From Cymbomonas tetramitiformis (taxonomy: Eukaryota > Chlorophyta > Pyramimonadophyceae > Pyramimonadales > Pyramimonadaceae): DNA of 64,000 nt. The notes beneath the pieces were generated by a model that did no database searches, was not told where the DNA came from, and was given only the letters and a program-made list of their open reading frames with translations. Shown here in pieces: positions 1 through 64,000 of this stretch (positions within the stretch are counted from its first letter, which is position 1; each line of letters begins with the position of its first letter). A program made the position numbers and the translations under genes. The stretch lies in assembly GCA_001247695.2 (NCBI GenBank), contig LGRX02029197.1, positions 1-64,000 on the forward strand, in the 5' to 3' direction.

Positions 1-599
1 CGAAAACGTCAGCGTCGCTCCTCTCGGTTAAGCGCAGCGTGCGGCAATGCAATACAGTGGAGGCAATAATTGAGACGTTCCATATGACTTCTCATCCGGC
101 CGATGAGGTTTTCGTGTGCAAAGTGTGCTTCAAACATTCTAGTCTTTCTCCCAAACAAGTGTGCTCTGGAGTTAACCGTAAGTCTGTCGGTATCTTTTCT
201 TCGAACAGCTTATTAAAGAATGTCAAGCCTCGGATAATTACTCACTACACATCTGCGGTTCACGAGTGGTGTTCGGAATATGAGAATAAGCAATAGCTCG
301 CTATCACTCAACAACGTGACATTGGTCTAACTTTAGGCCGTTTGGCTCTCGAGACTATCGTAGAAGCGCATTCATACTGCTCTTACGAACGTGCTGTGCT
401 GAGACAACACTTGATCGGTACTAGAGTAGTAGGCAACTTAAACCATGGGAGAGATTTCGTTCGCAAGCTACTTCCTTGTTTCTATAACGTCGTCGTTCGA
501 CGTGCAATAGCCTGGTTTCGGGAACTTGATCCTGCTACCTTGCGTGCCACTTTGTTCGCTTTGAATGCCGATAAAGTGACCGAGTTCCCTACATTCTGA
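1..599 (+). pseudogene. open frame entering from left edge, interrupted by TAG; unidentified
   Basis: One reading frame is open from the left edge to a stop at 597-599, except for an in-frame TAG at 294-296. The two halves (39-293 and 297-596) are in the same frame. The first half has a possible zinc pair (VCKVC) and the second is helical and rich in R, L and F. I do not recognise the family. The position beside repeats and a truncated polymerase suggests a remnant of a transposable element or host gene rather than a viral gene, but that is inference. An unseen intron covering the TAG is an alternative. Confidence 0.3.
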
Positions 600-1360
600 G
601 CAACCAAGAAAACATGTTTTCTTGATGCATTCTTGATATTTTCCTGGGCCATTCCTGAGTTTTCTTGATGCATTCTTGACTCAAGAATGCCCCCGGAACA
701 TATCAGGAATACATCAGGAACATATGTTCCTGATGTTTTCTTGTGTCACTCCTAAAAAATGCATCAAGAATGCATCAAGAATGCATCAAGAATTTATACG
801 GAATATATCAAGAATACATTAGGAATATATTCTTGATGTCTTCTTGGTCCGTAGATTTGGATATATATCAAGAATATATCAAGAATACATCAAGAATATG
901 TCAGGAATACGTTTTCCTGATATGTTCCTGATGCATTCCTGTAACAAGAACATATCAGGAAAACATCGTTCTTGATGCATTCTTGTGTCAGGAATGCATC
1001 AGGAATGCATCATTCTGAATGTTTTCCTGACCCGAGAATGCACTCCGAAAACATAAGGAATATATCAGGAACATATGTTCCTGATGTTTTCGTGTGTCAC
1101 CCCTTTTCTTGATGCATTCCTGTGTCAGGAATATATCAGGAAAACATCATTCTGTATGTATTCGTGACGTTTTCCTGATGCATTCCTGTGTCAGGAATAT
1201 ATCAGGAAAACATCATTCTGTATGTATTCGTGACGTTTTCCTGATGTATTCCTGTGTCAGGAACACATCAGGAATACATCATTCTGTATGTATTCATGAC
1301 GTATTCCTGATGTATTCCTGTGTCAGGAATATATCAGGAATGGTGTTTTCCCGATGTATT
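600..1360. repeat. dense interspersed GATGCATTC / CAGGAAT-type repeats
   Basis: The stretch is built almost entirely from permutations of TTCTTGATGCATTC, its reverse complement, and the variants TTCCTGATGCATTCC and ATCAGGAATATATC, in both orientations. Open frames crossing it are periodic translations of the repeat and are not genes. The units centre on the palindrome ATGCAT, so adjacent copies could fold into cruciforms or hairpins. Confidence 0.8.
1117..1345. repeat. 66-bp tandem repeat, about 3.4 copies
   Basis: Copies start at 1117, 1183, 1249 and 1315, an exact 66-bp period. They diverge at a few positions (GATGCA versus GATGTA, GTGACG versus ATGACG). This is the most ordered part of the surrounding repeat field. 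Confidence 0.85.
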
Positions 1361-1524
1361 TGGTATGCATTCTTGTCATTTTCCTCCTATACACTATTAA
1401 CGTTTTACGCACAAACCAGTCAGGATAAACTGTCAGGAACAATAAGCACACAAAAAGCACTCAAGTACTGAAGTAGAATACTTTTACAAAAAAATAATGT
1501 TTTATTTTTGTTCCTAAGGCCGGG
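1361..1524. other. junction between repeat field and polymerase fragment
   Basis: AT-rich sequence with no gene. It ends in TTTTATTTTTGTTCC just before the GC-rich polymerase fragment. The sharp change in base composition near 1520-1575 marks the boundary between two kinds of DNA. Confidence 0.4.
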
Positions 1525-3058
1525 CTATTTTGATTCCGGCCGTTGTCTCATAGGTCCGGAAGGATTTCGCGAGAGCAGCTTGCACGCCGCCGCCCCCTCT
1601 GCGTCGCCACGCTCCTGGCAGCCCAGGCGTTTGCGCAGCAGACCGCTCGCCGCGGTCGCCATGGGGCTGCACCGCAGGGCCGCGTGCGTGATGGTCACGG
1701 CGTTACTCTCGTCCCGCTGCGCGTTCGCCCACACCCGCACGTTGCGGTGCCCGTCCCGCAGCACTCCGACCGTTCGACTGCGGGCGGTGAAGGAGGCCGC
1801 GGCGCAGCAGTCGCACTGCGCGTCGTGCTCCCCGCCGATGTGGTACACGGGGAGCCACGCGCGGCGCGACGAGGGGCAAACCTCCTGGGCGATCACCGTG
1901 TCCGGGCCCAAGTTGAACTTGGCGATGCAGCTCGGGTAGAAGGACGCAAAGTCGTACACCGTCACGCGAGCGTGGTGCACCCCCAGCGTCGGCCGAAGCT
2001 GGCATCCGCCGATACCCCGGACCCCCCCCCTGCCTTCCTCTCGCTTCCGCCTCGCGAGCGGCGGCAGCACGACCCACGCACTCCTCGCCGGCCACGTGCG
2101 CGGCCAAGCTCAGGGACGCGTTGTGTATGAACAGGCGGGTCTTGCTTTGGTAGAGCAGCTCGTCCCGCGGGCCAAACTCGTACCCCGAAAGGCCTCTGGC
2201 GTACATCTCCCGGCAGAGCTCCGCCGTGTCGATCGCGCTCGCGTCCTGGCATCGCAGGTATACGCGGCCGGTCGCCCGTACGCGAGCGGAGAGGTACGAG
2301 GTGGCGCACCCGTGCCGGCGCACGCGATCATCGTCCGTCGCGTCGCACAGCAGGCAGTCCACCGTCTCGTACCGCTGGAGCGCGTCCACAAACTGCGCTT
2401 GGAAGTCGCGGTCGGACACCCCATCGGCGCGCACGCAGGTGCGTTCCCGGCCGTTCCTGGTGCAGGTCGCGCGCGCCTCGTTGATCGCGCCGTCGGTGCC
2501 GAAGGTCAGTTGCAGAATCCACGCGCGCAGCACCCGCGCTATTTCAGCCGCGGGCACGCTCTGGCAGCGCGCCTCTCCCTTCGTTGTCACGCCGCACGGC
2601 CACGCGTTGTACGGCAGCAGCTGCGCCCGACGCATGTACGTCTTGCGCGCGGCGTCGTCGTGCACCTCTCTCCGCAGTTCGGTGCAGCCGTGCTTGCCGG
2701 TGGCGATCCGCTGGAGCGAGTCCGCGCGTTCCGCGCCCTTGAAATACACAAAGGCGCAGCGGGCTTCGCGCCACGACCCGCCGGACGTGTCGTTGACGCA
2801 AGGCGTGACACGCACGAGAGATGAACGCACACGGACGTCGGCTTGGTGAGCGTCCCGCATCTCCGCAATAAAGGAATCCGCGTCGAACGCGTTGTCGCCG
2901 GGAGTTTCCATAACTAGGCACCGCAGCTTGGTGATGCGGGGCGCCGCGGGCAGCAGCACGCGCGCCCCGTCCTGCAGCCGTATGCCGCGTACGCGCAGCT
3001 CATCGGTTTGCGTGTCCACGCATGTGCCCACGTGCAGAATACCGTTTGGGGAGCCCAT
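1525..3058 (-). pseudogene. family B DNA polymerase, truncated and frameshifted
   Basis: The N-terminal part reads from the ATG at 3058 in one frame to about 2030. It then continues in another frame carrying a clear polymerase motif A (VYDFASFYPS) followed by a finger-helix-like region and the K-L-L that normally opens motif B. The reading frame then departs from the family and stops at 1525. Motif C (the DTD palm motif) and the thumb are absent. The frame change lies at a run of nine G (C at 2022-2030 on the plus strand). Family B enzymes copy the viral genome, but this copy lacks half the palm and cannot be a working polymerase as it stands. The break near motif B coincides with the repeat field, so truncation by insertion, recombination or integration is likely. 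The gene is divergent from the SET gene at 3176. Confidence 0.72.
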
Positions 3059-3134
3059 CGTGATTTCACCGTGTCGCACGCCGGGGTTGACGGCTCGGTA
3101 GTATGAGCGTGATGATATTTAGCGAGATATTTGA

Positions 3135-3142
3135 TATAAATA
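3135..3142 (+). promoter_or_regulatory. TATAAATA box of first SET gene
   Basis: TATAAATA lies 34 bp before the ATG at 3176. The same octamer at similar spacing precedes many genes here, so I used it to choose start codons. Confidence 0.65.
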
Positions 3143-3175
3143 CACACTCTGGCGCAGGTGCAGAGACTTCCGACC

Positions 3176-5192
3176 ATGTCGGTGTTCATTCCTGTAGATA
3201 CGCTTAACTGCGCTTTCGCGAGGATTACTTTGCAGAGTCCAGCGGGCGCGTCGGAAGCAGGCGCGTCGAGCGCAAACTTACCGGATGATCAACTGCAGAA
3301 TTATCCTCAAGAAGTCATAAATGCTCCAGAAGACGGATATCCAGATAAAGAGAGATCTGAAGGCAACAAATATGACGATATGAAAGTGGGTAAAACCGTC
3401 TTGGATATGAATGCATTCAAGGCTAAGGGCATGGGCATCATCATCAAACCGCCCGAAGATGCAGGAGCAATTGATACTGACAATGTTTGGGTCGAGTGGC
3501 CAACACTCGATCACCCAGTATCTAGATCAAAGAAATACCTATGGATCTTAGGTAAGCTGGCGTCATCTTATGTCAATTCCATTTTGTAAATTCTTTGGCG
3601 TATTGTACGCCGTTGAAGTAAATATTTGTGTTCGCAGGTGATGATGATATTCAAAAATTAAAAAAAGCAAACGAGGGTGCGGGTGCGTCGCCAAGCCATT
3701 TTGTTTCCTATTTTCTTCATCTTTGTAAACTTTTTAGCATGACATATGCCATTGACAAAAATATTTGTGTGCAGATCCTGAGGTGCTTGAGGAAAGCCAT
3801 AATGCAAATCCTACTGCGCCAGGCAAAAAAACCCCAAATAGTTCATACAGAAAAAGAATCAGTAATCTAGGGGATTCAGAACCGGATGAATCAAAAGTTA
3901 TAAAGAAATGTGTCATAAACCATAAAAAATTTACGGTTATGCATAGCGAATTCAAAGGCTTCTATGTGGTATATACGGGAGATTTGATAGTAAAAAAAGG
4001 CACGATACTGGGTTTATTTATTGGAAGTCCGATTGTGGAAACGGAGGACGCCAACATTTATCCTGAAAAAGAATGGCAACACGGTGCGCGGTATTACGAG
4101 CAAAGCAGACGAGTACCTGAATATCCGGCAACCTCGAAAGATAAAATTTATTTAAATCCAATACCCAAAGGTAGAAATAGCGTCGACGAAAATGATCCGG
4201 TCTTTATGTTTGCTCTAATGAACGAGCCCGCGTTCGTTCCTGTTGTGGGAATACACGAAAATATAATATTCTCACATAAGTCGGACGCCCTTAAGGCATA
4301 CATAATTGTGACTCACCCAGAACTGAACCCGAAAAGATGCACGTACGGCACTCTTAAACGAAGACGTGAAAGTATTCTTGATTCTTACGAGCTGGAGTTA
4401 GAATTCACCGTATACGTTCACCATCACAATAAATTGTTTTTTGAAGAATATCCCGACTCCGTATGGGATAAGGAAAAACATATACAAAAGATCCGTTGTG
4501 AAAAAGAAATGGACGCATACCCTAATCTACCTAAATATGGTAAATATTTAATGCCAGATTTACTGAGAGAACTTGACGAATTAAAATTTGAGAGTATACA
4601 AGGTAATAAGGATTATAAATCAATAGATAAACCCCTTTACTGTACACACATAACATACGTGATTAAAAAATCTACATGCCCAGTATACTATATGCTCCAA
4701 ATATTATATACTCTATATTGTAAAAGTCTACCCAATGAATCTCGAGTAATCTACGTTCAAAAAAACAATTATATCACAGTTGCATTCGATGAACCTGAAC
4801 TTGACAAAAATGGAAGTTATACAGCCTCGAACATGGTAACGTTACAAAACATTTATGACAGGGCGTCAAGAAATAAAGGTCGTGAGGAAGACACGAGAAC
4901 TACGGCAAACGTAGAATTTGTAAAAATGTCAGACCTAAAACAAAGCAATTTGTTGTGCATACCTTGCCTATATGTACGCGCTATCAAAGATATAAGTCAG
5001 AACGATGAGCTCCTCGTATGTTATAGTCGAAAGAACATGATATCTGATACCGGATTGAAACGAAGATGCAACTTATTGCAAGAAATAACCTATGAAACTC
5101 AACAACGAAAAAAAATTAAATTTGAAACGATTTTAGATTTACATTGGTATTATTTCATATCGCATTTAAAGGATAAATGGATAAATGGATAA
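3176..5192 (+). CDS. SET-like domain protein with two spliceosomal introns, 3' end replaced by transposon end
   Basis: Exons 3176-3551, 3638-3676 and 3775-5192 join in frame (610 residues). Both introns are GT-AG, 86 and 98 nt long, and end in near-identical tails (AATATTTGTGT..GCAG). After a low-complexity N terminus, the protein has a SET-like N-terminal block (VVYTGD..., ILGLFIGS), the element FMFALMNEP, a long insertion, and a SET-C-like block (IKDISQNDELLVCYS). Its last residues (DKWING) and stop codon come from the terminal repeat of the mobile element at 5171. The missing C-terminal module (helical, VVDFHAEK...) appears to resume on the far side of the element at 17899. SET proteins methylate lysines. 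The canonical NHxCxPN motif is not visible, so activity is uncertain. Confidence 0.7.
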
Positions 5193-5795
5193 ATGGATAA
5201 ATGGATAATTCACCAAGTGAAAATACAAAACGGTCCTCAAAATATTTTCAAGTGAAAGTACAAGGACGCGTCCCTCTTCCGGAATATCACCGCACCCCCC
5301 TCCCCGACAAGTGAAATTACACAACGGGCCCCGGAAATACTGAAAATACACTTTGGTCTCCTTTTGTGAAAAAATGCACCGACACCTCCCCGATAAAGTC
5401 AAAATGCAAATCAGGTGAAAAACAACAAGTGAAAATACAATGACGCGTCCTTCGTCCGGAATATCACCGCACCCCCCTCCCCGACAAGTGAAATTACACA
5501 ACGGGCCCCGGAAATACTGAAAATACACTTTGGTCTCCTTTTGTGAAAAAATGCACCGACACCTCCCCGATAAAGTCAAAATGCAAATCAGGTGAAAAAC
5601 AACAAGTGAAAATACAATGACGCGTCCTTCGTCTGGAATATCACCGCACCCCCCTCCCCGCCAAGTGAAATTACACAACGGGCCCCGGAAATACTGAAAA
5701 TACACTTTGGTCTCCTTTTGTGAAAAAATGCACCGACACCTCCCCGAAAAAGTCAAAATGCAAATCAGGTGAAAAATACCAAGTGAAAATAAAAG
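5171..5795 (+). repeat. left terminal inverted repeat with three 176-bp subunits
   Basis: The outer end is (GGATAAAT)x4. Subunits begin at about 5250, 5427 and 5603 (AAGTGAAA...), and a partial fourth begins at 5781. The subunits carry the conserved blocks GACGCGTCC, TATCACCGCACCCCCCTCC and CACTTTGGTCTCCTTTTGTG. The sequence matches 17230-17861 in inverse orientation. Confidence 0.9.
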
Positions 5796-5862
5796 GAAGT
5801 TTCTTTTCCCAGAATAATTATGTCTCACAGAAAATCTAACAATGACAACCCTTGTCACCATT

Positions 5863-6153
5863 GACAGCTAATGAGAAAGTGATATTGAACTGATAATATG
5901 TAGTCCGTGCTGAATATTTTTGAAACATGAAATTATTGTCATCGATGACGATATTTTTAGGTGCTAAACACAAAAAATATTTTATACTTTATTTATACAG
6001 TAGAATAAGTTTGTCATCGATGACGATATTTTTAGGTTGCATGAAAACATCATGACAGCTAATGAGAACGTGATATTGAACTGATTATAAGAAGTCCGTG
6101 CTGAATATTTTTGAAACATAAAATTATTGTCTTCGATGACGATATTTTTAGGT
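5863..6153 (+). repeat. 100-bp direct duplication, 191 bp apart
   Basis: 5863-5962 and 6054-6153 are near-identical. Each includes GACAGCTAATGAGAA, a CGTGCTGAATATTTTTGAAACAT-like stretch and the GTCATCGATGAC palindrome (mutated to GTCTTCGATGAC in the second copy). Confidence 0.8.
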
Positions 6154-6356
6154 TGCATGAAAACATCAAGTTACAACAACAAGATTACCATCGGTGACGT
6201 TTTTCTCACTATTTGTAAAATAGGTCTGTCAACAAACAAATACCGCAGATAAACACCAGGAATACATATTGCGACTGTCACAAAATAATATAAAGGTGTT
6301 GCTATTTAGGGTTACGAAGCTCTTGCTGCGTAACTTATTTCCAGACGCGTTCTAAT

Positions 6357-6794
6357 CTAGTCAATGGTACAAGCGTCCAAATCAAACATTCTAACTAAGC
6401 TGCATATTCTGAAGCTGCGCCAACAAAACGGACACCTTCCGTCATCCTCCCGCAGCAAGTCACTGCTCAGCTCCATTAACGCTTCGTACGTCAAAATACC
6501 GTAGCCGCGAGTGTCATTCCACAGTTGCAACTGCCACCGTGGATATCCCTCGCTTTCGTCGTCGTACCAGCCGATCTCGTACCAGTATACCAAGTGCCTC
6601 ACACCTGTTCTTTCGGTTGTTGTGCGGCCGTGGATGTACAGCGGCCACACTTGATACCAGTTCCAGGTGTTAAACTGTATTCTGGTTTGGTAAAACTCAA
6701 TATAGTCCGCTTCCGCTTGTAAACGCGCACGTCTCCAAAGCACATTAATTACCTCCGGGTACACCTCAATTACCTCTGGCTGTTCGTCAGTCAT
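6357..6794 (-). CDS. 145-residue protein within the mobile element, unknown
   Basis: The frame starts at ATG 6794 and is rich in W, Y and acidic residues. It ends with a possible zinc pair (CPFCW...C). Upstream on the minus strand lie two CATAAATAGAA boxes inside a short tandem duplication (about 6855-6905), which could be its promoter. It sits between the left inverted repeat and the transposase and is not homologous to anything I recognise. It could be an accessory protein of the element. Confidence 0.45.
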   Translation of the reverse strand: MTDEQPEVIEVYPEVINVLWRRARLQAEADYIEFYQTRIQFNTWNWYQVWPLYIHGRTTTERTGVRHLVYWYEIGWYDDESEGYPRWQLQLWNDTRGYGILTYEALMELSSDLLREDDGRCPFCWRSFRICSLVRMFDLDACTID

Positions 6795-7228
6795 TTCTCA
6801 GCGTAATTGCCACAAAGGTTATTTCGCAAAGACCCAAACCGAGTTCGCCTTTTCTATTTATGAGCAAAAGCAAACAGTATTCTATTTATGAACAAAAGCT
6901 GACAGTATTCAAACGGCGCGCGCGCGGTGTCGAGTATCGGCGACGAGCACTGGCGGCGGGAAAAGTTCCAGGTTGCTGAAATTTATTTTGTCACACTAAC
7001 TATTATTCAAGGAGCAAATTATTTTCTTGCACAAGTTAAAATTATACTAGGACTTCCCCCGTCATCGATGACAACAAACCATGCATGTCCATGTGTCAAC
7101 AACATGTCGTCATCGATGACGATATTCTCAGGCTGTATTGAACAGAAAGTATATATATTTATGTAAAATCCTCCCGCGTATTATTCTCCGAAGTCAACAT
7201 TATTACAGATTTAAGTCCAGTTTTTTTT

Positions 7229-10200
7229 TTAAACAAAGCTCAAACCTCCACTCTTCAAGCGAATCTCTTGAGTTACGTCCACGTTGTCTTGTGCTACTAT
7301 ATTTCGATCGCTCGGTGGCCTTTGAACCTTGAACCAAGGAGGTAAAAGGCAATATACACACTTCTTCACAGGGCAAAACTGTAACTTTTGCGTTACCCAT
7401 GTTGAAGTGTAGTTAAGTTTCTTTTTTCCCATGACAACAACACGGGGACGGCGAGGAGGAAGTATCGGCTGAAGGGAGTTTGTGTCTTTCGCTGTCACAC
7501 AGCCACTCCTTGAGTATGAAGCCGCACATGTCGCGTTCTGGGAACTCCCGTTCTGGAGTGCGTACTCTCCTTCTTGGAGCTTTTCCTTACGCTTTGCCAC
7601 CGTCACATCCTCTAATGCAGTCAAAATCAGTTCCACCTCGTTGTCGGTAAAACCACTTTGGTAGTAGTACGCATGTCCGGGGAGAAAGCCTGCCTTCATT
7701 AAAACGTAGCAGATGTGATTGCACCAATGAACACCATATTCCCGTGTACGAGTGGACATAATGTCTTGGAAAAACTTACAGTTACAAGAAACTTGCTTGC
7801 CCCTTGAGTGACTAAAAGTCACAACACTCTCGGCCATCCTATAGCCCCCAACCTTCAAGGTGCGTGCGTGAACTCCGAAGTTTTCGTCGTTCACCCCGAG
7901 AACTGGAGTGGGCGCGGGAACACTCAGAACCGAAAGCTTTGCGGGCTCCTTGAATAACTTGGTGAGTGTGCCGACAAGCTTCTTGCTGGCTTTCGAGATG
8001 TATTTCACCGTGTTCAGGGTCAGCACGGAGTAACGCAAGCCGTCTTTGTCAGGCGAGTGTGTTTGCACAGCCGATAGAAAGTCGAATAAGAGGTCGGAAT
8101 CAATTTTTGTGGCGGTTTTCCAATAACCATCCAGCGAGTCATCACTCGGGTCAGGATCGACCTTGAAGGTAAAGACTTCCGTCCCATTCTTAATTGTACT
8201 TTTACACTTCACAATCTTCGGCGTGGGTTCCTGCATGTAACACGTCAAGCTTTCGTCATCGATGACGATTATGCTGAAGAAAATAGTTTGACATTTTTAT
8301 CTTTAAAACAACGAAATATTGTCATCGATGACAATAAGTTGAAGTATTAAAAGTTTACAAGGTGCAGATGTAATGTCAACATGTATCCGATTAAAATGTC
8401 GACAAAAGACGTGTCTAATTAGGATTAGTGTAAGTTGTTCATACCGGTGTGTTCGTCGTTTGCTGGGCAGCTGGTTGACGAGGGAAAACGCGGGTTTTGT
8501 CTGCACGGTGGTTCCTTCCCTCTTGAACCGCTGGTGGGGAGCGAACGTATATCTCACGGACTTCTTCCATGATGTCATCAGCCGTCGTCCTTGCCCTTTT
8601 CTCGGCTGCTAGGTTTGCCCTGCGCTCTTGATAAAGTTCTTGGACTCGGGACTCACGTCGCACGTACCCGCATTCCCCCATGTGTTTCAGGTGGCTGCTC
8701 TGGTCGACAAAGCTGCAAAGCTCCATGCGCACGGACTCAGACACAGTGAGATGTTTTCCGAGGTTCCTATTATCCTGGTTTCCCAGAGCTTCTGCAAGGT
8801 TTGCTGTTGGGTCACGAAAGATATGCAGGAGTCTTTCTCCCTCACGGGAGTAAAACTTGAACAATCCATTCAGACTGCTCTGCACGTCCTTACGGGGCTG
8901 ATCTTCAATGAAGTCCATCAAACGAGCTCGAGCATCTAAAAGCTGTCCCGGTGCCAACTCCTTCCACCAATCGTGCCAGAGCTTGTCGAAGGTTTTTGCG
9001 TCGAACTCGTTGTCAATCTTCTTGCAATGAAGACTGACGTCTTTTCCAACGTGAAGGTCGCAGTCGATCTCCAAGGAGTTTCCCTGTGCGTCACGCACAC
9101 GAAAACCTTTGCGGCTTTCAATGTCCGCAATCAAAAAGTTGTAGTTCATGCGTAAACCATTCCAGGGGCCTCCTGCAAGTGCACTAAACTGACATTAATA
9201 TCTGAAACTTAAACTTTTCTTTGTCATCGATGACGAGGTGCAGCCTAGTTTTAATTAAGTGTTGCTGTAAAATAGAAAATAGTTTAGATATCGTCATCGA
9301 TGACAATAAAATGACAACACAAAAATACACCGAGTACTTTATCATAATTACCTGCTGCGTCACGAACAAAACCCCCTGGTCGAAAATGTATTTGACCTTT
9401 GGACTCTGGCCAGTTCTTTGCATCCAGGTATGCCGCAAACTCTTCTGGGTGTTCCTGAGCGTAGATAGCGACGGCGTAATCGACCGCAGCCCACATCGCC
9501 CTCTCGTCCATGCCGCGTTCCCCGGCGGGTAAGGGGTTCACTACTAGTTTTATCAAGCCTAGTGTTGGAATCACGCAACATATCTTCTCCACCACCTTGT
9601 CCCTCATTGTTTTGTGCATGCCATCAGAATAAGCCAGCTGACCTTTGAAAGGTGGCTTCCCGAGGACTCTGTCCATTAATAGCATCACCTTGGCCGGCGA
9701 CCACGGAATGTCCAAGGGACAGATGAAGTACTGCAAAGGCGGCCTGTGATAATTACATTTGTTAGTTTCAAATAACAAACATGGTACAACATCAATATTG
9801 ATATTGTTATGTTTTCAATGCGTACCTTTCGAACAACAACGCGCGGAGTCCAAGTTCTTGCAAGCGCTGACGCAACTGTCGTATCTCGACATCGGGGTCC
9901 TTTGAGGGGACATACGTCGAGCTCTTGCTTCCTCGAATAACGTACTCCAAAGCCCGAACATCTTGCACCGCCTCTGACACGTTCAATACGTCTTGTAGGG
10001 TGGTTGACTCGTGTCCACTCAGCAGTTTGTTCATCACATTGGCGGTTGCAGCCATCTTCAGGTTTTCCAATCGAGCTGCGCCCATCTCGGGGATTGCCTT
10101 CAAGACTGCCTCAGTTTCGGTTTCCCCAAGCTCTGCTGGCTTGGTTTTTTTGACAAGGTTTGTGCAAGAGTGTTTCCCGATGTGTTTAAACATCAACAAA

Positions 10201-11282
10201 TAGCCTGATCCGGGCTTAAGTTCACCACGGTAAAGCGTGGCGGTAGCGGCACAAGGTTCCATGGATGTAGTTTGTTTGCACTTTGAACATGTCGGTGCCA
10301 CTTGTACTTGTTTACCTTGTTGCGCCACCTATTGAATTACAGGCTATATTTATTCAATGAAAAAGTTTTGCAAGCAAGTATTAATCTTCGTCATCGATGC
10401 CAAAAAAGTTAAAACATTATAAAACAGTTACTCTCGAAAAATAAACTTGCGAAACAATTGTCATCGATGACGATATTTGAAAGTAATATAATTATACAAA
10501 GTAAAAAAACGGTTTCATACCTTTTCAATGAAGTTTTTGCCATGTATTTGAAGGAACGGACAAGTCTCATTCTTGCATACTGCCTCTCCAAGGCATTTCA
10601 CAGCTCGAATGTTGACCTTGGCACCCAACTGCTTCCAGTTATCGGTTATTGCCTTGTCCGACCCGTTATTCGCATGTGACCAAGTACGCGGTGTTTGAAA
10701 GAATGGGAGTTTAACCAAAGAAACCCCACGTTTGTCCTTGGATGGCGGTTGTTTGACGTGGAAACCGAAGGTCATATTCCCGTCGACGTTAGAAGGCACT
10801 TGGGTGGTGAAGATTGTATCTTTGGGGAACGCGTTTGCAAACTGAAAGTCCTGCTTTGACAAATTCGCAACAGGAGTATCAAGCTCAGGTTCAAAGGTAT
10901 CTGCAGGTTCCGAGTCGCATAAGTTGACAAAAGTGGAAGCAGCTTCGCCAGTGATCTCAGGTTCGTCCTCAGACTCTGAAGCCGCGGAGGTTGCGGCAGG
11001 AGTTTTCGGTGAAGCATCTTCGGGCTCGTCTTCGGTATCAATCAAACAACCTATAACTGAGTAGCCCCATTCCGGGTCCACGCGGTACACCTCCTTGTCG
11101 CAGACATATTTCCTACTAGCCAGTTTTGCAACAGCCAATCCATCGTCGGGGTTAAGTCCGAAGGCGTCACAAATGTCCTTGTGCAAAACTTGGCATCGCT
11201 TCCCACGTACACGCCATGGAATAGGCCGACAAAGAAGAACACCTTGAGGGGTTTCGAAGAAGAAATCCACAAAGTTGCCCAT
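7229..11282 (-). CDS. transposase candidate with FLYWCH/WRKY-GCM1-like and SWIM zinc fingers (5 exons)
   Basis: Exons on the minus strand are 11282-10521, 10328-9826, 9743-9352, 9172-8445 and 8230-7229. All junctions are GT-AG and all phases fit, giving 1128 residues. An acidic N-terminal region is followed at about 230-310 by a Cys/His cluster (CPFLQIHG, CSKC, KHIGKHSC) resembling the FLYWCH/WRKY-GCM1 fingers of Mutator-like transposases. The middle (about 420-800) would be the catalytic part, but I cannot assign a DDE triad with confidence. At about 944-975 is a SWIM finger (CNC...WCNH, the CxC...CxH pattern). N-terminal FLYWCH/GCM plus C-terminal SWIM is the architecture of MULE-type transposases, and KDZ-type elements are an alternative. 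Four introns hold five copies of the GTCATCGATGAC palindrome. The gene is divergent from the methyltransferase. Confidence 0.62.
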
Positions 11283-11852
11283 TGTGCAAAAGGAATAGTT
11301 CAAATAGCTGTAATATTTCACACGCACTCGAATGTCATCGATGACGAAAAAGGTAACATGTAAAGATTCAGTCAGAGCTGAGAAAGAGGGAGAGGGCGTA
11401 GTGTCATCGATGACATGTTATCGACAAAACAATAATTTGTCAAGTATTTACCTGCTATCAAGCAAATTATATTGTCATCTCGTAGTTGCAACCTTCTTGG
11501 AGTTCTATATTTGTTTGTTAAGAATTGTGCAGTTCGAAAAATAAGTTGTTGTTAAGTAGTCCGCGCCAGAAACTTGAAAATTGAAATTGGGAATATAATA
11601 ATATTATATATGAAATTGATAATTAATTGTTTATTCAGCCCCCCTAACCCCCAACTCACTTCGGGCTGCCCCACCCCCCTAACCCCCAAAAAAAAAAAAA
11701 AGCGCGCGACGCGCGCGGCTGGAAGTCACGAGTGGTTGACGAATTTAGACAATAAGAAGCGGAGAGTGGCGGCCCCTTTGTCAGTTCAAAATTTTTGTCA
11801 CTGCCACCCCACCTTACTCCACAGTCAACGCTGCACATTCAGTAATAATTAA
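11283..11852. promoter_or_regulatory. divergent intergenic region between transposase and methyltransferase genes
   Basis: It holds two palindromes (11334, 11403), an AT-rich middle, a C-rich tract with repeated CCCCCTAACCCCC (11640-11690), an A run and GCGCGCGACGCGCGCGG. It probably contains both promoters of the element. No TATAAATA box is seen. Confidence 0.45.
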
Positions 11853-14800
11853 ATGGCATACTCGGCCGGAAAAAGAAACACTAAAGTGCCAATAGAATGG
11901 AACGTAGTCAGCAAGCCAAGAAGTGCGCGGGGAAAGTCTGCACCCCCCAGTCCTGAACAAGATTCAGGGGAGGTCGTTGAGTCTCTTAACATTGGGGAGA
12001 TACACAAGGCAAGATATATTGAAACTTTGGAACTGAACTTGAGTGAGTGCTCTTTTGATGACAATCCAAGAGGTCACAAGCATTGTGCCGTGGAGGCCAT
12101 GAAGCGCATCGAGCTCGTGGGATTCGACCCCATGTGCGACATGATGTGGTACAAGACGCCGGACAGTAAGAGGTGAGCTATTTCTTTCTTTTACGTCGTG
12201 TGTTCTTTTTACTTTCCTGACCCATTAGCTTTAATTATAGGCACAAGTACAAGGCAATTGACGGACACGGAAGAAACGAAGCTTTCCGAAAGGCGTATAA
12301 AGAAGGTGGAGTCGTTGCAGGCAAGAAAGTCGAACCCGGCGACAAGTGCTGGCTGAAGGCCAGGGTGCAGGTAAGCTTTAATTTTTTCCAATCTTTTATT
12401 TGATAACATTTCGGGTTAAAAAAGTTGTCCTGAGTGTCCCTCTGAGGTTTTTTTTTTTTTTTTTTGGCATCGATGACAAGCTTCCTGTATTTTGTCATTA
12501 AGTTCGCTTTTGGCTCGTGCCTTAAACCTTTTCTCAAACGTCATCGATGACGAAGCAAGTCTCTGCGTGGATAATTAGTCGAAATATTTTTGGAAACTTA
12601 GTATTCATTGTCATCGATGACGGCCTGGGTACCTGTAGTGTTTCTTCACTGGACGTATATACGTTTAGAAATATTTTTGTCATCGATGACAATATTTTTC
12701 TGAGCCTGAATGAATGTGCCTGGTTTTTTCTGCGAATATTTTGCCACTGAGACACGTTTAGAAATATTTTTGTCATCGATGACAATATTTTTCTGAGCCT
12801 GAATGAGTGCGCCAGGTTTTTTCTGAGAACATTACGCCACTTAGACACGTTTAGAAATATTTTTGTCATCGATGACAATATTTTTCTGAGCCTGAGTGCC
12901 CTTGCCAGGTGTTTTCTGAGGACATCACGCCACTGGAGATCAACTTCCTTGCGGGCTCGCGTTTCGTGACGAACGAGAAGGGGGTGAAGGCTTATAATTT
13001 TTTTTCTAAGTTCATGTATTTTGATCGGCTTTTGAAAGCCTGGCCAAAGGAAACGAAGCTTTCTGGACCTGCAATGGTTGCTCGTTACGGCACGCTCGAC
13101 GAAGACTACAACCAAACCTTTTTCAAGAAGCTCATCTCCGTTCACAGACTTTTAAGTGAGGACCAGCGACTGCTTGATTTGGTTGAGAAGAACTGCGAGG
13201 AGCTTGGAAGTCACAGTCCTTTCGGGTTTGCTAGTTTGTATTCAAACAAGGAGCTTGGGGATTTGTCGCTGGAAAACAAGGTATAACTGGCGCAAGAAAA
13301 ATATTCCTTACCTTATATTTGTTTCCGTTTCAAGTATTGTTGACATCGATGACAACTGCGTTCATGTATTCCCGGTTTCGGCATGCAGAACAGGTAGAAC
13401 TTAAAGCATGGCATGTTGTGGTAACTTGTCAGGTGAAAGCCTTTCAGGCTGTGTGCAAGAACGTGACCTACTTCAAGCACGGAGAAGATTCTGAGAAAGG
13501 ACACTGGCTGCAGACACAAAGCATGCAGGATCACACGCCGGTCATTAAGTCAGCGCGAGGCTTTACTGACTTCTGCACAACCCTTAAAATGAGGGAAAAG
13601 ATATCGGCAAGACTTGAAGCGCTCGTGAAAGAAACTGGTGTTACTTTCAACCGAGAAAAAGCAGACGAGTTCATGGCTGGAATCCTTAAAGGATGGTAAG
13701 GTCATTTTACCTTCTTCTTTTCCTTTTGACAGTGTGCTTCCTTTGATCAATGTGCTTGAGTGCTCATTGCAAGCTGTTATTATTTATAGCTAACGAAAAA
13801 GGTGTGTCTCGCAGCCAAGACAGCTTTTTATTTCCGGTTGACAAAAGCCCATTGCCTTCCAGCCCAGTCGCTTGCCGACTGAAAGAGGACGAAATAAAAA
13901 AGGCACTTGCTTTCGTGGAGGGGAAGTTCAAAACCGCTGTTTTCTACAAGGACGACGAAGTGGAGGACATGGACTTGGAGGCCGTCAAAGTTCATGTTAC
14001 ACCTGCGAAGGAGGTTGAAAAGCATGCAAAAGATGCAGTCTCTGGAGAGAACGTGGCTGAGTCTCAACATGAGGAGCCCTCAGCAGCTAACTCAGACGCA
14101 CAATTGAAAGCCTGGTTGGAAGGCGACAACGACGCTGAAGGGGGGCAACAACCTGCCAACGAGGACACTTCGCAGCCGGCACACGTAAACTTTGACATGA
14201 GCACCTTGCATAAGCCAGAGATGATTGCTGGTACGTGGAGCTTTCAGAAAAACACCTGGTCACATGAAACTTGTTTGTTTTCCGTCATCGATGACGAAGT
14301 TTTTCGTCATCGATGACGAAGTTTAGGCAGTACGTTACGATGCTTTTTTAAGTTTTTTCACGTGCACACATGACTTACATTTACTAATCAAGACTGAACA
14401 AACTTTGATCAAACTTTGTTCTTCTCGCAGAAGGCTTTATTCTCATCGCAGATGTAAAGCATGCAGAGGATGAGCACGAAGAAGCAAAGAAGACCGTGAA
14501 GAAGTTAAATAAGGTAATGCAGAAATACGTGATCGACAACGTCCAAGCGATGAACTTAGACGACGAGACCGGAGTTGCAGTAAGGGCAGAGTTGAAGAGG
14601 AAAAAGGACGAGATCGATGTACTGACCACGGATCGTAAGAGGAAGAAGGAGCGGAGGTTATCTCTTGCGGCGGAGTTGGAATCAGTCCAGCAGAAGCTAG
14701 AGATGCCATCGCCAGAGAAAGAATCCGTACTACCTGAGTTGCCACCTATACTGGCGCCCATTCCAGAAGTTTCAGAATCACGGCACGCAACACCGGTGAG

Positions 14801-16736
14801 TTGTTGAACATGTAATGTAAAGTTTTAGCAGTTGCTTTTGTTAACATTGATGAAGACTTTCTTAAAAAGAATATTTTTGTTTCAGGCCCCCAAACAATCA
14901 CCCGAGGTTCCAAACCAGCCGGGTTTCTTTTACGGTAGCCCGTGGGACCCAGTGAAATGTTACGAAGCACTGAGCGGTGATGACAAAAACCTCAACTTCA
15001 AGACGGAAAAGAAGCTGACCAAGCGAGATGGTTCTACGTGGGACGCCCGAAAGCCTGGGGTGAAGGAGATTGAGTTCCTGGAGTTCCTGGTTGCTAACCC
15101 GTTGGACGGAAAGCCTATTGGCTACAGTCGTAGTGACATCTATGTATCTTGTCAAGAAAAGATGTCCAAGGCCTTACACCTTATCTATTACAAAGCGACC
15201 GTGGTCGCCATCGGTGCTGAGCAGACCAAGTGCTGGGTTTTTCAGAGTGAGATTCTCACTTACGCGGGAGTACCCGCGGTGACATTGGCGTGTTGTGACG
15301 CGGTGAAAGCAACGAAGCAGCTGCTGTCTGTGTTCTTTGAGGGGGTTGGTGTGGCCGCGGTCATCACGGACGTTCCTTGGGGAAGCAGTGAAAAAGCCGG
15401 GTACCCAACTGACATCGACTGGAAGGTGGCAACGAAGGCAATCTTTGGTTCAGTGGCCGATAACAATGGTAGCATGGACAAGTACGAGAAAGCTGTGGAC
15501 CTAGGCGGGCCGGACGGAGACACCGTGTTCACGGTGATGGGCACACTTGAAGTGCTTCAAGAAATAGAAGAAGAATCGAAGAACTGCAATCTCAGTGGTT
15601 TTGTGAACCTTCCCGGTATGATGTCTTCTGTATTATTTCGGTAGTATAGCATATCTGAAAATTTCGTCATCGATGACAATATGAGACTCATATTTACTTA
15701 GTTATTTCGTGTTTGAAATATTTTGTTCAGTATTTTTCGTCATCGATGACGAAGTTGTTGTCACTGTCTGCAGGTTGCATTACATATTCCAAGCTGAGGC
15801 TTGCTGAGGTTAGGAGCAATACTCCGTGCTCCTCTGGAATCTGGTACACATGCCTGGCAAGAACGCCGTCTAAACTCGTGTGTGATTGGAAAGCTTTCTT
15901 TACACCTCAAGTTTCAGATCGGCACAAATACATTCTCACCCGTAAGTACAAGTACGACGTCCTGTCGACTTCGTTTACCGGGAACATCATTACTTGCCCG
16001 TCGAACGAGGAGAAGGCAACGTTGCTGCGCAACTTGTTAAACACGGTGAAGGAAAGCGTTCGGGAGGAGCGTGGAGAAGATGTGGCGCCGGGCGACGATG
16101 ACGAGAAGGTGCGGGAGGATTTCATGGTAGCTGAGGACCTGCTTGACGATGAGTTCACACGTATGAACAAGGCTTTCAAGCAGACGGTGTCATCAACCAC
16201 GGTGAAACATAACTGCTCACTGACTGGCTGCCAAGCGTTTAAGCAAGAAAAGTGTGAGAGGTCTGAAAAGGCTTTGGTTTACGGACAGAAAGACCCAAAT
16301 ATGATGAATATGCTTGTGCAGCGGTACACGTACTTGCCAGGGCAGCTCGTGATGGATCCGTTCATGGGAACCGGTATGTTCTGCTTTCCTAATCGACTTG
16401 CATGCCGGCTTGTATTGGGATGATGAAAGGAGTTTGCATGTGGAACACGTTCCCGTTTGCAATGTCGGCTAGACGTATTGTGTTTTCCAAAGTTCAGTCA
16501 TTCTTATTGTTCGGCATGTGCGCCTGCTGGAAACTTTGTCATCGATGACGGTTGTCATCGATGACGGTTGTTAAATATCCTGAGTGTAGTCGAAGTTTGT
16601 GTATACAGGGAGCACAGGAATTGGAGCCTTAGACGCCAGACGTGCGTTCTTTGGCATGGAGATCCAACAAGAGACCTTTTGTCAGGCGATGTTGATGATA
16701 TCTTCAAGTCTGGCGGGAATGTCACTTGAGGGATAA
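11853..16736 (+). CDS. DNA methyltransferase candidate, beta-class amino-MTase (9 exons)
   Basis: Exons are 11853-12172, 12241-12370, 12909-13280, 13433-13695, 13815-14230, 14431-14795, 14886-15615, 15774-16373 and 16609-16736. All have GT-AG junctions and consistent phases, giving 1107 residues. A catalytic motif IV-like TDVPWG lies near residue 784. The AdoMet-binding motif I-like DPFMGTGSTGIGALDARRAFFG, spanning the last exon junction, lies near 1060-1080. The order motif IV before motif I is that of beta-class N6-adenine or N4-cytosine methyltransferases. Residues about 480-600 are a charged coiled coil. The first 450 residues are unrecognised. Having P-W rather than P-P-Y/W at motif IV is unusual. 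An mRNA m6A or 5mC role is less likely from the motifs. Possible targets include the element's own palindromes (inference). Confidence 0.7.
12661..12939 (+). repeat. 93-bp tandem repeat spanning intron 2 / exon 3 acceptor
   Basis: Copies start at 12661, 12754 and 12847. Each has ACGTTTAGAAATATTTTT, the GTCATCGATGAC palindrome, CTGAGCCTGA and a CCAGGT.TTTTCTGAG acceptor-like block. The last copy supplies the real acceptor (AG at 12907-12908) and the first codons of exon 3. The upstream copies are therefore decoy duplicates of an exon start. Confidence 0.82.
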
Positions 16737-17229
16737 GTGTTAGACTCGACCTGTTATTTGTTCAGTTAGGTGAAGAGAAAATTGTACTTTCACAAATAAA
16801 TAGAAGGGAACCTGAAGTTTAACTTTTTTAGGTATGTGCTGTCATCGATGACGGGGAAAGTAACTTCGGCTAAAAGTGTTTTCTGACAAATAAATAGAAG
16901 TGAATCTGAAGTATAACGTCTTTGGTATTTCCTGTCATCGATGACGGGGGAAGTAATCTTGGTCGCCGTGTTATTCCTATAACAAAAACGGTTGCACTGT
17001 CATCGATGACGGGGGAGGTCCCTGTTATATAATCTTGTGATGGTTGATTCGTGTCCGTTATTTCTGGGCTGTGGTTGTGTTGTCATCGATGTCGAATGGA
17101 GTCCTAGTTTTATTATTTTGCCAGGCAAGATGGGAACTTGTATTTTCACTTATATTTATGCAGGTTTGTAAACATGCACGGTTGCAGTATTCAAAAATAC
17201 CAACATTTTTGAAGAGAGACGCGTCGTAG
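16737..17229. other. 3' region of methyltransferase gene, palindromes only
   Basis: No gene is seen. It contains three perfect palindromes (16841, 16934, 16999), a mutated one (17082) and a loose tandem duplication of an AATAAATAGAAG...GTCATCGATGACGGGG unit about 93 bp apart. Confidence 0.5.
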
Positions 17230-17861
17230 TATTATCACTTGTAGTTTTTCACCTGAATTGCATTTTGACTTCAGCGGGGACGATACGTCTCGTTGAAATT
17301 TTTCAGAAAAGGAGACCAAAGTGTATTTTCAGTATTTTTGGGGCCCGTTGTGTAAGTTCACTTGTCGGGGAGGGGGGTGCGGGGATATTCCGGAAGAAGG
17401 ACGCGTCATTGTATTTTCACTTGTTGTTTTTCACCAGAATAGCATTTTGACTTTAGCGGGGACGATACGTCTCGGTGCAATTTTTCAGAAAAGGAGACCA
17501 AAGTGTATGTTCAGTATTTTTGGGGCCCGTTGTGTAAGTTCACTTGTCGGGGCGGGGGGTGCGGTGATATTCCGGAGGAAGGGCACGTCCTTGTATTTTC
17601 ACTTGTTGTTTTTCACCAGAATAGCATTTTGAGTTTTTCGGGGAGGTGACGGTGCATTTTTAAAGAAAAGGAGACCAAAGTATATTTTCACTATTTCCGG
17701 GGCCCGTTGTGTAATTTCACTCGTCGGGGAGGGGGGGTGCGGGGATATTCCGGAAGAGGGACGCGTCGTTGTATTTTCACGTGAAAAAAATTTGAGGACC
17801 GTTTTGAGTTTTCACTTGGTGAATTACCCATTTATCCATTTATCCATTTATCCATTTATCC
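17230..17861 (-). repeat. right terminal inverted repeat with three 176-bp-type subunits
   Basis: It is the inverted counterpart of 5171-5795 and ends in (ATTTATCC)x4 at 17861. It has diverged from the left copy by scattered substitutions (for example GTATTTTCAGTATTTTTGGGGCCC against the left CCGGAAATACTG), so the element is not very young. Confidence 0.9.
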
Positions 17862-17898
17862 TTTTTTTGCGCGACGGTATTATTTATATTTAAAAGAC

Positions 17899-19809
17899 AT
17901 GGTTGGAACTGCTGAAAAGAGCGAGCTATTGAATATGGTTGTTGATTTTCATGCCGAAAAATGCGAAAAAATAGACAAACTCAAAATAATAAATTCGTTG
18001 CGGGGCGAAGATTCTACTATTACACATACAGATACAGAAAAAGCCTTTTTTATACGTTGCGTAACCTCGTTGATCCAAGAACGACTCCAGATGCAATGGA
18101 AACTCACAAATCATTTGTACGATGTCTTATACCCGGCAGCAATTACCGCTACAGCGGCATCGAGTGCAAGCGAGCCGAGTTTCAAGGACGACGCGCCACA
18201 AGGCGGTAGATCTGAGGCTAATTTATCGACATTAGTAAGGAGATGCAAAATAGGAAGTTTTGATTATGAAGTTCGCCACAGCAGCATAAAAGGTAATTAC
18301 GTGGTGTACGTCGGAGAGAACCCCATTTCTGCAGCAACGATTTTGGGTTTATATACCGGAAGTCCGCTTCTTCAATATGACAAACCATCCAGTGCATATA
18401 ATTACGAAAATACACCAGCGCATATGATACCATATGAAACTATCCCGGAAATATCTCATGACTGGCACGAATTTCACGGTACACGTTATTACGGAGATGC
18501 TATACGACTACCCAAAAGTTTGCCGATCGTGTCGACACGGCCAAATGAGGAAATATTCCATAACCCGGTAGCAACCGGTGAAAACTCTGTAAACGCAAGT
18601 GATCCGGTGTTTATGTTTGCACTTATTAACGAACCTTTGTATTATAGTAACATAACGCAAGATCAGAACATGATTTTTTTGAAAAAACCAGATGCCAGTG
18701 AAGCATACGTACTATTTAAAGATTTTGACTCCACGCAATGCACATATGGAACCATAACACGAACGACAGATGGAACAGAGTCGACAATTACCATACACGT
18801 AAGTCACTACAATCAAAAGTTTTTTGATGAAAACAAAATTGAAGGGGATACCGATGAACAAACTTTTAATGTGCAGTTGATAGATATTGATCAAATGAAA
18901 CCAGATGAAAAAGAAGAGAAGTTATTGCAAGATGTGATTGAAATAAATAGTGAAATTAGCGGAGAAAAAAAGTATGTAACACACATAATTTACCATTTTT
19001 TAAATTCTTCATTCCCAATGACTCATATGATGCGGCTATTGTATTACGTATTTCATAATCAAGTTCAAGTACGAAATAAAAGAACGGAACTTTCTGGTCG
19101 CGAAAATACGGTTTCAATTGTATTTTCTAAACCCGAATTACGAAAAAATATATACGTCGGGTTAAACCCGGAAACGTGGTTGGATATTAAAACTTGGGTC
19201 AGTAAAAATGCAGAAACCCAAAAAAACGTCGAACCGAATGTGGCATTTACTGCACCGCAGGATCTGCCAGAAAGCGATTTATCGTGCATACCTTTTTACT
19301 ATGTGCATACCATAAAAGAAATAAATAAAGACGACGAACTCTACGTAAATTACGTTCACAGTTGGGACTTGGGACTGAAACATAGTAAAGAAGTACGAAT
19401 GGTTTATAAACCGATCAGCATGCGATCGAATTGGTATAATACTTATATAAAATTGATGATTATAGACCCAAATAAAGATACGGACATGTATACGCTGATT
19501 CGAGAGGTTATTGATTTTCATGGTGATAAAATTGGAAATGGGTACAAAGAATATTTTCGAAGAAAATTTTTAACACCGGAACCGGAATTGAACCTAAAAG
19601 AGAATTTACACCATGTAATTGATACAAATGAAGGGGATAATCAAATGAAGGAGACAAGACAAGCGTTTTTAATACGTATGGTGACATCGTTGATCGAAGC
19701 TAGGCTCAATATGGATTGGAAGCACAAAGAAGATGTGTACAATGCGTTTTACCCAGCCATACTACGAGCGGATATTGCCACAGGCGATACCCCTATGTCA
19801 TACGCCTAA
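17899..19809 (+). CDS. SET-like domain protein, probable downstream half of the split gene
   Basis: The 636-residue protein opens with a helical module (LLNMVVDFHAEK..., DTEKAFFIRCVTSLIQERL, WKLTNHLYDVLYPA). In its paralogues this module lies at the C-terminal side of a SET-like domain. A full SET-like unit follows: VVYVGE, ILGLYTGSPL, GTRYYGD, FMFALINEPL, a roughly 200-residue insertion, then YVHTIKEINKDDELYVNY. A second copy of the helical module (REVIDFHGDK..., MVTSLIEARL) ends it. The frame is open upstream of the ATG into the right end of the mobile element and reads YYLYLKD, echoing YYFISHLKD at the end of the left half. I infer that it and 3176-5170 formed one gene. No TATAAATA box precedes it, which fits a gene cut from its promoter. 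Confidence 0.68.
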   Translation: MVGTAEKSELLNMVVDFHAEKCEKIDKLKIINSLRGEDSTITHTDTEKAFFIRCVTSLIQERLQMQWKLTNHLYDVLYPAAITATAASSASEPSFKDDAPQGGRSEANLSTLVRRCKIGSFDYEVRHSSIKGNYVVYVGENPISAATILGLYTGSPLLQYDKPSSAYNYENTPAHMIPYETIPEISHDWHEFHGTRYYGDAIRLPKSLPIVSTRPNEEIFHNPVATGENSVNASDPVFMFALINEPLYYSNITQDQNMIFLKKPDASEAYVLFKDFDSTQCTYGTITRTTDGTESTITIHVSHYNQKFFDENKIEGDTDEQTFNVQLIDIDQMKPDEKEEKLLQDVIEINSEISGEKKYVTHIIYHFLNSSFPMTHMMRLLYYVFHNQVQVRNKRTELSGRENTVSIVFSKPELRKNIYVGLNPETWLDIKTWVSKNAETQKNVEPNVAFTAPQDLPESDLSCIPFYYVHTIKEINKDDELYVNYVHSWDLGLKHSKEVRMVYKPISMRSNWYNTYIKLMIIDPNKDTDMYTLIREVIDFHGDKIGNGYKEYFRRKFLTPEPELNLKENLHHVIDTNEGDNQMKETRQAFLIRMVTSLIEARLNMDWKHKEDVYNAFYPAILRADIATGDTPMSYA

Positions 19810-19914
19810 GTAAAGCGAGGTGAGCGATGAGCAAGCTCGTGTGGATGCGGTTGCCCATTTAGACCCCGAACTCGACAATACTATTTATGGTCTGGAAAGA
19901 AACGTGTGCCCATG

Positions 19915-19922
19915 TATAAATA
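19915..19922 (+). promoter_or_regulatory. TATAAATA box
   Basis: It lies 35 bp upstream of the ATG at 19957 and argues against the earlier in-frame ATG at 19912, which overlaps the box. Confidence 0.6.
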
Positions 19923-19956
19923 CGGTCGCGAGGTTTCCCATTTGATAGGACTCGTC

Positions 19957-22226
19957 ATGTCGTTGCCCGCGCCCGTTTTGACAGCACAGACGGAAGTTTG
20001 TGAGAGCACAGAGAAAGGTTATCATTTAAAGTACACGGGAGACGACGACTTACCCGCAAATAGCCTTTTGGGGCTTTACGCTGGCGGACTCATCGTCGAA
20101 GCGTACAAGCACGATTATGATAAATCCGAGAATTACGAAGACAATGAAGACTTGGACGCGATCGAAACATTTCCTTATAAAGACCCAGTTTGGCACGAAC
20201 TATACGGCGCCCGTTACTATAGCAGCGCCAAACGTTATCCCGATTGCGAAGTAGGCCAAAAAAATGAGAAACAAATTTGCGTAAACCCGATATCAAAAGA
20301 TGAAATAAAGGTTGAGCATACCGATGATTTTTTTAAATTCGCGCTCATGAATGAGCCAGTGATGTTATCAAAAACATTTTCCGATCGTATCATATTCACA
20401 CAAAATCACAGTGCAATGGAAGCATACGTGGTTCTCACCCCGAAAAATTTCCAATATCCAAAATGCACTTACGGAGTTCTAAAAAGAAACTCCGTAAGTA
20501 CCGGGTTATATTTGCACTTCGAATTTTTTTTTCACATTATAATAAGCATTATTTTGAAAATAATGGATCAGAATTAAGAAAAGTAGTAATTGTGGTGGAC
20601 GATGTCCATAAAGAAGCGAATAGGCACGAGGTACAGATGACACGAAAAAAACTTGCCACAGAAAAAACGAAAGAGGAGTCGGAAATTACTTTAGAAGAAA
20701 TCAATAAAAGTTGGAATGATAAACAAAACTTAAAAGTATTTGAGAACAAGAAAAAAGCAATTCAAAAAATACAAAATCTTGCAGGTTATCTTAATGACAA
20801 AGACTCAAGTGATAAATACGAAGGACGTCTTTTGGTGTGTTTACACAACAGTTCATTTCCCATAAATTTAATGCTGGAATTTCTGTATATATTTTTTTAT
20901 GAAAAAAAAATGAATTATCAAAAATTTGCAAAGATAGATATAACTTTTAAATTACCGGAATTAACCCAGAAAGCAGATAATACCTACGAATATAAACTTA
21001 AAGATAAAATGTCTTATTTAGATTTGAAGGATTTATTAATAAAACAACCTCCTCAAAAACCAAACGTTGCGTTTGTTGATGTGATACCCTTTGGTGATTG
21101 TGCATTGTCGTACATACCGTTTGTACACGTGCAAACTATAGACGTAATTAAAAAAGGCGAAGAACTTTTGACGTGCTACGATTACAATAACAACATAAAC
21201 GAGGTGGGTTTAATTCGAAACTGCAATTCAGGAGTTTCTGATTTAGTAAAATTCGAGATTGACATCAAAATGTACGAAAAATTCTTTGATAAAAAGGAAG
21301 ACGAATTTATTAGGAATATAGTAGAGTATCATATTGAGAAAATCGAACGTCTCTACGCATGCTTACCTCAAGAGATTATGGACTTTCGCGATTCCAAACG
21401 GGACATAAATTCTATTACCAACGAGGACACTGACACCTTAAAGGCTTTCTTTTTGCGGGTTGCGGTCTCTTTGGTCGAGGCGCATCTCGGCCAGAATTGG
21501 GAACACACCGATGAAGTGTATTTAAAACTGTATCCAATCGTGCAAACAACCACAGAGTCCGCATCGCGTTCTCACAATTCGCTTGTGGGCGGCACAAGTT
21601 CGGAGCGTGGAGTTGAAAACGCTGCAGGTTCAACTACACGAGAAATTGGGAATATTACGTATAAATTAGAAACTGTAGATCGCGAAACAGTCCTAAAAAT
21701 TTCACGAGCTGATAAAGTGGGTAATTTGATAGTTAAAGAGAGTACGATACCTAACGCTGGGTTGGGCTTGTTTTGGGATGGTGCTACTCTTTTAGACAAG
21801 AAAAAGAAAGATGAAAGATATATTTTAGGCACATATACCGGTGAAATTCATGAAACGCAACCAGAAAACGATAACTACGTAGTTCAACAAGATCATCCAA
21901 GAAAATTTATATCTGGTCAAAAAGCGGCTGAAGGTATAAAAAAAGCCATTAAAGATAAAAACTTAAAGTATTTGAGCACAGACACCGGCGATTGTTTTAT
22001 GATGGCAAATACGCTTGAAAAATCATCCTCAAATGAATATAACATGCGTATAAATAATAATTTACAATTTAAAGCTACCAGAGAAATTGAAAAAGGAGAT
22101 GAGTTATTTTGGTACTATAACTTAAAAGATTTGGAATCAATAAAATCAGACGACGAAGTTTCTGATATCGAAGGAGTTGAAGATGATAAAAATGACACTT
22201 CAGATGACGATTATGTTCCTCCTTAA
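19957..22226 (+). CDS. two-SET-domain protein, broken by a frameshift at a T9 run
   Basis: The first frame (from ATG 19957) carries a SET-like N block (LLGLYAGGLI, GARYYSS, FKFALMNEP). At the T run 20524-20532 the similarity to the paralogues passes to the next frame, which continues to 22226. That part holds the insertion, the SET-C-like block (VQTIDVIKKGEELLTCY), the helical module (RNIVEYHIEKIE, AFFLRVAVSLVEAHL) and then a more canonical SET domain at the C terminus. The canonical domain shows GLGLFW, ILGTYTGEI, DCFMMAN, ATREIEKGDELFWYY and an acidic tail. One extra T would restore a single frame. Lysine methylation of viral or host chromatin is the family role, and a histone H3 gene is present at 32.4 kb. 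Confidence 0.7.
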
Positions 22227-22268
22227 AAAACTTAATATTTTTTTTTATTTTACAAAACGTCAGGCATC

Positions 22269-23175
22269 CTAAGACAGCATCAGCTGCTGCAGCTGCAGGT
22301 TGGCAAAATCGCTGATCACCTTGCTTGCGCGCTCGTCGTCGTCGAAATTTTCCTCCGCCACGAACGAACAGAGACCGTTGGACTCTTCGGTCCGCGGCGT
22401 TTCGTGCATCTTCATCAGAGTCTTTTTGCACGAGCCGCAGGTTAAGGCGTAATCCTTGCGCATGCTCTGGATGCAGTCCGTGGACACCTTCAATCGACGC
22501 ATCAACTCCGCGCTAGTGCCGCGGCTGTTGTTCAGTCGCATCGTTTCCTCCCGCAGTTCCGATTTTAGAGCGTCGACCGCAAGCTGCAGATCCGCGTTCT
22601 GCTGGGTCATCATGCAATGCTCGTCCTCCCGCAGTTGCAGCTGAGAAGCGCGGGACCGCGTGCGGACGTCGATTTCGTGAAGTACGCAGGTTCGCCATCG
22701 GCAGTAGGCGCGAGTGATCCGTATCTGATCGTAACGGGCCTGCCCTGCGAGGACGCTCCACTCGGCGAAGGCTCGTGCCGCCACATTGCAACGGTATCGG
22801 CGCAGCGCTAGCCCAACATCCGTACTCTCGCGCACGCGGCGACCCCGTTCCGCGGCCAACCGCCAAGCGCACAGAGCCTCGATGGTCGAGGCGTCCGTCT
22901 GGGTACACATATAGATATTTGATTTGCTGATTCGCGACATGCCGGTCGGTGTTGAGCCCGACCTCGCACGTTTCCCCGCCGTTTTCGGTTTGAGAGCTCG
23001 CATCGCGGCGCTCGCTGCGGCACAGCGTGGGTTGCATCATGTTCGAGTACATGCCTTGCGCGTACGACGCCTGCGGTGGCATGCGCAGTATCTCGCGCAT
23101 GACCGCATTCTGCGCCTCCAAATGCAGTATTTTGACGTACGCGTCCGGTATGTAGCATTGCGCGTACGGGTTCAT
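22269..23175 (-). CDS. W-rich coiled protein, probable frameshift near 22910
   Basis: From ATG 23175, behind a TATATTAA box at 23224-23231, the frame reads a helical N terminus and QTE / NTD motifs to about 22910. The adjoining frame then continues with CTQTDAS and helical segments with regularly placed tryptophans (ALCAWRL, AFAEWSV, AYCRWRT). It goes on through a coiled coil and a Cys pair (CGSCKK) to the stop at 22269. The spaced W-helices recall centrin-binding Sfi1-type repeats, but that is weak. If there is no frameshift, the downstream part may start at ATG 23003. A W/R-rich protein of similar flavour lies at 29439-30281. Confidence 0.5.
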
Positions 23176-23844
23176 CTCAGTCGGTCGGGATGTGTAACGA
23201 GATACGCATTGCAGCACAGCGGTTAATATATGAAACGGCATACGCGATCGCCGCTGAGGACATCTTCACTCACATTCGAAGTAAAACCGGACTCGTTAGC
23301 CGCATCCGTGACAGGCGACCGATTTGAGTGTAACGCGGCATTATGATGTACTGTCATGTTAATAAATACAAATCCATGCATCCGCGCGAACAAAACGACG
23401 CGCAGCACCAGTTTCGGGTACGATCAAATTTGAGCTCCCGGAAATGATACGCGCGATTTCACGATCATGCACTTGCCCGACTTTGACCAAAGGTAACTCG
23501 CGATCGCGAATTGGCTCGAAGCACGTATTGAACAAGCGTTCGCGTTGAAATACGCGGAGCGGGCTCCGTTCCGTACGCGTCCATTTTTCATCCCGTCGCA
23601 CTTCGTCATTCAACTTTGGAAACATCAAATCTTGCTAGAAGCGTTCAAAAAAAGCTTTCGCCTGTGAAGACGCGGCGTTGCAAACGTTAGATATACGCGA
23701 TGCCGCTAAAGACATTTGAAGTGAAACCGGACTCGTTCGCTGCATCCATGACAGGCGACCGATTAAAGTGTAACGCACCTTTAACAACAGACTGCGATAT
23801 ATCAACGGCACACGCGTTGCCGTTGAAAAAAGTTACCAACGGAC
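23176..23844. repeat. degraded direct duplication, no intact gene
   Basis: 23241-23335 and 23694-23775 are diverged copies. They share TACGCGAT.GCCGCT, GTAAAACCGGACTCGTT and GACAGGCGACCGATT..AGTGTAACGC. Both are crossed by broken frames on both strands. They look like decayed 5' ends of a gene family whose least broken member follows at 23845. Confidence 0.5.
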
Positions 23845-24258
23845 ATGGAAACGACATCTCCCGCCAAGCAAGCCCAAATGGCAAATTTATATTATCGGTA
23901 TATCACCGGCGACGTGACGCTCGTAAAAGATGTTATCGAGGGCAACGACAAGAAGAATGGTACGCACACGGTGGAATTCGCACGTAGACGCCGAATCGGA
24001 GCCGACGGCGAGTGGGTGCTGCGACAGTCGGACGCCGACCTGAAGCGCAAACGTGACTCCGAAATGATGGGACTTGAGCAGCGGCCACTAGACCAAGAAC
24101 GCGAGTCGCAGATGCAAAATAATAAAGCGTCGAAAAAACCGAGAGCACGATCTTCGCATGCAGGAACGCGAGTTTCAGATGCAAATGAAAAAGCAAATCG
24201 ACGAGGAACGCGAGCAACGAGAGCTTCATATACAAATAAAAGAGGAACGCACAAAATA
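23845..24258 (+). pseudogene. coiled-coil protein remnant, frameshifted near 24119-24138
   Basis: From ATG 23845 the frame encodes an ordered-looking start (MANLYYRYITGDVTLVKDV) and a basic helix. Around the A-rich stretch 24119-24138 the charged heptad-like pattern (REHDLRMQEREFQMQ..., EEREQRELHIQIKEE) passes to another frame that stops at 24256-24258. The original frame then becomes arginine-rich nonsense. I do not know the family. It sits in a degraded, partly duplicated stretch. Confidence 0.4.
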
Positions 24259-24393
24259 GATAGAGCAAGAAAAGTATCATACGTGCATCAAGCGTTGACA
24301 GAATGTAACGTGCGATCACGACTGTGCGCAACACGCATAAAAAAAGTGTGTCCGCTCCAAAATAGGCCGAGTCGATACCATCCCTTACGCTAT

Positions 24394-24445
24394 AAAAAAT
24401 TGTACATTTTCTCATCATCAGAGATGAGAAAATGTACGATTTTTT
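24394..24445. terminator. 23-bp stem, 6-nt loop hairpin
   Basis: 24394-24416 and 24423-24445 are inverted copies with one mismatch (a G-U wobble in RNA), framed by A6 and T6. The structure is far stronger than chance for this stretch. It follows a broken gene and resembles the hairpins at mRNA 3' ends in some giant viruses. Confidence 0.6.
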
Positions 24446-24462
24446 CATGGTGTCGAATATAA

Positions 24463-24946
24463 CTATAACGTCACCTATTTGAGTCTATTAGCCTTCTTAT
24501 TGTGCTATTTACGCAAATTTAAGATTTACAACTAAATCTGCGAGTCAAGTTAACGACACCTTCAAATCCCCCGAGAAATGCGCCACTGCAAAACCCAAAC
24601 GCAGCAGAAAGCGCAACACCTTAGAGGCCACCGTCAAGCGACTTAGTTGGAGAGTGCGCATCGTCGATCGCAGAAACGACTGGCGACGTTGGAGCGTCGC
24701 CGCTCGCTCGAGACCGCGCCGCGTACCACGAACAATTAGAAACGAGTGTACGCCTAGGCCCGGTTTTTTTAACTTTTATAGACAATATTTTTAGGCGAAA
24801 TTCAGAGCCGTCTTACTTCCTCCGCGAAAAATCTGCCTTTAGCGCTCGGCTTTAAACCCGCAGCCCGCGCATGATATACAGTCCCGTTTAACTTTACTCG
24901 CGCATCGTACAATTTTCATAATGGTGATAACCATGCGTATATACAG
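24463..24946. other. no intact gene; basic open frame without a start codon
   Basis: A plus-strand frame is open from about 24510 to a TAG at 24792-24794 and is rich in R and K (PKRSRKRNTLEATVKRL, RRNDWRRWSVAARSRPRR), but it has no ATG. It could be the tail of a decayed gene. The remainder shows nothing. Confidence 0.3.
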
Positions 24947-24954
24947 TATAAATA
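24947..24954 (+). promoter_or_regulatory. TATAAATA box
   Basis: It lies 48 bp before the ATG at 25003. The upstream in-frame ATG at 24967 is only 12 bp from the box and so is an unlikely start. Confidence 0.6.
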
Positions 24955-25002
24955 CAAGAATGCAAAATGACCACAAAAAAAACGATTTTGCGCTGCAGCA
25001 AT

Positions 25003-26124
25003 ATGTCCGTCCTTACACTGAAAATGGCCGATGAGTCGGGCCAAGAGAAAGAAAGCATACCAACTGAGTCGGGCCAAGCGAAAGAAAGCACACCAATTTT
25101 TCTAAGAATTTCGGCTTTTGGAAAATATTTTGAATTCAATTATTCCTATTGTGAAACAAATAACCAGTCTTGGTATTTAAAAATGAACTACGAACAGAAA
25201 ACAGTTGAGGCTACCAATCAAGATGAAGCGGACGTGGAAATACGCAGACAAAAAACCAAATTACTAGGTTTAAGATATAGTCTTCATCTAAAAAATAATT
25301 ATGAGTTCAATCGACGGTATGATCCTATGATACAGAAATATAATTTCACATATGTTTTAAATAATGTAACGTCTTATTCAAATACAATGTACAATGTATT
25401 CCGATCAAATAAAAAATCGTTAGATGAATGTAAAAATAGTTATAATGATGATGAAAGAATGTTTACCTTCGGCTTTCACCGAGTTTACCCAGTACGATTC
25501 CATGATGAAAACAATAATGAAATTCTTCAAGGTTACGCAGCAGATAGAGATGTAGCAGATTTATATATCCACATTAACATAGACAACGGATCACTGACTA
25601 AAATACCATATACTAATGATATGTATTCGAAAATAGTAGATGTGATTACGAATGAGGATGACGACGACAACTACGAAGAATTCGAATCAAAAGATCCGAC
25701 CGAGTACCCTGATTATGATGAAAACATTCCAGCGTTTACAGTATATAAAAATAGAGAAAACAAAATCAAAGTCTTAAGAACGCATGGACTTTGGGAAATA
25801 ACACTTACGTCAATATCAAACGGAGTGAAAGCAAAAATAACGTATGATAAGAAAAAAAGTTACACATACACAATCACGGAAATGTCCGAATTAATCAAAG
25901 ATTCGACTCCACCCAAAAAAGAAAGTGCAAGTGCAATTGCAGCATTACTTGAACCCGAACATAATAATAAAAGTGAGGTTGCAGATTCGAGTAAAAGACC
26001 ATACCTCCCCGAGAATGAAGTACCGTTATCAGTCGAACCCGCAGATTCAAGTAAACGATTCAAAGAAGATATAGAGAAAGAAGCAGGAATGAGCGATAAT
26101 GTTATTGACTTGACCAACGAATAA
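25003..26124 (+). CDS. unknown protein, paralogue of the RING protein at 56612
   Basis: The protein has 373 residues from the start favoured by the TATA box. The body is rich in alternating hydrophobic and charged residues typical of beta structure and ends in an acidic, disordered tail (VIDLTNE). Its layout and several spaced blocks (W.L.., a VYP..F block, I.NG.L.K and later W.I....S) resemble the part of the 56612-57784 protein that follows the RING finger. That suggests a small paralogous family, but the identity is low. Function unknown. The AT-rich codon use matches the SET genes and contrasts with the GC-rich neighbours. Confidence 0.6.
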   Translation: MSVLTLKMADESGQEKESIPTESGQAKESTPIFLRISAFGKYFEFNYSYCETNNQSWYLKMNYEQKTVEATNQDEADVEIRRQKTKLLGLRYSLHLKNNYEFNRRYDPMIQKYNFTYVLNNVTSYSNTMYNVFRSNKKSLDECKNSYNDDERMFTFGFHRVYPVRFHDENNNEILQGYAADRDVADLYIHINIDNGSLTKIPYTNDMYSKIVDVITNEDDDDNYEEFESKDPTEYPDYDENIPAFTVYKNRENKIKVLRTHGLWEITLTSISNGVKAKITYDKKKSYTYTITEMSELIKDSTPPKKESASAIAALLEPEHNNKSEVADSSKRPYLPENEVPLSVEPADSSKRFKEDIEKEAGMSDNVIDLTNE

Positions 26125-26372
26125 CCCATTTAAAGATTGGTGTATGACCAAATAACGTTTTTAAACTTTGTATTTAACATACAAATAACGCACAATTGCG
26201 TATCAGTGACATATCTTGCGCACCGCTCATTTCGTCGCCGTGTTCGCTAGATACCGTGCCACGTGCCAATCAAACGCGGATCACGCCCTACTTTGGCAGG
26301 CAACTTGAAACGGTTTTTTATTATGATTTAACTTGAGGAAACACAAAATTAGGTTATTTTTCGCGCATTTTT
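26125..26372. other. intergenic, nothing recognised
   Basis: AT-rich spacer between convergent reading frames. No gene or strong hairpin is seen. Confidence 0.4.
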
Positions 26373-28522
26373 CTAAACAAAGCCCAGACAAGACAATATC
26401 CCGTTTCTTTTAGCGGCCATGTAAGTATTGGAATTCCACTCGCACCCATTTTCACAAGCGTACCGTAAGCAATCCGAGTGGCCGTATCGAGCCGCCTCTT
26501 CGCACGTGCGAAAGGTCCATTCGCAGCCGTTTTCATGAGCGTAACGTAGGCAATCCAAGTGGCCGGATCGAGCCGCCTTTTCGCAAGTCAGAGCGGTCCA
26601 TTCGCAGCCGTGTTCGTGCGCGTATTGAAGACATTTCAAACTTCCACCCGAAGCGGCTTCAACACACGTTATGCAGGTCTACTCGCAGCCATTTTCATGA
26701 GCGTATTGCAAGCATTCAAGGTGTCCGTTTCTGGCAGCACTTGAGCACGTGTCGGCGTTCCACTTGCAGCCGTGTTCATGAGCGTACCGCAAAAATCTAG
26801 GCGTCCATTTCTGGCGGCCATATGGCACGCTGACGGAGTTAGTTCGCATCCGTTTTCGTGAACGTACCGCAGACACGCCATGTTTCCGCTCCTCTTCGCG
26901 ATTATCATATCGCATATTTTGGGATCCCACTCGCACCCATTCTCGTGAGCGTAGCGTAAGCAATCCAGGCGCCCGTGTAGGGCAGCGTACACGCATGTGA
27001 GAGAGGTCCACTTGCAGCCATGTTCATGAGCGTATCGCAAACAATCCAAACTTCCGGCTCGAGCCGCTTTTTCGCACGTTTGGAAGCCCCACCCGCAGCC
27101 GTGTTCATGAGCGTACCGCAAACAATCCAGGTGCCCCCCTTCGGCAGCAATTTCGCACGTCAATCTGTTCATTTTGTCGCCGTGTTCGTAAATGTACCGC
27201 AAACAATCCAGGTGCCCAAATTGGGCAGCCGTGTCGATTAAACAACGAATTTCGCATCCGTTTTCGTGGGCGTACCGCAAACAACCAAGGTGCCCATTTC
27301 CTGCAGCAGCTCTGCACGCATTATTACCCCAGTATAAGCCCCATTCGCAGCCGTGTTGGTGGGCGTATTGAAGACATTCCAAATGTCCACCAGCAGCGGC
27401 TCCTTCGACCGTCTCCGAGTCCCACTCGCAGCCGCGCTCATGGGCGTATTGCAAACATTCCAGGTGTCCCCCTCGAGCGGCTTGCGCGCACGTGCGCGCG
27501 TCCCACTCGCATCCGTGTTCGTGAGCGTATTGCAAACATTTTAGGTGTCCTCCTCGAGCGGCTTCCTTACACGTGCACGCGTCCCACTCGCATCCGTGTT
27601 CGTGAAGATATCGTAAACAATTGAACTGCCCAAATTTTGCGGCCGCTGCGCACGTGCGCGTACCGTATTCGATGATCCAATCGTTCTCGTACGCGTAGCG
27701 CAAGCAATCCTCGTGTCCGTTAGAGGCGGCCGCAAGGAAGGTGGACAGACCCAGTGGGCATCCGTGCTGGTGCGCGTATCGCAGACATACTAAATTGCCG
27801 TTCTCAGCGGACGCGACGCACGTCGCCGAAAATGCGGCGTCATCGGGGTAGAACGGAATGTGCAAATCATTTTCAGTGTCCCAACACCGGTGATCGTGAG
27901 CGTATCGAACAAATTTTATGTGCCTCCTACTATTTGTTTCTAATCTCAAAAGGCATCCGTTCTCATGAGCGTACTGCAAACACTGCAAATGTCCCGCTTC
28001 ACCGGCCGCCACGCACGTCGCCACGTTCCAGGGACACCCGTGATCGTGAGCGTATCGAAGACATTCCAAATGCCCACCGAAAGCGGCTCCGGAGCATACC
28101 GACACGTCCCAAGGACACCCGTTCTCGTGCGCGTACCGTAAACAGTCTAAATGACCGTTGCTGGCCGCCGCTCTAGTTGTGCGCACGTCCCACGCCTCTT
28201 CCCGCCGCGCGTATTCCAACATGTCGACACGTCCCTTTCCCGCGATGAAATGACACGTTCCATCCGAAAACTTCTTACCGGGGAGTGAGGCTTTTGTGAA
28301 AAGGTGCAGAGACGGACTCGCGCTCAGCGTTTCGCTCACCCGCATTTGCACGCAACGACGGTACTTTTCACGCAGCTCCCTGCAGGTCATGCGTAGGAGC
28401 GCCTTGTCGGTCGTCGTGAGGAGCGGCTGGATCGCCGATTCCCAGGGATCCTCGGCGACCATGATGAGAAGACCGAGCGTTTGGTGAATCGCCGAGTCGG
28501 CGCCGTGAGATGTGCAAAGCAT
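26373..28522 (-). pseudogene. F-box/ankyrin-type repeat protein with frameshift and in-frame TAG
   Basis: The minus-strand gene starts at ATG 28522, about 45 bp downstream of a TATAGATA box. An F-box-like segment (LTTTDKALLRMTCRELREKY) is followed by more than twenty units of about 27 residues of the form GHLDCLRYAHENGCPWD..T...AA. These are ankyrin-like repeats of the type common in pandoraviruses and other giant viruses. The frame shifts at the five-A run 26791-26795 (one more base restores the repeat). After the shift, a TAG at 26679-26681 sits where a TGG for the conserved W is expected, and the repeats resume without change to the stop at 26373. The proteins usually act as adaptors for ubiquitin ligases. 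Here only the first three quarters could be made as one product. Confidence 0.78.
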
Positions 28523-28818
28523 TTTGCGAATCCAGCACTGAGAAAATAAAAATCGTCGACACGCGCTTATCTATATCACGCCAAAATATACCCATTTATT
28601 GCCACGGGTTTGTCGAATTTGGAAATTGCACGTGACAAGCAAACTGAGGTGACGAAATTTTTTGTTATGCCGATTTTGCAATGATCAAAACGGAATTGGA
28701 CCAAACGCGACGTGCAATTATTGATTTGCGCTAATCCCCCAAAATTTGAGCGTTTGAAACGAAATATATACAGAAAAAAAATTAATAACAAAATCTGTCT
28801 GCGAGGTAATTATGAAGC
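28523..28818. promoter_or_regulatory. intergenic with promoter of the ankyrin gene
   Basis: The minus-strand TATAGATA box at about 28568 lies in the expected place for the gene starting at 28522. The rest is AT-rich with nothing recognised. Confidence 0.35.
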
Positions 28819-29256
28819 TCAACACAGGAGTCTGAGATACACCCCGAAGCTATTTTTCTTCGCTTGCCTGCTGCTGATGTCGTACGGTTTCTTGATGCGC
28901 ACGGACAGATCGTAGGTGACGGGCCGGTCGTACAGAATTTTTACGCACGTGAGTTTGGGTGCGTGCACGCGATAAACTTCTATCTGCGCACGGCTTCCGT
29001 GTATGTGATAATAAATGTCGTACACCACCGCGGGCCGCGACGGTTTTGCGTTTTGGTTTGCGACGTAGCAGGCGTGCAGGCGATAGGCCACGCCGGTATC
29101 TATCACCAGCTCCTGCTCCGCGTCGGCCTCATCGTCGTCACTCAGCCATTCGTCCAATATCCGCTCGCCGGTATCTTCGCGTGTCAGCGTCTGCGTCGCA
29201 CGACCACACCGAATGTCAGTGAGATGCGCGCCCCTGTTGGTGAGGCGACGACACAT
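28819..29256 (-). CDS. unknown 145-residue protein
   Basis: It starts at ATG 29256 and has an acidic patch (DEWLSDDDEADAEQE). A beta-rich second half follows with alternating V/Y residues (VVYDIYYHIHGSRAQIEVYRV) and a basic end. No signal peptide or membrane segment is seen. Opposite-strand frames of the same length here are shadows. The codon pattern and the sensible protein composition support this strand. Function unknown. Confidence 0.5.
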   Translation of the reverse strand: MCRRLTNRGAHLTDIRCGRATQTLTREDTGERILDEWLSDDDEADAEQELVIDTGVAYRLHACYVANQNAKPSRPAVVYDIYYHIHGSRAQIEVYRVHAPKLTCVKILYDRPVTYDLSVRIKKPYDISSRQAKKNSFGVYLRLLC

Positions 29257-29438
29257 TTACGCACCATGCTGCAGAGATCGTAGTCATGCATTCTCGGATC
29301 GGCGATGCGCAATTGCGCGCTCTTTAGAAGACGAGTTCCCGGCATGTTTTGGGTGATTTATTCAAACCTTGGTGCTATATGGCAGGGCAGAGCGTCGGTA
29401 TTTTTTTCCAAGGCGAAGAAAGCGGTTTTGCGGACCTT

Positions 29439-30281
29439 TTATCGTCCGAGCGTGTCGGGAGCATCCAAGGTTTCGCGGCTTTCGCGGCAACGACCACAAT
29501 CCGCGCAGCGAATCGTCCACGAGTTCGTGCGAAGCATTGTGAGCATGGCCTCTCCTCTTTCCTTCTGCATTCTATGTTTTTCGTTTCCCGCGCTGAGGTT
29601 GCGTATCAGCTTTAGGCGTTCTTCCAGACTGATTTCCGCGTGTACGATGCCGCGGTGCAGATCGTCGCGTTCATCGTCCTCCATACTTGCAAGTCTCTTC
29701 TCTTTGACGATCTCTGCGCGGCGAAATTTGTAGTCGTACACCACACGCGCGAATGTCAGGTACGAACGCCACGAGCTTCGAGTTGAACGGGACCACTCCC
29801 TAAGAGTGCGACGCAGGAATTGGAATCGCCGTCGCACCCCAAACGTTGTGATCATGTGTTTGACGCCCAGCGTCCGACGCGCGTGTTCGAGACTGCGCTG
29901 CAGCGGTGTCGCGCATGCTTTTATGAGCTGTCGACGTCGTTCACCGCTGAGAGGAATCGGCGCCCGTTTGCTCCGCTTCAAGTGCGCATACCGAACGAAG
30001 GCGGCGACACCTACGCGCATGTACCATACGCGGCGCGCACGGCCCAACGCCGTGTAAATTTGCCGATGATGCAACAAATTTTGACTGCAGGAAAGCACGC
30101 GACGATGGATCTCACGCAGGTGGTTCGTGCGTATTTCAATCGTGTTGAGGGAGTGCGAATCAACTGCGCGTATCCAGTTTTGCGTGTATGCCATGGTGAA
30201 CGACTGCCCTCGGCGACAGCGCATGCATGATTTTGCATGCGGATTGGCGGTTTTATTTTGCATTACACAAAGTTTACACAT
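29439..30281 (-). CDS. unknown basic protein with W/R-rich helices
   Basis: The frame may start at ATG 30281, which overlaps the end of the upstream gene by 8 bp, or at ATG 30192 (MAYTQNW), which gives the more ordinary N terminus. The protein is highly basic and helical with W and F at regular spacing (RRVWYMRV..AFVRY, LREWSRST..SWRSYLTF). A C-terminal Cys pair follows (CADCGRC). It resembles the 22269-23175 protein in style, including spaced W-helices and a late Cys pair, and may be a distant paralogue. Function unknown. Confidence 0.5.
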   Translation of the reverse strand: MCKLCVMQNKTANPHAKSCMRCRRGQSFTMAYTQNWIRAVDSHSLNTIEIRTNHLREIHRRVLSCSQNLLHHRQIYTALGRARRVWYMRVGVAAFVRYAHLKRSKRAPIPLSGERRRQLIKACATPLQRSLEHARRTLGVKHMITTFGVRRRFQFLRRTLREWSRSTRSSWRSYLTFARVVYDYKFRRAEIVKEKRLASMEDDERDDLHRGIVHAEISLEERLKLIRNLSAGNEKHRMQKERGEAMLTMLRTNSWTIRCADCGRCRESRETLDAPDTLGR

Positions 30282-31368
30282 TACTTATTGGCGTGTTCTG
30301 CATTTTGGATTCTACCCAGGCAAGGATTTCACTATTTTCTACTCCGAAGATACCCCTTAAGGCTACGCGCAACTCTTCGCGCACGTGCATGCGCGCCACC
30401 TGCTGCGATGTGGTCTCCGTCACGTGGCGTATGTTGTTGATGTGTTGCGTCAGTCTGGTCACCACGGAGTTGAGCATGTTTTGCGAGTCCTTACTCTGGT
30501 AACGCTCCAACGCTTCTATTCGACGTTCCAGCTCTTTGATTCGATGCTCGTAGATTTCTTGTTCGGCGGGTGGCATCGGCGGTTCTTCGAAACGCACTCG
30601 TTTACGCGTGGTGCATCTTTGCTTGGTCGGCGCGTCCAGCGTACGGGCACGTTTGACCAACGAGCAGCACTCCTCGTGCGCGCGGTCGTTGGTCGGCGTC
30701 GTAACATTCTTCTCCAGTAATAGGTTGTCATATTTTTGCAATATATCCCGCTGCCAGTTCGTGAAATTTTTTAAGCGTTCGCAGGATGCGGTGTCCGTCT
30801 TCGCGAGCAAACACGGTTTGGTGAGATGTCTGTAGCACGCGGTCACGACTTCTTTTGCCGAGGTGTTGGGCAGCAGCTCGCGCATGCCGTCGGAGGCCGC
30901 GACGATCCAAATTGTTTGCAGGTGGACGAAGTATTTGATGATTCTTTCACGCGCAGACAGCCTTTCCGTACGTTCCAGATTCAAAAACTCTCGGTGGTAC
31001 TCGGAATACGCGCAGTGCGAGTTGCCCGATGCTTGCGCGCACCCGTGACAGTAGATATCATTTTTACGGAATGTGTGCAGCAATCGGTTAAGTTGCACGC
31101 AAAGGTTGTCCGCGCGCGGCGATGATTCGCAGAGTTTTCGAATAATACTATGGTACGTGCCGTGAAGGGAAGCGCAATCGTTCTTGCGATTGTCCGACGG
31201 TGGCGCGTCTTCGTCGGACCACTCGGCACTGGCCGTAGGACCGACGTCCCGCAGCACTTTATTACAACTGGCGGTGTAATTCGTAATGCTGCGCATCGTC
31301 TGCATGCTGTAAGCTCTGCAGAGAAGTAAAAAATGCAAAAAAATAATGATGTGGGCGGTGCAATACAT
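30274..31368 (-). CDS. unknown protein, coiled coil near the C terminus
   Basis: The protein has 364 residues from ATG 31368, where a hydrophobic start (IIIFLHFLLLC) could be a signal peptide, or about 340 residues from the ATG at about 31305. A Cys/His patch lies near residue 105 (CHGCAQASGNSHC). A basic nuclear-signal-like stretch (RKRVRF) comes before a clear coiled coil (YEHRIKELERRIEALERY). It lies 4 bp downstream of the 31373 gene on the same strand, so the two may be co-transcribed. Function unknown. Confidence 0.55.
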   Translation of the reverse strand: MYCTAHIIIFLHFLLLCRAYSMQTMRSITNYTASCNKVLRDVGPTASAEWSDEDAPPSDNRKNDCASLHGTYHSIIRKLCESSPRADNLCVQLNRLLHTFRKNDIYCHGCAQASGNSHCAYSEYHREFLNLERTERLSARERIIKYFVHLQTIWIVAASDGMRELLPNTSAKEVVTACYRHLTKPCLLAKTDTASCERLKNFTNWQRDILQKYDNLLLEKNVTTPTNDRAHEECCSLVKRARTLDAPTKQRCTTRKRVRFEEPPMPPAEQEIYEHRIKELERRIEALERYQSKDSQNMLNSVVTRLTQHINNIRHVTETTSQQVARMHVREELRVALRGIFGVENSEILAWVESKMQNTPISNV

Positions 31369-31372
31369 CAGC

Positions 31373-32296
31373 CTAAATAGTCAACATGTGCACGTCCCGA
31401 TCATCATCCGCGCAGATCAGTATGCAGGCCACTATGAGGTCCAACGAATGTTCCACGTCATCACCGTATAGCACGTCTTGCAGCGCTAGTTTGATCTGAT
31501 TAACCACTCGCGCCTCCGGGTGCGTTTGCAGATTGACGGAAAGTGACGACTGCACGGACGCGGGCATCTTTGCAAAACGCGTCTCCTGTAGCAAATTCTG
31601 ATACGCCGGCGTGTGCCAGAAGACGCGTGCGTCAAACGATAAAAGTTTAGCGCATGCCAGGGCCGTTTCGTACGCGGGGCCATCGCGCGTAAGGGCGCCG
31701 AAAGCTCGTAACTGGCACGGTAAAATCGCGTGCATTCTCAGTTCGCCGCGAGCGCTGTTGTGCGCGGTAACAAACCGGTCCACTCGACGCAAGCACTCAT
31801 CGTGTATGGCGAGCACGCGCCTCGCGTTGCGATAAGGCATGTCGTCGCTGGGCGGAGTCTTAGCGGCGCGCTTTTGGTCGTACTCGCGGAGTTGCCGAAG
31901 ATCCGCAGCAACCTTCTTGTTGTGCCATACGATAAAGTCTTTGGGCAACGGATGTTCGGTCTGAAAGCAATTAAATGTGCAGACGAAAGGCGCGCGCACC
32001 CATTGTCGCACCAGCGCGGACGCCTTCGACGATCCGTCAAAAGTGTCCGAGCGAACCGGGTGCATGAAGAGACCCACTTGGAGGCACATGTCGGTCGTGC
32101 AAAATTTTGCGCACTTGGATCGCTCAACGATTTTGGCCAACACTTTTTCGTCCGACAGTTTCGGCTCATTTTCCAAAATCGGGGTGGAGTTTGGAAATAA
32201 GAAGGACTCAAAGACTGGTGTAGACATTTTTATCGTTATTTCTGAATGTGTATAAATACTGCGCTCGTTCGAACGCAAAATATCGAAAACGTTCAT
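31373..32296 (-). CDS. unknown 307-residue protein
   Basis: It starts at ATG 32296, or at ATG 32226 (MSTPVFES) for a 284-residue product. It is a soluble-looking alpha/beta protein with conserved-looking Cys residues near the N terminus (CAKFCTTDMC). The C terminus is helical and acidic (VACILICADDDRD). It is divergent from histone H3 and shares a short control region with it. Function unknown. Confidence 0.55.
   Translation of the reverse strand: MNVFDILRSNERSIYTHSEITIKMSTPVFESFLFPNSTPILENEPKLSDEKVLAKIVERSKCAKFCTTDMCLQVGLFMHPVRSDTFDGSSKASALVRQWVRAPFVCTFNCFQTEHPLPKDFIVWHNKKVAADLRQLREYDQKRAAKTPPSDDMPYRNARRVLAIHDECLRRVDRFVTAHNSARGELRMHAILPCQLRAFGALTRDGPAYETALACAKLLSFDARVFWHTPAYQNLLQETRFAKMPASVQSSLSVNLQTHPEARVVNQIKLALQDVLYGDDVEHSLDLIVACILICADDDRDVHMLTI
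32251..32258 (+). promoter_or_regulatory. TATAAATA box facing histone H3
   Basis: The plus-strand octamer lies 120 bp before the H3 ATG, farther than usual here. It may give a longer leader. It overlaps the possible start of the divergent gene. Confidence 0.4.
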
Positions 32297-32378
32297 TTTC
32301 GGGCGTTTGCGGTCCCATTTTTCGAACGCTCACCACCTGCGCAACCGGTCGTACCGCACCCGCAACAGCAAACACAAC

Positions 32379-32918
32379 ATGACGCGCATCAAGAAGACCT
32401 CGCAGCAACCTAGCGGGAATTCCGCGGTGAACGCCGAACGCGCCACAAAACTGTTGCAGGACACAAAGGCGGCGAACGCGAACGCGGAGGGTAAAATCAA
32501 AAAACCCCACCGCTGGAAGTCGGGCACGGTCGCTATGCGGCAGATGCGCGGAGAGATGCGTGGGGTTTCGAAGCACGCCCTCGCGTACGCACCATTCCGA
32601 CGGCTGGTGACCGAGATTCTACACGACAGGGGTAACTACGGAATTCGCATCAGCAAGCAGGCGATAGAGGCGTTGCGCGAAGAGGCAGAGAACTTTGTGC
32701 GGGAATGCTTCTTCTCCGGCAACGTGTTTGCGCTTAATCGCGGCGTGACCACCGTGGACCCGCTCGATTTCCGTCTGGGCACTAACTGGCTCAACGGTAA
32801 TATGCAGGTTGATCTGCATCGGCAGGACGGTATCATGGCGGTGCTGCCGATGCATTCGCTCGCCAAACGCCACCCCTCGATCAAGCCCAGCAACGCGAGT
32901 TTGCCAGAAGGCAAATAG
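32379..32918 (+). CDS. histone H3 homologue
   Basis: The 179-residue protein has a basic N-terminal tail. Its core is plainly H3-like: KKPHRWKSGTVAMRQMR (H3 has KKPHR.RPGTVALREIR), APFRRLVTEI (PFQRLVREI), ISKQAIEALREEAE and the closing VTTVDPLDFRLG (VTIMPKDIQLA). It is longer than cellular H3 (about 135), with about 35 extra residues at the C terminus. The tail lacks an obvious ARTKQTARKS start, so the classical modified lysines are mostly missing. Viral histones package viral DNA in nucleosome-like particles. No H2A, H2B or H4 is visible in the window. The upstream TTG in the same frame is not a likely start. Confidence 0.93.
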   Translation: MTRIKKTSQQPSGNSAVNAERATKLLQDTKAANANAEGKIKKPHRWKSGTVAMRQMRGEMRGVSKHALAYAPFRRLVTEILHDRGNYGIRISKQAIEALREEAENFVRECFFSGNVFALNRGVTTVDPLDFRLGTNWLNGNMQVDLHRQDGIMAVLPMHSLAKRHPSIKPSNASLPEGK

Positions 32919-33446
32919 GCCAAATTGTGACCCTTATTTTAGTAATTTATTATTTGTCGATAAAAGGGAACAGAGGGCTAGGCTCCCTCTTTAATTAGTT
33001 ACCTTGATCTATAAATTGGATAAGTTCAATTGGCTTGAAATCCGTAAATAAAAATTCAGCAGCACAGCCACTGACGGCCTGCAACTAAAATATCAGCCGC
33101 GTATCTACTGCCGGCCCCCGTCACTGTTTGGCACCAGCAGCAGCAAAAGCGGTGCAGAACGCGTACTGATCTTTTATTTTAATTCCGACTATTGTAATAA
33201 GCCAGCAGTGACGATACAGCAGCTACGTAGATAAGGTGAATGATAGGACTCGATGCACCTACCACGTAAATGCTGCCACGTCAATAATTAATTATCTACC
33301 TACATATCAACATGATAGCGGCCAGGAAATGGTACCGTTATTGCGTAATACACGCAGGACACTTTTTTTTTAGACGCTAAATAGACGAAACCGTTAAAGA
33401 TAATTCATTTTTTGGCCTACGAACTCATACCAACTCAGCAACAAAC
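32919..33446. other. 528-bp intergenic, no gene seen
   Basis: AT-rich spacer. A small inverted repeat (AGAGGG...CCCTCT, 32972-32991) just after the H3 gene might mark a 3' end. No TATAAATA box was found near 33447. Confidence 0.4.
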
Positions 33447-34085
33447 ATGAGTGACGCAACAAACATAGATAACCCGTTAGAGAGCTTTGTTGAAGGGGAT
33501 AGTGAGTGGGCCGATCTAGAAGTACCAAATTACGAAGTTCTCTACGAGGAACTTCAAGGGCAAATCAAAGTACTAACTCAAACACTGGCCGACGTTCAAG
33601 GTAGATTGCAGGCAATGGAAACGCGTGAAGTGGATGTTCTGCGATACTTTGAAAACACCAAGGAAGTGAAAGGTCCGAACGCAGAAATTTACACTTTTGA
33701 GCTTTTTTGGCCGAAATCGAGAACCTTATTGTATTTTATCCCAGAATTTGTGCACAAGATGATTTCAAGCTATGTTGAAGAACCGTCATGGGACAAAAAA
33801 GAGGTAATCATAATGTGGAGGCACCTTTGCGAGGTACAGCAAGTCAAAGTTCGAAAGTTGACCTCGTATAATAATTACGATGAAAGCTTTACGAGTTTTA
33901 ATGATATTACGAAGAAGTATTTTAAAGATCACGAAGGTCGTGTACACACAGACGAGAAAGTCGACCTTTTAAAAAAGATGATCACAGATCCTAGCAAAAA
34001 TCACGAGGATGCAGCTATGACCGACGTTGGTGTATTACAAGCTCCAGAGCTGACAGCAGCTACTACTAGTGACGTGAATCCGTAG
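33447..34085 (+). CDS. unknown 212-residue protein with coiled coil
   Basis: The N terminus is acidic. A coiled coil follows at about 30-65 (LYEELQGQIKVLTQTLADVQGRLQAMETRE, quoted in part only as LYEELQGQIKVL). The middle is aromatic (FWPKSRTLLYFIPEF). The gene stands alone between two spacers and is AT-richer than its neighbours. Function unknown. Confidence 0.6.
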   Translation: MSDATNIDNPLESFVEGDSEWADLEVPNYEVLYEELQGQIKVLTQTLADVQGRLQAMETREVDVLRYFENTKEVKGPNAEIYTFELFWPKSRTLLYFIPEFVHKMISSYVEEPSWDKKEVIIMWRHLCEVQQVKVRKLTSYNNYDESFTSFNDITKKYFKDHEGRVHTDEKVDLLKKMITDPSKNHEDAAMTDVGVLQAPELTAATTSDVNP

Positions 34086-34316
34086 AGCAGCAAGAAACCC
34101 ATCCACGTCATATAAGCGGACATCGCAGCTCTGCCATCACATTTACCTTTGCCGTACTGTTGAAACATATAACTTTATTGCATTTCTGCTTATTAAAAGT
34201 CTTATATGCATGTAGAAAGCCTTGTATGTTTTCGGTGCAACGTGTAAACAGCACTTGCCTTACATGGACAAAGTATGCAAGTCATACAAAATTACCGGAC
34301 AGTCCATTGAACACTA

Positions 34317-35267
34317 TTAAACACCCAAATACACCTCTATTTTCCCCAAGTCGTTGATACGATTATTGTTGTTGCATAGCTTTTCTTTTACGTGGTGCCC
34401 GAAAACGATTGTGTTATTCTCAGCAACGAATTTGTACGGCTTTAGATGGCCCAACGCTGGCGCGCCCGCGTCCAGAGAAACACCCACCCTGAACACCTTC
34501 AACACCTTATGTTTTTCAGATAGTTCACTTTTGAAGCTTTCTTCGATGCTCAAATTCTTGTCCCCCACCATCGGCCTGAGGTTGGTGTTCGGGTCGCAAT
34601 ACGGCACAATACTTAGATTTTCTTTCCCCTTTTGAAGCAGCAGGAAGTACAAACCAACCCCGGGATACACGTCGTGACCCCAGTAATTGGGCATGCTGAC
34701 TCGCCCACCGACAATTAAGTTTAGGGCAACGCAGTCGCTTCCAATCGCACCCGTGGGTACGTTTTTCAGCACGCCGGCAAAATTGAAATGAGAATTCAGG
34801 TCGCTTAACTTTTCGTAGTCCGCCAAGGCTTGCCAGGTGCAGAAAACACCCGTGACGTTTTGGTATTTCATCAAATCGCGTTTAAGGTTATCTTGGTTTT
34901 GAGTGTTCGTCAGCACAAACAGCGGCCAGTTTGGCGTGTTGCTGTTTTGCTCCCCGCGTACGTTAGTCTGAATATCTCTAAGCAAGATTTTCGCTAGCGT
35001 GCTTTGAGCTGCGTTATTCGACGGTATCTTATGCAAATACAAATGGGGAATCGTCTCTTGCGCCCAAAACATACCTTGCTGCGCGTCCTGCGCGTACAAG
35101 GCGGGTTGCATGTTTTCCGGAAACTGCGTGGAGTTTGGTAGGGATGGCCCTGCATCGTACCCCGAGAAGATCGTACCTGAAAACTGATTCCGCAGATTGG
35201 AGGCGGGTGCTGGTGGCCCGATGCTTGTGCCTTCGAACAAGGGCGATATTGCGTACGGGGACGACAT
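34317..35267 (-). CDS. unknown 316-residue protein, structural candidate
   Basis: It starts at ATG 35267, 37 bp from a TATAAATA box on the minus strand. The N-terminal 60 residues are P/S/G/N-rich. The rest is a mixed alpha/beta protein with blocks such as VGGRVSMPNYWGHDVYPGVG and VGVSLDAGAPALGHLKPYKF. No membrane segment, enzyme motif or zinc cluster is seen. The strong promoter and position beside the surface-protein block make a virion component plausible, but I recognise no capsid family. Confidence 0.6.
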   Translation of the reverse strand: MSSPYAISPLFEGTSIGPPAPASNLRNQFSGTIFSGYDAGPSLPNSTQFPENMQPALYAQDAQQGMFWAQETIPHLYLHKIPSNNAAQSTLAKILLRDIQTNVRGEQNSNTPNWPLFVLTNTQNQDNLKRDLMKYQNVTGVFCTWQALADYEKLSDLNSHFNFAGVLKNVPTGAIGSDCVALNLIVGGRVSMPNYWGHDVYPGVGLYFLLLQKGKENLSIVPYCDPNTNLRPMVGDKNLSIEESFKSELSEKHKVLKVFRVGVSLDAGAPALGHLKPYKFVAENNTIVFGHHVKEKLCNNNNRINDLGKIEVYLGV

Positions 35268-35303
35268 GATTGCCTTTAGCGTTCTTTGTTTCGCGGTAGG
35301 TTG

Positions 35304-35311
35304 TATTTATA
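35304..35311 (-). promoter_or_regulatory. TATAAATA box (minus strand)
   Basis: It lies 37 bp upstream of the ATG at 35267. Confidence 0.65.
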
Positions 35312-35324
35312 TGCGACACGTCAT

Positions 35325-35849
35325 TTACGGTATAACATTAAGAAGTCTTGTGAGGGCGCTTTGATCGACGAGTTTATCGCCCGTCATGTTCACGCATCGC
35401 AGTTCCCTTAAACCATCGACCGGTTCCAAACGTAGGACGCAATGCGCGTGCGGCGACGCTACCCCGTGCGTCCTATACAGCTCTTGCAGGGATTCCATGA
35501 TGTGCGATCCCGGGTAACGATTGGTCGTGGCGTCCAGACACCAGCACCTCATGTTGCCTTTCGAACCGATACGTTTAACCACCTCACGGAATGTTTCGCG
35601 CCATTCCGCTCCGTGATCTATTGTTTCCCCGGAAACGCGCCGTCGATAGATGCACAAAACGAGCACCGCGGCATCGTCGTACGCCCCGAAGGTGCTACGC
35701 CACACAGGCGAAGGTCTCAACTGATCGGGATGTACGCGCAGAGCCTCCTTACGCGGGAGCGAGCTCTCATCGCTAACGGGCGCGCAGCGCACCTCCGCAT
35801 TCGAGGGGCATGGTGGACGTTTGCGTTCGAACAGACGCGGGACACTCAT
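35325..35849 (-). CDS. unknown 174-residue protein
   Basis: It starts at ATG 35849 downstream of an alternating TA tract (35887-35902) that can act as a TATA element. The protein is compact and alpha/beta-like with several Cys and W residues (NMRCWCLDATTNRYPG). No known domain is recognised. Both neighbours are on the same strand. Confidence 0.55.
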   Translation of the reverse strand: MSVPRLFERKRPPCPSNAEVRCAPVSDESSLPRKEALRVHPDQLRPSPVWRSTFGAYDDAAVLVLCIYRRRVSGETIDHGAEWRETFREVVKRIGSKGNMRCWCLDATTNRYPGSHIMESLQELYRTHGVASPHAHCVLRLEPVDGLRELRCVNMTGDKLVDQSALTRLLNVIP

Positions 35850-35954
35850 ACGTCCGAGTCTGCCCTTTGAACGCTGCGCGCGAACTTATATATATATATA
35901 TAGATTTACACTGTTTTCGTTTTTACCAACCACAATGATGTGTACAATGATTTT

Positions 35955-38543
35955 CTAAATGATCAATTTACTGCTCGAAGCCATTCTGACAGGGCGACGG
36001 TGTTTTGTCATTTGCGTTTGAATATCATTCAACATCTGGCTTGTGGATGACGATGATTTTTGCTTGGCATCTTTGACATCTTTCTTGTACATCGCTAATG
36101 CGATGGTCATGTAGATGTTCGCCGCCAGCAGCGACCCACCGGCGAGTGTGCTCACCAGTATCGTGGTTTGATCACTGATGGTCTGACCGCCGCCGCCGTC
36201 GCTCATGTCGAATGTGGGTGCGGATGTGGGTGGAGGGGGTGGATTTGTCGGTGGAGGCGTTGGTGGCGGGGTCGCTGACGCTGAGTCGCTGCTGCGGTCC
36301 GCTTCCACGTCAATCGTAAGCGTCTCCTCGTTGGCTCCGACGGACACCTGGTAATTCAGATCGCGCGGCAGAAGAGTGAAGAAGAGCTGCTCATCGCCCA
36401 CGCCGCGACGGGCTCGCGTGTCGCGCGTGGTCTGCAACAGCAGCCTGCGACGCTGAGACCCCGCGACCGGCCGCAGCATGGGCACGGCGCACACCGAGAT
36501 GCGATACTCGTCGCGAGCCACGCTGGGGCCGAGTCCGAAGTTGGGCAGCAGGGGCTGCACGAAGGCGTTTTTGGGGCCGGTGGCGGAATCGAGGTTATGA
36601 TTCATCAGCAGCGGCCCATCGCGATCGAGCTCGTCGTTCACCTTGAAGAAGGAGGAGGGGCTGCGCAGAGATGCGGTGGCCGCGCGCTGACCGTTGATGT
36701 ACGCCTTGAGCGTCGGGTGCAGACCGACCTCGTCGGCGATGCTGGAATCGTAGTGCATCACGGAGAAGCCGAGCAGCGATCCCGCATCCGCGGCCTGACG
36801 CAGCTGGCACACGTCCTCGATAAGGTCGTCGTTCGTGAGGTTGAACTCGCTCGACGAGTCCGCGCGCGTATACTCTAGGTACTGCTTGCTGGCGGCGCGT
36901 GCCATCACCGCAGAGAAGAGCACTTCGATATCGTACGAGGCGCGATCGGACGCCTCGCGCATGGTGACGTACGTGGCGACGGGGGTGTTCTCGCTGGTGG
37001 CGCGGATCATCGCCGGGCCGCCGGACTTGCCGACGTCGCGCAGCGCGTCCATCACAAACGCGGGCTGCCACCGGTCGTAGTCGATCACCTGCGCGCTGAT
37101 GGCGTCCGAGGCTATGGTGTGCATGGTCATCTCCAGCGGCACCTCCAACTCCACCGCCGTCAGCGCCGGTATGGCCGCCTTGACGACATGCTCGAGGTAC
37201 GGCTGCTTCAAAGGGTCGCTCACGATGCTCCCGTCCGTCTCTAGGAAGCGGTACTCGTAGCGCACGCTCATGTCGAAATCCACTTCGACGTCGGGCGCCA
37301 GCGGTGCGATAACCCCGTTCTGCATCGTTCCGACGTGGTACACGCAGACCATCACGGCAGACTGAGAGTAGAAGGTGCCGGTGTAGTCGCTGTCAAAATC
37401 GCCGGGCACCAAGGACGCGTCCGTCGCGACGGCCTCGCTGAATCCGTTCGAGCCGTACACGTGGTTGCAGTTCACGCTGCTCACGGGCTCGTACGCGCCC
37501 ATCGAGTCGGGCGTCGCCGGAATGAAGTAGTAAGCCTGGTCGGCATCTCCCTCGTCGTCGTACGTGAGCACCGCCGTGCGGAACTGGGGGGACTGATCGA
37601 GCACCAGCGCGGTCGGCGGAGCGGCGAGCAGATCCCTGCGTCTGCGCGCCGCGCTCGGTCCGAGCACGAAGGAGGTGATGTTAAATCGCGTTTTGAAGGT
37701 GTTCGTGCTGGAGCTGGTCAGTATGCGCTCCGTGGTCAGATCCGTGACCGAGAAGGTGTTGAAGCTGTCGATGCTCTCGTCCTTCACGGCCAAGGACACC
37801 ATCACGTTGTTCTGCGAGAAGAGACGAAAGTGCTGCTGCATGGTGCGCACCATGGAGCGGCCGTTCACCTTTTTCACCACCTCCTCGGTAATCACGACCG
37901 GAAAGTCGTACAGTACGCCCGTGTCCACGTACTCTTTGGTTACGCCCATGGCCTCCTGGTTCTGCAGGTAACGGTCCAGATCGACGGTGAGGCGCCACGA
38001 CATGCCTCCCAGGGAGCAGTCCGAGTCGATCTCGCGATTGCCGACGGCTCGCGTGGACGGGGTTGTGGTGCGCCAGGTGATGAGGGAGCTCTCGTTGCAC
38101 GCAAAGTCGAGCGCCGGCAGCGGGAGGTCCGTATCCGGGTCCGCGTACGCGCTGTAGGTTCGACCCTGAGATACGGCCCGATCGTAGAAGGTTTGACCGC
38201 AGCTGCTCGGCGCGTACCCGCGCGCGTTGGTAGGGTCGAAGAGCAGATCTAGTGGCTGCCACGCGGTGGTGCCGTCGCGCTTGCTGTTGGCGATGGCCTG
38301 CGTACCAAAAAGCAGTTCGAACACGTACCGATCCACGTTGTTCGGCGGGGGCGGCGGCGCGTACACCTCCAGTTCCACCTGCTGGTCCGCGGTGATTCTG
38401 ACGTCGGCGATTCGGGGCGTGCCGCAGATGAACGCCGACTGGCTCACCTGACTGTCGGTCGTCTGACCGGTGAATTGGGCCACGCCGTGATTGACGTACC
38501 ACAATAGAGCGATGGCATGCAGAGGCGCACGCATACCCGGCAT
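35955..38543 (-). CDS. large type I membrane protein, virion surface glycoprotein candidate
   Basis: From ATG 38543 (49 bp after a TATAAATA box) the protein is about 862 residues. It has a signal peptide (MRAPLHAIALLWYV...), a large beta-rich ectodomain with N-glycosylation sites, and a Pro-rich stalk (PPPTPPPTNPPPPPTSAPT). One membrane helix follows (ILVSTLAGGSLLAANIYMTIALAMY), in part ILVSTLAGGSLLAANIYM. A 60-residue basic Ser/Lys-rich tail ends it. A multibasic stretch (ARRRRD) near residue 315 and RRR/RARR stretches near 730 could be processed by a furin-like protease. No fusion-protein family is recognised. The longer TTG-started frame is not a credible start. Confidence 0.7.
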   Translation of the reverse strand: MPGMRAPLHAIALLWYVNHGVAQFTGQTTDSQVSQSAFICGTPRIADVRITADQQVELEVYAPPPPPNNVDRYVFELLFGTQAIANSKRDGTTAWQPLDLLFDPTNARGYAPSSCGQTFYDRAVSQGRTYSAYADPDTDLPLPALDFACNESSLITWRTTTPSTRAVGNREIDSDCSLGGMSWRLTVDLDRYLQNQEAMGVTKEYVDTGVLYDFPVVITEEVVKKVNGRSMVRTMQQHFRLFSQNNVMVSLAVKDESIDSFNTFSVTDLTTERILTSSSTNTFKTRFNITSFVLGPSAARRRRDLLAAPPTALVLDQSPQFRTAVLTYDDEGDADQAYYFIPATPDSMGAYEPVSSVNCNHVYGSNGFSEAVATDASLVPGDFDSDYTGTFYSQSAVMVCVYHVGTMQNGVIAPLAPDVEVDFDMSVRYEYRFLETDGSIVSDPLKQPYLEHVVKAAIPALTAVELEVPLEMTMHTIASDAISAQVIDYDRWQPAFVMDALRDVGKSGGPAMIRATSENTPVATYVTMREASDRASYDIEVLFSAVMARAASKQYLEYTRADSSSEFNLTNDDLIEDVCQLRQAADAGSLLGFSVMHYDSSIADEVGLHPTLKAYINGQRAATASLRSPSSFFKVNDELDRDGPLLMNHNLDSATGPKNAFVQPLLPNFGLGPSVARDEYRISVCAVPMLRPVAGSQRRRLLLQTTRDTRARRGVGDEQLFFTLLPRDLNYQVSVGANEETLTIDVEADRSSDSASATPPPTPPPTNPPPPPTSAPTFDMSDGGGGQTISDQTTILVSTLAGGSLLAANIYMTIALAMYKKDVKDAKQKSSSSTSQMLNDIQTQMTKHRRPVRMASSSKLII

Positions 38544-38591
38544 GGCCCGAATTCCACAAAGTGAATGTTTCTTACGCGAGTTCAAAGCGCT

Positions 38592-38599
38592 TATTTATA
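38592..38599 (-). promoter_or_regulatory. TATAAATA box (minus strand)
   Basis: It lies 49 bp upstream of ATG 38543 and supports that start over upstream non-ATG codons. Confidence 0.6.
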
Positions 38600-38816
38600 C
38601 GTACGGAGCATCCCAAGTGCGCGGCGAGAAATTCTAGTGCCATGCCACCTCACAAAGCCCGACATCATAAAAGGCTGATGCGCGCACGCGCGTGTGTATA
38701 TATATATATAAACTTCCACATTCAAGGCTATGGCGCGCGATTGCTAGTTACCCGCATGACAATCACGCGCGTACCAACAAAACGGGTCGCGAGCCGCCGG
38801 CCTCGGCGGTAACGCG

Positions 38817-40748
38817 ATGAATTCACATCGCGAGCAGGCCTGGACCTGCTGCGCGATGCTGCTCTTTCTGACGATTCTTGCAACGGCCGTGGCTGTCGTC
38901 CTCCTCTATCCGTACGAAGAGGAGAAGGATACCAACCGCCGCACCGAAAACACCCGTGTCGTGACCTCCTCCCATGCGGTATCCTCGGACGACGCCTTTG
39001 CCGAGCGACCCGTGAGCGCCCCCGCCGTAAACGTGTCCGGCGTGTCGCCGACGTACTTTCACGACAAGCCCCTTCCAACATGCTACGGCACGTATTCGGC
39101 GATGGGAGATCACCACGCGTTGAACGACGCGCTGCTGCAAAGGGTCGGGCGCAACTTTACCCGGGAGCGCACCGGTGAGGGGGATCGCATCAGCTTTCCC
39201 ACGGACGATGCCATGGACGCCTTTCTGGAATCGTACGGCGAGATACTGGCCTCCCATCTAAAATTCAACCCGGACGATTTGAACCGATTTATGGAGTTGA
39301 GATGCCACCGGGCCATGGTGCGCGTTTTGCAAACGGGCCCTACCGTGATCATCATCGCGGCGCGCGAACGCGGTGCGCCGCCCGCAACCTACTCTCGCGG
39401 CACCGAGCTGGTGCTTGTGCCAGATCCCGATCCCATGGACGCGCTCGTCGCGCACCCAGCTTGGAGGGACGTCAATTTCGAGGCGATGCGCAATCGTCTA
39501 CGCTGGTCCCTGCGCACGGAGCGTAATCACACGTACCTGGCGGACGGCGCGATCGTCGGCGACAGCACCCTTCGCGTGCGCGCCATCGCCCCAATGCCCA
39601 CCTACTACGTGATCAGCGATCGGTACGGGTACGGATTCTGCATCCCCATGAGCAGGCGGTACGTGAGGGACGATAACGCGGCGAACGGTTTTGGCACCGC
39701 GGCCTACCCGCATTACGGCTACTACCAGCTGACGCGCGACGGCGTGTATCTGGATGGAGGCGCCGTGTTCCACAATTTCGTGCCCGGACGCCCCAGCACG
39801 CGGGAGATCCGACTCGCCACGCAGGCCGCGGAGGCCGCGACTCAGGCGGCCGCGGCGAACCGCAGCGCCTGTCGCGTTGTGGCCGATCCGCTGGACGCCG
39901 CCAGAGCCCGAATCGCGGGGTCGCGTGTGGTGGAGGGCGAGGTGGTCGCTCCCGCGCGCAAGTACAGTTTTATGGTGTCGCTGCAGGTGGCGTACGACGT
40001 GAAGGCGCGGTCGATGGCCGCTCACGTGTGCGGGGGCGCGCTGATCGCGCCCCGATGGCTTCTAACCAGTGCGCACTGCGTCGACGGGGTGCACGTGAAC
40101 TGGCCGAGCAAGGTCAACTGCTTCGTGCACATCCACCACGCCGACATCGGACGCCAAACGCTCAGCAAGGACGACGAGGGGTGCGTCGAGAGCGTGGCGA
40201 TCGCCTCCGTGCGGCTGCACCCGTTGTACAACAGCACCACCTTCGCCTACGACATAGCGCTGGTGGAGCTGGTGGCCGCAAGCTCGTACCGGCCGATCGA
40301 AATTTACGACCCGGCGCGCCACGGGTCCGGATTAGACGTCACGGGGGCGACCGTGCACGTTGCGGGTTGGGGGCACACCACGTACAACGGGGACGTGTCC
40401 GACGAGCTGCTGGTCATGCGCACGCGCATCTACGACCGCGAAATGTGCGCCTACAACTACGCGCACATCAAGGACGAGGCGGGCGTGGAGCACACCATGC
40501 TCAACGCCGTCTTCGACGACTACAACTTCTGCGCCTACCGTCGCGACGGCGACACCATCGTGGACAATTGCCAAGGGGACTCGGGGGGAGCGCTGTTTCA
40601 CGAGGACGCGCGCACCGGCCGCGTCATGGTCATCGGCCTCGTCAGCTGGGGGTTCCGATGCGCCTACGCGCACAGCGTGGTTCCGGGCGTGTACAGCAAC
40701 GTGACGCACGCCTTGCCCTGGATCCGCGAGTACCTCCCGCATGCGTGA
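38817..40748 (+). CDS. membrane-anchored trypsin-like serine protease (S1 family)
   Basis: The 643-residue protein has a short cytoplasmic start and one membrane helix at about 14-32 (MLLFLTILATAVAVVLLY). A roughly 330-residue N-terminal domain of unknown fold follows. The C-terminal S1 domain begins near the activation-like sequence GSRVVEGE. The triad is visible: H420 in LLTSAHCV, D479 in YDIALVEL and S589 in CQGDSGGAL. The paired cysteines and GxxSWG-like VSWGF are also present. It faces the large surface protein at 35955-38543 across a divergent promoter region with a TA tract (38697-38711). That suggests, as inference, a role in processing virion or host-surface proteins. Full-length secreted S1 proteases are uncommon in large DNA viruses. 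Confidence 0.9.
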   Translation: MNSHREQAWTCCAMLLFLTILATAVAVVLLYPYEEEKDTNRRTENTRVVTSSHAVSSDDAFAERPVSAPAVNVSGVSPTYFHDKPLPTCYGTYSAMGDHHALNDALLQRVGRNFTRERTGEGDRISFPTDDAMDAFLESYGEILASHLKFNPDDLNRFMELRCHRAMVRVLQTGPTVIIIAARERGAPPATYSRGTELVLVPDPDPMDALVAHPAWRDVNFEAMRNRLRWSLRTERNHTYLADGAIVGDSTLRVRAIAPMPTYYVISDRYGYGFCIPMSRRYVRDDNAANGFGTAAYPHYGYYQLTRDGVYLDGGAVFHNFVPGRPSTREIRLATQAAEAATQAAAANRSACRVVADPLDAARARIAGSRVVEGEVVAPARKYSFMVSLQVAYDVKARSMAAHVCGGALIAPRWLLTSAHCVDGVHVNWPSKVNCFVHIHHADIGRQTLSKDDEGCVESVAIASVRLHPLYNSTTFAYDIALVELVAASSYRPIEIYDPARHGSGLDVTGATVHVAGWGHTTYNGDVSDELLVMRTRIYDREMCAYNYAHIKDEAGVEHTMLNAVFDDYNFCAYRRDGDTIVDNCQGDSGGALFHEDARTGRVMVIGLVSWGFRCAYAHSVVPGVYSNVTHALPWIREYLPHA

Positions 40749-40848
40749 TGACGGAAGCGAGTCCAGCGCGGATCGCAATCGAGGCGTTTGTATAGATACA
40801 CGCAAAAGGCTTGTGACCGTTTAGGAGACGCCGCCAAACAGTATCGCC

Positions 40849-41640
40849 ATGCTGCATCCGCACGACGTGCAGGAGATGTGCAGTCAGTCCATCATTTACA
40901 GCGAAGATATGCAGGACGATGCGGTGTCCAGTCGACCTCGCAATCGTGACGGGGCCGGTCCCGCGAACGAGGACGCCGCCGATGCGCCGGACGCGGATCG
41001 GCCGGCGAACCGCGCGATGCAGGACGAGTTTCAGGCGAACGACGATCTGGACGAGGTGGAGCACACGCGTGCGCCGAACGACCCGCCGCCCTTCTGTCCC
41101 ACTCTGCGATACGACCACGGGGCGACGTCCAGGTGCGTCGCCTGCATCTACGCGCAGCGACAGGGAGTTGCGCAGAACAACCGGGATGACGAGACGATAG
41201 ACCAACGGGAGCAACGCGCGGTTTTTGACGAGATGCTGGCCTTGATCAACGAAAACTACCAGCGAGGCACCTCGAACCACCAACTCGTGGATATGATTCA
41301 CGCGTTCTACGAGCGGGAGGTGAGACCGTATTGGGACTGCGGCGAGTGGGACAAACCGGCTATCTGGGAGCACATCCTGCACCACATGGGCGACGATCGA
41401 ATACAATGCGCGGAGATACGCTCCGCGCTGCTTCTGCAGATACAGGCGCTGCGGGACGTGGTGTGGGTGAAGCGCGGGGGGGGCGAGCGCCCGGGGCAGC
41501 ACACGCCGGATCACAAATCCCTACGGCTTATGAACGAGCTGATCAAAACGCACAATTCGCTGGTGGAGTCGGCCGCCCGGCGGCACCAGCAATCGCTGCA
41601 GCAGCAGCAGCGCGCGGTTAACGCCGGCGGGCAAATGTAG
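40849..41640 (+). CDS. unknown 263-residue protein with Cys pair
   Basis: It starts at ATG 40849 behind a TATAGATA box (about 40790). The first 85 residues are acidic and disordered. A Cys region (FCPTLRYDHG..SRCVACIYA) precedes a helical domain (FDEMLALINENYQRG, MIHAFYEREVRPYWDCGEW). The C terminus is Gln-rich. The spaced C..H..C-x2-C could bind zinc. I do not recognise the family. It is in the same orientation as the protease, 100 bp downstream. Confidence 0.62.
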   Translation: MLHPHDVQEMCSQSIIYSEDMQDDAVSSRPRNRDGAGPANEDAADAPDADRPANRAMQDEFQANDDLDEVEHTRAPNDPPPFCPTLRYDHGATSRCVACIYAQRQGVAQNNRDDETIDQREQRAVFDEMLALINENYQRGTSNHQLVDMIHAFYEREVRPYWDCGEWDKPAIWEHILHHMGDDRIQCAEIRSALLLQIQALRDVVWVKRGGGERPGQHTPDHKSLRLMNELIKTHNSLVESAARRHQQSLQQQQRAVNAGGQM

Positions 41641-41776
41641 CGCTGATACAAATAGTCAAATACTCTTAGAGCATGTTGCTACGGTTTATAGTATACACAT
41701 CTGCAAAATAAATGCACCGTTACGATTTAAAGACGTCTATTGTTACGATACAATAACAAATTTTTACGTGGGGACC

Positions 41777-43776
41777 TCATAGTATGTGCAATTTCGACAT
41801 CGTCGGCATCTGTGTCCGATATTTTTTTGACCACTTTTTTTGTATCTTGAACGTGTCGTAATTTCGTGGGTAGTGCATTCCATAATTGACGTATATCTCC
41901 GCGTATTGGGAGATTTCTCTGGTTGCGACCAAAAGCAGAAAACATTTGTTTTTTAGTTCTACTTTTTGGTATTCTACATTTTGACAAATGGCAAACTGTG
42001 TTATCGTATTTTGCTCATTTTTTTTTTAAGCTTTTTACCATATATACTGTCATCAATCAATTTTGATAAATACGAAGAAGCAGTTGGATACTTTTCATCA
42101 ATCTTCCTTGTAAACTCTGCTTTGGCTAGCTGGTTTGTATTTGTATCAAAAATGGGGGGCTCATTCGCCAAAGGTGCAAGCGGAAACACTTGATTCGGTT
42201 GAATCTTTTCTTTATAACCTTTTTTTAAAGTTTCCAATTCATCTTCATTTAAATAGTCTTCAAGGTTTTTCCAGTTGTCACAATCCCAGTCGTAATACTT
42301 ACTACTAATTTCAAAAACGTACGTCGTGTCGTACGTTTTGTCTTTGTTATAATCTTCATGCAGCTCTTTTAAAGGATAGTATGCTAATACGATCCCTGGT
42401 TCAATTTTTTTGGCAGTAAAAAGTCCAAGCGTTTGATCATCACAAAAACTTGTGTGCACAAACACCAATTGGTTACTGTTTTGCTTTATCGTAGCTTTTG
42501 TAGGATTTTTTTTCCGCAAGTATTCGCTTTCTGTTTCTACAAAGATATCGCCCACATACAAGCTATTTATTCGCACGTTTCCTGATATGGAATAAAAAAT
42601 ACTACTTTTATATCTACCCACCTTGGCTTCGGGACTGGGGCTTTCTAATTTCTGTTCGTCTGCCGTGTCGCTTCCTCTGCGTGATAAAAGCGACACATTC
42701 TGTTCGGGTATTGACCTAAACGAGTTGGTTGAATCCAAATTTTCTGTTGTGTTATACGGAATACTCTTTATTGCTACGTCTTCCATACTTTCGCTCGTTT
42801 CGCCTGGTGAAGGCAACGCGTTTAGATCTAACCTTAAAGTGCCCAACTGCGACACCCTTTCCGGTTCCAAACCCAAATTTCCTGTTGTGTCATATGTAAT
42901 ACCCCCCATTGGTACGTTTTCCTCACTTTCGCTCGTTTCGCCTGGTGAAGGCAACGCGTTTAGATCTAACCTTAAAGTGCCTAACTGAGACCCCCCTTCC
43001 GCTTCCGGATCCAATGTGACCGTATTTGGGTGATTTTGATATCCAATATTGATAGTCCCCGCAGGTGGGGACATTGGTATGCCTATTGAGCCACTTGCAT
43101 AATAATTTTGAACTCTGATATGGTCGCGGCTGGTGGTACCGGTACTAGCCGATGATGGAATGGCGCTGGAAGCTATATTTTTCAGTGTTTCTATATGTAA
43201 ATATTGGTGTTCCAAATCTTTTAATGATTTTAAATTATTTTGTTTAACCTTTAATAATTTTTCCGTATCAGTTTGTGCTTCCTCGCTTGCGGCCGCAACA
43301 TTATTTGGGTTTTTACGTATATATTTTTTTAATTGACGAATTTCGGCATTGGCGTCATCTACCTTTGAGATTTCTTGTACAGTTTTGTTAATTTGGTTTG
43401 TGTAGAAGTCCACGTTTTTGTACAGTTCAAAAACGAACGAATTCATTATATCTGTTTCTGTGTTTTTTTTACGGTCGCATATTTCGCATAAGTTACAAAA
43501 GTAATACGTATCGTTGTCATCGGATTTTTTTGGTGCAAAAATCACGTTTTTGTTCGGACACTCATCGCATTTGTATGTTGCGTTGCTCAATAACCTACCA
43601 GCAATAATATTGTAGTGCGATTGCAGTACTTTGGTATCATCAAAGAAAAATTTGCTTAAGATATACACGTACAAAGCGCGTTTATAATAATCGACATGGT
43701 CATAATACTCTTCGATTGTACACGAGGAAAAACAGTACGGGGTTTTTGATAAATGATAAGGCATGCTCAAATCCAT
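41777..43776 (-). CDS. SET-domain protein with zinc-like N terminus, frameshifted at an A10 run
   Basis: From ATG 43776 the frame runs to a stop at 42001. It has Cys pairs near residues 73-100 (CDEC, CNLCEIC), a coiled coil, a Ser/Pro-rich middle with two copies of a repeat (GTLRLDLNALPSPGETSES), and a SET-like N block (DDQTLGLFTAKKIEPGIVLAYYP, in part GLFTAKKIEPG). FPLAPLANEPP follows, matching FMFALMNEP of the other SET genes. The frame ends too early for a SET domain. Past the ten-base run 42018-42027 another frame encodes VATREISQYAEIYVNYG, the expected SET-C block, and stops at 41777-41779. One extra base in the run would join them. It is the fourth SET-type locus in the window. Confidence 0.68.
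42787..42983. repeat. in-frame direct repeat within the SET gene
   Basis: 42787-42845 and 42925-42983 are nearly identical and 138 bp (46 codons) apart. The duplication encodes the repeated Ser/Pro-rich segment of the SET protein and keeps the frame. Confidence 0.8.
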
Positions 43777-43788
43777 ATTATTATTTTT

Positions 43789-44529
43789 TTATTTTAAACG
43801 TGCAGTTGGGCAATTACTTTCAGTAGGGTTTCGAGAGTATGCTTCCCATTTATTTTTTATTTCTTGGTCCTTAGGTAATAAATTTATCCATTTTTTTAGT
43901 AGTTGATCTCTTTTATGCCGATTCATCTGTTGTAGACTTTTGGGCTTAAGGCTATTTTTACAAAGATCACAGAGCGGTACGTCGTATTTATAACCTCTGT
44001 TTTTATATTCCTTGCATATATCACATTTAGTATCATCGTGTGAAAAGCAAAAAACCGAATTTTTGGTGCGTCTTATTTTAAAACAATTTTCCATTGAACA
44101 AAAAGCAGCTTCTTTGCAATGATGATCGCAGTAATATCCTGTAATTTCTTTTGCAATCATTCTATTAGTTTGCGTATGGTCACAAAAAGGATACGTACAT
44201 TTAGTGCCTAGTTTGGATTGACAAATTTTACACTTTTTTAACAACTTGCTGCGGTAATTTTTGTTAATATAGCCCATTTCACCTACATACCGCTGATTGC
44301 AAACAATCGCAATGCTTTCAAAAAGCAACATCTTTTCGGTATCGGCTATCATATTGACACATTTGTCACAATAATAGCCATATAAGCCAGCGCATGCTGG
44401 AATCACATCGTCAGTTTTTAATTCTGACATCGGATATTGGAATAAAGGTGTTTGCACGCCTCCTTCTTTTGCAGCGTCGCTGCCGCCCTCACTTAGCACT
44501 GCTGCTGAAGTGTCCAACAATACTGACAT
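43789..44529 (-). CDS. Cys/His-rich zinc-binding protein, unknown
   Basis: The 246-residue protein starts 38 bp after a TATAAATA box. Many spaced C-x2-C and C-x4-C pairs (YYCDKC, CKICQSKLGTKC, FCDHTQ, YYCDHHC, CDICKEY, CDLCKNS) suggest four or more zinc sites in series. The C terminus is basic (NRHKRDQLLKKW). It lies 12 bp upstream of the SET gene on the same strand. The SET gene's promoter must therefore be inside this gene, or the two are co-transcribed. Its own Cys style resembles the N terminus of that SET protein. Confidence 0.68.
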   Translation of the reverse strand: MSVLLDTSAAVLSEGGSDAAKEGGVQTPLFQYPMSELKTDDVIPACAGLYGYYCDKCVNMIADTEKMLLFESIAIVCNQRYVGEMGYINKNYRSKLLKKCKICQSKLGTKCTYPFCDHTQTNRMIAKEITGYYCDHHCKEAAFCSMENCFKIRRTKNSVFCFSHDDTKCDICKEYKNRGYKYDVPLCDLCKNSLKPKSLQQMNRHKRDQLLKKWINLLPKDQEIKNKWEAYSRNPTESNCPTARLK

Positions 44530-45137
44530 ATTGGTTTAATGTACACCTCTTATACGCGTGTCAACGTATTTATACAGTCAAATTTACACCGAGTACCTAT
44601 TTTTGCAGAATTCGGAGCATAATGTACCGCTTTACCAAACGCGCGGACTTGAGTTTTGAATGTGATGGCCTTCACGGCGATATGAAAAAAATAAACCACT
44701 TCAGTATCTCAGCAACGAAGACGTATATGTCTGGATTAAGTCGTCACAACATAAAGTTCGCGGTGTTTTGGGTGTTGGGCCCTACGGCAACCAGCGTTGT
44801 ATATATATATAAATACTTAAACTTTATCACGCACGGTAAAACCTTTTTGGAATATATTGAATACGTGTTTACCCGGTGTAGTATTTGAATGATTTAGCAA
44901 ACTTCAACAAAGATGTTCGCAACAATTCGGACAAGAGATGACTGCATGTGCATCTTTGCACACTGTATTGTAAGCGGTACTCGTATTTATAATTACTCAA
45001 AATGTCAGTCAACAAGTGTGATAGCGAGCATCGATGGAGAGGTCATTACACTGCAAGGGGTGTGCGTACTTTTATGCATCATCTAATTTTACCCGTGTCG
45101 TCATTTCGTGCATTAGACCATGCCTCCTGTGCCCAAC
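44530..45137. promoter_or_regulatory. divergent spacer with TATAAATA boxes; only short doubtful ORFs
   Basis: 44567-44574 (minus strand) serves the gene at 44529. A plus-strand TATAAATA at about 44806 precedes a possible 57-codon ORF (ATG near 44922). An 89-codon frame from 44621 overlaps it upstream. Neither has recognisable features, so I do not call a gene. Confidence 0.4.
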
Positions 45138-47267
45138 TCAGTTCTGGGCTGCGGACGCGGACGTCTCGTACGCGGCCATCAGGTAACAGAACGCTCCGAA
45201 CATCCGGCGCATCATTTTGGTCGCATCCTCCTTGGCGTGCTGTTTGCATACGCCGTCCGCGATGTCGTTCGCGAGAAGATACTGACCGAGGTACACCCGA
45301 TCGCGCGGGGCGAGCGCCAGCTTACGCACGACGTTAATCTCGGGCAGCAGGTACATGCCGACCTTACCGCACAATCGCTGACCTCGCCGACCCGACCGGT
45401 CACAGAAATCCAGCACGTGCTGCACGATAGGAACGGTGGTGTCGGCATCTCGCTCGGATATACGCTTGTGCAGATGCTGGATTTGCTCCAGCACGCAACT
45501 TACGCGTTTGTCTTCCTTCGACATCAAGGGGCCGCCGGAGGGGTTGTTGTTGATCTCTTCGAGCATAAGGTACAGCATGTAATCCCGAAGCACGCGCGAC
45601 GTGTTGATGTGCAGCGAAACGACCGTTGTATCCGCGTCGCCGTCCGTCTGCATATCGCCAGTCACGAGGCTGTAGTACTGCGCCTCCTTGATGAAGTCGC
45701 GCATCGGCTGGCTGAAGCCTTCGTCGATGCTCATATTGTCCGCGATACGGTTCATCTCGTTGCGCCACAGCAGTTGGTTGCTCGTGGCCTCGTGATCTTT
45801 GACTTCAAAAAAGCTCGTTTCGTTGACGGAGGCCATCAATCGCATAAGACGGAAATCGTAAAAGACGATATTACGCGGCGCGTTCAGCGTAGGCGGCGAC
45901 ACGCGCCAGCAGGTAAAGCTGTCCACGTTCACGCTGCGGGGGTGCGGTTTGGGGTTTGCGCACGTCTGCTCCGCGCACATGCGGTAGTCGCCTTGTTTGT
46001 ATAGCCCTTTGAGCACCACCTCATCGTACTCCAGGACGTCGCTGTCGTTGTTGGTAAAGTCGTAGACGCTGTCCGCCTTGCTGTCGACGCGAAGCTCCTT
46101 CGACTTGTCGGTATCGTCGCCGGCGCCCGCAACGCGCGCCGGTGCCTTGTTTTCGGGTTTGCGCGACTTGGCGACCGACTGCGGTTCGTTGGACGTCGCG
46201 GACGGAAGTTTGCGCGCCTCGGAGGGGTGCTTGGCCGCCGAGCTCTTCGTGCGCGCCACGGGCGCCTCCACGGTCTTGGCGTTGACGGACTTCCCATGAT
46301 CGGCTGACTGCGACGCGTTAGCCGTTTTGTTGGTCTCTTTAGGATTGTGCGCCTTACCAACGGCTTGCATAGCCTCCTCAAGATCTCCGTCCACAAAATC
46401 GGTGTTGCCGGAGAAAAGCGCGTCCAAATCGTTGCCAAACCCCGAAGATTCATTTGACTTGCCGTGTTGTGCCGACGGAGCGATCTCTTGCCCGGGGGGT
46501 TGCTTCTTCGTGCTTTTGCTGGCTGTTACTATTGCCGTCGCGGAGGTCGGCTTCGCACTCTTCGGGCCCTTGTTTCTCACGGAAGTTGGTTCCATCTGCG
46601 AAACGCGCGTGACGTTCACGGCTGCGTTGCTCGTTTTGGACCGGGAACGAATGCCGTTTTCGGCGGAAATACCGCCTGTCTTTCGCGCCGTCGCGCGGCG
46701 GACCACCGTGCTGGCGTTTTTTCTCTTCCGCTCGGGTGCAGAGTCTTCGTCCATGTCCTCGTCGTCGTCGTCACTATCGTCCGTATCGAAAGTCTTCGCG
46801 CTGTTTTTGTCGCGCTGCTCGTCTTCGTCCTCGACCTCCTCGTCTTCATCACCCTTATCCTCGTCCTCAACATCCTCTTCGTCATCTGGCTCCTCCACCT
46901 CGTCCTCGTCATCATCAACCTCTTCCTCTTCGTCCTCGTCCTCCTCGTCCTCGTCCTCCTCGTCATCGTCGTCCTCGTCTACTTCTTCGTCGTCCTCCTC
47001 CTCGTCGTTATCGTCCTCGTCCATCTCTTCGCGTTCTATGTCTCTTTTACCCTTTTCGGTTTTGTCGTTGCGCGGTTTGACATTACGAGATTTCTGCGTG
47101 CCTTTTTGCAATTTGCGTTTTTGCGACGACGCGGTCGGACGTTCCAACTCTTCCTCCTCGTCACCTGAGGTGTCGTCAAGATCGATTTCCTCGTCTGCCT
47201 CAACCTCCGTTGGGTTTAACCCGAAGTAAATCATGGCTTGCTTGCGTGCTGCGCGATCCTGTGACAT
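45138..47267 (-). CDS. 709-residue protein with very acidic N-terminal half, unknown
   Basis: It starts at ATG 47267. Residues about 20-190 are dominated by D and E with K/R islands (DEDDNDEEEDDEEVDEDDDD-like runs), followed by a S/T/K-rich linker to about 400. The C-terminal 300 residues are an ordered domain (VYDFTNNDSDVLEYDEVVLKG, in part VYDFTNNDSDVLEYDEV; MCAEQTC; CWRVSPPTLNAPRN). The acidic region could bind histones or basic DNA-packing proteins, a reasonable idea given the viral H3, but this is inference. Long serine-rich frames on the opposite strand are its shadow. Confidence 0.68.
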   Translation of the reverse strand: MSQDRAARKQAMIYFGLNPTEVEADEEIDLDDTSGDEEEELERPTASSQKRKLQKGTQKSRNVKPRNDKTEKGKRDIEREEMDEDDNDEEEDDEEVDEDDDDEEDEDEEDEDEEEEVDDDEDEVEEPDDEEDVEDEDKGDEDEEVEDEDEQRDKNSAKTFDTDDSDDDDEDMDEDSAPERKRKNASTVVRRATARKTGGISAENGIRSRSKTSNAAVNVTRVSQMEPTSVRNKGPKSAKPTSATAIVTASKSTKKQPPGQEIAPSAQHGKSNESSGFGNDLDALFSGNTDFVDGDLEEAMQAVGKAHNPKETNKTANASQSADHGKSVNAKTVEAPVARTKSSAAKHPSEARKLPSATSNEPQSVAKSRKPENKAPARVAGAGDDTDKSKELRVDSKADSVYDFTNNDSDVLEYDEVVLKGLYKQGDYRMCAEQTCANPKPHPRSVNVDSFTCWRVSPPTLNAPRNIVFYDFRLMRLMASVNETSFFEVKDHEATSNQLLWRNEMNRIADNMSIDEGFSQPMRDFIKEAQYYSLVTGDMQTDGDADTTVVSLHINTSRVLRDYMLYLMLEEINNNPSGGPLMSKEDKRVSCVLEQIQHLHKRISERDADTTVPIVQHVLDFCDRSGRRGQRLCGKVGMYLLPEINVVRKLALAPRDRVYLGQYLLANDIADGVCKQHAKEDATKMMRRMFGAFCYLMAAYETSASAAQN

Positions 47268-47277
47268 TTTGAGTGCA

Positions 47278-47338
47278 GGTTGTCGCTATGATTGTGGAGT
47301 GGTGTTGTGGTTGTCGCTACGATTGTGGAGTGGTGCTT
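47278..47338. repeat. two copies of a 31-bp direct repeat
   Basis: GGTTGTCGCTA.GATTGTGGAGTGGTG occurs twice in tandem just upstream of the acidic protein gene, possibly in its promoter. Confidence 0.75.
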
Positions 47339-47382
47339 ACGGTTTGGGCGGTTAAATTACAAATGAATAATGAATAAACTGT

Positions 47383-48150
47383 CTAAGTAGGCCCGCACAG
47401 GGCGGCGATCACTCGCCCCGCCGTCGATTTGCCTAGTTTTCGTTTTTTCGAGGTTTGAACACTCGCGATCGCATCCAGCAAACGTTTGGAATTATCCGTC
47501 GCGTTCGCGGCGTCTACGATGGATTTAGCGTTTGGGTACGTCTCCGCGATCGCCTTCGCCGCCGTCTCGGACACGCCGCGCACAGTTTGCAACATGCGCG
47601 TCCACGCTGCCTGCGGATTGCCGTCGTTCGCGGATTTCTTGCTCTGAACGCTTCCGCCGTAGTACGCGCCGCACGTGTGCTGTCCGCCCTCGGGCGCCCA
47701 ACGCTCCTTGATCGATTTTTCCAAAATCCACTGCAAGGTCCTCGCGGTTTCCATCACGTTGGCAGTGCGCAGAACGCCCACGCCGTGTTGGAGCACCAGT
47801 CGATCCACGGTCGACCGCGCTCGCAGGCCGCGGTTGTCCTTGCCGTACACGCAATTCCTCAACTGTGCGTCCGTGAGCACGCTCGCATGCTCGAGCAACA
47901 CCACGTGCTGCGCGTTATGCGATCTTGCATTAGATGCTGCGCGCAAGAGTTGATCTCGAGCGCGTCCATCCACGCAGGACGCTTCCAAGTCGCTCCACGT
48001 TTTTCGTTCCACGGTGAACAGTAGTCTGTCGTCGCGATAAATATGAAAGTCCGCAACGTCTAGAGTAGCGCGCTCGTACGAAACTCCAAAGTTCGTTAGG
48101 GCGTCGTGCACGTGCGCCGGTTCGCGCGTATCAACAATCAACCTTGCCAT
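47383..48150 (-). CDS. ERCC4-type structure-specific endonuclease
   Basis: The start at ATG 48150 fits the TATATATA tract at 48177-48188. The upstream ATG would overlap it. The N-terminal ERCC4 nuclease domain shows LIVDTRE, VADFHI and FTVERKTWSDLEAS, covering the metal-binding V-x-D-x-R-E, [G/A]DF and E-R-K elements. At the C terminus a helix-hairpin-helix-like segment (GVSETAAKAIAETYPNA) would bind DNA. The order is that of the MUS81/XPF nucleases, which cut branched DNA during recombination and repair. At 255 residues it is a minimal form. It is close to the primase and XPG-like genes. Confidence 0.85.
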   Translation of the reverse strand: MARLIVDTREPAHVHDALTNFGVSYERATLDVADFHIYRDDRLLFTVERKTWSDLEASCVDGRARDQLLRAASNARSHNAQHVVLLEHASVLTDAQLRNCVYGKDNRGLRARSTVDRLVLQHGVGVLRTANVMETARTLQWILEKSIKERWAPEGGQHTCGAYYGGSVQSKKSANDGNPQAAWTRMLQTVRGVSETAAKAIAETYPNAKSIVDAANATDNSKRLLDAIASVQTSKKRKLGKSTAGRVIAALCGPT

Positions 48151-48261
48151 TTCGCTTACAAAGACGCGCGCAACGGATGATATATATACATCTTTAAAAA
48201 AAAACACATGAAATTATAACTCTTGAATTTACCAGTTGCGCAAACAGCGCACGTTGTCGTT

Positions 48262-48522
48262 ATGCCGAACATCTGGTTCGGTAACGAAAAGTTGTACCCG
48301 AACAACTGCGTGTGTTGCGCGTATTTTCAATGCCAGGACACGGTGCCGTGTTCCAGACGATACGCATACTGCGGGCCGATCACGATCGTGGTGGGATTTT
48401 TTATAACATGTTTCGCGTGTTTCTGCCCTTGCGACACGGTGCCGTCGAACGTGCAGACAAAATTAGAGAATTTGAGCAAATCGCTGAACTCATCACCGAA
48501 AACTCAGTTTATGGTACGATAA
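48262..48522 (+). CDS. small Cys-rich membrane protein
   Basis: The protein has 86 residues from ATG 48262. A Cys-rich start (CVCCAYFQCQ) is followed by one hydrophobic segment (YCGPITIVVGFFITCFACF) flanked by CPCD, then a polar tail. The GPIT-hydrophobic-C-x-CPxD pattern resembles LITAF-like and related small membrane proteins frequent in giant viruses, but this is a pattern match only. It is divergent from the ERCC4 gene. Confidence 0.6.
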   Translation: MPNIWFGNEKLYPNNCVCCAYFQCQDTVPCSRRYAYCGPITIVVGFFITCFACFCPCDTVPSNVQTKLENLSKSLNSSPKTQFMVR

Positions 48523-48934
48523 ACACGTGTTTAAATTAAGGGTGGCTAAGCGTTTGCGTGAACGTCCGCGGGGGTTTCGCCGCTAAGCGGCTGCCACATA
48601 CTGCGTGAGCGCGGCTCCGGGTCCGCGTCGATGATAACGCAAAGATTTTCATAGCTACGCCGGGTTGCGCCGCTGTCACGACAATAATTGGCGTGGTTGA
48701 CCAGCTTGTTTTACGCAGGGTGTCCATGTCAGTCGCAAGCACGTCGCATTGCGCTTAATATGTATCAAACAGTTAACGGGGTGCGTCCTGTCGTTGTCGT
48801 TGCGACGTATAGGAAACAGAGGATGGCGTTTTTCAAATGCTTGTGTCATCATGAAAATGTTTAAACAATGAATATATATTTTTCGTTCCCATGATTTTTT
48901 AAACTCAAATTTCTATTTATAAACAAAGCATCAC
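48523..48934. other. intergenic, no gene seen
   Basis: A 412-bp spacer. The first part is GC-rich with short inverted stretches (CGCCGCTAAGCGGC), then AT-rich. No convincing frame on either strand. Confidence 0.4.
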
Positions 48935-50614
48935 TCACATCCGTTCCCGCTGCCCGTCGGTCACTACCGAGACGCACGACGCCGCGGCGGTTTTGATACC
49001 CAGCACCATGCGTCGACTCAACAAACCGATCACCACTCCGGCGTTATCCGTCGTTCGAGCGCCTTTGCATTTCCAGCAATGGTGCCTGATCAGGCGATGG
49101 CGCGGATGCAAATGGAACACGACATACATCTTTGCGGCGTCGCCCCGCGTGTGCCCCGCGGTTGCGTTTGCGTCGTCCTCGTTGTACACGACGCGCGCCG
49201 GAACGCGCAAGCTTGAATCCGCGAAATTCACACGACAGTCGCGTATCGGGCAAAAGGTGCACTCCGGCCGTTGGTACACCAAAATGCTCGAGAGTTCGGC
49301 ACCGGTTCGATCCAGCTGCGCGCGCATACGACGTATATCAAGCTGCATGTGATCCACCACCTCTCGACGAACTCCGATGACGCGCAGGCACGCGCGGTAC
49401 GCCCGCGTCAAAACGCTTTGAAGCTCCAACGACACGGAATCCACGCGAGCAACGCGGTGGCTCTCGTTTGAAAGACGCTGGGCGCGGTAAGTATCGTCCA
49501 AGAATTTCCCGTCGCCGGCTGGCGCTGTCGTAAAAGTCTTGGTCGCGAGCATTACCACTTCGCATATTCGCGTGGTGTGCCGCAGCACGCCGTCGCCCGA
49601 ACCTCGCGCAAAAGTGCTCACCGGGGCGTCGACGAACAACCCGAGCATGCGTCCGATAGTGAAGATGGGGTTGCGCCGGTAGACGTCGAGCGCGAGCGGG
49701 GAGCTGAAGGGCATGGCGGTCTCTAAACGCGAGTACCTCAAAAATTTATCACGGCCGGTTTTGGCCATGCCCACCGCGCGCGCCGTGTGCCCGTCCATGC
49801 AATCCAAAAACTTTTCCGGTCGCAACCCTTGTTGCTCAAAGTACGGATCGTTGCGAAGCAAAGGATGCAGATAGGAGGCGAACAGATCACGGTGCGCTCG
49901 CTTGCACGCGAACACCGGGCCCGTGAAGGGCCAGTACGCGCTGCGTGTTTGCACGCCCGCCAAAGTTTCAAAGACGTAACCGTGAACGCTAGGTTTCTCG
50001 CCGCCCGCGTCGGTCGCGTCCGCGCGCGTTTCGAACAGAAGCACGTGCGCCTCGCAACCGGGAAACCACACTCGCCACGCGGACTCCACGGCGCGTACGA
50101 CGCGCGCGACAGGACCCTGCGCGGAGCGCGCATCCTCCCACGAGTGCTCCGCCTCAAAATCGAAATCCAACAGGAGGTGCATCACCGGCGCCTGTTCCTC
50201 GCGCAACACGTGAAAGCAAACGGACGGGGCGCGAACCAGGGGCACGACGTCTCCGTTCGCCGCGCGGGGCACGTCCCCGAATCCGCGTCTGCAGCCTTGC
50301 AACCTCTCATCGAAGGAGCGCATGGCGCACTTCAACAGATAATCCCACGGCACCAAGCCGTACATCTTGATTTGCGTGGTCCTGTTGACGTCGTGCGCCA
50401 CCAGCACGGGCGTCTCGCCCAGGTCTTCCTGGGATGTCGATTGCCTGGCTCGCGCCAGGGCATCCTTGCCGGACCACCACACGCTCACGTCCGACCGCTT
50501 CACCGTCAAACCCTTGCGTAGAAACTGCCCGGTGCGCTCGCAGTGCGCGCGAAGCAGGCTATGCGGTGCTGCTGCGCACAGATAGTCCAATTCGAGCAAT
50601 TTGTAAAAATTCAT
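48935..50614 (-). CDS. AEP-superfamily primase with UL52-like zinc motif
   Basis: The 559-residue protein has the archaeo-eukaryotic primase catalytic signature: LLLDFDFE (D150, D152) and, 60 residues on, PSVHGYVF (the S-x-H-like element, H211). A C-terminal zinc cluster follows (CTFCPIRDC near 455, then HLHPRH..RHHCWKCKG near 510), arranged like the C-terminal zinc motif of herpesvirus UL52 and related viral primases. It would make RNA primers for viral DNA replication. No fused helicase is present, unlike D5-type primase-helicases. The N-terminal 140 residues are unassigned. A TATA-like AATAAATAAATA lies just upstream (50636-50648). Confidence 0.82.
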   Translation of the reverse strand: MNFYKLLELDYLCAAAPHSLLRAHCERTGQFLRKGLTVKRSDVSVWWSGKDALARARQSTSQEDLGETPVLVAHDVNRTTQIKMYGLVPWDYLLKCAMRSFDERLQGCRRGFGDVPRAANGDVVPLVRAPSVCFHVLREEQAPVMHLLLDFDFEAEHSWEDARSAQGPVARVVRAVESAWRVWFPGCEAHVLLFETRADATDAGGEKPSVHGYVFETLAGVQTRSAYWPFTGPVFACKRAHRDLFASYLHPLLRNDPYFEQQGLRPEKFLDCMDGHTARAVGMAKTGRDKFLRYSRLETAMPFSSPLALDVYRRNPIFTIGRMLGLFVDAPVSTFARGSGDGVLRHTTRICEVVMLATKTFTTAPAGDGKFLDDTYRAQRLSNESHRVARVDSVSLELQSVLTRAYRACLRVIGVRREVVDHMQLDIRRMRAQLDRTGAELSSILVYQRPECTFCPIRDCRVNFADSSLRVPARVVYNEDDANATAGHTRGDAAKMYVVFHLHPRHRLIRHHCWKCKGARTTDNAGVVIGLLSRRMVLGIKTAAASCVSVVTDGQRERM

Positions 50615-50643
50615 ATATTACGATGCGTGCGCTTCCTATTTAT

Positions 50644-51297
50644 TTATTGCGTGTCGTCATAATAGTATTCCTCTTCGTCGGTTTCCATTTTGCAACCGAC
50701 ATCGTCATCGATATGTTTCTCGAGTCGTGAGCGGTCAAACTTGCTCGACTGCGCGCGATCAATTTTGCATACATCGTTTCTCGAGTCGTCGCACAACCGA
50801 TCGAGCAAGGCGATAATCTTATCGTGTGCAAATTGATGACTGACCGCGTCGCGCGCGGAAATGAGTACCTGTCGAAAACGTATTGCGCATCGTGAGTTTG
50901 CGACAACGCATCACAGTAGCCTCAGCGACGACCAAACTTGGCGCACCTCCTTCTTATTTACGTGTACGAGCACATCTTTGGATTGCACATCCTTTAAGTT
51001 GCGACCCTCGCGGCCGATGATCAGCCCGGGGGTGATATTTTCGGGCAACGGGATTTTGGACCGGCAATCGCTCAATATCGAAGTCTCCGAAGAGGTATCC
51101 TCGCGTGGGGCGCGAGCGGGTTCGATTCGGCGCGTTCTGCGATATATCGGGTTGTACCGCTCCCTGTATACGTGCCGCACGGGCATGACGGGTCTGTAAT
51201 ACGGTCTCTCGTATTCGTTTTCGTACCCATGGCTGGGCCCGTCGCGCGGACTCGTGTAGTAACCGGCGAAGTCCGATCGGTCTTGTAAAAATCGCAT
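50644..51297 (-). pseudogene. KH-domain RNA-binding protein interrupted by TGA
   Basis: From ATG 51297 (TATATATA at 51344-51355) the frame encodes an Arg/Tyr-rich N terminus and a KH domain (KIPLPENITPGLIIGREGRNLKDV, in part PGLIIGREGRNLKDV, with the GxxG loop G-R-E-G). It meets TGA at 50911-50913. The same frame then stays open for 88 codons with ordinary protein composition (HDKIIALLDRLC, METDEEEYYYDDTQ) and stops at 50644-50646. There is no ATG shortly after the TGA that would start a separate gene. The protein may be truncated at about 128 residues, read through, or decayed. Confidence 0.62.
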
Positions 51298-51503
51298 GTC
51301 GACGTGGTATCAATTCGTACTAGTTATCAACGCCGCAAAGTGAGTGTATATATACTGCGCACTGAAAAACTTGTATGCGACTGTTGCCCGTTCCCACCGC
51401 AAGCTTCGAGGGCCCGGCGCCCCTATTCATATTAACGCCTTGAGACCAACGGTAAGTGCGCAAAAACATTTTAATTACCGTATGCAAGCTAAAAATCGAA
51501 AAA

Positions 51504-52046
51504 TTATGATGCACGCCGCATTCGAGGATATGTTGTGATCATACCTTGCATACGAGGTGGCAAAAGTCTTTTCATCGCCTGAAAGTGACGGTGAAAAAAA
51601 CGTCTCTCGCACTCGCAATTTGTACGCGGAGTCGCTCTATCTATGTAGTGCATAAATTCAAATGCGCTCCGGAGAAACTGGTTTTCCGAGTCTTTGCGCG
51701 TGTAGCACTTATCCCCATAACAAGATTTACCAAGTCGTACATTTACCGCATCGTGAAATTCGCTCAGCAACTTGACGCAATCGGATCTGGTGGCGATTGT
51801 CAAATGTTTCAAGTTTGCAAAATATATACTACAATGAAATCGGCAAGTGTAGCAGGGAAGCACATACGCCAACGTGCTTAAGTATTCCTCCAATACATCC
51901 TGAAGCTCTTCGTTTATGCATATGGGAAGGTTCTGCGCAATAAAGTGCAGGACCGACCAACCGTGAGAACCCCACAGGTTTGAAGATATGTTATTATGCC
52001 ACTTGCTGGGGATATTCTCTTGAACATCTTGTAACTTTACCGACAT
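51504..52046 (-). CDS. Erv1/Alr-type FAD thiol oxidoreductase
   Basis: The 180-residue protein starts 37 bp after a TATAAATA box (52083-52090, minus strand). Family features are the NLWGSHGWSVLH start, the active-site pair C65-x-x-C68 in PCYTCRFHC, and EFHDAVNVRLGK (the FAD-binding H-x3-N pattern). A second Cys pair follows (CYGDKC). Viral Erv1 homologues drive disulfide formation in virion proteins assembled in the cytosol. This fits the Cys-rich surface proteins in the window. The C-terminal 50 residues are basic and unassigned. Confidence 0.92.
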   Translation of the reverse strand: MSVKLQDVQENIPSKWHNNISSNLWGSHGWSVLHFIAQNLPICINEELQDVLEEYLSTLAYVLPCYTCRFHCSIYFANLKHLTIATRSDCVKLLSEFHDAVNVRLGKSCYGDKCYTRKDSENQFLRSAFEFMHYIDRATPRTNCECERRFFHRHFQAMKRLLPPRMQGMITTYPRMRRAS

Positions 52047-52255
52047 ATATACGTTTCAGGAATAAATTTTTGCACGCGCTTATATTTATATGGCACATCG
52101 TCTTGGTTTGACGCGCAATCGTTTATTCTCCATCTTTCACGTCTGCGCGTATCAAAAACTATTTTGCACCGCTAAAACGACTCGCTGCGCGCTTGGTGAG
52201 TTGAATCAAAATATAAAGAGGTATGCTGAGGTCCTTGCTTTTGAATCACGATTTT

Positions 52256-52831
52256 ATGGTCGACTACCTGGATGATACCGACTTGGCCCTGCTGAGAATG
52301 ACGTGTAAAATTGCGCGGCGTCGGTACGACGAGTACCGCGAATTGCGACTGGATAAGTTCGTCGACACGGCAGCTATGATCCGTTTTGCCATCTCCAATA
52401 AAAAAGCGCGCGTGCGCTCGCGTATGTTGACTCTTGCGATGATACGCGATCGCGTGGACGTGCTGCACTTGACGCTTCCATTAGGTCGACCCAATGTTGA
52501 ACTGCAGCGCAGGTTGTGCAGGTTTACGGTTGAATACGACGCTGTGAAATGTCTATCGTATTTGCGCGATATCGGGTTTGAGTGGGACGCCTTACTTGCG
52601 GTCGAGGCCGCGACCTTTGGATCTCGAAAGTGTTTGGAATTCGCTCTGCGCGAAGGATGCCCCCGCGACGGAGAGGAGATCACGCGTATGGCAACGATGA
52701 TGCGGCATCTGGATTGCCTTAAATTGGCTTTGGAGCACAACTGCCAAATGTCAAAACAGATACTCGCGGAGCAGCGCGTATTCCAGGTGGACGAGGACAA
52801 CCCGTGCGATGTGTATTTGCGCACTCTATGA
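52256..52831 (+). CDS. F-box-like/ankyrin-type repeat protein, short
   Basis: I take ATG 52256 because a TATAAAG box lies at about 52210. ATG 52223 is nearly on top of the box. The start (YLDDTDLALLRMTCKIARRRYDEY, in part LDDTDLALLRMTCK) matches the F-box-like start of the 26373-28522 gene. Degenerate repeats follow (VKCLSYLRDIGFEWDALLAVEAATFGSRKCLEFALREGCP, in part KCLEFALREGCP). It is a short, diverged paralogue with about four repeats and is apparently intact. Confidence 0.68.
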   Translation: MVDYLDDTDLALLRMTCKIARRRYDEYRELRLDKFVDTAAMIRFAISNKKARVRSRMLTLAMIRDRVDVLHLTLPLGRPNVELQRRLCRFTVEYDAVKCLSYLRDIGFEWDALLAVEAATFGSRKCLEFALREGCPRDGEEITRMATMMRHLDCLKLALEHNCQMSKQILAEQRVFQVDEDNPCDVYLRTL

Positions 52832-52947
52832 ATCTTTGCGGTTGTGCGTTGTTGTATCCAATAATTAGCATTTCATATTTGCTTCATTCGCATGGATATT
52901 GAAGATGAGTAAACAATTGAGCATCAGGAGATTATACACTGAGCAAA

Positions 52948-54204
52948 ATGCGCGCCGATATACTCGTTTGCGTTTTTCTGCGTTGGATTGACGCTCCGAT
53001 CATGGTCCAGTGGAAGTGTAAACGCGCGCTTTTCACGACGTTTATTATTGTTTTTATCGCGTTGCTGTCCATACCGTTGCGCAGATTACGCGCGCGAGCA
53101 CCCAAAGTGTCGCGCACGCGGTATCTTCCAATATCGTTTGCTATCCACGAGCGGTACGTGCTGCCACCAACGTCCGAGTGCGTCGGTACAAAAAACCAAT
53201 CGCTGGCCACCGTGATACCCGGCAGAAAGAGCACGTACGTTTACGCAGACGAAACCGCTTACTACGCGGACTACCGTCGTAGCTTTTACGCCCTGACCAT
53301 GCAAAAAGGTGGCTGGGACTGTTTCCGTCACTACGAGATACTGGCGAATGGGTGCGTTCCTTCCTTTCTGGGTATAGACGACATACCGCCGCTTACGATG
53401 CACACGTTTCCCAAGGAGTTGGTTCAGCAAGCGATGCGCTTACCGGGTGTGCCGACAGAGGAGAGCGTCATTAATGCACTGGCCTCCACAGCACAGCACA
53501 CGGCCGATTTATTTCAAATTGACTTTTCGGTGTTTAACAAAACGGCTTACTGCAAACTGCGGCGGCAGCTGATGCAGTATGCCCGCGAGCGGTTGACCAC
53601 GCGCGCGCTGGGGGAATACGTCGTCGAACAAATTCGTAGTTTACGTCCACCGGTACCGATATCCGGGCGAGGGGTTTTGCTCATCACGGAGCCGTCTGTG
53701 GAGTACCAAAGCGGTTTACTGTACATCGGGCTTGTGGAAATTCTAGGCAGCAAACTGTTTACTTACCCCTACAGAAAAGCCATCGTGCACGCGGATCACC
53801 GCAACGATACTAAGGCGTATGGTCGTGGTTTTGGATTTCAAGGAGTGCTTCCAACGACGGGGCTATATGCGGATCACGCGGAGGAGGAGGCCGACCATGC
53901 CTACCAGACCATCGTGGAGTACCGACTGCAAAACGGCGGTTTTGACGCGATCATCGTGACTAACGGTGGAAACGAATATTGTGAGGTGGACTTGTATCAG
54001 ACTAAGTTCGGTATTGGGCGTCAAACAAAATCCCTGCGGACGAAGGTTTTGGCATATCGAACGCGGTACCCCGACTCCGTTCTGATGTTTGTGGACGGAA
54101 GCGATCTGGGTGGCTGTCATACCACGGACCTACCAAATGTGGACGTACACTTCGTCCGCGAGACCGCGAATGCCCTTAGCGGACCGTTTCTGTTGCAATC
54201 GTGA
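52948..54204 (+). CDS. type II membrane glycosyltransferase candidate (exostosin-like)
   Basis: The 418-residue protein (or 400 from ATG 53002, MVQWKCKR) has one N-terminal membrane helix (LFTTFIIVFIALLSIPL). The stretch YALTMQKGGWDCFRHYEILANGCVPSF, in part KGGWDCFRHYEILANGC, followed by a P-x-T...FPKEL block, is typical of exostosin-type and related glycosyltransferases, in which it forms part of the sugar-nucleotide site. The C-terminal half has an alpha/beta look (FDAIIVTNGG, SVLMFVDGSD). It probably glycosylates virion proteins in the secretory pathway. The substrate cannot be told. Confidence 0.72.
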   Translation: MRADILVCVFLRWIDAPIMVQWKCKRALFTTFIIVFIALLSIPLRRLRARAPKVSRTRYLPISFAIHERYVLPPTSECVGTKNQSLATVIPGRKSTYVYADETAYYADYRRSFYALTMQKGGWDCFRHYEILANGCVPSFLGIDDIPPLTMHTFPKELVQQAMRLPGVPTEESVINALASTAQHTADLFQIDFSVFNKTAYCKLRRQLMQYARERLTTRALGEYVVEQIRSLRPPVPISGRGVLLITEPSVEYQSGLLYIGLVEILGSKLFTYPYRKAIVHADHRNDTKAYGRGFGFQGVLPTTGLYADHAEEEADHAYQTIVEYRLQNGGFDAIIVTNGGNEYCEVDLYQTKFGIGRQTKSLRTKVLAYRTRYPDSVLMFVDGSDLGGCHTTDLPNVDVHFVRETANALSGPFLLQS

Positions 54205-54289
54205 GAATGCCCTATATCGGAGCTGCTTAAGGTTTCCTCCTTTTTATTAGTTACCGTGTATTTGCGCAATATGGTACAGAGCTTGTGAG

Positions 54290-55549
54290 TTAGGCCTTTG
54301 CGCAACATTTTGGTACGCTACCTAACAGCGTATTCACGCGCCAGTAATTTAAAACCCATTCCACTTGCGTCTGTTGCTTCGGTAGCACCTCCGGTCGCGC
54401 GAACCGGCTCGCCGCGACGCGGAAAAACTTGGCGTAATCCCGAACGGGATCCGCGGTGCTAATAGCCCGCGCTATGCGCGATTTGATGTCTTTCAGCCCC
54501 ATTCCGCGGTTGAGCTTCTCGTTGAAATCTGTGCCCATCATAACGCAGAGTAGGCAAAACTCCCACGGACCGGACGGCCGATCGAAAGCGTTCAACATGC
54601 ATCTCATATCCAATATGCGGCGGCTTTCCTCCCACCAAAGCCCGGCGAACCCGTCGCTGGGCACCTCAAACGCGCATGCGTGCACGCTGTCCGTCGAAAC
54701 TCCACGAAGGACCTCCTCCCCCACGGGCTGCGCAAACAACGTCGACGTCACGCGCTGTAAGTCCGCAAACAAGAAACGAACGCAAAGCGGACCAGAGTTA
54801 GCGCGTACCGTTCGCTCGCACGCAGGTAGCCACAGATAAATGTTGACACCCCTTCGTAGCAATCGACCTTGCGCGGCCAGCAGGATCGGTATGGAGTCCG
54901 AATCGATGGTGCGCACCACGAAACTGTCGTAAGGTTGAGTCGCAGCGAGCCACTCTATGCACCTCGCCGCGGCCAGATCGGCCTCGCCGTCTCGTACAAC
55001 CTCTTCGAGGTCGGTGGTCGCATCCTCTTCCCACCCTTCGCCTTTGGGTACGCAGCGGAACAGGCGGGCGCCGCAGGATGCGAATCTGGTAATCAGGCGC
55101 GCGCCCGGGACGTATGGGATCGCGTCGCTCGGCGGTTCCACGTTGTGGTGCAGGTAGAGCAGTACCGCCTGTTTGAAAGTACGATCTGACAGCGCCTCGC
55201 ACCAATTCGCGGGTGCGTGATCGTGCGTCAAAAACCGATCCGCGTCCTCAATTTTGGCGGATCGCCTGTCGCGTCGTCGTTGCTCCGCGCGTTTCTCCTC
55301 CGGCACGCGCGCGTCGTTGTCGCCCAGAGCCACGAAACAGACGCACCCCGCCTTGTACGCGCTACGAATCTGCGACTGCACGAAACGCACGAGCTCCCTA
55401 CCGGAGCCGCCTCTGAAACGATAGAGCAACCACATGTAGTCTAGCACGCACACTTCGGGGGCCGCCGAGGCCGTGAGTGCGTCGCGCGTGAGGTGCACCT
55501 GCGGCATGGTCTCGCGAACATGCCGTCGTACGTCCGCGTGCAATCCCAT
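54290..55549 (-). CDS. XPG/FEN1-family nuclease
   Basis: The 419-residue protein starts at ATG 55549 (TATA-like TATAGATA just upstream at 55594-55602). The N-domain has VCVLDYMWLLYRF and VALGDNDARVPEEKRAEQRRRDRR, in part PEEKRAEQRRRDRR, equivalent to the D-x-x...F-D-G...P-x-K-x-x-x-x-x-x-R-R of the family. The I-domain has FVVRTIDSDSIPI (acidic D-x-D-S) and MMGTDFNEKLNRGMGL (the GxDY..G.pGIG metal and helix-hairpin element). It would process flaps or bubbles in DNA replication and repair. The first D of the I-domain E-x-E/D pair is hard to assign, so exact catalytic residues are uncertain. Confidence 0.83.
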   Translation of the reverse strand: MGLHADVRRHVRETMPQVHLTRDALTASAAPEVCVLDYMWLLYRFRGGSGRELVRFVQSQIRSAYKAGCVCFVALGDNDARVPEEKRAEQRRRDRRSAKIEDADRFLTHDHAPANWCEALSDRTFKQAVLLYLHHNVEPPSDAIPYVPGARLITRFASCGARLFRCVPKGEGWEEDATTDLEEVVRDGEADLAAARCIEWLAATQPYDSFVVRTIDSDSIPILLAAQGRLLRRGVNIYLWLPACERTVRANSGPLCVRFLFADLQRVTSTLFAQPVGEEVLRGVSTDSVHACAFEVPSDGFAGLWWEESRRILDMRCMLNAFDRPSGPWEFCLLCVMMGTDFNEKLNRGMGLKDIKSRIARAISTADPVRDYAKFFRVAASRFARPEVLPKQQTQVEWVLNYWRVNTLLGSVPKCCAKA

Positions 55550-55636
55550 CAAGACTGAATCGCACACCCCAAACGTATCTATATCGACGCGGGTATAGAT
55601 ACAAAAGTACGGCTACGGACGGTGCGCGTCGTCATC

Positions 55637-56275
55637 ATGTTTCGGCGCGTGTTTTCCAGCGTGTACGCGGCGTTGGTGATGCTGGTGTATGTTGGAATAC
55701 TGGCTTTCGCAGAAGACTCCAATTTCCGCTACCTCACCTACTGGAGCCTGTGCGTGCACGCGCTTTTTCACGCAACGCTTTTTGTGCTGGTGGCGAGCGA
55801 CTGGAAGCACGAGGCCACCGGCCGTACGCAGGCAAACCGTTTTGTCTTCGCCTTGGCTCCCGTGTGCTGCGTGCTTGCCTTTGCGGTTTTCATAACCATC
55901 AACGTGCTTTACTACCACTACGCCACAGACCTGTTTGGGGACAATGAAATGCAAACGCGAACCGCCGGAAAAATAAAGATTGGGGACTTTGGCGTTCACA
56001 CCTTGCCGGTGATACTGGCGATTTTCACGTACGCAACGCACTACGGTTACGCGGAGGACTCGTACGCGGAGCTTCGAATCAGTCATGAAATGCACGCGCA
56101 ACGGACCTACGTGCATTTTCTGTGGATGTATACGCTCTCCACGGTATACTCCGCGGTGTACAGCGCCAAGGAGGTGTACGGAACCCCGGAGTTGCCGAGC
56201 AACGGCACCTACTTTCTCTCAGGGGTAGCGAGCGCGCTTATAGTTCACCTGATGCATTACGCTTTTACTTGCTGA
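55637..56275 (+). CDS. multi-pass membrane protein, AIG1/FAR-17a-like candidate
   Basis: The 212-residue protein has about six hydrophobic segments. FRYLTYWSLCVHALFHATLF, DFGVHTLPVILAIF and HFLWMYTLSTVYSAVYSAKEVYGTPEL (in part HFLWMYTLSTVYSAVY) match the pattern of AIG1/ADTRP/FAR-17a proteins. In these, a Thr in the first RYLT-W segment and a His in the H-T-x-x-P segment are catalytic for hydrolysis of hydroxy-fatty-acid esters. Both are present here. A rhodopsin-type protein is excluded because no Schiff-base lysine helix is visible. If correct, it is a lipid-modifying enzyme, rare in viruses. It starts 38 bp after a TATAGATA box. Confidence 0.55.
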   Translation: MFRRVFSSVYAALVMLVYVGILAFAEDSNFRYLTYWSLCVHALFHATLFVLVASDWKHEATGRTQANRFVFALAPVCCVLAFAVFITINVLYYHYATDLFGDNEMQTRTAGKIKIGDFGVHTLPVILAIFTYATHYGYAEDSYAELRISHEMHAQRTYVHFLWMYTLSTVYSAVYSAKEVYGTPELPSNGTYFLSGVASALIVHLMHYAFTC

Positions 56276-56611
56276 CTCGGTCGAACGCGTCGATATCAAT
56301 ACCACGCGTTCGGTAAGGGTGCAAAACAATTAGGTAACATGACGTAAAAAAGTTTTGCATATGTAAAAAGATTATTAACAAATCGTTGGTTCAGTATCAG
56401 CTCGGTCGCGTACTTGCTGCGCGATCCTCTAATTGCTTGCCTGACTTCAGTCAGGTTTCTCAAACACATCCAACCCCCTTCGTCACGACATAGACAGCAC
56501 CGCTGTAGAGCTCGGACATTCACCTTCCTTACCTTTGTGCACAGCGGCGACTGGCTAACCTAGTATAGATACCAACGCAGTCTATAACGCGGATCACGCG
56601 CAGTATCAAGA
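56276..56611. other. spacer with a doubtful 75-codon minus-strand ORF
   Basis: The minus-strand frame 56523-56296 has a Cys start (CCLCRDEGGWMCL) and a helical remainder but no TATA box. It may be a remnant. A TATAGATA box at about 56563 belongs to the gene at 56612. Confidence 0.35.
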
Positions 56612-57784
56612 ATGTCGATTGCAGTAACGAATTACAGCATGACCGTCAAAGATGCAAGAAAGCATCCGATAGAAACGTTTATGCCTTTTGCGGAATTTCG
56701 TTACGCAAATAAAAAATTTGGTACGGAGTGTCAAATATGTTTTAATAATATAATAGAGAAAGACCTAGTATATCAATGTCCGAATTGTAATAGAATTTTT
56801 CATGACAAATGCATAATTGAATGTATTAAAACGGAACGCGGTATTGGTCAAGAACCAAAATGTCCTAATTGTAGAAAAATTAGAATTTGCGAGAGTCGTG
56901 ATAAGCACGTTTGTGTTAAAGTGCAGGATACTACTTCGATCATTACACTACGTTGTACAGATGTGCAAAAAACCGCTGGCAATATCTCGTTTACGCACGA
57001 GGGTTTTGCCGTATTCCATAGAGACTTTGGTTCATACGTGGTAAGAGCGGTTACCCAAGACAAGCCCTGGTCATTGTCAATACGCAGACATGAAACAGAA
57101 GTCGATACGACGTTTACAGTAAAATTCAATCAAAAGATTTTTGGCACACAGCCAGTAACAAACGAAGACCAAATCTTTTTTGAATTTTGGATTTTGAGTT
57201 TAACCCTCGGACGCGAAAAAACTTATACTTATTTACGTGACACCTTCGATATTCATTCCAAGGACGGTGAGCAAAAAATATTTTTTAGACACGAATTGGA
57301 AACCACAAAAATGCCATTTAAAATCTTTGATGTGTATCCAATACACATATTTCAAGTAGAAAGTGAGCAACACTTGTTATCGAATGAGAGAGTCGATTAC
57401 ATACAGACATTCACCTGTAATTTGGTGAAAGAAAATATACATAACGCGTTGCACTTTAATGTGTTCGAAGACACAGGTAAATTGACACTAATTGAGGCAG
57501 AGTCCGAAACACAAACGCCACCGCATTTCGATTTGGTCATTACGCTGCGAAATAACCTGGCTGTAACGCACAAGCATGAAACTTACGAGATCTCGTGGTA
57601 CTCATCATCAAAAAATGAAGTAGTCCTCGATGCAGATATTGAACCTGATGAAAATTTTAAAGTCAAATTTGGAATAAAAATTGGATCGTCAGTAGAACAC
57701 TTCTACATTGTTGATACTTTATACATAGTTGACTACGATTATTATGACCGAACACAAGAAAATAAGTGTTTTAACTACACATGA
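56612..57784 (+). CDS. RING-finger protein with paralogous C-terminal domain
   Basis: The 390-residue protein has a RING finger at about 31-87: CQICFNN, YQCPNCNRIFHDKCI and CPNCRK, which gives the C-x2-C...C-x2-C/H...C-x2-C series. A roughly 290-residue beta-rich region follows that resembles the 25003-26124 protein. RING proteins act as E3 ubiquitin ligases. The C-terminal region may choose the substrate. The AT-rich codon use is like that of the SET genes. The gene starts about 45 bp after a TATAGATA box. Confidence 0.78.
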   Translation: MSIAVTNYSMTVKDARKHPIETFMPFAEFRYANKKFGTECQICFNNIIEKDLVYQCPNCNRIFHDKCIIECIKTERGIGQEPKCPNCRKIRICESRDKHVCVKVQDTTSIITLRCTDVQKTAGNISFTHEGFAVFHRDFGSYVVRAVTQDKPWSLSIRRHETEVDTTFTVKFNQKIFGTQPVTNEDQIFFEFWILSLTLGREKTYTYLRDTFDIHSKDGEQKIFFRHELETTKMPFKIFDVYPIHIFQVESEQHLLSNERVDYIQTFTCNLVKENIHNALHFNVFEDTGKLTLIEAESETQTPPHFDLVITLRNNLAVTHKHETYEISWYSSSKNEVVLDADIEPDENFKVKFGIKIGSSVEHFYIVDTLYIVDYDYYDRTQENKCFNYT

Positions 57785-57837
57785 ATACATAAATACGTCG
57801 CTGCAGCGAACGTCCGAGCGGTGACGTCCGCGCGGTG

Positions 57838-58107
57838 ATGGTGACGGTTCGACGACGGAATGCGATGGCGGCGGTGTCGGAGTTACATACAGGAATAGAA
57901 GGTAAAACGTGGGAATGTACTGTCAGAGAAGAAGGTGAACGTTTTTTTACACGGATTCAAGAGGGAATAAACCCTTATCGAGTCTTAACTAATAAAAGTC
58001 ATCTCGAATTTTATATAAAAAATACCGAAAACAAATTAAAAATTTTTATGTACGTTGCGCACAATTGGCACGGCCGAACACAGACGCTGGTAACGCTGGG
58101 TCGTTGA
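57838..58107 (+). CDS. small unknown protein, possible fragment of the same paralogous family
   Basis: The frame has 89 codons from ATG 57838, or 80 from the ATG at 57865. The body (GKTWECTVREEGERFFTR, LEFYIKNTENKLKIFMYV) has the alternating pattern of the post-RING domain upstream. It is only 50 bp from the RING gene. It may be a truncated duplicate. Function unknown. Confidence 0.45.
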   Translation: MVTVRRRNAMAAVSELHTGIEGKTWECTVREEGERFFTRIQEGINPYRVLTNKSHLEFYIKNTENKLKIFMYVAHNWHGRTQTLVTLGR

Positions 58108-58606
58108 TTACCTGCCCAAAGTGCGGGAGATTGGCTAAAAAAAAAACTGGGTTATTGACATTCATATGTATCTGATACATGTTCTTAAGCATTTAGCGAT
58201 TATCATTCATGCTCCGCATATTATACATTTTTGTGACGGCCGGTACGCGTTTGCAAACTCCGGCGCTCGCGACACACCTAAAAGCCGCTTTCGCAAGACC
58301 GACAATTAATAAGGAATCCTCACGTACCCAAAAATCAACTTACGGTCGGAATGATGGTACATCTCGCCTTCTAAGAGAGCAAGTCTGGCAACACCTTTTA
58401 GTAGACGTAAACATATTTGCTTTTTCGTCATGAAAACCAATAAAAATAACAGAAAGCATACGGACCAACGCATACCCACCTTACTCTTTGCAAAGTCTTC
58501 AAAAGCAATGGTCGTGATTCTTCCACCGCCGCACCATCCGTGTCGCGCGCAAACGCTCGCGTCGCATGGCGCAAAATGCACAAACGCAAGGCAACTTGCT
58601 GGCTGG
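58108..58606. other. spacer without a convincing gene
   Basis: Two short frames cross (plus 58209-58433, minus 58617-58306, the latter with a hydrophobic stretch MRWSVCFLLFLLVFM). Neither has a TATA box or recognisable domain. An A9 run lies at about 58139. Confidence 0.35.
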
Positions 58607-60604
58607 TTAGAGCGCACCGTACGGGTAGGTCGAATCGTCGCCGTTCAGCACCACGCGGTACAGGTAGGACAAACCCGCCTGGAACTCGTGCGCGGTGCCG
58701 TTAGCGACAAGGAGCTGCGTCCGCTGCGCGTTGTTCACGCCAACCACGGTGGCGATGACCGCCGCCGTGGCGTTGTCGTCGTACAGTACGCCGCCGTCCG
58801 CGGTCACGTAGTTGTACGCCGCGCCGGCGTCGTTTAGCGTGATCACCCCAGTGGTGGGATCGTAGGCGTACACGGCGGGAAGCTTGCAGGCGGAAGTGTA
58901 CGACGCCTCCAAGTCGCACACGGCGAGCGACGTAGTGTCGTCAATGCTCGTTGAAAGAGCGTCCGCGCACACGCATTTGTTGTACTGACCGCATCGGCCG
59001 CCAGCCGAGTCGGCCAAGTTGTACTGAAGATTTTGCCCGTCGGCGCTGTGGAAGCAGCCCGGCGGGCCCATCATGGAGGTAAAAGTGCTGTAGCTGGCAA
59101 ATCCGGCGCTCAGACTCTGACACTCCGACTCCGTCAGATACTCCAGTGGCGGCGTAAGCATGTCGCAGTTGGTATCGTGCGAGATGATCTCGTCCGTGGG
59201 CACGATCGTAGCGGTGGGCGAAGCGGTGGGCGCGTCGGTCAAAGCGTTCGTCGGTGATTCTCCACCGCCGGCGGACTGGTCGCACGCGCTGTCGGTGCAC
59301 AGGCACATGCCCGGCATAGCCCCGCACACGCCCGTGCCGTCGGTGTTGATCATTAAGGCGGGCGGAGGCGCCTGCACCATGGTGCATCCGCTGGCGAAGG
59401 CGGTGACGTCCACACCGTTTGGCGCGCTGTCCAGGTAGATGCCTCCGAACATGGACGCAATTTGCGCGCATATGGTGCCGTCCGTGATAAGAGCCAGCGA
59501 GTTGGACTCGCACGTACCGCTTTGTATTTGGTGCACCTCGCAACCGTTGGGTAGAGTGGGAGATGGATTTGCTGGTGCGGAGGGTGCAAGGGTGGTTTGC
59601 ACGTTGCTCGCGCACGTGTCGCTGACGCAGTAGCACGAAACTGTCGGCGAACAAAGAGAAGGCGAGCTTACGGCGCCTTCCATAGTGAAACGTATAAGTC
59701 CTTCTTCGAACGTACAGCCGATAGGGATTGGCTGGTCCACGTTAACATTGTACATAGCTGAATACTCCATGCCGATCGCATTGCAAAAATTTTCATTCAC
59801 GATGGTGGTGTAACCCGACAGATCGGCGCACGTCCCCACGTCCGTGGTGACGACGTCGCACCCTTGAACAACGAGCGGGGCTTCTTCTTCCGTGTGCTCC
59901 TCGCAACTGCAGATGCATTCGACAGAAAATTGACACCCTACCGTGGACGCGAGATTGAGGTTGAAGTATCCGCCGGTCGTGGACGCGCGTGGAATATAGC
60001 AGCCCGCCGGCTTGTCTGCTGTATCGACAATCGTCATCGGCTTGCCCCAGTTGTCCATAACCTCCTGACACCTGGCTTGATCGTGCTCGGAAAACATGCC
60101 GTTGGTTTCGCACGTGCCTTGATTGCGGTTCGTGTGCGTGCCTGTATCGCACGAACCGCTTATTGTGTGCTGCCCTTCGTGCAGCTCGCGTCTCTCCACG
60201 CCGCGCGGCTTGGGCTCGGGCTCGGGCTCGGGCAGCTGCCGCACGGCCACGCTCTGCTTGGCGGGCACGCCGGCCGCCGCGCGCAGGGCGTTGGTCAGAG
60301 CGCTCGCGTCGCGCACGAGGCGTTTAATGAGCTTAGGCTTGATCGGCACGTCGATGGTCACGTCGTACTCCAACGCCGCGTCGCCCTGTGTGCTGGAGTT
60401 GGAGGCTGCCAGTGGCGTCGCGCGCACATCGGCGGGTGGCACGCGCAGCTGGGTGGCGAGCGCGGTGACCGCGATTTTGCCCACGGTTTGAGCGTCCGCG
60501 TTGTGGTTGCTCGCTGGTATCTCAACGCGCAGTCGCGTCGGGTCGACGGCGCAGATGACCTGCAACAGGCCGAGGCCTATCGCCACGCACAGTAGCGCCC
60601 GCAT
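58607..60604 (-). CDS. secreted Cys-rich multi-repeat protein, surface or virion candidate
   Basis: The 665-residue protein has a clear signal peptide (MRALLCVAIGLGLLQVICA) and a domain of about 110 residues. A P/E linker (PEPEPEPKPRG) precedes four Cys-rich repeats of about 90 residues. Each runs GC or C...G-x-C...C...(P)GC...C...C-x-C and they are joined by T/P/S/A-rich linkers (APSAPANPSPT, TDAPTASPTA). Repeats of this spacing occur in secreted proteins of algae and other protists. The C-terminal 100 residues lack cysteine. There is no membrane anchor. The TATAAATA box at 60637-60644 (minus strand) is 33 bp upstream. The many disulfides fit the Erv1-type oxidase nearby. Confidence 0.7.
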   Translation of the reverse strand: MRALLCVAIGLGLLQVICAVDPTRLRVEIPASNHNADAQTVGKIAVTALATQLRVPPADVRATPLAASNSSTQGDAALEYDVTIDVPIKPKLIKRLVRDASALTNALRAAAGVPAKQSVAVRQLPEPEPEPKPRGVERRELHEGQHTISGSCDTGTHTNRNQGTCETNGMFSEHDQARCQEVMDNWGKPMTIVDTADKPAGCYIPRASTTGGYFNLNLASTVGCQFSVECICSCEEHTEEEAPLVVQGCDVVTTDVGTCADLSGYTTIVNENFCNAIGMEYSAMYNVNVDQPIPIGCTFEEGLIRFTMEGAVSSPSLCSPTVSCYCVSDTCASNVQTTLAPSAPANPSPTLPNGCEVHQIQSGTCESNSLALITDGTICAQIASMFGGIYLDSAPNGVDVTAFASGCTMVQAPPPALMINTDGTGVCGAMPGMCLCTDSACDQSAGGGESPTNALTDAPTASPTATIVPTDEIISHDTNCDMLTPPLEYLTESECQSLSAGFASYSTFTSMMGPPGCFHSADGQNLQYNLADSAGGRCGQYNKCVCADALSTSIDDTTSLAVCDLEASYTSACKLPAVYAYDPTTGVITLNDAGAAYNYVTADGGVLYDDNATAAVIATVVGVNNAQRTQLLVANGTAHEFQAGLSYLYRVVLNGDDSTYPYGAL

Positions 60605-60636
60605 TTTTGTGTGAATCTGTTAATGCTCACTACGTG

Positions 60637-60644
60637 TATTTATA
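60637..60644 (-). promoter_or_regulatory. TATAAATA box (minus strand)
   Basis: It lies 33 bp before ATG 60604. Confidence 0.65.
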
Positions 60645-60805
60645 CACGATCCGCGTTACGTTTTATATCTCGCAATCGCGATTTGTTTACCGCGCCCACG
60701 CGTATACCATGCATATATAAATATATACACGTACTTGAATCCGCATAATCGGTCGGGCTGTGTACACAGCGGGGCTGCGTGCGCACCTCAGCATTTATTT
60801 GAAAA

Positions 60806-63747
60806 ATGTCAGTTGATGATGCATTCCTTTTCATGGCAAAAGGCAAAAAAAATAATGGCAAACCCCCAAAACCGGCAACGAAACTAACCAAAACCGGTGA
60901 AACATCAGGTGCCTCACAGGAAAAAACAGATTCAGAATCAGGTTCCTCAAAAGGAAAAGCAGGAGTTAAGGCGATGGAAAAGTTTGAACAGAAAATTATA
61001 AATACTGTAAAAGACGAATTTGTGGATATTCTTCAACAAATTGCGATAGAAAAATATAAAACAGACCCATCTTTTTACCAAACCCTGCTGAAAATTCCAG
61101 AAATTTTACACATTTTTGAAATCTATTTCAAAAAAAATTTTACAGTCCGCGTAACAGAGTGATTTACGAAACGTGTAAAAATCTGCATTGGTTTATTTTG
61201 CGTATGCCAGATTTGAATAAAAAATCAAACTTTGTTACGGTAAGATTAAAGAACGTGGATATGGCAGATGAAACAGGAATATTGGAACTTGCAGAGCGCG
61301 TATTTTGTAATGAGCAACTCAAGAATCTAAAGGATTATTTTTCAATGGCAATTTATGGGAAGTTACAGGCAGGCCAAGAATTTTGGGATCCTTTAGAAAA
61401 ATCAATTAAACAAGCGAGATACGAAATTGATTATCGTCTTATTTCAGTGTGTACGCACATGTATTTTAAAAGCGATGAATTACATGGCAAATTCTGGAAT
61501 TTATTATACCGCAATGACTCAAAATCTTCTGCTATTTTCAATGTAGAGGACGCCGATAAAAAAATTGAAACTCTCAAAATATTATTATTACGTAACCCTA
61601 ATATGTTGTACCCGCGACAGATGCACATTTTTAATTTTCATAAGAGTACAATAAAAAGCGGTATTGAAAATTTTACCACTCTTCGAGTGAAAACCGACAA
61701 AGTGCAAACAACTTTGCTAAATGAAAACATCTTGTTGTACGCTAAAACTATGCATAAGCTGTGCGTTTCGGTCTTCAAATACTTGTTAAATATCAATGAA
61801 AACCAAAGTGAATGTGATTTTGTTTACGAAACGATGTTATCGAAAGTTATAGATACTGTACTACCGGAACAAGACCATGATAACTTAGAACAAATACTAA
61901 GTAAGGTAAAAAAATTGTTTTTTGGAAATTTGTACACAACAATATTACAACCTAAATTCTTATTAAAGGATACAGATTCGTTTTATAACGAATTTGACGA
62001 TTTTTTGAAATCGGTTATGAAATTGGTTACAGATTGCGCTTACAAAACAATAAATGGATTTTTAGAAAATTCAAAAGAACAACCTGAAGAAAAAGATTCA
62101 TTCATACACGCGTTTGTTACAGAGGCACTTAGTTTGGTCGAGGATATCCTAAATACACTGCACGTTGTTGCTTTAATGCGTATGGAGCTGAATTGCGTTT
62201 GTCGCGAAACAACTGTGTCTCTACATAATCTGATAAATTCCTACATGTTGTATGAAAATATCAAGGATTTTGACGACATGTATTATTTAAAGGCCTATTT
62301 TATGGGTAAATGGTTGGCCGAAAAAAACGCAGAATTCATTACCCAAATTATGGTGTACGCCTTACGCGCGTTGAATTACGAAATTTCCGTCACAGATATC
62401 GGCGAAACGGAATTGATCGAACTATATGACAGCGCTAATGATATAATCTCAGAAAATTTTTTTGAATTATTTTTTTGTTTAAAGCGTACATACGATTACG
62501 AACCAATACAGTTCAGAATTACATTTGAAACGCCCGAAATCCCGGATGTAACCAAAGACCCTTACAGCGTCATGTTGGATTGTTTGGAATCTGTAAATAA
62601 AGTAGAGGATGAAAAAAAGTTTGATGAGATGGTGGAGAGGTTTAACAAGGCGAGTCAAGCGCTTGTGCGTTACCCGCGATTTTTAAAACGCGCGAAAGAC
62701 CGGGCGTCGATAAACGTATATCGCCACTTGTTTTATGAATTTATGTCCAAAAAAAGCAAGTTTAGTACTCAAATGGCCACGTTGGTGGTCAATGCGGCCA
62801 CAACCGGTGCGCGTATGATCTGCGCGAAATGCGGTAGAATTTTACGGGATGGAGCATGGCCTAATGAACGCAAAGCACAAACGCAGGCAGACGACGTGGG
62901 CAAAAATTGCTTTACTGATCCGGAAACGAGTATATGTGTTAAACGCAAAGGAGTACCAATTTGTTGTTTTGGATGCAGACAAAATCACTTAGCTTCTTTT
63001 TGCGGGATATGTACAGCATTGGATCCTTTTTGCGATACAAGGACCGACATTCTTCTAGAAAATTTAACCACGGTTGAAATAAACATAAACAAAAATTTGG
63101 TGCGCAACGAAAAATGGGATAACATAAATCAAACCTTTTATTTCACCAATTTTAATATAGAAAAGGATATTACACAAAAAAAAACGTTTCTGCTGTTATC
63201 GGATTTTGGGGAGAGAACTAATGTTGAGCAAACGCGTGCAAACATTTTACGTAGTTTTGAAAATGACGACAATTCAGAAGTTCAAAAACTTCACGATCGT
63301 GTATTTTCAAAAGGAAAAAACGAAAATATTAAATTACACGAGAATTTGCACATAACTGTGAATTCTGAAATCGTTGAAAACTCTGACATATTTTTTATGC
63401 GAGACAAAAACGATGAATTCGCCATTTTTCACAACACTAAAAGATATTTTTTTGTGTTAAAAGGAAACTTATATCAAAAAACCGAAGAAGGAATAAAAAC
63501 AATTCCGGCGGACGAAAGTAATTCGAAACGCCGGTGTCATATAAGTTTGAAGTCTATCAAAATAACCGACGTTGACGAGGAAACTAATGCAGACCTTAAA
63601 CATATGCTCGTACAGGTTGACGAGGAGGATGAAGAGGTTTTAAAAGGTTTGGTCGAATTACGCAAAAAAAAGACGCAAATAGTAAGGATGCCTACTGTTT
63701 CTGATAGTGACGACGACGACGACAAATACGAAACCGATTTAGAATAA
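60806..63747 (+). CDS. large protein with central zinc cluster, probable frameshift at an A8 run
   Basis: A first frame (60806-61162) has a Lys/Ser-rich start and a helical segment. Past the A run 61130-61137 an overlapping frame continues to 63747 with no TATA box and no early ATG (first ATG at 61204). One extra A would make a single protein of about 980 residues. The body is helical and Lys-rich. At about two thirds lies a Cys cluster (CAKCGRIL, CVKRKGVPICCFGC, FCGICTALDPFC) suited to several zinc ions. The C terminus is acidic (SDSDDDDDKYETDLE). I do not recognise a family. The AT-rich codon use matches the SET and RING genes. Confidence 0.62.
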
Positions 63748-63816
63748 AAAAAACCTTACGCGGTATTTCCGTATTTAAAATTAACCAACTCTAACATCAT
63801 TATCTGTAAGCAACCC

Positions 63817-64000
63817 ATGCGTAGAGAATATGTGAAAGACCTAGTAAAATGCCCGTTATGTGAAAATAAACAGAATTGTAGGAGTGCGGATAACTTTATA
63901 AAAGCCAAACATACGCAAATAGAGCGCGCAGCGGACGGACTAATATCAAAAATGTTCAAAAGTTTAGAGATGCGGTCTTTATACACAAATGACGACGTGC
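63817..64000 (+). CDS. partial gene running off the right edge
   Basis: The frame is open from ATG 63817 to the end of the window (61 codons). It has an early Cys series (KCPLCENKQNC) and a helical, charged continuation. It has the same AT-rich style as the upstream zinc-binding protein and may be its operon-like neighbour. It is too short to name. Confidence 0.45.
   Translation, partial: MRREYVKDLVKCPLCENKQNCRSADNFIKAKHTQIERAADGLISKMFKSLEMRSLYTNDDV

Follow-up and report, generated by a model that had tools for sequence, protein, structure and literature searches.

A palindromic word dispersed through the internal non-coding DNA of a Cymbomonas transposon, and a second word in a related family: candidate sites of an element-encoded protein

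Why should one short palindrome occur thirty times within a single transposon? The question is raised by a window of 64,000 nucleotides, the whole stretch of Cymbomonas tetramitiformis DNA analysed here, in which a scan for the 12-mer GTCATCGATGAC returned 31 matches with at most two mismatches against 2.53 expected (sd 1.64; maximum 6 in 100 shuffles). These comprise 25 exact and 5 one-mismatch copies, all between 5938 and 17093, and a single two-mismatch copy at 40509. Counted at 0, 1, 2 and 3 mismatches, the element hosting the array holds 25, 5, 0 and 7 copies, and the rest of the window 0, 0, 1 and 19. A preliminary description of the window had reported 25 perfect copies with five one-base variants, their absence elsewhere in the window and an excess beyond chance, all of which is borne out; its span of 5938..17010 holds for most sites, with the last one-mismatch copy (17082-17093) lying just outside. 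A Markov model of the internal non-coding DNA (4,250 nt), simulated 300 times, never produced GTCATCGATGAC and gave no 12-bp palindrome in more than two copies. The genome (851.7 Mb) contains the word 5,473 times and its reversed form 106 times, an excess of about 50-fold. Shuffles, simulations and this genome-wide control together rule out a chance origin of the array, and the earlier suggestion that the motif has a function survives the count in the host genome.

The host of the array is a 12.7-kb DNA transposon (5156-17875) bounded by a 10-bp target-site duplication, GGTATTATTT, at 5146..5155 and 17876..17885 on the forward strand; the two copies match at 10/10 positions, and no longer direct repeat is shared by the two flanks examined. 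Its terminal inverted repeats (TIRs), whose inner bounds were set by eye on the alignment, measure about 660 bp each and 1,321 nt together. The left one (5156..5815, forward strand) carries an array of the 8-bp unit TAAATGGA at its tip and about three 177-bp subrepeats, the right one (17215..17875, reverse strand) 182-bp subrepeats and the 8-bp array at its tip; neither contains a copy of the palindrome. The methyltransferase gene (11853..16736, forward strand; 1,107 aa) has nine exons, at 11853-12172, 12241-12370, 12909-13280, 13433-13695, 13815-14230, 14431-14795, 14886-15615, 15774-16373 and 16609-16736. Its divergent partner (7229..11282, reverse strand; 1,128 aa) has five, at 10521-11282, 9826-10328, 9352-9743, 8445-9172 and 7229-8230. 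Both genes have GT-AG introns and read as one open frame. With a small open reading frame of 145 aa (6357..6794, reverse strand), which has no match in Pfam or PHROG, the models comprise 15 exons and 7,149 nt of coding sequence.

The methyltransferase protein ends in an N4/N6 DNA methyltransferase domain (PF01555, E 1.3e-8, 35.5 bits against a curated cut-off of 26.7) and is 81% identical to another Cymbomonas protein, P0001. In both, motif IV reads DVPW; the usual form in PF01555 N4/N6 methyltransferases is (D/N/S)PP(Y/F/W). The partner, a candidate transposase by its position only, has relatives in P0002 (78% over 49%), P0003 (38% over 97%) and P0004 (40% over 67%). No recognised DNA-binding domain was found in the three element proteins and three relatives by Pfam (E up to 1 and up to 10, respectively) or PHROG. 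Structures predicted for P0003, from a three-row alignment, and for P0001 reached mean pLDDT values of 28.7 and 36.5, too low for a usable model. Window scans for Rfam families and tRNAs were empty.

Every one of the 30 sites lies outside the explicit exon models, as the preliminary description had claimed. In the left internal spacer they start at 5938, 6013 and 6129 (one mismatch; group 5938..6140), in a second spacer at 7061 and 7109 (7061..7120), and between the two divergent genes at 11334 and 11403 (11334..11414). The partner gene has pairs in introns 8231-8444 (8255 and 8321; 8255..8332), 9173-9351 (9223 and 9293; 9223..9304) and 10329-10520 (10390, one mismatch, and 10460; 10390..10471). 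In the methyltransferase gene, intron 12371-12908 holds six (12466, one mismatch, 12540, 12610, 12679, 12772 and 12865; 12466..12876), the last three on a 93-bp tandem triplicate. Intron 13281-13432 has one site with a mismatch (13342..13353), and pairs occupy introns 14231-14430 (14284 and 14306; 14284..14317), 15616-15773 (15666 and 15739; 15666..15750) and 16374-16608 (16538 and 16554; 16538..16565). The right internal spacer adds 16841, 16934, 16999 and 17082, the last with one mismatch (16841..17093). In sum, 30 sites fall in 4,250 nt of internal non-coding DNA, none in 7,149 nt of coding sequence and none in the 1,321 nt of TIRs. 'Non-coding' must therefore be narrowed to 'internal non-coding', and the earlier estimates of about 6 kb of non-coding DNA and 6.7 kb of exons become 5.57 kb (4,250 + 1,321) and 7.15 kb. 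The absence of sites from the TIRs also disfavours an end-binding site of the transposase, a role first put forward as a candidate, for the window element, yet a related family described below has four sites there.

Sites occur in 12 of the 16 internal segments, namely every one of at least 152 nt; the four introns free of them are the four shortest. Nineteen sites are in 8 of the 12 introns and 11 in spacers, including the two between the divergent genes. Ten of the 29 adjacent distances measure 65-75 bp, a range chosen post hoc, against 1.05 at random, a number that none of 5,000 randomisations reached; with four duplicated sites dropped, 9 of 25 distances fall in the same post hoc range against 0.94 (0 of 20,000 randomisations).

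Most sites have flanks unlike those of the others: of 435 site pairs, 11 exceed the 99% null, where about 4 are expected by chance, and five of those 11 represent the triplicate and duplications at the left end. These two are the only tandem repetition seen, and the recurrent 70-bp step has unrelated flanks. The flank comparison disfavours the copying of larger units as the source of the array. Where duplication did occur, in comparisons that leave out the row 16778/16872, misaligned by an indel, conservation of the 12-base site is mixed. Within the triplicate 0 of 36 site bases differ against 39 of 243 flanking bases; the two left-end comparisons give 1 of 12 each, with flanks at 5/89 and 10/51.

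Extended to its full length, the site is palindromic over 16 bp, TYGTCATCGATGACRA. A pyrimidine directly precedes and a purine directly follows the 12-mer in 30/30 sites, and the positions next to these are T in 22/30 and A in 23/30. Within a site, the choice of one outer base is independent of the other (TG 13, TA 7, CG 6, CA 4), which is the behaviour of two half-sites, and the same holds between neighbouring sites (17, 8, 7 and 4).

Other copies of the element preserve the array. A copy on C13 has all 30 sites at the same non-coding places, 28 of them identical; the claim of function thus also survives, in this aligned copy, the proposed check on exons of other copies. Relative to the window element, 2 of 360 site bases differ against 143 of 3,855 flanking bases (p 0.0004), and one of the two differences turns a site perfect. 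In a copy on C2199, of the P0001 subfamily, 15 of 16 sites match exactly and the remaining one has been lost (5/192 site bases against 136/1,639 flanking bases; p 0.004). Copies diverged by 4-8% thus keep their sites at the same places. Among the first 50 genomic matches listed, 44 are in element-related DNA (14 on C8, 25 on C13, 5 on C47) and six in a repeat array on C19 without blastn similarity to the element. The claim that all copies lie inside the mobile element accordingly stands within the window and fails genome-wide.

A related family has a word of its own. It shares the two-gene layout and the 10-bp target duplications, its methyltransferase-like gene being 37-40% identical in the best parts. 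Thirty loci of this family, that of P0003, contain no GTCATCGATGAC; it carries GTTCATCGATGAAC instead, with 2,983 copies genome-wide against 0 for the control. In copies on C22996 and C6, GTTCATCGATGAAC lies between the divergent partner and methyltransferase-like genes and near the element ends, and no site was found inside the matched gene parts. Steps on both are 70, 69, 136 and 69 bp, C22996 having a further 22 and 70. The C6 copy, with a target duplication GTTGGCTCGG (10/10) and TIRs of about 1,050 bp, has 9 sites, 5 of them in the intergenic spacer of the gene pair and 4 in the TIRs, positions that suit gene control or transposition as well as they suit protection from silencing. The two words, YGTCATCGATGACR here and GTTCATCGATGAAC in the related family, have a common core, TCATCGATGA, with two ApT steps; 11,141 copies of this core were counted.

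On balance, and judging from sequence analysis, we think that the words are probably family-specific sites of a dimeric, element-encoded protein that has co-evolved with them, the likeliest purpose being self-recognition against silencing. We infer all three parts of the mechanism, namely binding by a protein, the identity of the binder and the anti-silencing outcome, from the form, layout and spacing of the sites, their conservation between copies, the family-specific words and the common gene pair. A symmetric dimer of a transposon-encoded DNA-binding protein would recognise the palindrome, and each transposon family would have its own version of the site around TCATCGATGA; a different word per family around a common core suggests that protein and sites changed together. 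The number of sites (about 30), their frequent spacing of some 70 bp and their presence in every internal non-coding segment of at least 152 nt suggest that the protein can load along the element. Once loaded, it would hold the element in an open state and so protect it from silencing by the host, the role that VANC proteins have in VANDAL transposons. Candidate binders are the methyltransferase protein and its partner, since both genes are common to the two families. Several observations weigh against this reading: the element proteins show no recognised DNA-binding or VANC domain, the word recurs in the C19 array, site conservation in the internal duplications is mixed, and 6mA is not enriched on transposable elements in a survey discussed below (PMC12695648).

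The VANDAL elements of Arabidopsis provide the closest model. Within its own element, VANC21 binds YAGTATTAY in introns and in the non-coding DNA between genes and at the ends, and the target of VANC6 in its own element is AGTTGTCC or AGTTGTAC, as described for these two proteins (PMC5735166). Shared with that system, in the features this source describes, are a short multi-copy word that populates the introns and remaining non-coding DNA of one family but is missing from its coding sequence, different words in related families, and presence of the word in an unrelated repeat as well, here on C19 (PMC5735166). The algal sites differ in being palindromes of 14-16 bp with a common core and in a spacing of about 70 bp between sites whose flanks are unrelated, whereas VANC words form tandem repeats; a methyltransferase gene is present here, and the window family has no site in its TIRs. 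Neither of the VANC domains, DUF1985 and DUF287, turned up when the element's three proteins were scanned with Pfam (E up to 1), nor in three relatives (E up to 10).

Two chief rivals must be weighed against family-specific self-recognition. The stronger, which we consider unlikely though worth serious attention, casts the sites as operators or enhancers: bound by an element protein or host factor, they would regulate nothing but transposition or the genes of the element itself, with no part in silencing. It draws on the C6 copy, whose sites are in the divergent spacer and the TIRs, on the two sites between the divergent genes of the window element, and on bacterial palindrome pairs of independent origin with a central CG, spaced at 66 bp (L011) and 78 bp (L009). 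The L011 pair adjoins what we take to be a LacI-type regulator and a transporter gene, an operator-like shape. This rival accounts poorly for the window element, whose divergent spacer holds two of the 30 sites; of the other 28, 19 are in 8 of the 12 introns, and the TIRs have none.

The methyltransferase site proposed in the preliminary description is retained as the second rival, and a less probable one: the palindrome would be the substrate of the encoded enzyme, a methylated A or C rather than a bound protein marking the element. The PF01555 gene, the methyltransferase-like gene of the related family and the ApT steps of TCATCGATGA in both words all speak for it. To our knowledge, however, a site of 14-16 bp is longer than those of known methyltransferases, motif IV deviates from its usual form, and the 65-75 bp steps would be left unexplained. 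A survey linking N6-methyladenine (6mA) to open chromatin describes 6mA in the ApT context as a mark of permissive chromatin in groups that include prasinophytes, and reports no enrichment on transposable elements; the eukaryotic 6mA enzymes that this survey describes are MT-A70 proteins, not PF01555 (PMC12695648). Other transposons, in algal viruses, do carry methyltransferases: Mariner-2_PGv and Mariner-1_OLpv are likewise DNA transposons of virus-related DNA that encode a DNA methyltransferase, but they are Tc/mariner elements with other methyltransferase types, and no dispersed palindromes are mentioned in the passages on them (PMC3627910).

It is very improbable that the palindrome is a tiny parasitic repeat inserting itself into neutral DNA, as had also been suggested. 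Mostly unrelated flanks and the restriction of site-free introns to the four shortest would fit, as would an excess of two-base repeats around the 14-mer (8 against 2.0 expected, mostly AT); AT being self-complementary, the extended palindrome accounts for this excess. Beyond two-base matches (mostly AT/AA), target duplications of the kind a tiny insertion repeat or introner would leave were found around only the three triplicate sites (5 and 7 bp) and site 16554 (4 bp). Copies diverged by 4-8% share their sites, and the word changes with the transposon family. A role in RNA, with neighbouring sites pairing into stems so that long introns become shorter or the transcript is flagged, is scarcely credible, and the splicing mark suggested at first is disfavoured: two copies some 70 nt apart can always pair, but the outer bases of neighbours do not covary (4 C-A and 17 T-G among 36 combinations), 11 of 30 sites are in spacers, and those of the related family lie outside the matched gene parts.

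Comparison with known systems gave partial likenesses. MULE/MuDR elements have target duplications of about 8-11 bp, and they resemble both algal families in their long TIRs, 10-bp target duplications and large two-gene elements. MULE transposase and SWIM domains had no Pfam match in the element proteins or relatives, a search that very diverged members could escape; a SWIM-like cysteine pattern, seen by eye only, is not kept in P0003. The dispersed ParB/KorB-type palindromes of plasmids are similar in that a single mobile element carries many identical copies throughout its non-coding DNA, but these are bacterial systems. One stretch of the methyltransferase protein resembles a ParB motif by eye, with no match in Pfam, PHROG or PDB. 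IMG/VR held no relatives of the methyltransferase protein, the partner alignment, the TIR pattern or a window gene; motif-pair patterns there matched one phage pair, in an ORF reading like a helicase, and another pattern search none. In GTDB, motif pairs occurred in 10 stretches, none with a visible link to the element: a single Thermoanaerobaculia genome supplied six (41/21-bp arrays), and the others were a 21-bp array from Flavobacteriales, L010 with the flanks of phage L001, and the two separate pairs L009 and L011. Four phage methyltransferase regions, one without annotation, added nothing. Among the matches listed, the open-access literature contained no algal or MULE-like system of this kind, and a search for the 12-mer GTCATCGATGAC gave one unrelated paper.

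The transposons in which sequence-specific self-recognition has so far been worked out in detail belong to one plant family, VANDAL. The observations raise the possibility, which we advance tentatively, of a second, independently evolved eukaryotic case, in which a dimeric protein encoded by green-algal elements, perhaps the bacterial-type DNA methyltransferase itself, would co-evolve with family-specific palindromes, each family countering silencing by opening its own copies alone. A methyltransferase gene in the element points to a mark worth seeking, and Nanopore data (17.4 Gb; PMC10675990) have been generated from this strain. Two families with partner proteins 38% identical and different known words offer a ready test of what determines DNA specificity. 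If the reading is true, an early-branching green alga would have such a system with unrelated proteins and a word differing between related families, and systems of this kind would arise repeatedly, word and protein changing together.

The palindrome GTCATCGATGAC was found by a search of the window in 25 exact and five one-mismatch copies between 5938 and 17093, as the preliminary description had counted them. Only 2.5 matches with up to two mismatches are expected in the whole window, and the element contains no two-mismatch copy; that chance occurrence of such a 12-mer would be negligible is confirmed by 300 simulations of the internal non-coding DNA, in which it never arose. The internal non-coding DNA (4,250 nt) consists of 16 segments, and all 30 sites lie in 12 of these, 19 sites in eight of the 12 introns and 11 in spacers. 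Sites are missing only from four segments, the shortest of the introns (68, 82, 90 and 119 nt); uniform placement could leave these empty too. The earlier statement that all copies are non-coding therefore stands for exons, which hold none of the 30, and has to be narrowed to internal non-coding DNA, as the terminal inverted repeats (TIRs) are also devoid of sites (0 versus ~9 expected at the internal density). Distances between adjacent sites fall within 65-75 bp, a range picked after the data were seen, in 10 of 29 cases versus 1.05 at random (0 of 5,000 randomisations), and in 9 of 25 versus 0.94 (0 of 20,000) when four duplicated sites are dropped.

The element itself (5156-17875; 12,720 bp) is a DNA transposon with TIRs of ~660 bp, each carrying 8-bp arrays at its tip and a set of roughly three subrepeats (177/182 bp). 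The two TIRs have diverged from each other by roughly one tenth (268-bp arms, 91% complementary), and a target-site duplication, GGTATTATTT, lies directly outside them (5146-5155 and 17876-17885); because this duplication is perfect, it suggests a recent insertion. The flanking ORF phases match across the element (2 + 1 bases), and no stop codon occurs in the 13 bases ahead of the right-hand ATG, so that the insertion apparently hit a single gene. SET similarity of the interrupted gene is weak and under the Pfam cut-off (17.9 bits). Three long ORFs (3939-5192, 17899-22226 and 42001-43776) read alike, one with this weak SET similarity and one interrupted in phase by the element.

Two divergent genes are carried, with GT-AG borders in 12 of 12 introns. 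The plus-strand gene (nine exons, 1,107 residues) encodes a C-terminal DNA methyltransferase domain (PF01555, 35.5 bits versus a cut-off of 26.7) that is weakly similar to DpnA and CcrM in the PDB and has a methyltransferase motif of odd form, DVPW. Its Cymbomonas relative P0001 agrees with it at 733 of 906 alignment columns and is continuous across six of the eight modelled splice junctions, the first two falling outside P0001. The minus-strand partner (five exons, 1,128 residues), a candidate transposase by position only, has three relatives and contains no Pfam domain above cut-off. Residues 64-114 of one relative, P0003, resemble the SAD/SRA domain, a reader of methylated DNA, at a sub-threshold level (12.7 bits versus a cut-off of 30.7). 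Between the two genes, CCCCCTAACCCCCAA occurs twice in the spacer (11640-11689), and a 93-bp triplicate in intron 2 (12661-12939) also repeats, by eye, the 3' splice site along with the opening bases of exon 3, thus creating decoy acceptors inside the intron.

Comparison with other copies indicates how the sites are conserved. In a second full copy (contig C13, 12,677 bp), 30 of 30 sites align with the window: 28 show no difference, one is an exact copy opposite a mismatched site of the window, and one has a mismatch that the window lacks; C13 holds one more one-mismatch site besides these. Differences amount to 2/360 in the core versus 143/3,855 in non-coding flanks (p 0.0004), with 184/7,140 in exons and 94/1,316 in TIRs. 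In the P0001 subfamily (C2199), 15 of the 16 sites of the aligned part are identical and one is lost (core 5/192 versus flanks 136/1,639; p 0.004).

The site extends beyond the 12-mer to the form TYGTCATCGATGACRA: among the 30 sites the preceding base is T (20) or C (10) and the following base G (19) or A (11), while two bases out T and A prevail (22/30 and 23/30). The central CG is unchanged in all 30, and four of the five mismatches fall at one and the same symmetric position. The outer bases vary independently, both within sites and between neighbours, as half-sites of a dimer would; pairing of the sites in RNA or cruciforms is disfavoured on the same grounds.

Across the assembly (851.7 Mb, 25,745 contigs) the excess of the word is upheld, with 5,473 copies versus 106 for its reversed control. 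The family is large, at least 121 exon-wise matches to the methyltransferase gene being obtained from the 54 candidates scored of 2,574 first-look ones. Among the first 50 places listed for the word, 25 are in C13, 14 and 5 in partial copies (C8 and C47), and six form an array on C19 that has no blastn relation to the element; in this repeat (34540-34988 of stretch L053) the words are 85, 69, 85, 69 and 129 bp apart. The same 12-mer forms arrays with 41- and 21-bp steps in a Thermoanaerobaculia genome (L002, L003, L004, L005, L007 and L008), and two copies 66 bp apart adjoin apparent genes for a transporter and a LacI-type regulator in another bacterial stretch (L011, 6675-6752).

P0003 belongs to a related family with many near-identical copies (40 scored of 2,066 first-look candidates), and GTCATCGATGAC is absent from 30 loci cut around it. 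Two copies read further carry GTTCATCGATGAAC in its place, a word present 2,983 times in the genome versus 0 for its control. On C22996, seven sites (one variant) separate the P0003 gene from a methyltransferase-like gene on the opposite strand (37 and 40% identity in its best parts) with steps of 22, 70, 69, 136, 69 and 70 bp; near the right end there are two others. The C6 element (~12.3 kb, TIRs ~1,050 bp, 10-bp target duplication GTTGGCTCGG) has five central sites (one variant; steps 70, 69, 136 and 69 bp) and two sites per TIR. The two families thus have the gene pair in common, with partner proteins 38% alike, and different palindromes with one common core and the same ~70 bp step. The core, TCATCGATGA, reaches 11,141 copies versus 237 for its control, which exceeds the counts of both words, so that ~2,700 copies belong to neither.

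Outside the element, 4 of the 20 window ORFs scanned have Pfam matches above cut-off: histone (histone-fold gene, 32379-32918), trypsin (trypsin-like, 38817-40748), ERCC4 (47383-48150) and Evr1_Alr (Erv1/Alr, 51504-52046). These genes suggest a virus-derived region; many endogenous viruses are described in the Cymbomonas genome (PMC10675990). A further gene, at 48935-50614, shows 100% identity to CYMTET_4202 of Cymbomonas tetramitiformis. A stretch of ~770 bp (617-1385) forms another array of short motifs, dense in TCAGGAAT and ATCAAGAA words and their complements, with 11- to 132-bp periods. At 26669-28522 the window encodes a protein built of repeats 27 residues long (81-bp period), 'CLRYAHENGCPWD' for example; giant viruses have repeat proteins of this kind.

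The reading we lean towards, with moderate confidence, is that the word would be read by a dimeric, element-encoded protein, word and protein changing together, with anti-silencing as the likeliest purpose. The same gene pair, diverged partners, and different palindromes with a shared core and step are as expected from such co-change. Against it count the absence of a recognisable DNA-binding domain in the element proteins (Pfam), the DVPW motif, the word in the unrelated C19 array, and a survey that reports no enrichment of 6mA on transposable elements (PMC12695648). A real rival is that the sites control the element's own genes or its transposition, given that those of the related family lie in the promoter spacer and the TIRs; another would make the word a direct methylation target. 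Membership in the VANC family is rejected, as VANC domains are absent from the element proteins and their relatives (Pfam scan).

The VANDAL transposons of Arabidopsis nevertheless offer the nearest known case, as they too have family-specific words in non-coding DNA; these are bound by the VANC protein of the element itself, and this protein removes silencing (PMC5735166). Small-RNA silencing attacks the same parts as the VANC words (PMC10398659). By this analogy, our best guess is that the sites of the Cymbomonas elements may serve anti-silencing.
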